IMG/VR virus record: IMGVR_UViG_3300029787_000194 | Location: 1 to 32,870 of that record | Reading direction: 5' to 3' (one strand) | DNA from: a virus | Length of the DNA stretch: 32,870 nucleotides | Shown here: positions 1 to 32,870 of the stretch, piece after piece | Position numbering within the stretch: the stretch's first letter is position 1 | Layout: the number at the start of each line of letters is the position of its first letter | Translations under genes and position numbers: made by a program | The notes under the pieces: model-generated | The model's input: the letters and a program-made list of their open reading frames with translations, nothing else | The model's database searches: none | What the model was told of the DNA's origin: nothing

Positions 1-146
1 TCTGGCTCTTCTGGTGCCTCTACTGCAAGCTCTGGGTGAATGGCTTCAAGTGCTGCAATTCTTGACTCTTGATCAAGAACAAGACTTCCTCCGTACATGA
101 TGGCTGCAACCAATCCGGCTGCGCCTCCTGCCATTTTCTTATCCAT
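1..146 (-). CDS. Small membrane protein, holin-like, cut by window edge
   Basis: The gene starts at ATG 146-144 after a strong ribosome site (GGAGGA) and reads 48 codons to the window edge without a stop. The product has a short Lys N-terminus, a Gly/Ala-rich hydrophobic segment (about residues 6-23, MAGGAAGLVAAIMYGG) and then an acidic, probably helical stretch. One TM segment plus a polar tail, next to the lysis-enzyme candidate, suggests a holin-like or spanin-like role; this is inferred from context. It overlaps the 78-residue gene upstream by 8 nt. If base 1 is joined to base 32870, the frame stays open and runs straight into the 77-residue gene at 32851. Confidence 0.7.
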   Translation of the reverse strand, partial: MDKKMAGGAAGLVAAIMYGGSLVLDQESRIAALEAIHPELAVEAPEEP

Positions 147-375
147 TGTTGTCTCCTCCAAAAGCATCGATAAGCAGATCTGCGATTGCGTTTAAGAGCC
201 GAGACTCCGCACGCTCTGACAAACCCGGTATATCGATAGACTTGTTAATCAACTCTATCAGAAACTTCCGACGAGCTTCTTCGTCTTCTGCGTGAACTTC
301 TTTGGCCAACTGAACTGCCCGACGAATAATCTTACGTCTGCGCTCTCTGCGTTGTTCTTTATTGAGCCCCATCAT
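139..375 (-). CDS. Small charged protein of unknown function
   Basis: 78 residues. The ATG overlaps the stop of the upstream gene in an ATGA arrangement, which supports this start. The N-terminal third is strongly basic (RRERRRKIIRRA), followed by an acidic/helical middle and a C-terminal helix; no TM segment or Cys cluster is visible. It lies between the lysis-enzyme candidate and a small membrane protein and is presumably translated with them. I do not recognise the family. Its place in the lysis cassette is the only clue to function. Confidence 0.8.
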   Translation of the reverse strand: MMGLNKEQRRERRRKIIRRAVQLAKEVHAEDEEARRKFLIELINKSIDIPGLSERAESRLLNAIADLLIDAFGGDNNG

Positions 376-962
376 TCAGCCTCGATCAAAGTGTAAGTAA
401 AGCTCTTCCAACCGCGCTGGCGAACCTGCTTGTGGCATAGCCGCATAAACTCTTCAAATCCCGCTGGATCGGCAAACACGCAACATCCAGCACTCCACTT
501 GTAGTTGTTCTTGGAGATCTTAGTCGCCGAAGAGCGGTGGATATTCAGGGCAAACCTGCCTTCTTCCAGACTCTCTGGGTCCATGTCGAGAACATCGTCC
601 ATGTTCTTGTCACGAAAACACTTCATCTTTCCAGTCTGCACCAGTGCTTGGTAGCCCTTGTGAGTGCCAATCGAATGACTTGCCGGATACTGCCCAGGGG
701 CGGTGATTGCAGTGCCTTTCTCGTGCCAGTCTTTAGACGCGGTCTTCAGATAGTACGTCCCAGGATCTGTAGTGCACGCCCACATGTGCTGACGCCACTG
801 CCCTTGGCACTTGTAGATCAAGAAAATGCGGTCATCAAACTTACCAGCTTTACGCTCCTTAGAACGCATGCCGATAATGTTCATATCCCAATCGCCGTTG
901 GTAAAAACCTTGTGCTTGAGTGCTTGTACCTTCTCTAATATTGGCGGAAGTATCTCGGACAT
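372..962 (-). CDS. Putative lysis enzyme, YkuD-like (H...SAGC motif)
   Basis: 196 residues, no signal peptide. The C-terminal half carries a His in NIHRSS (about residue 142) and a SAGCC motif about 16 residues later, in the spacing of the catalytic His-(Ser/Thr)-x-Gly-Cys core of L,D-transpeptidase (YkuD) folds. Proteins of this look, with a preceding IGTHKGYQALVQ-type segment, occur in phage lysis modules. I infer a peptidoglycan-active enzyme, probably the endolysin, because no other lysis enzyme is visible and its neighbours are small TM proteins. Cleavage specificity cannot be read. It abuts the 67-residue gene upstream (stop 963-965, ATG 962) and overlaps the 78-residue gene by 4 nt. 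Confidence 0.6.
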   Translation of the reverse strand: MSEILPPILEKVQALKHKVFTNGDWDMNIIGMRSKERKAGKFDDRIFLIYKCQGQWRQHMWACTTDPGTYYLKTASKDWHEKGTAITAPGQYPASHSIGTHKGYQALVQTGKMKCFRDKNMDDVLDMDPESLEEGRFALNIHRSSATKISKNNYKWSAGCCVFADPAGFEEFMRLCHKQVRQRGWKSFTYTLIEAE

Positions 963-1166
963 TTATCCTCCAGCGGCAGTTATTGCATCCGCAATAGCGG
1001 TAGTAACCTCTCTGCGCTTTGTATCGTTTCGATCTACGTCTTCAACTTTGTCAAGCGGTACAAAAACATGCAAGACATAGCCTTCCATCGGTTCCGTTTC
1101 TTCATCTTCAGTAAAAAACGCCATTGTTGCCGAAGCCTGTTCAAAAACTTTGCAGATATCATTCAT
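963..1166 (-). CDS. Small acidic protein of unknown function, end of tail module
   Basis: 67 residues, starting MNDICKVFEQ. A start 11 codons further upstream is possible, but ATG 1166-1164 shares a base with the upstream stop (TAATG), the coupling used throughout this operon. The product has an acidic middle (EDEETEPMEG) and a predicted beta/alpha character; there is no TM segment. It lies between the last tail-fibre-like gene and the lysis-enzyme candidate. Family not recognised. It could be a fibre chaperone or a small lysis accessory; nothing in the sequence decides. Confidence 0.7.
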   Translation of the reverse strand: MNDICKVFEQASATMAFFTEDEETEPMEGYVLHVFVPLDKVEDVDRNDTKRREVTTAIADAITAAGG

Positions 1167-2005
1167 TAGAAATACGCCTCCACCAAAAGCTGTAACCATG
1201 TTATGGCCTGAGATCCGTTCGACCCTGCTCGTGTGATTAGCTGAGCATAAGGTCCGCCTTCCGAGCCGCTGGGGTCGTACCAGTAGTTACCATCAGTTTT
1301 ATCGTTCGCTGTTTTGTACAGAGAAAACATATTGTTTCGGAACGTTTGAGATTGATTTCCGCTTTTGATGTCTGTAGTGCCATCATCGCCACGGGTAAAG
1401 AAAATTCCCGCGCCACGGTCTTCAACGGTTAAGACACCGGTAGTCTGGTTATTGCTGGCCAGTGTGTTCCATGTCTGTGTCGCGCTTGTGGTGCCGTCCC
1501 AACCAGCGATAAGGACAGATCCATACTTCTTTGTCTGCGGGTCGGCGCTGGCGTCAGTAGAATCGTATTTTAGATACAAACCGGGGGCGAATGGGGCAGA
1601 TCCATTTACAAATCCGCTCGTTATTCCTACGGCTATGTAGTCGTTATTATGACTGTAAACGAGCCCCGTGAAGGACGCAGAAACACGCATGCGCGGATAG
1701 GAGCCGTCCGAAAGGCGCGGGTAGTTCTGTATCTTAATTGCAATCCGGTTCTGCGCACTTGAGCTGGTTCCAAAATCAGTAACAAGGCCCGTTCCGTCAG
1801 TCATCGTTGCTGAAAAATCAGAATTCCCGCGACGGCAGTGATATTCATACCCATCGAGCGCGGTTAAGCTTCCTTGATTCTCCGCCAAAGCGCCTGCCGT
1901 CATGGTCTTGAAATCCAAATCCATAATGGTCCGCCATCGCGGAGCTAAGTTCGGACGTATCGCACCAAACCCGGTTAGATCTGCTATTCGGTTCCGCCGT
2001 CCCAT
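1166..2005 (-). CDS. Putative tail fibre / receptor-binding protein
   Basis: 279 residues. Beta-rich, low in Lys, many Gly/Ser/Thr/Asn and aromatic residues, compatible with a lectin-like or concanavalin-like jelly-roll tip domain (from about residue 30 on). It starts at an ATG overlapping the upstream stop (TGATG). It is the last large gene of the tail-tip cluster, after a repeat-bearing fibre gene, a usual place for host-recognition proteins. No catalytic motif is visible. The specific fold is inferred from composition only. A later Met (MDLDFKTM, residue 28) is a possible alternative start. Confidence 0.55.
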   Translation of the reverse strand: MGRRNRIADLTGFGAIRPNLAPRWRTIMDLDFKTMTAGALAENQGSLTALDGYEYHCRRGNSDFSATMTDGTGLVTDFGTSSSAQNRIAIKIQNYPRLSDGSYPRMRVSASFTGLVYSHNNDYIAVGITSGFVNGSAPFAPGLYLKYDSTDASADPQTKKYGSVLIAGWDGTTSATQTWNTLASNNQTTGVLTVEDRGAGIFFTRGDDGTTDIKSGNQSQTFRNNMFSLYKTANDKTDGNYWYDPSGSEGGPYAQLITRAGSNGSQAITWLQLLVEAYF

Positions 2006-2367
2006 CAGGCGGTAACCTTGTTAACAAATCCAAATAGAGAAACTTCATTGATAACCGATGCCCATGCCTTTACATATAGGCTGTTCTGAAGCACCAAACC
2101 CGGAACAACCAACATGAGCCCCTGCTGGGCTGGTACGGATACCTCAATCAAGTCATCTGGAACCGTGACGCCCCCAAATTCAATTGTAAGCAATATAGCT
2201 GCCGTGCTGCTGTTGTTGGCATACACGAACACCTCGTCATAGTTATTATCACCGGTCCCGGACTGCGCCTGATGAACAGTAACCGACGCGCCTGTCGCGT
2301 TTCCGGTGACCTTAATCCCGCGACCATCGGTAGACCCAGATAATTCTTGCTTTGCAAATGTTGGCAT
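2005..2367 (-). CDS. Small virion/tail-tip protein, beta-rich
   Basis: 120 residues, Val/Thr/Gly-rich, almost no Lys after residue 20 and no Cys; probably a small beta-sandwich. It sits between the 48-residue-repeat fibre gene and the putative receptor-binding gene and overlaps the latter by one base. Composition and position suggest a structural component of the tail tip or a fibre accessory (collar or decoration). No motif allows a firmer call. Confidence 0.55.
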   Translation of the reverse strand: MPTFAKQELSGSTDGRGIKVTGNATGASVTVHQAQSGTGDNNYDEVFVYANNSSTAAILLTIEFGGVTVPDDLIEVSVPAQQGLMLVVPGLVLQNSLYVKAWASVINEVSLFGFVNKVTA

Positions 2368-2376
2368 AATTTCTTC

Positions 2377-3249
2377 CTAACTAAAGACTTGAACTTCAAG
2401 AATTGAAGCGCCGCCGCTGCCGGATGCGCTACTGTTAATAGTCACGGTCGTTCCGCTAACCGATGTGGTCACATTTGTACCACCCGTGAACGTAAGTGTA
2501 CCGCTGCTGGTAATCGCTGATCCGGATCCAGAATCTGCCGCAGGAGTTACACTGCTGACCGTTCCGCCTCCGGAAGCGTTAATGGTGACCGCTGTTCCGC
2601 TTACCGACGTAGTTATGTTGGTTCCACCCGTAAGTGTCAACGTTCCACTGCTGGTAATGGCTGAGCCAGACCCGCTATCCGCAGCAGGAGTGATAGATGT
2701 CACTGTGCCGTTGTTGTCTGCGTTTAGAGTGACCGTTGTTCCGCTTACAGAGGATGTAACACCGGTTCCGCCCGTAAAGGTCAGTGTGCCGCTCGATGTA
2801 ATAGCCGAGCCAGACCCAGAGTCTGCTGCTGCGGTTAGGCTCGTTACGGTTCCGTTGTTGTCTGCGTTAAGGACACCGCTTGAAGCACTGATGCCAGTCC
2901 CAGCAATAGCGGTTGCAAGGTCTGCAATAGATTCTTTCTTGCAATCACCAGTAGCGCCGCCATCAAGGAACAGAATGTAGTCGGAAGCCACTGCAACCGC
3001 TTCTTCACCAGTTAAAGCCGGAAGCTTTGCAGCCGTATCGTCAACCGACTCAAGGATTTGAGTGCTGCCATCAGAATCGAGGAGCAGAAACTTGTCTGCT
3101 GTAGCGACCACACCATCAGAAAGCTCACTGATGTCGAGATTAACAGTAACGGCGCCCGCAGTCCCGCCACCACCAAGGGCTGTTCCCGCAGTGACTGCTG
3201 TAATCGTTCCGCTTCCGCCGCCAGAAATGCTTGGTCTTCCGAATCCCAT
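2377..3249 (-). CDS. Tail fibre protein with three 48-residue repeats
   Basis: 290 residues from ATG 3249, which has GGGGAG seven bases upstream; an ATG at 3267 would overlap the previous gene by 17 nt and lacks such a site. The N-terminal 130 residues contain Gly-rich segments and a helical part (ELSDGVVATADKFLLLD type). The C-terminal half is three tandem 48-residue units with cores like SGSGSAITSSGTLTFTGGT, a Gly/Ser/Thr beta-repeat style common in phage fibres. It ends in a short hydrophobic tail (ILEVQVFS). Role inferred: trimeric shaft or spike that carries or displays host-binding tips. Confidence 0.7.
   Translation of the reverse strand: MGFGRPSISGGGSGTITAVTAGTALGGGGTAGAVTVNLDISELSDGVVATADKFLLLDSDGSTQILESVDDTAAKLPALTGEEAVAVASDYILFLDGGATGDCKKESIADLATAIAGTGISASSGVLNADNNGTVTSLTAAADSGSGSAITSSGTLTFTGGTGVTSSVSGTTVTLNADNNGTVTSITPAADSGSGSAITSSGTLTLTGGTNITTSVSGTAVTINASGGGTVSSVTPAADSGSGSAITSSGTLTFTGGTNVTTSVSGTTVTINSSASGSGGASILEVQVFS
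2422..2853 (-). repeat. Three tandem 144-bp coding repeats in fibre gene
   Basis: Residues equivalent to three consecutive 48-codon units lie head to tail with no spacer. At protein level all three share a central 19-residue core (PAADSGSGSAITSSGTLT in two, AAADSGSG... in the first). At DNA level the copies differ at many third positions, so the duplication is old or the copies are held by protein selection rather than recent slippage. Confidence 0.85.
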
Positions 3250-3250
3250 C

Positions 3251-3619
3251 TTAGTCTCCCCATCCAACGGCGATCAGGTATTCCGACGAAACCGCATTGT
3301 TGGTTCCACTATTGGGTACTGACTTATGGTACAGGTTCCCACTGCTTGTGTAGAAGGGCACCCCGCCGTTGGTCTGGTTGTCCACGGTTGCTGCAGCAGT
3401 TCCGTTCTCTACCACAACATTGATTCCAGTCCCGCCCGATGTCCTGGCCAGGATTGGGTCTACAGTAGAGCCGCTACCCGATGTCAGAGCAGAAGTCTGA
3501 CGAAGGATTCGACCTTTGGTGACGCCAAGGGCAATAGTTTCTTCAGTAGAGGAAGATACGCTGGTCTCTGTAATCGAGACAACGATTTCGTTCCCTTTTC
3601 GCGTAACAGTGTTGGACAT
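3251..3619 (-). CDS. Small tail-tip structural protein
   Basis: 122 residues, Ser/Thr/Gly/Asn-rich with beta-strand character and a terminal IAVGWGD. It lies between the hub-like gene and the repeat fibre gene; the fibre gene's ribosome site is inside its last codons. It resembles the short beta-structured proteins found near fibre genes of marine siphoviruses, but this is a general impression, not a family match. Probably a virion protein of the tail tip. Confidence 0.5.
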   Translation of the reverse strand: MSNTVTRKGNEIVVSITETSVSSSTEETIALGVTKGRILRQTSALTSGSGSTVDPILARTSGGTGINVVVENGTAAATVDNQTNGGVPFYTSSGNLYHKSVPNSGTNNAVSSEYLIAVGWGD

Positions 3620-3664
3620 TTCGTCTCCGTCAGTCGGTCAGTCGGGTGGAGTGCTTAGAGTGTA

Positions 3665-5314
3665 TCAGAAATAGCGCGAGTCACGCGATATGTCATCTTC
3701 TATCAATAGCTTTATGTCCCAACCGATACCGTTCCATGACTTTGAGCACACGGTGCATATTTGATCCGTAAGATACAAATCATCATCTGTCAGGCTAACT
3801 TGATCGCCAAGAGAAAGGAATGAGTAGAACGAAGACCCGCTGTAGGTGATGGTTTCCGGAATCTGTCCTTTCATCTGTACTATGGACTGAGCAATAAGTT
3901 GAGCAGTGGCCTTGTTGTACACGTAGGGAGCAGTAATTGCTAACTCTTTTATTCCATATCTGGATATTGATGCAGCAGAATGGATGCTTGAAAACCTTTG
4001 TGGTTCCGTAAGATCTTCCTCGCCAATCACGGCGTATATCTGAGACTCGTCAGTGTTGGCCTTATAGGCGTACTCAATAGTTACAGTATTCACTAATGAC
4101 GCCTGCTCACCTTCCAACTGAAACCCAGAGACCCTGAAGAAATCGGGACCAGCCACGATCTTGGTGCAGTCCTCATCGATCGCCCGTATGTCTTGAACGA
4201 TTGGGTATATACCGTCCGGACCATTCCTAATGGTCAAGGTTGGAATCATGCCTGCTATTTCTGTAATCCACCCCCAAACGCTGGTTTCCGGGTCATTGAT
4301 GTAGCCAGCGAAACGAAAACCGTTGAGATAGTCCCTAACAGACGCCCAGGCCCCATTGTCCACTGGTACGTTCACCTTAGTAAGTGCCCACATAAACAAA
4401 TCACCGGCACCATTGACTACACCAGACGTTGCGAAGGCATTCTTTACGCCGGGTCCACCGTCCCAAGACACCCAAAACTCTGTAGCCTTCTTAAAGTCTG
4501 ACGATTGACCAGACACATCGACGTAAGCAATCGGGTTTCGATAGAAGTCAAACCCGTTGGTGACGGAGAGGCTGGATACTGCGGTCTGATCTTTCGGGTA
4601 TATTTTCACAGTAGATGCGGAAACATGATGACCAGCTATCAGAACCTCTCTCGCGTCTTTGCTGACGTTTGTACGAGAAATAGCATACGCCGGGGTAGCC
4701 TCAATTGTTGTTGGAGTTTGATTGACATCAGCGTAGTAGCCCGGTGAGCCAAATACAAGCGGATACACCTTGTCTTCCGACTCTGCAGACAATGGGTTTG
4801 TTGCGTCTACAAAGTTTGCCATTGAGTTGCTATTCATTCTCATGTTGGACTTGAAAAACAGCCCCGCGTCATCGTAGGGCATGGAGTTAATCGAAAATAC
4901 AATCCTTCCAGCCGGGTAGTTGGGATCCCCAAACATCGGCTCGCTTACAAGTCCAGACGCAATCTTGTATCTTTGCTCATATGTCTGCTGTATTGCGCCC
5001 CCAACCCTAAAGACCATCGACAGTTCACAGGTTGCATTGCTGAGCATAAAGCCTTTTCGCCTGTGTTTTACGATATTAAGTTCATCAAATATTGCCTCAA
5101 TAGGCACCGTTAACGGGTCTTTGCTGAACGTAAATCTAGACAATGACTCCTTGTACGTTGGATCAGTCAACCCTCCACTGTAAGAAATGGTTGTACCGTT
5201 GTTCCGAGAAAGGACCACGGGCTCAGTTGAGACGTTGTGGGACGAACCCCCAAAGTCAACAGTCAGCAACCAGATTACATCTGCCCAGTTGTAAGACGGC
5301 AGCGGTCTCGGCAT
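3665..5314 (-). CDS. Tail hub / baseplate-like protein
   Basis: 549 residues. It follows the 1116-residue tail protein with a one-base overlap. Features include an N-terminal beta domain (SYNWADVIWLLTVDFGG), a long beta-rich middle and a C-terminal part with short strands and LGDQVSLTDDDLYLTDQ followed by a strand pair, reminiscent of central tail hub proteins (gp27/Tal class), which end with small OB-like or beta domains. The assignment rests on position after tape measure and distal tail protein, size and fold character. No peptidase or lysozyme motif is visible. Confidence 0.55.
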   Translation of the reverse strand: MPRPLPSYNWADVIWLLTVDFGGSSHNVSTEPVVLSRNNGTTISYSGGLTDPTYKESLSRFTFSKDPLTVPIEAIFDELNIVKHRRKGFMLSNATCELSMVFRVGGAIQQTYEQRYKIASGLVSEPMFGDPNYPAGRIVFSINSMPYDDAGLFFKSNMRMNSNSMANFVDATNPLSAESEDKVYPLVFGSPGYYADVNQTPTTIEATPAYAISRTNVSKDAREVLIAGHHVSASTVKIYPKDQTAVSSLSVTNGFDFYRNPIAYVDVSGQSSDFKKATEFWVSWDGGPGVKNAFATSGVVNGAGDLFMWALTKVNVPVDNGAWASVRDYLNGFRFAGYINDPETSVWGWITEIAGMIPTLTIRNGPDGIYPIVQDIRAIDEDCTKIVAGPDFFRVSGFQLEGEQASLVNTVTIEYAYKANTDESQIYAVIGEEDLTEPQRFSSIHSAASISRYGIKELAITAPYVYNKATAQLIAQSIVQMKGQIPETITYSGSSFYSFLSLGDQVSLTDDDLYLTDQICTVCSKSWNGIGWDIKLLIEDDISRDSRYF

Positions 5315-8300
5315 TAAACGGTCTCCTCAATAGTTGTAGTTGCTACCCTAAATACTTCACCGGGATCTGCCAACTCATCGCCAACAACGTTCTCTATTTG
5401 AACTGGAGAAGTAATTCTTCCAAGCATCATCTCGTGTCGCCGGTTGAACAATAGTGATGCGCTTGATCCGACTGGAATCGATGGCAAGTATACCACCGGA
5501 GAGTTGCTGCCAATCATGGTTGCCAGACCGTCCATTTGGTGCGGAACATCAGCAACAGATGCAACCGGACCACCAGAACTGCTGGCCTTAATGTAGTCTG
5601 GGCTGATTGAAGAAGCATAAAGCGAAGAGGTGTCCACTCCATCCGTCCAGGAAAATGAGACATTCCGATATGCTGGGCCAAGTTTTCTGGAGTAGACGGA
5701 GCCATCCATTCTTCGATCAAGGCTAACATTCGGGGTTGTTGAGATCTGTCTCGCCCAGGAATACTGGGTTCCAAAAAACTCAACCGGACCAAGAACCATG
5801 TTGCCTATCTCAAAATACCCATCGGCAGTGCTTTGTGAGGCGATGCTTATTCGGTAACCTGAGTATTTTGCCCCGTTAGTGTTGAATACTACGGCGACAT
5901 TTCTTGGGATAACAAACCCTGCAGATCCAGACGTTGGATCAGAGTTTTCCAGCGAATCTAATACAATCGTTGCTTTTTTGGCTGCCGACCCTGAGTTCCA
6001 AAGTCCAGCAGTGTTTGTTTTAATCTTTCTAAAAATAGATCCGTTGGGACTAAATGTCGCACCTTCTAACTCGTTTAGGTTTAGGTACACGTTGTCGCTA
6101 CCCGATGGGACTACGGTGCTTCCGTTTCTTGTAAAGTTTAGTGAATCAAGCCCAGATGAAACATCAACAGAGCCTATTGATGCCCAAGCAGTAGTATCTA
6201 CGTCGTATCCTTGAAGCTCAAACAGCTTAAAGTTGATTCCAAACAAGCCAAGGCATATTGCATTGTTTCCAAGATCACTTTCTGCCGTAGTTCCGACAGT
6301 CGAGTTGAACTTAAATGCAATCTTCTGTGCTCCAGTAGTTGTGGAGCGCCATGTAGATCTTGGAGATGGAGATACGGAAGGAAATATCCTCTCAATCGGA
6401 AACCCGTAACGAGTAGATACCGTGTATGCCTGACTGGTCAACGCTGGCCCGTCAACCGCTGTAATCATTAACCCAGAATCGATATAAGTTGAGTTTCCAA
6501 CGGTCGCGTATGTTTCACCAATAAGGTTTGACGGATTAGAAAACCCACCAGCTAACTGTTCTCCAGTATCGGCTCCGATGGCGTAATGAAACTCAGACCA
6601 TTTAGATGTTCCAAGCGCACCAATGTTGCCCCACACGATTGCGTTCGTTGTTGTTGATCCAGAAGTGTTGTTGGTCAACGATGTAGTGCTTACTGCATTC
6701 GTCCAGCTTCTGTCAGAGCTAACGCCAGAAGTCCTGTACCAAACCTGCAACTTAGAAGACGCAAAGCCCACAAGAACATCAACTGGAGACGTGGCAAAGT
6801 CAACAGATACGGTAGCAATAGTGCTAGAACCTTTTACATCAATCGCCCGTAGCTGCGATGCGCTGAACCGCAGCGTCACTTCACGATGAGCGGGGGATCC
6901 TCCTCCTTCTGCAAGCCGAAATGTCGCACCAACAGAGTCTGAAGATACAGATCCCGCGTCTACCTCCACTCGCATTCTGCAAATAATCCCTTGTGTTGCG
7001 CTAGATGTGAACCCGCTAACCGTATACGTCCTGCTGTTTCCACTTCCACCAGCAGTCACTACGCTTAGGTCACCGCTGCTAGTTATATCCTCTGTCGCCG
7101 CTGTTCCAGCAGCGGTCCACCCAACATCACCCGGAAGATCAAATGGAACCCATGTTCTTGTCCAAGTTCCTTGATCAAATTGAGACGGATGAACAGAGCG
7201 TTGGGGGAAAGTTATCGTTGACCAGCCCCCAAGATAGAACGCGCTGATGCTGTTGTCTTCGTTGCCGGGGCTTGCAGCATGTGTGCAGGCGACCAGAACC
7301 CGTCCCTGGCACGCCGTAATCCAATAGTTGTCTGGATATGTGGATGCGTCTCCAGACTCCCACCAGATACCGTTTCCGCTCGTTGTAGGACTCAACGACT
7401 GCTTGTCCCCGACAGCGGTAAATGTCGTTCCGTTGTCATCGCTTCTAAATATTCCAACCTGTCTAGTTTCTCCGGTCCCAGAGCCGCCAAAATAGGTAAC
7501 TACAATATAAATCCTGCCTATAGGGTCTACACATACACCAAGATCTCCGGTCCCCAGATAATGACTTCCAGATCCACCAGCCAAAATGCCAAAGTCAAAA
7601 TCCTCACTCGCAAACGCATTTCCGGTAATAACGGTGCTGCCGTATGAGCTGGCTATGGAGTCATACGCGCTCGCAAGCCGCGTTTGCTTTATGTGCTCTG
7701 GGTCTGCACCAATCGAGTACAGCAAGAACTCGCCATTCTGCTCGATGACCTGTGGCATCCCTACGAACACCGAGTTGACAGAGCCAATTTCAATCTGGCT
7801 AAACTCAGCCCCCAGGGAGTTGGATGCAAGCTGGATATACCAGTTTGCAGGAGTCACATCGGTGTCATGCTTTATAAGCTCCCCTACAAGCAAGATCTGA
7901 CCATTGGCATATGCTGCGGTCAATCTTCTGGTGTCATACCCGGCTGTCCCAGAGCCAAACGAGCCCGCATTGGAAACATCGATGGATGTTTGAATCAGCC
8001 CAGTGCTTACAAGGGTCCAGCTTGCCGCATCATCAGACGAAACATAAGCCCGAATGTTCGATACATCTCCGTCTGTTTCCAGCCAGAAGTACAACATAAT
8101 TCGACCATCAGGAAGCAACACCATGCACGGGTAGGTTGGATCTACTGTTGTGCCAGTAACGGTTGCCGCAGACAATACCGTAACTGATGTAGACCACGCA
8201 CCAGTGCTTGGGCTTCTTTTGTACGTCTTTATGTAGTCCACCGTACCGCTTAGCTCACGATACGCCAGCACAATCGTTCCATCTTCAAGCGTTATCGCGC

Positions 8301-8664
8301 TGGGCTGCTTGTAGGTAATCCCCGGAATAGCGTCGTTTATCCACCTTACGGGCTCCCAATAGCTGATCAAGCTCGATGGGTCTTTTCCCCGATAGTTGGT
8401 GTCGCCACTATTTTTCCATACCGTTTTTGCGTTACCTGCTCTACCCGCGTTTCCGGCATCACTTGTATAGATGTCGATCGTCTTATCGGCAGACATGACG
8501 CCAGAAGAACGTAGAACCAGATCATAATCACCTGATGCAGACGGGATCCCAGGCAACGGATCGGCTTGCTCCAGATTGGAACTGGCGCCAGACCATATGG
8601 ACCCAATTCTTGGATCGGGAATACACAGTCCACGTAGATTGGTGCCGCTCTTATCAGATCCCAT
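5314..8664 (-). CDS. Large tail protein with sialidase-type Asp-boxes
   Basis: 1116 residues. Residues about 110-480 look like a beta-propeller: repeated hydrophobic strands, PDGRIMLY-type turns and two Asp-box motifs, SSDDAASW (about 209-216) and RSDDNGTTF (about 407-415), matching the S-x-D-x-G-x-T-W pattern of sialidase/BNR repeats. The rest (about 500-1116) is beta-rich and may hold carbohydrate-binding-like sandwiches. The first 100 residues may be the tail-attachment part. It sits directly after the tape measure gene (one-base overlap), where a distal tail protein is expected. Role inferred: distal tail structure with glycan binding or cleavage. Catalytic residues of a sialidase were not identified. 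Confidence 0.6.
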   Translation of the reverse strand: MGSDKSGTNLRGLCIPDPRIGSIWSGASSNLEQADPLPGIPSASGDYDLVLRSSGVMSADKTIDIYTSDAGNAGRAGNAKTVWKNSGDTNYRGKDPSSLISYWEPVRWINDAIPGITYKQPSAITLEDGTIVLAYRELSGTVDYIKTYKRSPSTGAWSTSVTVLSAATVTGTTVDPTYPCMVLLPDGRIMLYFWLETDGDVSNIRAYVSSDDAASWTLVSTGLIQTSIDVSNAGSFGSGTAGYDTRRLTAAYANGQILLVGELIKHDTDVTPANWYIQLASNSLGAEFSQIEIGSVNSVFVGMPQVIEQNGEFLLYSIGADPEHIKQTRLASAYDSIASSYGSTVITGNAFASEDFDFGILAGGSGSHYLGTGDLGVCVDPIGRIYIVVTYFGGSGTGETRQVGIFRSDDNGTTFTAVGDKQSLSPTTSGNGIWWESGDASTYPDNYWITACQGRVLVACTHAASPGNEDNSISAFYLGGWSTITFPQRSVHPSQFDQGTWTRTWVPFDLPGDVGWTAAGTAATEDITSSGDLSVVTAGGSGNSRTYTVSGFTSSATQGIICRMRVEVDAGSVSSDSVGATFRLAEGGGSPAHREVTLRFSASQLRAIDVKGSSTIATVSVDFATSPVDVLVGFASSKLQVWYRTSGVSSDRSWTNAVSTTSLTNNTSGSTTTNAIVWGNIGALGTSKWSEFHYAIGADTGEQLAGGFSNPSNLIGETYATVGNSTYIDSGLMITAVDGPALTSQAYTVSTRYGFPIERIFPSVSPSPRSTWRSTTTGAQKIAFKFNSTVGTTAESDLGNNAICLGLFGINFKLFELQGYDVDTTAWASIGSVDVSSGLDSLNFTRNGSTVVPSGSDNVYLNLNELEGATFSPNGSIFRKIKTNTAGLWNSGSAAKKATIVLDSLENSDPTSGSAGFVIPRNVAVVFNTNGAKYSGYRISIASQSTADGYFEIGNMVLGPVEFFGTQYSWARQISTTPNVSLDRRMDGSVYSRKLGPAYRNVSFSWTDGVDTSSLYASSISPDYIKASSSGGPVASVADVPHQMDGLATMIGSNSPVVYLPSIPVGSSASLLFNRRHEMMLGRITSPVQIENVVGDELADPGEVFRVATTTIEETV

Positions 8665-11243
8665 CAGTATCCCCGTTGACCAAATGTGCCTTCTGAGTTC
8701 TTTCTAAACAGATTGAACAAAGTTCCTTGTCTTCTGTATTCGTCGCCAACGAATCTATCAAAGTGCTTATAGGTTTCGACAATTCGCAGTGGTGCCATCA
8801 TCATCCCAAATGGAGAAAGCATTCCAGCGTTCATCGCCGCAATCCCCAACGGGCCAATGCTCGATGTTGCGGAGCGATTCAAAACGGCCTCCCCAGGAAG
8901 CAGTGTTGCCGATGTCTCGGACGGGTCTGACTCTGGGACGATACCACCACTGTGGAATGACAACTCTGCTTTGTTTGCTCTAGCCAACTGCACTGCTCCC
9001 AAAGCAGAAACCGCTGCAACTTGGGCTATCGCACCGGGGAGCGTCTTGGCTCTGGCTACTACACTCATTACTGCTGCAGCAGTGTTCGCAATAATCTCCG
9101 CAGAAGCAAGTGCTTTTGAGATCCTAAACGCCTCTTCTGCCTGTGCCATATTGTCTTCACCAAGAGCGTCAGCTTTTTCTTCAAAGACATCAGACAACGC
9201 GCCAGACAGTGCGCTAATGCCATCAATGTTTTCCTCAAAGACAGACTGTATTCGATCAGCACGATCTTGGGCAGCCTGCTCTTCCATGTCTGAAACTTCT
9301 TGATGGTGTTCGGCTATTATGCGCTCCATTTCATTAAGCCGATCAATGCGATCTTCCTGCACCTGCTGTGAGTAGATGTCGGCCTCTGCCGTCAACTGCT
9401 GTCGTTTTAGAAGGTCTTCTTCTTCTCTGGCCGCAACACGCATAGATATTAGCTGGAGGTTCTCTTCCGTCCGTACTGCGCTTTCAAGCACCTCTGTCCA
9501 GAAATCTGGAGCAAGATCTGCACTCTCTCTAAGCGCATCGTTGATACCCTCTAAGTCTTTCTCAAGATCTTCAAGGGCAGTCGCCTCTGCCCTTACCACC
9601 ATCGCATCATCAAGGCTTAAGCCTAATCTCTCTGCCTCTATTCGTATTTCTGCAATACGATCTCTGTACTGATCAATTCTTTGAATTCCATCAGACCCAA
9701 AAGCACTTTCCTCGTCTTGTATCTGCTCTTTAAGCAACAACAAGTATTCTCTTTGGTCTGCAATGAGTTCTTTGAGCACCACAGACTTGGCGTCATAGGC
9801 TGTCTTAGTCTTATCTATCTCTACTTCTAGATCCTCTAAAGCCTCTCCCTCTTCAATGGCCGCATCACGCTGTAATCGCATTACCTCGGTGTACAGTTCA
9901 CCCACATCTATGGCATCCAACGTGACCATGTTCACTGCGCCGTGAGCTTCAACCACACCATCCACCGTTCGCGTAATTGCAGAATACCGTTCGTCTTCGT
10001 GGCCCAACAGTTCGTTGAGTCGTTCCACAAGATCTGCTTGGCTTGCTACCGCAGCCGAGCCCTGACCAAAAATCCGATTGGTATCGGCAAAAGCTTCTCC
10101 GACTTGCCTTGCTTGACGAGTAGACATCCTCATGCCGTCTTCAAGCATCGTAAAGGCGCCAGTAGCCTCATTTGTAATGTGCCGAGTCATCCCCATAGAG
10201 GCATCCGTCAAGAATGCTAAATCTGAAGAGAAAAGACTCATTCCAATTCTGGTTCGCTCTACTTGTCGTCCTCGATCTTCGATTGCTTGTGCAAGATCTC
10301 TTTCGGTCTCAGCAAGCAGAATGTTTGCATCACTAACTTCTCTCGCAACCCTGAGAGCTTCTTCGTACTCTTCGGTAGTTTCTTCAAGTGTTTCAGCGAG
10401 CAAACGCTCAGCCTCGGCTGCCGTTTCAGCCGACTGTCGTCTCATGGCATCCCGCAGCGCAATGTTGCTGGAAAACCTGAAGGAAGCAGCTTCCCTTTCC
10501 GAAATTGCCCGCAGTTGCGCTGCAGCATTTTCTGCTTCTTCTCTTGCAATCTCTCGGTTTGCCCTGGCTTGTCTCAAGGCGTTGTTAAATATTTTCTCCT
10601 CTAAACTTATTCTTTGCTCATATGTCGCTGTTATCTGGTTTGTAACGCCAAGAGATTGGTTCAATGAATCAGTGTAGCCGTCTTGAAGCTGCCTGCCTCG
10701 GTTGATCAAACCAATCAACCTGTCGTAACTATTGCTTAGACTCTCATTGGCCTGCTCATACCTTTCAGCCTCTTCTCGCAAAGACTTGGTTGCCTGCTCA
10801 AAGACTAAAACAGTTCCGGCAATTACGGCTACCAATGTAGGAGCCTGACGAATTGCCAAAATTACCTGCTCCATACCACCGGCAACGTCTGCCGAAAGCC
10901 TGATCAGTTTGGCCATCTCTGGATTTATGTGATCTACTACTGCTGAAATTCCAGAAAGCGCGCTATCTGCTCGGCCTGCCTTGTCGGCAACGTCATCCCA
11001 AGCGTTTCCAGACTCTTCCACCTCGTCTTTTAGCTTTTTGACCGAATCTCCAGCCTTATCAACAGAGTCCTCTGTGTCCTTCATGGCCTTTTCGGCTTTC
11101 TTTCCGGTATCCTCAAAGCTACCAGAAACCCCGGCAAGAACCTTTTCAAGCGACTTAAGGTTGGCTGCGACTTTCTCTAATGCCTCAATCAATCCGCTGG
11201 AATCAGCGCCAATTCCAATCTCAATATTTTCACCAGACGACAT
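8664..11243 (-). CDS. Tail tape measure protein
   Basis: 859 residues with long charged coiled coils (about 150-680, rich in Glu, Arg, Ala), a hydrophobic segment near residues 130-150 (PTLVAVIAGTVLVF) and another near 700-750. The C-terminal FHSGGIVPE followed by ATLLPGEAVLNRSAT is the typical terminal signature of siphovirus tape measures. It follows the chaperone frameshift region, the canonical order. The ribosome site GGAG is 7 bases before ATG 11243. By the usual rule of thumb of about 0.15 nm per residue, the tail would be about 130 nm long; this is an inference. It overlaps the next gene by one base. Confidence 0.9.
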   Translation of the reverse strand: MSSGENIEIGIGADSSGLIEALEKVAANLKSLEKVLAGVSGSFEDTGKKAEKAMKDTEDSVDKAGDSVKKLKDEVEESGNAWDDVADKAGRADSALSGISAVVDHINPEMAKLIRLSADVAGGMEQVILAIRQAPTLVAVIAGTVLVFEQATKSLREEAERYEQANESLSNSYDRLIGLINRGRQLQDGYTDSLNQSLGVTNQITATYEQRISLEEKIFNNALRQARANREIAREEAENAAAQLRAISEREAASFRFSSNIALRDAMRRQSAETAAEAERLLAETLEETTEEYEEALRVAREVSDANILLAETERDLAQAIEDRGRQVERTRIGMSLFSSDLAFLTDASMGMTRHITNEATGAFTMLEDGMRMSTRQARQVGEAFADTNRIFGQGSAAVASQADLVERLNELLGHEDERYSAITRTVDGVVEAHGAVNMVTLDAIDVGELYTEVMRLQRDAAIEEGEALEDLEVEIDKTKTAYDAKSVVLKELIADQREYLLLLKEQIQDEESAFGSDGIQRIDQYRDRIAEIRIEAERLGLSLDDAMVVRAEATALEDLEKDLEGINDALRESADLAPDFWTEVLESAVRTEENLQLISMRVAAREEEDLLKRQQLTAEADIYSQQVQEDRIDRLNEMERIIAEHHQEVSDMEEQAAQDRADRIQSVFEENIDGISALSGALSDVFEEKADALGEDNMAQAEEAFRISKALASAEIIANTAAAVMSVVARAKTLPGAIAQVAAVSALGAVQLARANKAELSFHSGGIVPESDPSETSATLLPGEAVLNRSATSSIGPLGIAAMNAGMLSPFGMMMAPLRIVETYKHFDRFVGDEYRRQGTLFNLFRKNSEGTFGQRGY

Positions 11244-11254
11244 ATTCAGACTCC

Positions 11255-11503
11255 TTACGCACGATTATAGCGTGCCTGCGCTTTTTCCCACCGTCTTCGC
11301 TTCGACTGGTGCTCATTTCTTTGAGCTTGTTTCGGACTTTCGTTGTGCAACCGGAAATCAGCAAGGATCCTGAGCTTCATCGACTTTTCTAAACCGATAT
11401 ACCACCCAGGATCCTTCCCCCAAAACCGATCTATTGCAAAGGCTATGCGGTCTGCCGAGCCCCGGTCGCTACGGTAAAATCCTCTACCTCTACGATCTCC
11501 TCT
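11255..11503 (-). CDS. Tail assembly chaperone T-part (-1 frame extension)
   Basis: The -1 frame relative to the chaperone gene is open from a TGA at 11506-11504 to a TAA at 11257-11255, just before the tape measure ribosome site. The part past the upstream gene's stop (11445-11443) reads sensibly: AIDRFWGKDPGWYIGLEKS, then a basic helical tail ending QARYNRA. Size, position and frame match the lambda G/GT arrangement, where a small share of ribosomes shifts -1 to make the long form needed for tail assembly. No perfect X-XXY-YYZ heptamer is aligned; a TTTT at 11479-11476 (Phe codon) and a GGGG run at 11463-11460 are the candidate slip points. An internal ATG at 11380 could also start a 41-residue form. 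Confidence 0.75.
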   Translation of the reverse strand, partial: RGDRRGRGFYRSDRGSADRIAFAIDRFWGKDPGWYIGLEKSMKLRILADFRLHNESPKQAQRNEHQSKRRRWEKAQARYNRA

Positions 11504-11850
11504 TCAGCCATGAGTTCTTGGCCGCACCAATTAAGATACGCAGCACCAAGGTTTAGGACTGAAATCCATCTACCACCATTTTGACCAACCCAGTCGATGA
11601 CTTGGTTACCATAGGTGATAAAGTCTCTACTCCCGATGTCGTAAATAGGTGCGCTCTCACATGCTGGATTGCTGCGGTCGAGGCCGAGACCAATCGCCGC
11701 TGCCGACAGCTTAGAGAACACACGGGTGTCCACGCCACCCTTCTGCGCATCCGCAACAGCAAACCATAGATCTACTGCTGCGGATAGGCTGGAGGGAAAG
11801 ACTAAATCAATAGAGTTGTTACCAATCTTTAGTTTTTGCTCAAACATCAT
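11443..11850 (-). CDS. Tail assembly chaperone (G-like)
   Basis: 135 residues located between the tail tube gene and tape measure gene, the fixed place of lambda gpG-like chaperones. The sequence is a mixed alpha/beta cytoplasmic type with WFAVADAQKGG and an acidic C-terminus (AEEEIVEVEDF), where the -1 frameshift window lies. The short form ends at TAG 11445-11443; the long form would continue through the extension ending at 11255. It is expected to bind and keep the tape measure soluble while the tube polymerises. Function is assigned by position plus the frameshift architecture. Confidence 0.75.
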   Translation of the reverse strand: MMFEQKLKIGNNSIDLVFPSSLSAAVDLWFAVADAQKGGVDTRVFSKLSAAAIGLGLDRSNPACESAPIYDIGSRDFITYGNQVIDWVGQNGGRWISVLNLGAAYLNWCGQELMAEEEIVEVEDFTVATGARQTA

Positions 11851-11864
11851 TGCTCCTGTTCAAA

Positions 11865-12353
11865 TCAAGTAGGCTCAGTGTATGTGACTCCACCGTAGAT
11901 CTCAGCCGAGACGCTGATGGTGTCTGGGTCGCCCTCGCTGAAGCTCCAAGTGCAGAGGCACTTTGCAGCGGTCGCCCGGTGGTCGTTGGCATCACCGTGA
12001 GCCGTTCCTTCGACATCAAACTGAATGTCGATAAGGAATTGCTCATACCCAGTGCCACCAGCAGAAGTCAGACTAACAGGACCAGAGTTGTCCAAGAAGT
12101 CGATCAACGAACCAGCAGAGTTGTCATGAAACTCACGCATCATAACGGTGAAACTCAGGCTTGGAACTGGATCATCACCTTTACGTAAACCAACAATAGT
12201 TCCGCGATCTTTAATTACGATACGGTCTGCTTTGCTTCCGCCATCAAACGATAAATCACCGTTCTCATAGGCTACGACGTAGGTGTTTGAACCACCGTCC
12301 TTGAGGGTTATGGTTCCGTCTCTACGGACTTTGACAACGGTTGATTCAGCCAT
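11865..12353 (-). CDS. Major tail tube protein
   Basis: 162 residues, beta-rich, with a start like TVVKVRRDGTITLKDGG and an interior pattern (GDLSFDG, SLSFTVMMREF, CTWSFSEGDPDTISVSAEIYG) typical of siphovirus tail tube proteins: strands with a loop between and a closing strand after a Gly turn. It precedes the chaperone gene by 14 nt and follows the connector genes. It should polymerise into hexameric rings around the tape measure. The gene has its own spacing upstream (9 nt), compatible with a higher translation rate. Confidence 0.8.
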   Translation of the reverse strand: MAESTVVKVRRDGTITLKDGGSNTYVVAYENGDLSFDGGSKADRIVIKDRGTIVGLRKGDDPVPSLSFTVMMREFHDNSAGSLIDFLDNSGPVSLTSAGGTGYEQFLIDIQFDVEGTAHGDANDHRATAAKCLCTWSFSEGDPDTISVSAEIYGGVTYTEPT

Positions 12354-12362
12354 TTTGGTCTC

Positions 12363-12929
12363 CTATTCGATAATGGTAATGGTGCTGGTTGTAGAGGGTT
12401 TGGGTGTTCTGTTGACCTTGGGGGTGGTCTCAATCCCGGCTGCGGCAGCAGCTCTGATTTGCTGCTCCAACATTGGGATATATTTTGACTTTATCACGTC
12501 TACCACTTCTAGGTAGCGAGGGTTCGACTTGGACTGTCCGCTCAGGTGAACAAGACTAACATAAGGTCTGTTTCTATACTTCGCCGCTAATTCCGGTTTT
12601 CCTTGCTCGTCGTAGTACCTGGCCCGCCAATCAACAGCCTCGTTCTTAATGAGCAACACTGGTTTTCCGCTTCCCGTTTCAAACTCTTTTGTCCACCGAT
12701 TTATGGAAATATGCCGGTATGCAGTGGGCCTTGGTTTGAATGCGGGCCTGCCATCGACTGTTGCAAACAAATCTTTCTGATACTTCCATGGTGGATTCCA
12801 TATTTTTGTTGTCATTATCTCTTTAAGGATCTGTTCTCCGGTGTTGTTCATTATGTCGGCTATTTCTCGTTGTACAGATTCCTGAAACGTACTCCAATCA
12901 GGCGAATTAAACGTTAGCGATACCTTCAT
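12363..12929 (-). CDS. Neck/tail completion-type protein
   Basis: 188 residues, basic, alpha/beta, with a C-terminal helix (VIKSKYIPMLEQQIRAAAAAG) and a Thr/Pro-rich flexible tail. It overlaps the previous gene by 4 nt (ATGA) and lies between the capsid connectors and the tail tube gene, where head-closure, HK97-gp10-like or tail-completion proteins are found. The middle (AVDWRARYYDEQGKPELAAKY) does not match a motif I know. Role inferred from position. Confidence 0.5.
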   Translation of the reverse strand: MKVSLTFNSPDWSTFQESVQREIADIMNNTGEQILKEIMTTKIWNPPWKYQKDLFATVDGRPAFKPRPTAYRHISINRWTKEFETGSGKPVLLIKNEAVDWRARYYDEQGKPELAAKYRNRPYVSLVHLSGQSKSNPRYLEVVDVIKSKYIPMLEQQIRAAAAAGIETTPKVNRTPKPSTTSTITIIE

Positions 12930-13384
12930 GCTCCACCATTGCCATCTAAGAAGAATATTGGACCCGTGTCCTGACGATCTTCTCTCGATCTTTCGGTACG
13001 TTCAATCTCTTTCTTTAAGTCGGCAATTAAACCCGTCTTAAACTCGTTGAAAACCTCTGGAAGCAGATCTTGCCACAACGCCCTACCCAACCACCTCCAG
13101 TTTGATCTCTTTACACCTTTTGGGTGTACCCAGTCGGCATACCAAGCCTTGTTTTCTAAGTAGAATTTGGTGTCGCCTACTATTGATTCGTTTCGCCAAG
13201 TCCAGCGCACAATGGAATACCCGGTAAGTATGGGCCACTGGCTTTCGATGGCGAGCGTCATGTCGGATATGTACTGGTTAAGTATATTGCTCTCTTGTAT
13301 CGTCAGGCCACGATAAGAACCGTGCTTTCGCTTGATGAAGCGATCAATGGATTGCAGTTTTATCTCGGCAGAGACTTCGCCCAT
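12926..13384 (-). CDS. Putative HK97 gp10-like / head-tail joining protein
   Basis: 152 residues. The pattern of an N-terminal helix, then PILTGYSIVRWTWRNES, then NKAWYADWVHPKG and a terminal amphipathic helix resembles the minor tail/neck proteins of the HK97 gp10 class: a Thr-Gly near the first strand, an aromatic region around AxYADWVHxxG and a long C-terminal helix. It overlaps both neighbours by 1-4 nt. Likely part of the neck or of the tail end facing the head. Confidence 0.5.
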   Translation of the reverse strand: MGEVSAEIKLQSIDRFIKRKHGSYRGLTIQESNILNQYISDMTLAIESQWPILTGYSIVRWTWRNESIVGDTKFYLENKAWYADWVHPKGVKRSNWRWLGRALWQDLLPEVFNEFKTGLIADLKKEIERTERSREDRQDTGPIFFLDGNGGA

Positions 13385-13821
13385 CAGATCACCATGGACA
13401 AATTGTATACAACATCCAGGGTGAAGCGTTGAATGTAATAAGCCCCACCTGAACCATATTCAGATGATGAAGGGCCGACCGAGATGGCGCCCTTTTGCGT
13501 CAGAGAAGTTCCGCTAACGTCGAGATACTTGATTGCCTTATGCAGGTCTTGCAAAGCCTGGGATATCGCAGTCTGCCCACTATTGGGATTGATTCGATGA
13601 CCAAGTTCGATTTGAAAACGATTCGACACACGCAACCCAGCGACGGTTGGCTTGAACCGATCAGGATTCGGGGCTGGACCAAGACTGGACATCTTCACAG
13701 AAAACGATCTATTCATCTGTGGAGCAGAAGAGTTGGAGACACCAAGAGGGCTCACCGCCTTGGTTAGTCCCGCTGCCTCCAGTCTTGCAATGATGGCAGT
13801 AAGTGCGGTGTCGGGGGTCAT
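13384..13821 (-). CDS. Putative tail terminator
   Basis: 145 residues. An N-terminal helix (TALTAIIARLEAAG), strands ending in RFQIELGHRI, a helix QALQDLHKAIKYLD and a last strand pair (YYIQRFTLDVVYNL) give the alpha/beta order seen in tail terminators. Position between adaptor and tail tube gene agrees. It would cap the tail tube and join it to the head. Starts at ATG 13821 overlapping the upstream stop by one base. Confidence 0.55.
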   Translation of the reverse strand: MTPDTALTAIIARLEAAGLTKAVSPLGVSNSSAPQMNRSFSVKMSSLGPAPNPDRFKPTVAGLRVSNRFQIELGHRINPNSGQTAISQALQDLHKAIKYLDVSGTSLTQKGAISVGPSSSEYGSGGAYYIQRFTLDVVYNLSMVI

Positions 13822-14573
13822 TAGTAGTTCCGTCTGCTTCGATTTCGCCTATAGCTTAACGGGGAAAGATAAGTAACGGCAGGCACCGACTGTTGCCTAT
13901 CGCTCAACTGGTTGTCTTCATCGGAATCAATCCGACTTCTCAACTTGGAATATGCCCGCTCATATTGCTGCTCGTAGTAATCCGAAAGGTGCATGTACCG
14001 ATCACCAGCATTTAGCAGCGTAGCGTAGTCTCGGAAAATCAGCGACAAGGAGCGGGCGAACATGACGCTTCTAAATGCACTCGGAGTCCGAAGTCGCCAG
14101 AAGTAACTTTGCTCAGAGTACATACGGTTCGTCACGTCACTCCACGCATCGTCGATGTACTGCTGGCAACTGGTAACACCGGAAGCCAAAAGGTTCGCCA
14201 CATCTGAATGGCGATTCACCAAATCTGTCTGACCAATGGGCGGGTAGAGTCTCGCAACACACAAACACGCATCGTTGTTGAAGCGATACGTCTTGCCACC
14301 AATCACAACATCAAATCTAACGAGCCAGGATGGTCCCAGGGTCTTTCCGCTGGTATCTGCGGCAGCAACGGTCCCAGATACGGTTCCCCCGCTCTCTGTG
14401 GCCGTCTGACCGTCGATGATGAGGTTTCCCCCTGCATCGTATAGGTAAAACTTTGCCGATGCCACAGTGGGCGCAGAGCCCGCCTGTTCAAGTGCTACTG
14501 ATACGGTCTGTGATTTGTTGTGCTCGATAAGGGTAGGCCCCCGAAAACGGGCACTGTATAAGGTATCCGACAC
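13821..14573 (-). CDS. Head-tail adaptor-like protein with N-terminal beta domain
   Basis: 250 residues in two parts. Residues 1-105 form a beta, Ig-like stretch (QTVSVALEQAGSAPTV, then AKFYLYDAGGNLIIDG). Residues 110-215 are helical with CQQYIDDAWSDVTNRM, then RSLSLIFRDYATLLNAGDRY and YYEQQYERAYSKLRSRIDSD, the helix-rich layout of ring-forming head completion adaptors. The basic C-terminus (YRRNRSRRNY) could contact DNA at the portal. Fusion of a beta domain with an adaptor is somewhat unusual. Assignment is from layout and position only. Confidence 0.5.
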   Translation of the reverse strand: MSDTLYSARFRGPTLIEHNKSQTVSVALEQAGSAPTVASAKFYLYDAGGNLIIDGQTATESGGTVSGTVAAADTSGKTLGPSWLVRFDVVIGGKTYRFNNDACLCVARLYPPIGQTDLVNRHSDVANLLASGVTSCQQYIDDAWSDVTNRMYSEQSYFWRLRTPSAFRSVMFARSLSLIFRDYATLLNAGDRYMHLSDYYEQQYERAYSKLRSRIDSDEDNQLSDRQQSVPAVTYLSPLSYRRNRSRRNY

Positions 14574-14589
14574 GGGAGCCTCCTATCGA

Positions 14590-14958
14590 TTAGCTGATGG
14601 CACCAGAGATCATGAAGAACAAGGACCACCCGGAAGCAGCACCTGCGGCAACATCGTCCGATGCATAAATGATTGCGTAGTCATTTTGGCTGACTTGGCA
14701 AACCTGAGTAGAACCGTCAGGTTGTGTAAGCACAAGCACTTCTGCTGCATCAGATTTGTTCGCAATGTGGTAGAAGTGACCCTTGATCGAACCACTTGGA
14801 AGGTGGATGTTTCGACTGTCTCCGCCACAATCAAGAGCTTGCATCTGCGCGTCCTTGAGTGTGAGGGTCTTGTCGCCTGCAAGAGTCTCTGCGTTCCAGC
14901 CACCTGGGTAGCGAACTGGGCGTGGGATCTTGAATGGGTTTGAACCTTTAAATGCCAT
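14590..14958 (-). CDS. Small head decoration-like structural protein
   Basis: 122 residues, beta-rich and compact. It begins MAFKGSNPFKIPRPVRYPGG and ends in a hydrophobic strand (SGWSLFFMISGAIS). It lies in the head region two genes downstream of the capsid gene and has a good ribosome site (AGGAGG, rc of 14963-14968). Composition and position suggest a capsid decoration or head-fibre base protein. Family not recognised with certainty. Confidence 0.55.
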   Translation of the reverse strand: MAFKGSNPFKIPRPVRYPGGWNAETLAGDKTLTLKDAQMQALDCGGDSRNIHLPSGSIKGHFYHIANKSDAAEVLVLTQPDGSTQVCQVSQNDYAIIYASDDVAAGAASGWSLFFMISGAIS

Positions 14959-14997
14959 TTCATCCTCCTATGGATATTCCCGGCATGGGATTAAAGT

Positions 14998-15141
14998 CTA
15001 CTTCTTATCAGCCCGTCTGTCTGCACGTACTGCACACTCGACAGCCTTTGCTTTAGCTTTCTTGGGATCTACACCGTTTTGGACCATGTGTTTGGCCATT
15101 CGGTTGATCTGATCTCTTCTTCCGTCTCGTTCGCCACTCAT
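14998..15141 (-). CDS. 47-residue basic protein
   Basis: ATG 15141-15139 follows the stop of the 232-residue gene by two bases. The frame reads MSGERDGRRDQINRMAKHM, then helix-forming AKAKAVECAVRADRRADKK and a TAG at 15000-14998. It fills an otherwise empty 180-base gap in a tightly packed operon, has the same strand, and shows a credible helix-turn-helix composition. A virion or assembly helper is likely; the family is unknown. Confidence 0.7.
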   Translation of the reverse strand: MSGERDGRRDQINRMAKHMVQNGVDPKKAKAKAVECAVRADRRADKK

Positions 15142-15143
15142 GA

Positions 15144-15842
15144 TCAATCCCTCAACGGATCAGCAGAACGCTTGCGGCTTGCCTTGGGCTTACCCTTGAC
15201 TGCTTTTAGCTTCTCTTTCTGCATATCGGCCCAACAAGCTTTCATGTCCTTAAGCTTGCTAACTTCGTTGTCGTATTTGTCCTGAAGATGCGGATTCCGA
15301 TTCAGCTTTGCGCCGATCCTTTCGGTGCGAGTGACTTGCTTGGCCAAAAGCATCTGATAGATTTCTGGGATCAATGGATTAAGGATTCCAGAATCCCTCA
15401 AATGACTTCTGAACCCGTTCCACGCGCCCTCTTTGCTGTCCCAGATAATTTCGCCATCAGGAAGAACGGTCGCTTCAGAGCAAAAGTCGCAATACCACTT
15501 CGCACCGTTTTCGCAGTCGTAGTATTGAACGTACCCCTCATACTCGCCAAGGCGATTATCGGTTGGGTCAATGTATGTTCCGCCCTTTTGCGCGACACCC
15601 ACAATAACCGGTGTGAGGTCTCCCCTCGCGCCAACTCCATTGCAGCCGGGAACCGCGACTACCTTCTTGGGGATCGGAAGAAACCCCCACTCTAATCCGG
15701 CAAACTCCCAGGATTTAGCGTAATGAACGTACACAAACCGCTTTCCAATTTTTGTATTTTTGCGTACTGGAAGTCCGTTTGTTTGCTTTATGTGTGCTTT
15801 CTCACGCTTGGGTTGGGTGAGGCGCATTGTTGATTGCTGCAT
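15144..15842 (-). CDS. Conserved-looking head-region protein, function unknown
   Basis: 232 residues. Middle part has Cys pairs (CENGAKWYCDFCSEATVLPDG, about residues 112-132) that could bind a metal, followed by WDSKEGAWNGFRSHL and a Lys/Arg-rich C-terminus (KGKPKASRKRSADPLRD). It is the first gene after the capsid terminator, so transcription past that terminator is probably reduced. It has a ribosome site AGGAG. Possibly a minor head protein or a DNA-binding internal protein; I do not recognise a family. Confidence 0.6.
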   Translation of the reverse strand: MQQSTMRLTQPKREKAHIKQTNGLPVRKNTKIGKRFVYVHYAKSWEFAGLEWGFLPIPKKVVAVPGCNGVGARGDLTPVIVGVAQKGGTYIDPTDNRLGEYEGYVQYYDCENGAKWYCDFCSEATVLPDGEIIWDSKEGAWNGFRSHLRDSGILNPLIPEIYQMLLAKQVTRTERIGAKLNRNPHLQDKYDNEVSKLKDMKACWADMQKEKLKAVKGKPKASRKRSADPLRD

Positions 15843-15853
15843 GTCTGCTCCTA

Positions 15854-15889
15854 AGAAAAAGGGATCCCCCCGAAATCAGGAGGATCCCC
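15854..15889 (-). terminator. Rho-independent terminator after capsid gene
   Basis: On the minus strand GGGGATCCTCC and GGGGGGATCCC form an 11-bp stem (one wobble) with a 7-nt loop, followed by TTTTTCTT. It starts about 12 bases after the capsid stop. A leaky terminator here would raise capsid mRNA above downstream connector and tail mRNA. Confidence 0.85.
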
Positions 15890-15901
15890 AGTTTGTTTTA
15901 A

Positions 15902-16822
15902 TCACACGTCAGAGACGATCTCTACACCGCGAGCATCTTCAGCCTCGACAACCGATGGATACATGTTGGCAATGCAAGTGCTCATGGCATTGCTTGCATC
16001 ACGCTCAAGCTCGACGAGAACTTCATTGGCATCCACGAGGATATTGTCCTCTGGGATGTAGCTCTGAAGCGCACGAACTGGAGCCATTGTGTAGGCAAAG
16101 CATCCATCAACGAACATGGCGCCACTGTAATCGGCTCCAGCGTTAATTGTGTCTACGCTATCGCTCTGGTAGAACCGGATACCCAGGAAATCACCTTGGT
16201 AGCCAGGACCACGAGTCTGCAGGGTCTCAGCAGTTGCTTCGCGGAACTGAATAGCACCCGTCTCACCGCGAAGTGCGGAACGGAAGTCATTCATCTGAGC
16301 AGCCTGAAGCACGGCAGTGTATGGCCCGGACGCATTGGCTGTATTGAGTTGAAACAGCGCATCGTAGATGGTGTCCACATCAAGGTCCACGCCAGTAGTT
16401 CCAACAGAGTTAGAAAGGCTGTTGAACAAGTTGCAGAGAAGCTCAGTCATGGTCAGACCGGCACCCTCGACAAGTTTATTCACAACTCGGTCGATATCGA
16501 TAGGACCACCAGTGATTCCAAACAGGTCGGTCACTTGGTATTGACGGGCATAGCGGGACACGTTCAGCGTGAACTTGCTTGTGTCGTAGTCGCTGTTTGT
16601 GATTCCACCCACAAGCTCCGAAGTAGCAGGAGCGAAAACCCCAGGCTTTCCGTCAATCGTTACATCCATCTTGTCGGAACCAACAGCGTTCCAAGGAATC
16701 AGCGTCATTACGCTGCGGAGATCGGTGCTGTCATACAACTGTTGACGCACAAGGGCAGAAAGAACTTGAGTTACTCGACCGCCGTTCGCCAGCAGGTCAG
16801 CATATGAGACTTCATTGGCCAT
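15902..16822 (-). CDS. Major capsid protein (HK97 fold inferred)
   Basis: 306 residues. It follows the scaffold gene and is followed by a terminator, as usual for the most abundant virion protein. The N-terminal helix (YADLLANGGRVTQVLSALVRQQLYDS), a beta stretch around GKPGVFAPATSELVGG, a helix at DIDRVVNKLVEGAGLTMTELLCNL and the late LGIRFYQSDSV segment fit HK97-type coat proteins. No N-terminal delta domain is visible, in line with a separate scaffold gene upstream. A 104-base untranslated leader separates it from the scaffold gene; it holds a small CGACA/TGTCG hairpin and a TTGACA (16930-16925), possibly an extra promoter but without a good -10. Confidence 0.85.
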   Translation of the reverse strand: MANEVSYADLLANGGRVTQVLSALVRQQLYDSTDLRSVMTLIPWNAVGSDKMDVTIDGKPGVFAPATSELVGGITNSDYDTSKFTLNVSRYARQYQVTDLFGITGGPIDIDRVVNKLVEGAGLTMTELLCNLFNSLSNSVGTTGVDLDVDTIYDALFQLNTANASGPYTAVLQAAQMNDFRSALRGETGAIQFREATAETLQTRGPGYQGDFLGIRFYQSDSVDTINAGADYSGAMFVDGCFAYTMAPVRALQSYIPEDNILVDANEVLVELERDASNAMSTCIANMYPSVVEAEDARGVEIVSDV

Positions 16823-16926
16823 GGTAATAGGCTCCCAATAATAGTAGTGAAGAAATGATTTTCGACACCCACTGTCGGGGGGCGTTACCGATACAGTACA
16901 AGGCTATCTCTTGACGCTACACCCTG

Positions 16927-17535
16927 TCAAACAGAAGGGCCTTTGATTAAGCCCTCTGCGGCAAGTGCTTTTAAGATTGCGTCTTTGGATGCTCCAAGAC
17001 CAACCCCCCTGTTGCGCGCCATCGCTGCCTTGATGTCATCGGAAGACCACGTTGTTCCGTTGTTGCGAACCGGCTGATCTGTACCCGCATTTGGGTTGCC
17101 CTTCAGCTCCACTGCGGGAGCGGGTTTTTCTTCGACCTTTGGCTCTACCTTAATTTCAGATTTGGTCTCAGTTTTTTCTTCTTTGGCCTTCAAGAATGGC
17201 GCAAGTAGCGGTGACGGGCTCTTTTGCTGGCCTTCCATCCACGATGCAAAGTCCTTTGCGTCCTTGGCCTTGCCAAAACGCTCTCTTACAAACTCCCGAA
17301 CCTCTGGATCGATGATTCCAGCAGAGATCAATGCAATATCTTGTTCATGAACCGATGAAGTGGTGTCAAGCCTGGTGTGGGCCTCGGCCAAAGCGGTCTT
17401 CAGACCCTTCACTTCCTCAAGAATCTTCGATAATTGATCCTCCGCTTTCCTCCTCTTCTCCGATTCCTCTCTCAGCCGGTAACTCGGTACCGTCCCCGAC
17501 GAGTTCTGAGTCTCCTCTTTCGTTTCTTCGCTCAT
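16927..17535 (-). CDS. Capsid scaffolding protein
   Basis: 202 residues from the ATG at 17535, which has AGGGTG at a 6-base spacing; ATG 17541 and GTG 17544 are alternatives. The N-terminus (VPSYRLREESEKRRKAEDQL) is the common opening of siphovirus scaffolds, followed by a coiled coil (ILEEVKGLKTALAEAHTRL), an acidic/Lys/Pro-rich linker and a basic C-terminal helical domain (SKDAILKALAAEGLIKG) of the kind that binds coat. It overlaps the portal gene end by 119 nt in another frame. Expected to guide procapsid assembly and then leave. Confidence 0.85.
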   Translation of the reverse strand: MSEETKEETQNSSGTVPSYRLREESEKRRKAEDQLSKILEEVKGLKTALAEAHTRLDTTSSVHEQDIALISAGIIDPEVREFVRERFGKAKDAKDFASWMEGQQKSPSPLLAPFLKAKEEKTETKSEIKVEPKVEEKPAPAVELKGNPNAGTDQPVRNNGTTWSSDDIKAAMARNRGVGLGASKDAILKALAAEGLIKGPSV

Positions 17536-19000
17536 TTTCATCACCCTGTGTCGCTGGTGTTGCGGTTTGTGGAGCTTCTTTGCTCCGGTTCAAAATCTTA
17601 GTCATGCGATCGATATCAATAAGTCTACGAACAGCCTCTTCATCAGTATCTACGCCGGTATTTAAGCGCCGGTAGGCATCCACGCGGGAGATCAGTCCCA
17701 TCTCTAGCTCTGCTTTGATAACTTCAGTGTGCGTCTTGCGCTCTTCAGCAGAAGTGCCCACATTTGAGTATTCAATACGGTAATCCCCAGGCTCTTCCGG
17801 CAAGTTTGGAGACGGCATTGCGTAAGCGTTCGCCATCTTCGCAGCTTTAGCCAGGATGCGCTGATCAGCCATGCGTCTCGCCGGTTCTGTACGCTTCTGC
17901 TGAGCCCGTTTTCCTTGGTTGGACACTACGATGGCATAACCTGACTGCCCCTGGGTCAACTGCAGGTCGCTTGGGTTTAATCCGGCGTACACCGCAAGGC
18001 CCTTCTCGTACATTCTGAGCGATTCCGCAGCGGTCCGGGGGTCCATAGCCGCCGAATACTGCCCAAGAACAGCGCCGGTAGGCCCATCGGACTTAAATCG
18101 CAAGATTGACTTGTGATCTGTGGGAATCACTTCAACATTGTGACCAGAATAGTGCCGAGTGATGCCTGCCTGTGTCGATACGTCAACCGCATAGCGTTGT
18201 GGATGCGATGCGGAAGTGAACCCGTCACCCCAGTGGGTCCACAGAGCAGCGAGGCGAAGCGACCCGGCAACGAGTTCTGCGCCCGTATGGTATGACCACA
18301 GTTGAGGAGCTATCTCGGCGTGAATCAGCTCGTAAGGTAAGATTGGATTGCCCTCGCGATCCATGTACGGGTATTCTCCCGCAAGATCGGGGGCGAACTG
18401 TGGGGTCACGTCTTTCCAGACATCCCCAACCATGGTCAAGATCTTGAATATGGGCGTGGGAGACATGATGTCCCAAACCTCTTTCGTCCAGACCTCTTCA
18501 CCGGCAGCAGTGTGCCGCAAGCGGACCTCTGAAACATACCCAGGAACATCTGGCTGGTCTGGCATTGCCCGACAGACCACCAAGTCGGGAGACACCGGAC
18601 GATATCGAACCGTCTTACCACCCGGAACCCAGTCGAGGCGGAACAAAGACTCTCTGATTGCCTGCGCCCAGAAGTCAGCCGTCTGACGTTGGGGCCAAAG
18701 CCGGTGCGTAATGACCGACGACATATCCGGACTTAGACCGTCCTTCAGTGTAACCATTGGCGCGTCAAGATAGGCATTGCATAGTTGCTGCCAAACCATT
18801 CTAAACGTATTGCGCGATAAGTCAGGATTAACCTCCAGTTCCATGGAGATCTCCGCAGCAAACATGCCGCGTATTTCCTCGATTACATCATCGCGCTGTT
18901 GCCCCGTCAACATCCGATAGCGAAGGCTCTGCACATCCCAACGAGCAACGTCCTCATCGGACTGTGGCATGTAGTCACTTGGAATGTCGTATGCGCTCAT
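17417..19000 (-). CDS. Portal protein
   Basis: 527 residues. Location between TerL and scaffold, size and composition fit a siphovirus portal. Features include a helical N-terminal part (VARWDVQSLRYRMLTGQQRDD), a wing/stem region with DLAGEYPYMDREGNPILPYELIH and later GLNPSDLQLTQGQSGYAIVVSN, typical of SPP1/HK97-like portals, and an acidic, flexible C-terminus (EEEESGGSIIEDS) that is the part overlapped by the scaffold gene. The dodecameric ring at one vertex takes the terminase and later the adaptor. Confidence 0.85.
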   Translation of the reverse strand: MSAYDIPSDYMPQSDEDVARWDVQSLRYRMLTGQQRDDVIEEIRGMFAAEISMELEVNPDLSRNTFRMVWQQLCNAYLDAPMVTLKDGLSPDMSSVITHRLWPQRQTADFWAQAIRESLFRLDWVPGGKTVRYRPVSPDLVVCRAMPDQPDVPGYVSEVRLRHTAAGEEVWTKEVWDIMSPTPIFKILTMVGDVWKDVTPQFAPDLAGEYPYMDREGNPILPYELIHAEIAPQLWSYHTGAELVAGSLRLAALWTHWGDGFTSASHPQRYAVDVSTQAGITRHYSGHNVEVIPTDHKSILRFKSDGPTGAVLGQYSAAMDPRTAAESLRMYEKGLAVYAGLNPSDLQLTQGQSGYAIVVSNQGKRAQQKRTEPARRMADQRILAKAAKMANAYAMPSPNLPEEPGDYRIEYSNVGTSAEERKTHTEVIKAELEMGLISRVDAYRRLNTGVDTDEEAVRRLIDIDRMTKILNRSKEAPQTATPATQGDENERRNERGDSELVGDGTELPAERGIGEEEESGGSIIEDS

Positions 19001-19010
19001 TTGTTCCCCG

Positions 19011-20414
19011 CTATCCGATTAGCATAAGCCCTGGGCCCTTGTTTCCGCTGGGCGCCAGGAATATTTCTGAGATGTATCCGCACGAATCGAAGGCATCTTT
19101 GAGATCATCATTGGCACCACGCCAATGTCGCAAAGAGTGGATCAACTTGGCGCAACTCTTATGTACTCTGAATCGACCATCGACACAAGCAGAGGATAAC
19201 ATACGAACGCGAGCATCGATCGAACCCCGGCGTTTGTAGGGAACCCGAATGTCAAATGGGGGCGTGGATGCGCCACAAATTTTGGCAAATTCCCTCATAT
19301 AAAGGTCATTTAGGCTGAATCCCATGCCCATCTTGCCCGCTGAGTTGCTATCTCCTCTTGATTCGTCAACATCAGAGGGCTCTATCCCCCACCCTCTCAG
19401 CATTTCGGTGATGGCTCTGGCCTCGGATGCGGGGGTCGAGAGTTCGTCATCACAATGCTCATCGAGAACCCAAAGAGTAAGGCCATCCCAAGCAACAAGG
19501 TGGCAGACCGACTTGCCTGGGCGGACGCCATGGTCGAATCCGAGCCCGATCGACTGAATATTCTGCGGAATATCGTCATCATCGAACAGATTACCCTCCG
19601 AAAACCCAGAAACCCAGCGATCTTTGGTCAGACCTTCCCACTGAGCCAGTATTCGTTGGTTGTATTCCCACGGTGAGCACTCCAACTTCTGCGCTTCGAT
19701 GTCTTCTTCCGACCGATGCGGAGCATTGTGCTTAGAAAGCTCGATATGCTCGACATGCCAACCGGGTTCGGGCTCAACATTGTCCTCTACAGAACCCTCC
19801 AACATGTGCTGCAGCCAACCCACCGGTCTACCCACAGGCGTGAGTGTCATCCAGTAGGGCGCCATATCCATCGTGAGTCGCGCACGGAGACCATGCCAGT
19901 GGCTTTCCTTGGGCGGCTCATCAATCCACGCCCACTGGACCCTTTTTGATTCCAGCGCGAGTAGCGACTGCTCGCACCCTTTGCCAACCATCTGGCTACC
20001 ATTGATGGTTCGCAAGATCTTCTGGCTTCGATACAGATACCCAATACCCGGAACGTACTTACACGAGTCATCCAGCACCCCTGGTGGTTCCAGTTCGTGC
20101 AAGACTTCCGAAATCGTCTCCCAACCAGTCCGCAGATCAGAACACAAAACCCAGCCAGTGGAACCGGGTTGGGGTACTTCGCGGTAGGGGTGGTCCGAGA
20201 GAAGGTGAAACCATGCCTCTGCTGCTCCCCAGTAAGTTTTCCCTACCTTATTTGCAGCAATAAACGCCCTTTTTCTATTTTGGGACATGTGAAATCGCTT
20301 CTGCGGTGGTGACATTCCTCCTCTTGGACCCGGCTCTTCCCCACAATACCGTGCAAGCCCATTACGCTCATAAGAACGCGCCGTATTGATAATAAAAGCC
20401 GCAGGATCGAACAT
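19011..20414 (-). CDS. terL: Terminase large subunit
   Basis: 467 residues. The ATPase half shows a Walker A-like AANKVGKT (residues 53-60), a Walker B WAWIDEPP (161-168) and a coupling-type LTPVG (191-195). The C-terminal nuclease half has an RNase H-like strand GLGFDHG (Asp about 294) and a second acidic site near DVDESRGDSN (about 348-356). It drives DNA packaging through the portal and cuts concatemers. It overlaps the 106-residue basic gene by one base. The start is set by this TAATG-type junction. Confidence 0.92.
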   Translation of the reverse strand: MFDPAAFIINTARSYERNGLARYCGEEPGPRGGMSPPQKRFHMSQNRKRAFIAANKVGKTYWGAAEAWFHLLSDHPYREVPQPGSTGWVLCSDLRTGWETISEVLHELEPPGVLDDSCKYVPGIGYLYRSQKILRTINGSQMVGKGCEQSLLALESKRVQWAWIDEPPKESHWHGLRARLTMDMAPYWMTLTPVGRPVGWLQHMLEGSVEDNVEPEPGWHVEHIELSKHNAPHRSEEDIEAQKLECSPWEYNQRILAQWEGLTKDRWVSGFSEGNLFDDDDIPQNIQSIGLGFDHGVRPGKSVCHLVAWDGLTLWVLDEHCDDELSTPASEARAITEMLRGWGIEPSDVDESRGDSNSAGKMGMGFSLNDLYMREFAKICGASTPPFDIRVPYKRRGSIDARVRMLSSACVDGRFRVHKSCAKLIHSLRHWRGANDDLKDAFDSCGYISEIFLAPSGNKGPGLMLIG

Positions 20415-20734
20415 TACTTGCGCCTTTTCGGTCCACTTGGGTTCCAGAGAAACTTATCCGACCAATATGCAGCAGACGTTTTACCACGTCGAATGTTTCT
20501 ACGATGCCGAGTCTTAAACGCCTTCCTGGCAGCAGGACTGAAGTTGTGTCCCATCTTCTGGTCCCCAAATCGAATCAGCTTAACATCGTTGCCCTGACGC
20601 ATAACCACAAGCCCTTTTTTAGTTTTGTGGCCATGTGTGAACCGGGGCTGATTAACCCCTTTCACCCTATGCTTTCGGACGAGCCTCTTCGCTCTAGCAT
20701 TCGCCCTTTGTCTCGCTGTCATCTTCTTTGGCAT
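20414..20734 (-). CDS. Basic protein between terminase genes (RFGD...YWS motif)
   Basis: 106 residues, strongly basic at both ends. The C-terminal half carries KLIRFGDQKMGHNF, RHRRN and SAAYWSDKFLW, a pattern (FGD, FxxRH, AxYWSxxxW) that I have seen in many marine phage structural regions as a small conserved protein of unknown role. The N-terminus (TARQRANARAKRLVRKHRVKG) is Arg/Lys-rich and probably binds nucleic acid. It is coupled to both terminase genes by one-base overlaps, so a packaging role is a reasonable inference. Confidence 0.65.
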   Translation of the reverse strand: MPKKMTARQRANARAKRLVRKHRVKGVNQPRFTHGHKTKKGLVVMRQGNDVKLIRFGDQKMGHNFSPAARKAFKTRHRRNIRRGKTSAAYWSDKFLWNPSGPKRRK

Positions 20735-21192
20735 TACGAAGCCTCTTCCATCGCCTCTTTCAACAACTCCGGTGGCAACGTCTTGAGAGCCTTGACCACC
20801 TGACGCCTGCCTTCGAGTGTAGTTAGATCGCTACTCACTTCCATCAACTCGTCGGGAACCTCTTCAATCGGCCCATCTCTACGCCACCCGTGACGGCGTT
20901 CCAGAATCCAGGCGGCGCTCAACCAGTTCCCATTCATCGCCGCTTCTTGAATGATATTGAGATTCTTCTCTACATTCTTCGCCTTAGACTCACCGACAAC
21001 CTTCAGCAGCAACTGCAGCCGGGGATCACCAGCACCATTCCGAGCTTGGGCCATCCACCGATAGTACGTACTCTCCGTACACCCAGCATACGCAGCCGCA
21101 TCGGAAGACTTTAAGCCTATCTCAAAGGCAATACCCAGCTTCTCAATGAGACTGGGTGTGAGCTTGTTTTTTAATTTTGGGGGAGTTGCCAA
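20734..21192 (-). CDS. terS: Terminase small subunit
   Basis: 152 residues. N-terminal helix-turn-helix (IGLKSSDAAAYAGCTESTYYRWM, about 26-49) is the DNA-recognising domain of TerS proteins, with the characteristic AAxxAGxxxxTxYxW sequence. Then comes an oligomerisation helix (SKAKNVEKNLNIIQEAAMNG), NWLSAAWILERRHG (a motif common in small terminases) and a charged C-terminus. It lies upstream of TerL. It should recognise the packaging site and load TerL. Confidence 0.85.
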   Translation of the reverse strand: MATPPKLKNKLTPSLIEKLGIAFEIGLKSSDAAAYAGCTESTYYRWMAQARNGAGDPRLQLLLKVVGESKAKNVEKNLNIIQEAAMNGNWLSAAWILERRHGWRRDGPIEEVPDELMEVSSDLTTLEGRRQVVKALKTLPPELLKEAMEEAS

Positions 21193-21195
21193 CGA

Positions 21196-21450
21196 CTACT
21201 TCCTCCTGCGCCTCTTATTAGAAGCCTTTCGTGATGCCGAAGCCCGCTTATAAAACGTCTTCTTTCCAACCTTACGTCTTCCAATATAAGCTGCAAGCCC
21301 TTCTGGGTTGTAAACTTTCGACTTACCCTTCTTCTTATTCCGGTCACGAAGAGACTTCAGCAGTGCTTTCTTGGTGGGGTTTCGCTTCGACGACTTTCCA
21401 GTTCGCCTCCGTTGTCTGGTTGCGCCTATTCCTCTTCGTCTTCTTGCCAT
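21196..21450 (-). CDS. Protamine-like very basic protein
   Basis: 84 residues, of which about 36 are Arg or Lys (43 percent). N-terminal ARRRRG, internal KKKGKSK and C-terminal KRRRRK runs flank one short ordered piece (YNPEGLAAYIGRRKVG). It is the first gene of the late operon. Such proteins bind DNA or RNA nonspecifically; possible jobs are DNA condensation in the head, a packaging cofactor or a ribosomal-protein mimic. Function unknown. The start follows GAGAG 8 bases upstream. Confidence 0.7.
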   Translation of the reverse strand: MARRRRGIGATRQRRRTGKSSKRNPTKKALLKSLRDRNKKKGKSKVYNPEGLAAYIGRRKVGKKTFYKRASASRKASNKRRRRK

Positions 21451-21463
21451 CTTTATATCTCTC

Positions 21464-21475
21464 TTGACGTGTCAA
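21464..21475. promoter_or_regulatory. Inverted repeat TTGAC-GT-GTCAA next to late start
   Basis: A perfect 5+5 bp inverted repeat 14 bases before the first late ATG, overlapping a TTGACA on the minus strand. It may be an operator or part of a promoter; the TATAAA just downstream is too close to serve as its -10 in the standard sense. Confidence 0.35.
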
Positions 21476-21506
21476 TGTTTTTTAGTCAGCGGGGATTTCC
21501 GGTAGT

Positions 21507-21539
21507 GAGGCACCCTCTCCTGAAAAGGGGGGGTACCTC
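21507..21539 (-). promoter_or_regulatory. Stable hairpin in late leader
   Basis: GAGGCACCC (21507-21515) pairs with GGGTACCTC (21531-21539), and inner pyrimidine/purine runs can extend the stem. No U-tract follows on either strand, so it is not a standard terminator. It would lie in the 5' leader of the late mRNA and could stabilise it or be an antitermination element. Confidence 0.4.
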
Positions 21540-21556
21540 TCGATCGACCTTGGGTG

Positions 21557-21690
21557 TCTGGTTTATCATACACTGTCTGGAAAATCATACACCTGAATAT
21601 CTGTTCAGTATGCCGCACGCCTGTTCAGTGTAGGGAATATCATACACCCGGACCGTATCAAAATGTATACGGCGTATCAAAAGGTATACG
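21557..21690. repeat. Three families of 19-20 bp direct repeats (operator array)
   Basis: TCTGGNNNATCATACAC occurs at 21557 and 21576 (19-bp step), with a third ATCATACAC at 21639-21647. GTTCAGT occurs at 21603 and 21623 (20-bp step). CGTATCAAAANGTATACG, itself an inverted repeat (CGTAT/ATACG), occurs at 21654-21671 and 21673-21690 (19-bp step). On the minus strand each ATCATACAC supplies a TATGAT, close to a -10 box. This is likely the late promoter/operator region; which protein binds is unknown. Confidence 0.6.
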
Positions 21691-21943
21691 TTTTTGGTTT
21701 CGGCATGAACGATCGGTTCTCGTTCCTCATCTCCCTGAAATCCAAACCATAAGCAAACCAGACCCAAACCCCCGCAATCACTACAGATCCCCACTACCAT
21801 CCAGGCACCAAAGATCCGGAGCTTGATAACGATCTACAGTGACCCGGATCCGTTGCTCCCCTGTTCTACCCTGTGCCAACCTTGGGCCAGTGTGCTAACC
21901 TTGTGCCAACCTTAGACCAGCTGATAACACTCGTACAAACTGC

Positions 21944-21973
21944 AATATAGGCCAGCTGTGCTAACCTTTCCAA
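21944..21973 (-). promoter_or_regulatory. Candidate leftward promoter with repeat in spacer
   Basis: On the minus strand TTGGAA (21973-21968), an 18-base spacer containing AGGTTAGCACA, then TATATT (21949-21944). The match to sigma70 boxes is 4/6 and 5/6. If used, binding at the repeat in the spacer would control it. Weak; no start site is known. Confidence 0.3.
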
Positions 21974-21980
21974 GTTTTGC

Positions 21981-22053
21981 CCTATATAGATGTATAAACG
22001 CCCCACTACATGATCACTCATGATCATATACATAATTTAATTCTATATAGAGA
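21981..22053. other. AT-rich dyad with paired CATGATCA sites, origin-like
   Basis: Between the inverted TGTGCTAACCTT elements lies a symmetric region: CTATATAGAT (from 21982), CATGATCA at 22009-22016 and 22019-22026 (10-bp step, same face of the helix), AT-rich ATACATAATTTAATT, then CTATATAGAGAT (22043-22054). The layout could be a replication origin or the operator of a divergent switch. Confidence 0.4.
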
Positions 22054-22170
22054 TAAAGGTTAGCACCATAGCACAGCTACCGGGTATTGTACTTTCAACC
22101 TTGGATATCGTCTGCTCCATCGATAGCACAGGGTTAGCACAAGATGGCACAGGTAAACCGTGCTTATCTT

Positions 22171-22201
22171 TCTACACTTTGTGCGCTCCGCACATTATAA
22201 T
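22171..22201 (+). promoter_or_regulatory. Rightward early promoter with internal operator
   Basis: A perfect -10 TATAAT at 22196-22201 is preceded by an exact inverted repeat TGTGCG-CTC-CGCACA (22180-22094 orientation, 22180 to 22094+100, i.e. 22180-22194) that fills the spacer. A poor -35 (TCTACA, 22171-22176) fits at 19 bases. A repressor on the repeat would block polymerase. This is the best candidate promoter for the small-gene block. Confidence 0.55.
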
Positions 22202-22217
22202 AGATACAAGAGGGGGG

Positions 22218-22389
22218 CAAACAACCCAACAACCCCAGCCCCTCCGGAGCAACAAAGTAATGACAAACGATCTAATGGAACTCGACCTCATCCGCGTGGC
22301 AAAGCTGTCCCTTAGCGGCTTTACGCTTCTTTCTTCTCTCGTTCTTCTCTTCGTATAGAACGCAACCCAACAACAACCCAACAACAAAC
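22218..22389 (+). repeat. CAACCCAACAAC leader repeats
   Basis: CAAACAACCCAACAACCCC (22218-22236) and CAACCCAACAAC (22363-22374, continuing as a second CAACCCAACAAC at 22375-22386) precede the ATGs at 22260 and 22400. Unstructured CA-rich leaders often act as translation enhancers; here they may replace weak Shine-Dalgarno sites. Confidence 0.5.
22260..22358 (+). CDS. 32-residue single-TM micropeptide
   Basis: ATG 22260 is 10 bases after GGAG. The product is MTNDLMELDLIRVAKL followed by a hydrophobic end (SGFTLLSSLVLLFV) that should span or enter the membrane. An upstream ATG at 22101 would give an 85-residue form, but that part has no coding look and includes the promoter region. First gene of the early accessory block. 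Possible roles are host membrane modulation or superinfection exclusion; inferred only. Confidence 0.5.
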   Translation: MTNDLMELDLIRVAKLSLSGFTLLSSLVLLFV

Positions 22390-22399
22390 GAGAAATACA

Positions 22400-22567
22400 A
22401 TGACTAATCTACTCACAGCACTCAACGATAGCCGCGTAGCCTACACAGTAAGCGGAACCAGTACCACGCCAACGGTACGAAATAGCCGACTTGCATCATC
22501 GATTTCTGCGGGTGTTTACACACTGGCGATCGCCGCTCTTCCCTTTCTTCTCATCGCATGCGCATAG
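22400..22567 (+). CDS. 55-residue single-TM small protein
   Basis: MTNLLTALNDSRVAYTVSG, a Ser/Thr/Arg-rich middle, then a hydrophobic C-terminus (VYTLAIAALPFLLIACA). Same strand and same CA-rich type of leader as the preceding micropeptide; both begin MTN and have a short amphipathic N-terminus before the TM segment, so they may be distant duplicates. The ribosome site is weak (ACGAGA). Too small to appear in usual ORF cut-offs. Function unknown. Confidence 0.5.
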   Translation: MTNLLTALNDSRVAYTVSGTSTTPTVRNSRLASSISAGVYTLAIAALPFLLIACA

Positions 22568-22576
22568 GGGGCCTAC

Positions 22577-22726
22577 ATGACAACGATCGCAACATTCTAC
22601 ACTCAGTTCGAAGCGCTCCAATTCATAGATACGTCAGAAAGCCGGGGAATCAATACCGATAGCTGGATCATAGATCGGGGCATGGACTGTAAATTCCACG
22701 TGATCGATACGGATGGTGAGCGATGA
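22577..22726 (+). CDS. 49-residue soluble small protein
   Basis: ATG 22577 to TGA 22726. The sequence begins MTTIATFYTQFEALQFIDTS and ends CKFHVIDTDGER, with alternating strand/helix character and no TM segment. Its stop overlaps the next start (ATGA), which is the main evidence that it is translated; SD-like GGGGG lies 7 bases upstream. Family not recognised. Confidence 0.6.
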   Translation: MTTIATFYTQFEALQFIDTSESRGINTDSWIIDRGMDCKFHVIDTDGER

Positions 22727-22998
22727 CACGCAACGATCTTGCAACTGCAAAACTACACTTACGAATCATCGATACCATCTACGGAGAAGGGGAGCCCTTG
22801 ACCCGTTCAGAGTTGGACCGACTACCAGTGACCACTATTTCGGGTATCGCTCAGAGGTTACTTGATACCGCCTCCGATATGGCTCAAGACGGTCAACCGG
22901 TATTCAACGCCGATCAATGGAGCCGCGCGGTAACTCTTGCACACTGGGCGGACTATCGCGACCAGCCTGCAGGCATCGCACTTGGTGGTATCTCATGA
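22723..22998 (+). CDS. 91-residue protein of unknown function
   Basis: Mostly helical: AKLHLRIIDTIYGEGEPLTRSELDRL, then ISGIAQRLLDTASDMAQDGQ and FNADQWSRAVTLAHWADYRD. Overlaps upstream and downstream genes by 4 nt each, so it is part of a coupled string. Acidic, no Cys. The layout looks like a small soluble host-interaction protein; no family match from memory. Confidence 0.7.
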   Translation: MTRNDLATAKLHLRIIDTIYGEGEPLTRSELDRLPVTTISGIAQRLLDTASDMAQDGQPVFNADQWSRAVTLAHWADYRDQPAGIALGGIS

Positions 22999-23411
22999 GT
23001 GCAATTCATCTACCATCCGAACATATCGCGGCAATAGTCGGATCCTATGTTACTCGGTCCGATCGGTATCGGTTCGATCATCTACCTCACACGGAGGCTA
23101 TGATTTGCCGCATGGCCGTGGGCGTATTCTACAGCCAGATCCTTGCCGATACAAACGCGCGATCTGTATCGTTTCGATATGGCGAACACGTAGATCCGGA
23201 GATGCCAACACCCGATCAATTGTTGCGGTACTTCCGATCACCCTTGAATGATTCCCAATTGGAAACTGCGATCGGTTCTTACGGATACCAATCATGCGAA
23301 GCTCCGTCCTACGAGATGACCAGCGCACACCAATTCATCGAAGAGATCCGCGCCTGGATTCCGAACCGGGAACGGCTGGTTTCAAGCTCCGATCATTGGG
23401 TGATTCAATGA
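22995..23411 (+). CDS. 138-residue protein of unknown function
   Basis: Starts MSAIHLPSEHIAAIVGSYV at an ATG overlapping the previous stop by 4 nt; a longer frame start upstream (22917) would run through the previous gene and is rejected. Residues include SVSFRYGEHVDPEMPTPDQLLRYF and a C-terminal helix (SAHQFIEEIRAWIPNRERL). Its gene is one of the most GATC-dense parts of the window. No recognised domain. Confidence 0.7.
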   Translation: MSAIHLPSEHIAAIVGSYVTRSDRYRFDHLPHTEAMICRMAVGVFYSQILADTNARSVSFRYGEHVDPEMPTPDQLLRYFRSPLNDSQLETAIGSYGYQSCEAPSYEMTSAHQFIEEIRAWIPNRERLVSSSDHWVIQ

Positions 23412-23713
23412 GGATATACAAGGTCACCCTATATCTCACTGAAACCCTACCGCATCCCAAGTCGAAGCCACAAGATACAGCCGGTCTGATCCGTCAATGC
23501 CTTGAAAAGATGGCACACGGGGCGGTACTGGACCACCGAATGATGTTGAATTTTGAAGAGGAAGAGGAAGAATTCTCTAAAGTCGAATGTTTGACGCCAA
23601 AAGAAATGAACGCGCACTTGCTTGACCGTCAGACTTGGCGAACGGAACAAGCAAGCGCCGATCGAGAGTATGAAGAGATGAGAAACGATGTAATGACCGG
23701 ATCGATCAAATGA
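23408..23713 (+). CDS. 101-residue protein with Glu tract
   Basis: MRIYKVTLYLTETLPHPKS suggests an N-terminal strand followed by a helix (LIRQCLEKMAHGAVLDHRMM), a Glu run (residues about 57-62, EEEEEE) and a charged C-terminal helix (TEQASADREYEEMRND). The ATG overlaps the previous stop; an upstream start at 23294 would overlap that gene out of frame. Small acidic phage proteins of this kind are often host-protein inhibitors or DNA mimics; not provable here. Confidence 0.7.
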   Translation: MRIYKVTLYLTETLPHPKSKPQDTAGLIRQCLEKMAHGAVLDHRMMLNFEEEEEEFSKVECLTPKEMNAHLLDRQTWRTEQASADREYEEMRNDVMTGSIK

Positions 23714-23793
23714 TGACAGCAATTCTAACCCTATCCGTTGCCCTACTGTCGGCAGCGCTTACCCTTACCCTCTACCTATACATAGGAGATTGA
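23710..23793 (+). CDS. 27-residue TM micropeptide
   Basis: MMTAILTLSVALLSAALTL followed by TLYLYIGD: essentially one membrane helix with an acidic C-terminus. ATGA overlap with the previous gene, and its last codons contain the AGGAG site for the following gene (ATG 23797). This layout means the ribosomes that finish it can load directly on the next gene. Function unknown. Confidence 0.6.
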   Translation: MMTAILTLSVALLSAALTLTLYLYIGD

Positions 23794-23796
23794 GCA

Positions 23797-24126
23797 ATGA
23801 CAAACGAACAAACCAACCAAGAAATTCGATCGTTTCTTGAACCCGAACTAAACCGCGAATTGCTACGGTATTCAATACAACGTGAGATCTTTTGTCCTTG
23901 CTGTAGTGGAGTCCTCGACATCGCGCGCGCTGTGTATTGCGATATCAGCTACGATCAATCGATGGCGTTTCACGTCGTCACATGCGCACCTTGCTGGGAT
24001 TCTAAGATCGGCGATCGTGTTACGGGTGGATTCGACGCCGTCCGCACCCGTATCGAATCCGGTGAGATACCCGGGAAAACTGTAGATAAGTATTCGATCA
24101 CGATCATCGATGGGCGGCAATCATGA
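23797..24126 (+). CDS. Zinc-binding small protein (CPCC / CAPC)
   Basis: 109 residues. CPCC at about residues 33-36 and CAPC at about 67-70 (with VVT before it) make a plausible four-Cys zinc site. An N-terminal acidic helix (IRSFLEPELNRELLRYSI) precedes it, and the C-terminus is RIESGEIPGKTVDKYSITII. AGGAG lies 8 bases before the ATG. Overlaps the gp88-family gene by 4 nt. A protein- or DNA-binding adaptor is likely; nothing decides between them. Confidence 0.7.
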   Translation: MTNEQTNQEIRSFLEPELNRELLRYSIQREIFCPCCSGVLDIARAVYCDISYDQSMAFHVVTCAPCWDSKIGDRVTGGFDAVRTRIESGEIPGKTVDKYSITIIDGRQS

Positions 24127-24803
24127 AGGCGATGACGCTCAAGCGAGCGAAGCAATTAACCGGACATAAAAGCGGACTCGGCAAGCCTTCCAAGATGCCT
24201 GGATACTCTACCGCGTTACCTGCAGACCAGTGCATAACGGGCAGCAAGCTACGAAAGAAGGCGGGCACGATATGCGAGAAGTGCTACGCGATGAAAGGTA
24301 ATTATCAGTTTCCATCGGTACGAAAAGGATTGATAAACCGTCTCCGGTGCCTGGATACGGACCTTGTCCCTCGTGACCTGTGGATTGACGCAATGGTTCT
24401 ACTTATCGGACATTACACGGATCCTGAAGATCCGTACTTCCGTATTCATGATAGCGGAGACTTTCAATCGATAGAGCATATCATGCGATGGGTTGAGATT
24501 GCGCGTCGACTTTCATGGGTGCAATTTTGGGCGCCCACTAAAGAGTATGCAATGCTGCGACGGGTGATCAATATGCTTGACGCATTGGGCGAGGACTGGC
24601 CCGCTAATTTTATTGTTCGTTTATCGGCTCCCATGAGAGGAGCACAAGCCCCGAAACGATGGCGAGCGGACGGATCTCTATTCTCTACCGTTGACGCCGG
24701 TACGGGTAGACGATGCCCAGCACCGAAACAGGATAACGCATGTGTGGATTGTAGGTCATGCTGGAATCCATCCATTCAGGCCATCGACTACCACGCGCAT
24801 TGA
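24123..24803 (+). CDS. Gp88-family protein
   Basis: 226 residues. It shows the features I associate with the phage 'gene product 88' family: GLGKPSKMPGYS near the start, C-x(n)-CEKCYAMKGNY, FRIHDSGDFQSIEH, then WVQFWAPTKEY and later paired Cys (CVDCRSCWNP). The conserved Cys triplet and DSGDF motif suggest a metal-binding enzyme fold, but the family's activity is not established. Overlaps the previous gene (ATGA) and is closed by a terminator 16 bases downstream. Confidence 0.75.
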   Translation: MKAMTLKRAKQLTGHKSGLGKPSKMPGYSTALPADQCITGSKLRKKAGTICEKCYAMKGNYQFPSVRKGLINRLRCLDTDLVPRDLWIDAMVLLIGHYTDPEDPYFRIHDSGDFQSIEHIMRWVEIARRLSWVQFWAPTKEYAMLRRVINMLDALGEDWPANFIVRLSAPMRGAQAPKRWRADGSLFSTVDAGTGRRCPAPKQDNACVDCRSCWNPSIQAIDYHAH

Positions 24804-24818
24804 TCGGCAGATGTTAAC

Positions 24819-24847
24819 GCCCGAGCCTTAACCGGTTCGGGCCTTTT
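24819..24847 (+). terminator. Rho-independent terminator after gp88-family gene
   Basis: GCCCGAGCC (24819-24827) pairs with GGTTCGGGC (24834-24842), one wobble, 6-nt loop, followed by CTTTTC. The tail is short, so it may only attenuate transcription into the three following genes. Confidence 0.7.
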
Positions 24848-24887
24848 CATGTTCCTATCAATTCAACCCAAAACAGGAGCGGACAAA

Positions 24888-25076
24888 ATGAGCATTCCAA
24901 AAGGTAGCCGATATCGGCTACCGCAACCCGAACCAAGCAATAGGCCAGCATGTAGCAAACCAACAAAGTGCAATCGTTGCTATTGCACTTTTGAAGCGTC
25001 TGATATCAACGATGCAGGACGATGTCCCAATTGCCAATACAACATCAATAGTGCGAGACAGGGGCGGACAAAATGA
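24888..25076 (+). CDS. Zinc ribbon small protein
   Basis: 62 residues from ATG 24888 (AGGAG 10 bases upstream). CNRCYC and CPNC form a C-x2-C...C-x2-C zinc ribbon (residues about 28-49). N-terminus is Pro/Arg-rich. The ATGA overlap ties it to the 92-residue gene. Likely nucleic-acid or RNA polymerase interaction, inferred from the fold only. An earlier ATG at 24849 would give 75 residues and lacks a ribosome site. Confidence 0.65.
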   Translation: MSIPKGSRYRLPQPEPSNRPACSKPTKCNRCYCTFEASDINDAGRCPNCQYNINSARQGRTK

Positions 25077-25351
25077 GCAAAAAACCCAAAGATAATTACG
25101 CCCAAACATGCGAGGCAATGAACCAACTATCAGAGGATCTCAACCCCATAGAAGCGCCCAGGATGCCTTCATGCGTCAAGCCATACCTCGTTACGATACG
25201 TGCAATTGTAATCGATCATGACTTCACTGTAGGAGGGGGATCTCACACTCCCGAGAATTGGGATCTGCAGGCACTCTATGAGGAGATCGATCGGGCTGGT
25301 GGTCTGATTGACGTAGAAGCGGTCGAGCTTGTGCCCAAGGCGCAGCCATGA
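25073..25351 (+). CDS. 92-residue soluble protein of unknown function
   Basis: Charged N-terminus (SKKPKDNYAQTCEAMNQLSED), then a core alternating strand/helix (VKPYLVTIRAIVIDHDFTVGG, LQALYEEIDRAGGLIDVEAVEL). The C-terminal alpha/beta half is compact and ends VELVPKAQP. ATGA overlaps on both sides. No family recognised. Confidence 0.7.
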   Translation: MSKKPKDNYAQTCEAMNQLSEDLNPIEAPRMPSCVKPYLVTIRAIVIDHDFTVGGGSHTPENWDLQALYEEIDRAGGLIDVEAVELVPKAQP

Positions 25352-25623
25352 GGACGATCGGCGTGGTCGCCTTCATTACCATCTACGATTGCATACAATC
25401 GGCCAATAACGGCGGATCAGCAACTGAGCCTACAACATGGAATGAAGAGGAATTCCTTTATCTTCCATTCAATGCGATCCTTATCGCTCTTTCCTTGTGG
25501 GCTGTAATTTGGGGCATTGTCCGGTATCGTAAAGGACTGGATGTCTTCGGCATGGAACCAACCAGATCAAACACCCTACGGGACGAACTCAGGCGACATA
25601 GGAGGTTTGACAGAGACCGATAG
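25348..25623 (+). CDS. Small membrane protein, two hydrophobic segments
   Basis: 91 residues. N-terminal IGVVAFITIYDCI is hydrophobic, and about residues 40-60 (PFNAILIALSLWAVIWGIV) are a clear TM helix followed by positive residues (RYRKG), so the C-terminus should be cytoplasmic. The basic tail is RHRRFDRDR. Last gene before the strong terminator of the accessory block. Confidence 0.65.
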   Translation: MRTIGVVAFITIYDCIQSANNGGSATEPTTWNEEEFLYLPFNAILIALSLWAVIWGIVRYRKGLDVFGMEPTRSNTLRDELRRHRRFDRDR

Positions 25624-25647
25624 CCGCCAATGATGCCGCCAGCTATG

Positions 25648-25676
25648 GCCCTCCTGCAATACTGCAGGGGGGTTTT
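25648..25676 (+). terminator. Rho-independent terminator of the accessory block
   Basis: CCCTCCTGCA and TGCAGGGGGG form a 10-bp stem (one G-T) around ATAC, followed by TTTT. It ends the small-gene transcript and insulates it from the iteron region that follows. Confidence 0.85.
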
Positions 25677-25689
25677 CTGCTTATATGGT

Positions 25690-25878
25690 AGGTTGTACCT
25701 GCATTATCACAATATCGACACGGTATAGCATGACAGGCAATGGATGATATCATAGGTTGAACCTACACTATGGACCGATAGCCGAAAAGGTAGTTTGTAC
25801 CTGCATTATCAGCGACCGGACGAAAAGGTAGGTTGAAACTGGCTTATGGAGCACCCGACGAGAAGGCAGGTTGAACCT
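25690..25878. repeat. Palindromic iteron array AGGTTGAACCT, 38-bp period
   Basis: Five copies of the palindrome-like AGGTTGAACCT: 25690-25700 (AGGTTGTACCT), 25754-25764, 25792-25802 (AGTTTGTACCT), 25830-25840 (AGGTTGAAACT) and 25868-25878. The last four start exactly 38 bp apart; their flanks share GGTAGGTTG and CATTATC/CTTATGG. A sixth diverged copy is at 26049-26059 (AGGTTCAAACT). The AT-rich tract follows. Array plus AT-rich DNA next to the replication genes fits a replication origin, or a multi-site operator for the second early operon. Confidence 0.8.
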
Positions 25879-25921
25879 GGCATATCGAGGAGGCCAAAAA
25901 AATCGAAAAAAAGGGCGAAAA

Positions 25922-25981
25922 TGGTGTTGTCTATTAGAGCAAATTGGACCGAAATTGACGAAAATTGGTGTTGTCTATAAG
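25922..25981 (+). promoter_or_regulatory. Twin TGGTGTTGTCTAT elements, promoter-like
   Basis: TGGTGTTGTCTAT at 25922-25934 and 25966-25978, 44 bp apart, with related TGTTGTCTATAAG strings later inside coding sequence (26474-, 27428-). The second copy gives TATAAG at 25976-25981, with TTGACG at 25955-25960 (15-base spacing). Might be promoters for the replication genes; the spacing is short for sigma70. Confidence 0.4.
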
Positions 25982-26021
25982 GAAAATTTGCGATTCGCAG
26001 CGCACTTTTGGTAAATAAATT

Positions 26022-26035
26022 TTGATTTAGATCAA
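26022..26035. promoter_or_regulatory. FNR/Anr-type box TTGATTTAGATCAA
   Basis: Exact match to the TTGAT-N4-ATCAA consensus of FNR/CRP-family oxygen regulators, in a noncoding AT-rich stretch. Its centre lies about 38 bases before a possible -10 TATCAT (26064-26069), near the position where such activators work. It could also arise by chance in AT-rich DNA. Confidence 0.4.
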
Positions 26036-26148
26036 TATTTTATTATCAAGGTTCAAACTTTCTTATCATCGAACCAATAAAGAAAGTGTTTGACGCGCAC
26101 CGCATAGTGATTAAGTATGTGCTGAGCAACAACCCAGGAGCAATGACT

Positions 26149-26709
26149 ATGAGCACCAACCCTACCGTATTGGATCTATCGGACTGCATAGATCGGTGGA
26201 GAGCGAAGGGCTACGCACCGTATGTAGCCATCAACGCGCCGCACCCAAAGTATCGAAACGAAGTACAGGCTACCTTTGAGCATATGGCAAAGGATATTAT
26301 TGGTAGCTGGTGCGATGACTCGGCACGATGCAACGTTTGGCCAGAATCCATCGACGATCCTAACTTTACAAGGGTCGAAATACTGACAGAATGGCAGACC
26401 GACACCACTCCGTACCGGTTCAGCATCAATGTACCCGGTCTGGAGGTCGATGACCTATGGTGGATGCTCAATGAGAGTGTTGTCTATAAGCACACAAAAG
26501 ACGTAGAAATAGATTTCGGGCCTGGATCCTTCCAAGAAATAACCGGAGAGCTTGAAGTTGAAGCTCAAGTTCTTGGGGCAACGAAGATCAACGGTGGTCT
26601 GCAGGTCCACATGGTCATCTACCATTTCAGAGATGGTGTAAGCGGAGACAGTTGGGGTGACACTGTTGAGGGCGGCTTCGCACACTGGAAACACAAGGGG
26701 AAGTCATGA
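26149..26709 (+). CDS. First gene of replication operon, unknown function
   Basis: 186 residues from ATG 26149 (AGGAG 8 bases upstream); ATG 26143 and the far ATG at 26086 are less well placed. Soluble, acidic, mixed fold: CIDRWRAKGYAPYVAINAPH, then EVDDLWWMLNESVVYKH and a C-terminal GGLQVHMVIYHFRDGVSGDS. No catalytic motif recognised. It is separated from the iteron region by about 270 bases and coupled to the XRE regulator gene by an ATGA overlap. Confidence 0.7.
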   Translation: MSTNPTVLDLSDCIDRWRAKGYAPYVAINAPHPKYRNEVQATFEHMAKDIIGSWCDDSARCNVWPESIDDPNFTRVEILTEWQTDTTPYRFSINVPGLEVDDLWWMLNESVVYKHTKDVEIDFGPGSFQEITGELEVEAQVLGATKINGGLQVHMVIYHFRDGVSGDSWGDTVEGGFAHWKHKGKS

Positions 26710-26975
26710 GTTTGAGCTTTGGTGCAAAGAAGATTGGTATGAACGCAATCATGGGGTCCAGATATATAAACCCAAAGAAGTTGCGATTGGACCTTGGACT
26801 CAGCCGTAGACAAGTTGGGGAGAGAATTAACGTCTCTCAGTCTACTGTAGCGGGTTGGGAGAACCGTAGGCGCATACCCAACGTTATCGACGTGTGGAAG
26901 CTGGCAGGAGCACTCGGTATCGTACAGCAAAACATAGGGAAGCTCGTAGCCTATTGGGCATTGGTGGACGATTGA
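26706..26975 (+). CDS. XRE-family helix-turn-helix regulator
   Basis: 89 residues. A lambda-repressor-like HTH occupies about residues 20-75 (LRLDLGLSRRQVGERINVSQ, then STVAGWENRRRIPNVIDVWK): the SRRQVGERINVSQSTVAGWE pattern is the recognition helix pair of XRE proteins. It has no dimerisation domain beyond the short C-terminus. Candidate regulator of the iteron region or of the divergent region; the exact operator is unknown. Confidence 0.8.
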   Translation: MSLSFGAKKIGMNAIMGSRYINPKKLRLDLGLSRRQVGERINVSQSTVAGWENRRRIPNVIDVWKLAGALGIVQQNIGKLVAYWALVDD

Positions 26976-27223
26976 TGCCTTGGGAACAAAATGGACCGGA
27001 CTGTCAGGGATATATCAGCTACGAACTGTCAAATACGATGTTGTATATAAGCGTACTTGGTGAGGAATACTTGCTTGTTGACGGATCAAATCCGGTTGGA
27101 AGCTTCACAAAGCTTGAAGAAGCCAAGGAAGTTGCGGAAGCAATCGAGACTGAGTGGTGCAAGAAGAACTTCAACACGGTTTGGGTCAACCCCAACACTG
27201 GGAGAAAGAACTATGGAAGATAG
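26975..27223 (+). CDS. 82-residue protein of unknown function
   Basis: The ATG overlaps the previous stop (TGATG); a start at 26894 would read through the regulator gene in another frame. ISYELSNTMLYISVLGEEYLL suggests a small beta-sheet followed by a helix (KLEEAKEVAEAIETEWCKKN). Ends VWVNPNTGRKNYGR. It overlaps the RusA gene by 11 nt. No family recognised. Confidence 0.7.
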   Translation: MPWEQNGPDCQGYISYELSNTMLYISVLGEEYLLVDGSNPVGSFTKLEEAKEVAEAIETEWCKKNFNTVWVNPNTGRKNYGR

Positions 27224-27686
27224 TTGGGAATCATTCATATCTTTGAAGCTACCCGGTGAAGGGGTTGCCATGGGGAGGCCCAGGTTCAACCGGTATACCG
27301 GTGGCGCAAGGCTTCCATCGAAAACCCGCAGGTATCTACAGCTTGTATCGGAGATTGCAGAGAAGGCATCGTGGGGATTGGACGTACCAATCGCCAGATA
27401 CACACCGATACGCATCACAATCACTGCTGTCTATAAGCGACCCCAGACAAAGTTCAGGAAGAAAGACCCGGATGGACGAATCATGAAGACTACCAAGAGC
27501 GACTTGGACAATTTAATTAAGAGTATCGGTGATGGTCTTGATTGTTTGTGGACGGACGACGCCCAAGTAACGGAGATCCGCGCATCGAAGTGGCTTGGTG
27601 CAATCAAGGGTGACCGGAAAGATAAGACATCGGAGCTGCCATTCGTACAGGTAGACGTAGAAGTATGGGATGGGGGTGAGCAGTGA
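27213..27686 (+). CDS. rusA: RusA-like Holliday junction resolvase
   Basis: 157 residues, starting MEDSWESFISLKLPGEGVAM. MGRPRFNR opens the fold; the catalytic acidic cluster is in TKSDLDNLIKSIGDGLDCLW followed by TDDAQVTEIRASK, the D-x-D-N-L-x-K and D-D-x-x-V pattern of RusA. A FKKDPDG-like basic loop precedes it. RusA dimers cut four-way junctions; in phages they help resolve concatemers before packaging. Ribosome site GGGAGA 6 bases upstream. Confidence 0.9.
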   Translation: MEDSWESFISLKLPGEGVAMGRPRFNRYTGGARLPSKTRRYLQLVSEIAEKASWGLDVPIARYTPIRITITAVYKRPQTKFRKKDPDGRIMKTTKSDLDNLIKSIGDGLDCLWTDDAQVTEIRASKWLGAIKGDRKDKTSELPFVQVDVEVWDGGEQ

Positions 27687-27910
27687 AGAGGAAATGCGGA
27701 ACATGCAAGCACGGGCCGAACCCTGACCTACGCTTGTTCAAAACCCACACAAACTCTGGCTGCGGTCGCATTGAGAAGATCGACAACATCTTTGAGGAAC
27801 TGGGCAAAGAACACCAGAAGATTGCAGAAGAGCTTTCTTCAACGATTATTGAATACCTGCAACGGGTACATCGGGGTCAAACAGACTCCAAGTGCGGGGG
27901 CTGGCAATGA
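27683..27910 (+). CDS. Small Cys-rich protein
   Basis: 75 residues with a GTG start that overlaps the RusA stop (GTGA). CGTC near residues 4-7 (with HG after), GCG near 26-28 and KCGGW at the C-terminus could form a zinc site. A central helix (IFEELGKEHQKIAEELSSTI) lies between. Small proteins of the RKCGTCKHG type are common beside phage replication genes; function unknown. Confidence 0.7.
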   Translation: MKRKCGTCKHGPNPDLRLFKTHTNSGCGRIEKIDNIFEELGKEHQKIAEELSSTIIEYLQRVHRGQTDSKCGGWQ

Positions 27911-28437
27911 GTTGGAACTCAGATCAACTATTCGCATCCAAGAAACAGGACTGGCGCACACCGGCATATGTCTTTCGGTACTTCAACGAGATCTATTCAT
28001 TTGGTCTTGACGCGGCTGCAACACCCTGGAGTGCAACGTGTGAAGAGTTCATCACACCAAAGGAGGATGCGCTCAGCATCGATTGGTCAAAGGCGTACCC
28101 GAACGTACACGCGATCTGGCTCAACCCACCATACGGTAGAGGGCTCGGTGCTTGGATGGGTCACTGCTACGAGATGGCAAGTGCAGGGAACCAGACAATC
28201 GCTGCGCTGGTAATGGCCAGAACCGATACCCGGTGGTGGCACGATTACTGTATGCGTGCGCAAACCATCTATCTCATCAAGGGTAGGCTAAAGTTTCTGG
28301 ATTCCGTTGGGGTTGCTGCCAACTCTGCACCGGCACCATCGGCTCTTATTGTTTGGAAGAACCCGCCACCGATGTCGGTGAAAAACATTCAATACTCTCC
28401 GCAGTTCATATCCTGCAAGATTGAGAGGAATAGTTGA
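27907..28437 (+). CDS. Phage DNA adenine methyltransferase (Dam type)
   Basis: 176 residues, starting MSWNSDQLFASKKQDWRTPA at an ATG that overlaps the preceding stop. WRTPAYVFRYFNEIYSFGLDAAATP contains motif I-type FGLDAA; NPPYGRGLGAWM is catalytic motif IV; later ALVMARTDTRWWHDYC and APAPSALIVWK complete the fold of the short phage Dam family. It should transfer methyl from AdoMet to adenine, usually in GATC, to shield phage DNA or mark sites. The gene is coupled to the next by an unusual TTG start. Confidence 0.9.
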   Translation: MSWNSDQLFASKKQDWRTPAYVFRYFNEIYSFGLDAAATPWSATCEEFITPKEDALSIDWSKAYPNVHAIWLNPPYGRGLGAWMGHCYEMASAGNQTIAALVMARTDTRWWHDYCMRAQTIYLIKGRLKFLDSVGVAANSAPAPSALIVWKNPPPMSVKNIQYSPQFISCKIERNS

Positions 28438-29138
28438 GAGGTCTACTTGAGGTTGTCAGCGAGAAAGAAGCCAAGGAGATGGTTCGCTACACAATCAAAC
28501 TCCAGATGGTTGGTCTATGGGAGACCGGAATAGATCTACTGCACGCACTTGAAAGAGATGCTGCCTTCATAATTAACGGAGCACCCAGAATCGATGACCC
28601 GGACGGCAAAAGGTCTGTGGCTCAGTCTAAGATCATGGGAGAAGTCATTACTACTTGCCTTGCGACTGACACTGATGAAATGGAAGCGGTCTGTATTAAC
28701 GTTGTTGATTACGTCCTTAAGGGTAAGAAGCCAGAACAATGGACTAAAGCAGAAGCGCCTGGGAACGCTTCTGAGCGTCTTCGCGCTAAGAAAGGTGTCC
28801 AGACATTCGACGAGAAGGAACAGGCGGTCATAGAGGCCAGGAAAGCTCGTAGGCGCAATCCACCAAGGCAGAAGGAAGTAGGAGCGGGGAACTATGAGAG
28901 GGAGATGATGCGCAGGCTTAAAGAAGACCCTGCGGTCAGGATGGCGTTAGCCAAGGAGTTGGGAGCAAAGGTGGTTGGGGAGCCACCAAAGGCATCAGGT
29001 GTGATCTGTCCCAGTTGTGGGAAGAGAAGTATCTGGTTCTATATCGACGTAGATCGCATGACTACGGCGAGATGTAATCATCAAAACTCATGCGGATATT
29101 GGGGATCACTTTACGATCTCGCAAGAGCAATACACTAA
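28434..29138 (+). CDS. Protein with C-terminal primase-type zinc ribbon
   Basis: 234 residues with a TTG start (TTGA overlap with the Dam stop). The N-terminal 120 residues are helical and acidic; the middle is Arg/Lys-rich (ARKARRRNPPRQKE). The end carries C192-x2-C195-x18-C214-x5-C220 with GKRSIWFYIDVDRMTTARC and GYWGSLYDLA, the zinc ribbon seen at the front of phage primase/helicase proteins. No toprim or AEP domain is attached. It may feed template recognition to another protein, perhaps the VapE-like ATPase. Confidence 0.75.
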   Translation: MRGLLEVVSEKEAKEMVRYTIKLQMVGLWETGIDLLHALERDAAFIINGAPRIDDPDGKRSVAQSKIMGEVITTCLATDTDEMEAVCINVVDYVLKGKKPEQWTKAEAPGNASERLRAKKGVQTFDEKEQAVIEARKARRRNPPRQKEVGAGNYEREMMRRLKEDPAVRMALAKELGAKVVGEPPKASGVICPSCGKRSIWFYIDVDRMTTARCNHQNSCGYWGSLYDLARAIH

Positions 29139-29148
29139 GGAGAGAGCA

Positions 29149-29907
29149 ATGAGCAGAAGGAAATGCGGAATATGCGGGGAGGCTGGTCACGATGCCAGAA
29201 ACTGCACGCAAGAGAAACAAGAAGAAAGCAATGAGGTCAAGGAGGTGAAACCTAAGCCAGAGGCAACTTTGGTAAGGTCTCTGCACGCAGCCCAGTGGGA
29301 AGCGAATCGGATCGATAAAGACTCCAAGAACACATTTTCAAACTACGACTACACAAGTGCGGAATCGATGATGTCTATGTGGACGGAGATATCCGGTAGA
29401 CATGGGTTGTCATTGTTCCCGGTTGAACTGAACATTCGGTATAGCCCTGGAGACCCGCCGATACTGCAGACCACATGGTTGCTCAGTCACATTAGAGGAG
29501 AAGACCGCACCTTGACGATGGAGTGGCCAGTAGTGACAGGGAAGGGCAAACCCATGGACAAGGCGATAGCGAGCGCCAGGACATCTAGTCTTGGTTATCT
29601 CATTCGGGATCTGTTGATTGCTCCACGGATTCACCCAACAGATGACATGGATCACACCCGTTGGAGTGAGCCACAACAAGCCAGTAGGAGCAGAAAACCA
29701 TCAGAACCAAGAAAGCCAGACATTGAGCAGTTCTGGGACGCGATAGACTCTTACGGATATACCAAAGATCAAATCAACAAATACTTCACAATGCGTGGGG
29801 GACGACTCCCGGACCAGATGGACCGCAGGGAGCACGTCAAAATACTGGAGTGGTTAATCGAGCCAAAGGGCCGCGAAGCACTCAAGAACTTTATCAACCA
29901 GCAATAG
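29149..29907 (+). CDS. ERF-family annealase with N-terminal zinc knuckle
   Basis: 252 residues. Residues 6-19 form a perfect C-x2-C-x4-H-x4-C zinc knuckle (RKCGICGEAGHDARNC). The ERF domain follows: SLHAAQWEANRIDKDSKN, then NYDYTSAESMMS, and DKAIASARTSSLGYLIRDLL, matching the ERF pattern of A-x-TS-x-x-YLxRDLL. The C-terminal 60 residues are a charged helical region with EQFWDAIDSYGYTKDQI. It should anneal single strands for recombination-dependent replication. GGAGAG lies upstream of the ATG. Confidence 0.85.
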   Translation: MSRRKCGICGEAGHDARNCTQEKQEESNEVKEVKPKPEATLVRSLHAAQWEANRIDKDSKNTFSNYDYTSAESMMSMWTEISGRHGLSLFPVELNIRYSPGDPPILQTTWLLSHIRGEDRTLTMEWPVVTGKGKPMDKAIASARTSSLGYLIRDLLIAPRIHPTDDMDHTRWSEPQQASRSRKPSEPRKPDIEQFWDAIDSYGYTKDQINKYFTMRGGRLPDQMDRREHVKILEWLIEPKGREALKNFINQQ

Positions 29908-29916
29908 GAGAGAGCA

Positions 29917-30291
29917 ATGCCTGCAAAAGTAAACATCTTAGGTCGCCTGACCAGAGACCCGTCAACCAAAGAAACATCGAATGGAACCCTTACAACGTTT
30001 TCAATCGCATCGAACAGTGGGTGGGGCGAGAACAAGACCACCACATTCTTCGACTGCGCGTGTTTCGGAAAGCGTGGGGAGAGCCTTCAAAAGCACGCCG
30101 GAAAAGGCAAGCAGCTTTGGATTACAGGAGATTTGTCTACCCGCACATACGAAGGTAGAGATGGTGGGGAGCGCACCAGCATCAACGTAAAGGTTGAGGA
30201 CTGGCACTTTACCGCAAGCGGTGACGGTGAACGCACGCAAGCACCAAAGCCAAAGGCGACTGCGAATGACTTTGACGAGATGCCATTCTAA
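29917..30291 (+). CDS. ssb: Single-stranded DNA-binding protein
   Basis: 124 residues. OB-fold pattern: NILGRLTRDPSTKETSNG, then FFDCACFGKRGESLQKHAGK and QLWITGDLSTRTYEGRDGG; the last residues DFDEMPF are the acidic, Phe-ended tip by which SSB proteins recruit partners. Next to ERF, so it may present ssDNA to the annealase. TAGGAG seven bases upstream; the stop overlaps the next start (TAATG). Confidence 0.92.
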   Translation: MPAKVNILGRLTRDPSTKETSNGTLTTFSIASNSGWGENKTTTFFDCACFGKRGESLQKHAGKGKQLWITGDLSTRTYEGRDGGERTSINVKVEDWHFTASGDGERTQAPKPKATANDFDEMPF

Positions 30292-30533
30292 TGGCGAGCA
30301 ATGAAGTGTCTACATCTTTCTCGGAGTATGCCCAGACGTGGAGTAAGACCTATCAGCTTAGGGAGCGTTTGGAACACTTTACCGCTGGAAAGTTCCGATT
30401 GATGATCAAGGAGAGACTTGTCGTTCTTGAAATCGAGAACATGCCGGTGGCGTGCTGCACTGCGGGAAAGGATGCGGCCAAAGATATCGTAATATGCTTT
30501 GGGCGTTGGGCTACGAAAGACGTAGACTGTTGA
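30291..30533 (+). CDS. 80-residue protein of unknown function
   Basis: Starts at the TAATG junction with ssb. Helical N-terminal half (EYAQTWSKTYQLRERLEHFTA) and a beta second half (FRLMIKERLVVLEIENMPVA), with Cys at positions about 55-56 and the last residue. It is followed by a strong hairpin. A small replication accessory protein is a plausible guess from position only. Confidence 0.65.
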   Translation: MASNEVSTSFSEYAQTWSKTYQLRERLEHFTAGKFRLMIKERLVVLEIENMPVACCTAGKDAAKDIVICFGRWATKDVDC

Positions 30534-30543
30534 ACAAAGAAAT

Positions 30544-30574
30544 GGGGTATGGGGGCAACCCACCCCCATACCCC
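30544..30574. other. Perfect 12-bp hairpin between early genes
   Basis: GGGGTATGGGGG (30544-30555) and CCCCCATACCCC (30563-30574) are exact inverted repeats around CAACCCA. There is no U tract, so it is not a standard terminator. It could be a transcription pause site, an RNA processing/stability element or a binding site. The region 30575-30639 has only tiny reading frames. Confidence 0.75.
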
Positions 30575-30639
30575 GAGCAATGACTAATTGAGCAATGCCC
30601 GCGAGGGCACCGCTATCATAACCCATGTGAGGCCAACTG

Positions 30640-31905
30640 ATGGAGTTGAATAAGATTGCTGAAATCTGCAAAGTTAAAACTGACGGTTGGGAACCAATCG
30701 TTTGGGACACTTTGGAGCGAAAGAAAGACCAAGTAGATCGAGATGGAAACATCAAGTCTCATGGCAAGCCGTACCCAAAGATCAGCAATGCGGTGAAGAT
30801 ATTATTGAATGACAGCCGGTGGGACGGAAGGATCCGGTACAACGAGTTTAAGAGTACGGTTGATGTTGATGAGGCAGAAATCATTGACGAAAACGAGACC
30901 GGAATGGCATTGTGGCTCGATCGTGTCTACGGTCTGGCAATGCCTACCAACAAAGTTGCAGAAGCGGTCCGATACGTTGCGCGAAGAAACACCTTTCATC
31001 CGGTCAGGGAGTATCTTGACAGTCTTCAATGGGACATGAAACCCCGGACAGGAAATCTCTTTGAGAAGTATTTTGGCGCGGGCGAGAACGACTTGTACCA
31101 AGAACTTGGAAAGCGATGGATGATCGGGATGGTTGCGCGGATCTTTGACCCTGGCTGTAAAAACGACTGCGTCGTAATTTTGTCTGGACCCCAAGGAATT
31201 ATGAAGAGCACGGCGCTCAAGACGATGGCGGTCAATGATGAGTGGTTCAGCGACTCTGCTCTCGACATGCGTTCAAAGGATGCGTATCAAGCATTGAGTG
31301 GAGGGATCTGGATTTACGAGTTGGCAGAGCTTGCCTCGATTCGACCCAGAGAGGCGGAGACGGTCAAAGCTTTCTTAAGCTCAAGGCAGGACAGATTCCG
31401 TCCGTCTTACGGTAGAAACATGGTCACCCGAAAGCGGCAGACCATATTTGCAGGAACAACGAACGAAGCCGAGTTTCTTTCGGACAACACCGGTAACCGT
31501 AGATGGCATGTCATTAAGTGCGGTTTGATAAACATTCCCAAGCTCCATGGCGATATTGATCAGCTATGGGCAGAAGCGGTCCACCAGTACAAGTCCAATG
31601 AGAGATGGTGGCTTGATGCGAACGCCTCATATGAGTTGGAGGAGTATCAGCAGCAGTTTCGTCAGCAGGATTCCTGGGAGCATGCGATTGCTCAATGGTT
31701 ATCCAGAAAGACTGGTCCGTTTACCGTCTGGGAAGTTTTGGAGAAGGCGATTGGCAAAGAAGCCCAGAACCATAGCAAGTCAGACTGCATGCGTGCTGCT
31801 GCGATACTTAGAAGTTTAGACTGTGAGAAGGGGGGTAGAACCCGGCTGGATGGCAAGCAAGTGTACCCATGGGTGAAGAAGGGGTACAAGAAACCATCAG
31901 ATTAA
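30640..31905 (+). CDS. VapE/VirE-like ATPase-helicase
   Basis: 421 residues. Walker A GPQGIMKST (183-191), Walker B IWIYELAEL (223-231), sensor FAGTTNE (270-276) and TGNRRWH (284-290) are the hallmarks of the virulence-associated E family of SF3-like ATPases. The N-terminal 120 residues are not an AEP primase domain, so the priming activity of larger relatives is absent. Role inferred: replicative helicase/initiation factor acting with the zinc-ribbon protein and host primase. ATG 30640 has GAGG upstream. Last gene of the rightward operon. Confidence 0.88.
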   Translation: MELNKIAEICKVKTDGWEPIVWDTLERKKDQVDRDGNIKSHGKPYPKISNAVKILLNDSRWDGRIRYNEFKSTVDVDEAEIIDENETGMALWLDRVYGLAMPTNKVAEAVRYVARRNTFHPVREYLDSLQWDMKPRTGNLFEKYFGAGENDLYQELGKRWMIGMVARIFDPGCKNDCVVILSGPQGIMKSTALKTMAVNDEWFSDSALDMRSKDAYQALSGGIWIYELAELASIRPREAETVKAFLSSRQDRFRPSYGRNMVTRKRQTIFAGTTNEAEFLSDNTGNRRWHVIKCGLINIPKLHGDIDQLWAEAVHQYKSNERWWLDANASYELEEYQQQFRQQDSWEHAIAQWLSRKTGPFTVWEVLEKAIGKEAQNHSKSDCMRAAAILRSLDCEKGGRTRLDGKQVYPWVKKGYKKPSD

Positions 31906-31995
31906 ATCCTGGGGCATGGGGATGTCACAGGCGCAGCTTGACCCAAAGCAGAGAACCATCGGTACAGCCTCGACCGACCAATTATGGGCAGGAGG
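31906..31995. other. Convergence point of the two operons
   Basis: The plus-strand genes end at 31905 and the minus-strand genes at 31996; between them only a weak 32-codon plus frame (31916-32014) is open and no clear terminator hairpin was found. Some factor-dependent termination or read-through collision is likely here. Confidence 0.5.
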
Positions 31996-32097
31996 TTACA
32001 TTTTTCCAGAGTAGAACATCCACCAGACCGTAACGATTAGAGCAAACAGTATTGATGCAACAATAAAGTCTGCTGCATCTTTTGGGTCATACTTCAT
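31996..32097 (-). CDS. 33-residue single-TM protein
   Basis: ATG 32097 overlaps the stop of the 118-residue gene (ATGA), and the frame reads MKYDPKDAADFIVASILFAL followed by IVTVWWMFYSGKM. That is a short polar N-terminus followed by one TM helix ending in Lys, typical of tiny holin/antiholin or accessory lysis proteins. The coupling and hydrophobic profile support it although it is very short. Last gene of the leftward operon. Confidence 0.7.
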   Translation of the reverse strand: MKYDPKDAADFIVASILFALIVTVWWMFYSGKM

Positions 32098-32450
32098 CCG
32101 TTGCGGCTTCCGGTGTTTCTAACAACACTGTCTAACTTTCGATCAAGATCTTCTATCTTCTTCGACATGTCGAGGTAGAGCTTGTCTCTCTCGTTATTGT
32201 ACCTTTCTACTACCTTATCGTACCGTCCACGCACGTCTTCGATCTTGTTCTGGCTCTTAATCTCCAACTCGTTGAGCTGGTTCTGCCAACCTTTGACCAT
32301 TACATCATGCCGCTCTTGATCTTCAGTGCGATGGCGCTCCATGCGCTGCTCTAACTGTTCTTGGTGCTTTTCCGATCGATGATAGATGTACGCGAGCAAC
32401 GGAAGAACGCCACCGGCCTCAATTGCAGTGCTAACAACGTCCCATTCCAT
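32094..32450 (-). CDS. TM plus coiled-coil protein, holin- or spanin-like
   Basis: 118 residues. Residues about 5-23 (VVSTAIEAGGVLPLLAYIYHR) form one TM segment, and the rest is a long, highly charged coiled coil (EQLEQRMERHRTEDQERHDV, then NKIEDVRGRYDKVVERYNNE). This layout fits two classes: BhlA/UviB-like holins and inner-membrane spanins (Rz-like). The small lipoprotein gene next to it favours a spanin pair. Two-base gap to the lipoprotein stop. Confidence 0.65.
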   Translation of the reverse strand: MEWDVVSTAIEAGGVLPLLAYIYHRSEKHQEQLEQRMERHRTEDQERHDVMVKGWQNQLNELEIKSQNKIEDVRGRYDKVVERYNNERDKLYLDMSKKIEDLDRKLDSVVRNTGSRNG

Positions 32451-32451
32451 A

Positions 32452-32616
32452 TTACTTCTCTACGACGGCCTCTGCCGTATCCTCTTCAAGATTTCCGTCA
32501 CAGTCGAGTTGCATGATCCGCTTTTCTAAACCATGCCAATCATCAGCAACAACCTGCATTGGTTCGGCACCCTGAACGCTACTACACCCTAAAAATGTAA
32601 GAATCAAAATTAGCAT
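32452..32616 (-). CDS. Small lipoprotein, outer-membrane spanin candidate
   Basis: 54 residues from ATG 32616, with GGAGG 5-9 bases upstream; the ATG at 32670 would overlap the preceding gene by 53 bases. MLILILTFLGC is a short signal peptide with a lipobox-like FLGC, so the Cys at residue 11 should be lipidated. The mature part (SSVQGAEPMQVVADDWHGLE...) is acidic and not proline-rich, unlike lambda Rz1. Located next to the TM/coiled-coil protein. Spanin assignment is by context and lipobox. Confidence 0.65.
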   Translation of the reverse strand: MLILILTFLGCSSVQGAEPMQVVADDWHGLEKRIMQLDCDGNLEEDTAEAVVEK

Positions 32617-32617
32617 G

Positions 32618-32851
32618 TCAGCCTCCGGGGGTTGTTCCTGTGCGCGGAAATGCGCGGTTAAGAATGTCATGGATTTCTTCTGCCGATTCCTTCATCTGTT
32701 CAACGTCCTGCTGAGTGACAGCTACTTGAACCTCCATTGATCGAATACGCGCATCCATGTCATCAATCTGCGTATTCAGCCATCCAAAAACAGCAGCAAT
32801 AGGAAGCGTAACCGCCCCGGCTCCAGCAGCAGCAGCGGTCTTGGCTTCCAT
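32618..32851 (-). CDS. Small membrane protein with coiled coil, holin-like
   Basis: 77 residues. KTAAAAGAGAVTLPIAAVFGWL is a TM segment near the N-terminus, then a helix with heptads (DMDARIRSMEVQVAVTQQDV) and a Pro/Thr-rich end. Strong ribosome site GAGGAGG before the ATG. One membrane helix plus a coiled coil recalls holins of class III or spanin partners. If the ends of the window are adjacent, it is directly downstream of the gene cut at base 1. Confidence 0.7.
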   Translation of the reverse strand: MEAKTAAAAGAGAVTLPIAAVFGWLNTQIDDMDARIRSMEVQVAVTQQDVEQMKESAEEIHDILNRAFPRTGTTPGG

Positions 32852-32870
32852 TACTCCTCCTCTAACTCGG

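Follow-up and report, generated by a model that had tools for sequence, protein, structure and literature searches.

The window (W) analysed here, positions 1-32,870 of record IMGVR_UViG_3300029787_000194, is an uncultured tailed-phage genome. Judged by eye, the late genes, which lie on the minus strand, include those for tape-measure-, portal-, major-capsid- and terminase-like proteins. For the terminase this assignment has support from tblastn, which matches phage terminases; the large terminase reaches only about 26% identity, to Arthrobacter phages. A left early operon (22.4-25.6 kb, plus strand) is followed by an array of dyad repeats and then by a replication operon encoding gene A, an XRE protein, RusA, a methyltransferase, a primase-like protein, Erf, SSB and a VapE helicase. 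A nucleotide search of public phage records with W returned no match, and nine proteins of the late region (3665-20414, minus strand, including the terminase-, portal- and capsid-like ones) had no PHROG match at an E-value of 1e-3. The array and the replication operon comprise the following features:

25681-25709, plus strand: array dyad 1 (centre 25695), TTATATGGTAGGTTGTACCTGCATTATCA
25745-25773, plus strand: array dyad 2 (centre 25759), from the repeat scan and the 29-bp matrix
25783-25811, plus strand: array dyad 3 (centre 25797), 38 bp past dyad 2
25821-25849, plus strand: array dyad 4 (centre 25835), 38 bp past dyad 3
25859-25887, plus strand: array dyad 5 (centre 25873), 38 bp past dyad 4
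25970-26069, no strand: AT-rich unstable stretch between the array and the distal dyad, the latter of which it overlaps (nearest-neighbour stability scan)
26040-26068, no strand: distal dyad, centred at 26054 and 181 bp beyond dyad 5
26090-26117, plus strand: putative replication-operon promoter, TTGACG-N16-TAAGTA, proposed from conservation
26149-26709, plus strand: gene A, 186 aa, pI 4.8, the first gene after the array, matching no known family
26706-26975, plus strand: XRE/HTH_3 protein, 89 aa, pI 10.7, candidate dyad-binding regulator
30640-31905, plus strand: VapE-like (PF05272) helicase, candidate initiator and alternative dyad binder

The relatives compared with W include the sister phages S (IMGVR_UViG_3300030329_002906; L007/L013/L014) and T (IMGVR_UViG_3300030376_006369; L020/L102), and the more distant G014 (IMGVR_UViG_3300029787_000247; L111/L113/L114). 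S is colinear with W along most of its length. Its ends (1-133 and 32929-33052) share ~124 bases that differ at few positions and in the number of repeats, and its genome is probably circular or terminally redundant, with a circle of about 32.93 kb.

An earlier note, made from the sequence of W alone, had reported five, possibly six, copies of a palindromic repeat, the last four of the main group exactly 38 bp apart, directly before an AT-rich tract and the replication operon. All of the copies were recovered: AGGTTNAACCT starts at 25690, 25754, 25792, 25830 and 25868 (span 25690-25878) and a sixth time at 26049, with successive spacings of 64, 38, 38, 38 and 181 bp. The palindrome core described there is real but shorter than the full repeat unit, a 29-bp bipartite dyad, CGAAAAGGTAGGTTnAACCTnnATTATCG, whose outer arms GAWAA/TTATC (+/-10 to 13) are constrained equally with the inner AGGTT/AACCT. 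Across all 20 array copies in W, S and T, no variation occurs at positions -12, -10, -5, -4, -2, +2, +10 and +12. The shared flanks noted earlier were a partial view, as the right flank CATTATC is exact in just two copies. The first dyad carries a variant, TATGGTAGGTTGTACCTG, that is also the first array copy of T.

The repeats stand far above background. With up to two mismatches AGGTTGAACCT matches W 23 times, against 8.5 +/- 3.0 in dinucleotide shuffles, which never reached 23, and TRF likewise calls the 38-bp tandem repeat. A 29-bp matrix trained solely on S and T scores the five array copies of W at 30-36 bits; 100 shuffled sequences of genome length reach 19.7 at most. In the search among related phages that had been suggested, the array was present in both sisters at the same place, ahead of the replication operon: S has eleven dyads (spacings 40, 38 x 8 and 40) and T has four (36, 37 and 35). 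A strict 38-bp pitch is not universal. That the copy number ranges from 4 to 11 while the pitch stays nearly the same speaks for a functional array and not for a remnant. The array is therefore real and conserved, and it looks functional; what it does we infer from sequence comparison.

Searching all viral contigs for the array pattern and the paired second motif (described below) returned sister S alone, and a generic array scan of ~80 distant VapE loci revealed nothing evidently comparable upstream of replication genes, its matches having by eye the appearance of coding or low-complexity repeats. Other repeats lie upstream of the sister arrays: about seven copies of TCGAACACC plus GCACGAACCGTGCC repeats in S (L007 67-127 and 161-255), which W lacks, and TCCTCGGG repeats in T (L020 5820-5966), of which W has none.

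The centre of the distal dyad lies 36 bp (W), 37 bp (S) or 35 bp (T) upstream of a TTGACGCG block, and the last array copy is separated from the distal dyad by 181 bp in W, 181 bp in S and 219 bp in T. As TTGNCGCG, this block is conserved ahead of the replication operon in all three phages, where it resembles the -35 element of the putative replication promoter. The AT-rich tract of the earlier note corresponds to a low-stability stretch, 25970-26069, which ranks as the second least stable 100 bp of W and contains its least stable 60 bp (26006-26065); DNA between the array and the distal dyad is among the least stable in S and T as well.

A second group of dyads, new in this analysis, was found in the intergenic DNA that separates the left early operon from the late one:

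21922-21950, no strand: second-site dyad A (centre 21936), TGATAACACTCGTACAAACTGCAATATAG, found with the array-dyad matrix
21962-22061, no strand: least stable 100 bp of W, between dyads A and B
22082-22110, no strand: second-site dyad B (centre 22096), GGGTATTGTACTTTCAACCTTGGATATCG, with TATAAT 100 bp downstream
22182-22201, plus strand: left early promoter core, TGCGCTCCGCA and then TATAAT at 22196, assigned by sequence and leader conservation

For this site a matrix was built from array dyads only, with genomes weighted equally, and run on this intergenic region in seven phages. The two best matches lie 148-192 bp apart in all seven (21936 and 22096 in W), and in six of them both members of the pair beat all 400 dinucleotide shuffles; the pair of S is weak (p 0.13 and 0.02). 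In six of the seven phages the 80 bp of lowest stability in the region lies between the two pair members, and in W, S and T the second-site segment is the least stable 100 bp of the sequence examined, with the array region second. The putative left early promoter is of a conserved type, GCGCnnnGCGC-TATAAT, and the inner pair member is 87-100 bp upstream of its -10 element in W, T, L103, L107, L108 and L110. Other motifs occur in this neighbourhood: inverted motifs surround the AT-rich segment, GTGCTAACC / GGTTAGCAC in W (21860-22170) and GTGTTCTAACC in L110 (480-1450). Upstream of the leftward late operon, near 21465 in W, a palindrome TTGACGTGTCAA is conserved in W, T, L103, L108 and L110; S and L107 carry variants of it.

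A second motif, TGTTGTCTATWAG, is present on the plus strand only, in 4-5 copies per phage in W, S and T. In W it starts at 25925, 25969, 26478, 27039 and 27425, the last two each with one mismatch, and two copies fall between the array and the distal dyad:

25925-25937, plus strand: second motif copy 1, TGTTGTCTATTAG
25969-25981, plus strand: second motif copy 2, TGTTGTCTATAAG

These paired copies are 44 bp (W), 24 bp (S) and 65 bp (T) apart, or about 4.2, 2.3 and 6.2 helical turns, and so keep the same phase. One copy lies inside gene A, where the codons GTT GTC TAT are identical despite 32% protein identity, which suggests constraint at the DNA level. By analogy, the motif is reminiscent of oriented stoperator-like sites.

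Two relatives bear on whether the dyads follow the replication genes. The left early module of S is inverted. This places the module's promoter, identified by the leader, at 32876 (minus strand), where it diverges from the replication promoter and is ~340 bp away from the array; of the three arrays that of S is the longest, and the S dyad pair at the old second site is degenerate. G014 keeps VapE (46-47% identical), RusA (57%), XRE (about 33%), the primase-like gene and TerL (69%), and has neither gene A nor the left early operon; no dyad above background was found in it, and no tandem repeats in its replication region. From the inversion in S and the absences in G014 we conclude that the dyads follow the early promoters and not the replication genes, an argument that draws on a single inversion and one distant genome. 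Alternatively, the XRE protein of G014 may have another specificity. The earlier note had held that loss of the repeats from close relatives keeping the replication genes would count against its reading; such loss is seen only in the distant G014 and not in the close S and T. Just 3' of VapE, at 18610-18800, where an origin of the PICI type would sit, G014 has its least stable DNA with GGAC repeats on both sides. Taking these repeats as PICI-like iterons was rejected, as their 4-mer enrichment is not significant across all 4-mers (84 of 500 shuffles), and a stability minimum 3' of VapE was likewise dropped as a general rule, being found at just 7 of 36 loci.

Among the early proteins scanned, the strongly basic XRE protein is the only one with a clear helix-turn-helix. 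It is 75% identical in S and T, versus about 32% for gene A among W, S and T, and a search of 84,980 prokaryote genomes returned no relatives of it and hence pointed to no host or prophage. Proteins of the XRE/CI type usually bind two half-sites, ~10 bp apart, inside a target of 14-20 bp, and the 29-bp dyad, whose inner arms are 7 bp apart, would be an unusual target for the family. The VapE helicase, matched by 645 phage-collection records, has a predicted structure that resembles SaPI PriRep1 (7pds) along almost all of its length (TM 0.74, E 1.4e-25), and its C-terminal part (345-421) has a pI of 9.6. No close relatives of gene A were found in viral contigs, and its model (mean pLDDT 67, moderate to low confidence) gave no credible fold match. 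The left-early protein at 22723 was set aside as a binder; it is acidic and has no sign of a helix-turn-helix by eye. A host protein may also be the binder.

Taken together, these results suggest that the array is probably a cooperative operator array for early control and possibly an origin as well; that the dyads are the operators of one DNA-binding protein controlling early transcription we consider an even bet. One protein, probably phage-encoded and probably dimeric, would recognise the 29-bp dyad through half-sites of about CGAWAAnGTAGGTT and load cooperatively along the 4-11 dyads upstream of the replication operon. A nucleoprotein complex spanning the AT-rich stretch would then join array and distal dyad and determine how active the replication promoter is, by repression or by activation, and the same protein would act at the putative left early promoter through the second dyad pair flanking another AT-rich stretch. 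The first candidate for this protein is the XRE protein (26706-26975) and the second is the C-terminal domain of the VapE helicase. Operators are favoured by the presence of dyads at the other early promoter, the fixed distance of the distal dyad and the absence of dyads from G014; the far stronger conservation of XRE than of its neighbour gene A points the same way. One site is indeed found at two or more early promoters, these being assigned by conservation only, and the conserved XRE/HTH_3 protein, a candidate binder, may be the phage-encoded regulator. Against operators, eleven 29-bp dyads are many for an operator.

The main alternative is a replication origin, in which an initiator, either the PriRep1-like VapE helicase or another protein, would bind the dyads as iterons and the AT-rich stretch would melt, helped open by outward transcription of the replication operon; we regard this as possible, at somewhat over a one-in-three chance. 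It agrees with the tandem dyads and AT-rich DNA directly before the RusA, primase-like, Erf, SSB and VapE operon, with the low stability of the array-to-distal-dyad stretch in W, S and T, and with the PriRep1-like, putatively self-loading initiator helicase that W encodes, as judged by family and predicted fold. SaPI-type Rep helicases bind iterons through their C-terminal domain (PMC7581432), PICI origins have an AT-rich region flanked by two iteron sets (PMC6092414, Fig. 2 legend), and in lambda the iterons bound by O dimers are inverted repeats (PMC5043065). The layouts in W are array, AT-rich stretch and single distal dyad, and at the second site a pair around AT-rich DNA, built of dyads and not of short iterons. 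The repeats are tandem, share a consensus and adjoin AT-rich DNA, as iterons would, although AT-richness is expected of promoters anyway. Plasmid iterons are usually spaced in helical phase (PMC5043065), whereas the pitch of 35-38 bp (38, 36, 37, 35) amounts to about 3.3-3.6 turns, nearly half-integral. Moreover, the identical dyad type recurs at another promoter region, and G014 retains the helicase and primase-like genes without dyads. GC skew at fourfold sites, one of the checks proposed earlier, has no step at the array, where it carries no signal and is uninformative. No evident iteron or AT-rich site was found immediately 3' of VapE in W and S, where a PriRep-type origin would be expected; with nothing PICI-like there, the origin probably has another location, for which the array and the second site offer the best candidates.

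A combined scheme, in which one protein reads the dyad at both sites, each surrounding DNA that melts readily, and so couples replication initiation to early transcription, appears unlikely, and with it the idea that such a two-site origin/control system replaced the 3'-of-helicase origin of related PriRep/VapE elements. We think it highly improbable that the array is the partition centromere of an extrachromosomal prophage, its dyads being bound by a small adaptor protein: partition sites typically have tandem arrays ahead of an operon, and the S genome closes as a circle, but PHROGs and Pfam scans of the early proteins tested returned no ParA-, ParM- or TubZ-type gene. A packaging (pac/cos) site read by the small terminase subunit is scarcely credible; the second dyad pair is close to terS, ~0.5-0.7 kb from where the leftward late operon starts, but the array is >4 kb from terS and G014 has terminase genes (TerL 69%) without dyads. 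The earlier note had offered an origin or a cooperative operator set. The array itself, its conservation and its position ahead of the replication operon are upheld, and several results now favour operators; with an origin still a possible function, the label 'iteron' given to the repeats is premature. Operators are preferred over a pure origin mainly because the dyads track the early promoters.

Looking forward, the dyads provide a defined, testable site (29 bp, at two loci, with 4-11 array copies) for uncultured siphovirus-like phages whose regulation has so far gone undescribed. If they form an origin, they would show how phages with VapE/PriRep-like helicases, of which there are many, site their origins at a distance from that gene; if they are operators, they would expose a common early switch.

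Each known system resembles W in part. The lambda origin, like W, combines tandem dyad sites with adjoining AT-rich DNA in the early replication region; in contrast to it, the array of W is intergenic and upstream of the operon, with 29-bp dyads at a 35-38 bp pitch in 4-11 copies, no O-like protein was found in W, and its dyads also occur at a second locus. PICI/SaPI PriRep origins share with W an encoded helicase of the PriRep1 fold and AT-rich DNA flanked by sites. They sit 3' of the helicase gene, whereas the sites of W do not and are long dyads at two loci per genome in place of short iterons. Lambda OL/OR and the repressor/stoperator systems of cluster A mycobacteriophages have, as W does, one specificity at more than one early promoter and a helix-turn-helix protein encoded nearby; W differs from them in the long tandem array at one site, in its longer, bipartite dyad, and in having a regulator that is a candidate only.
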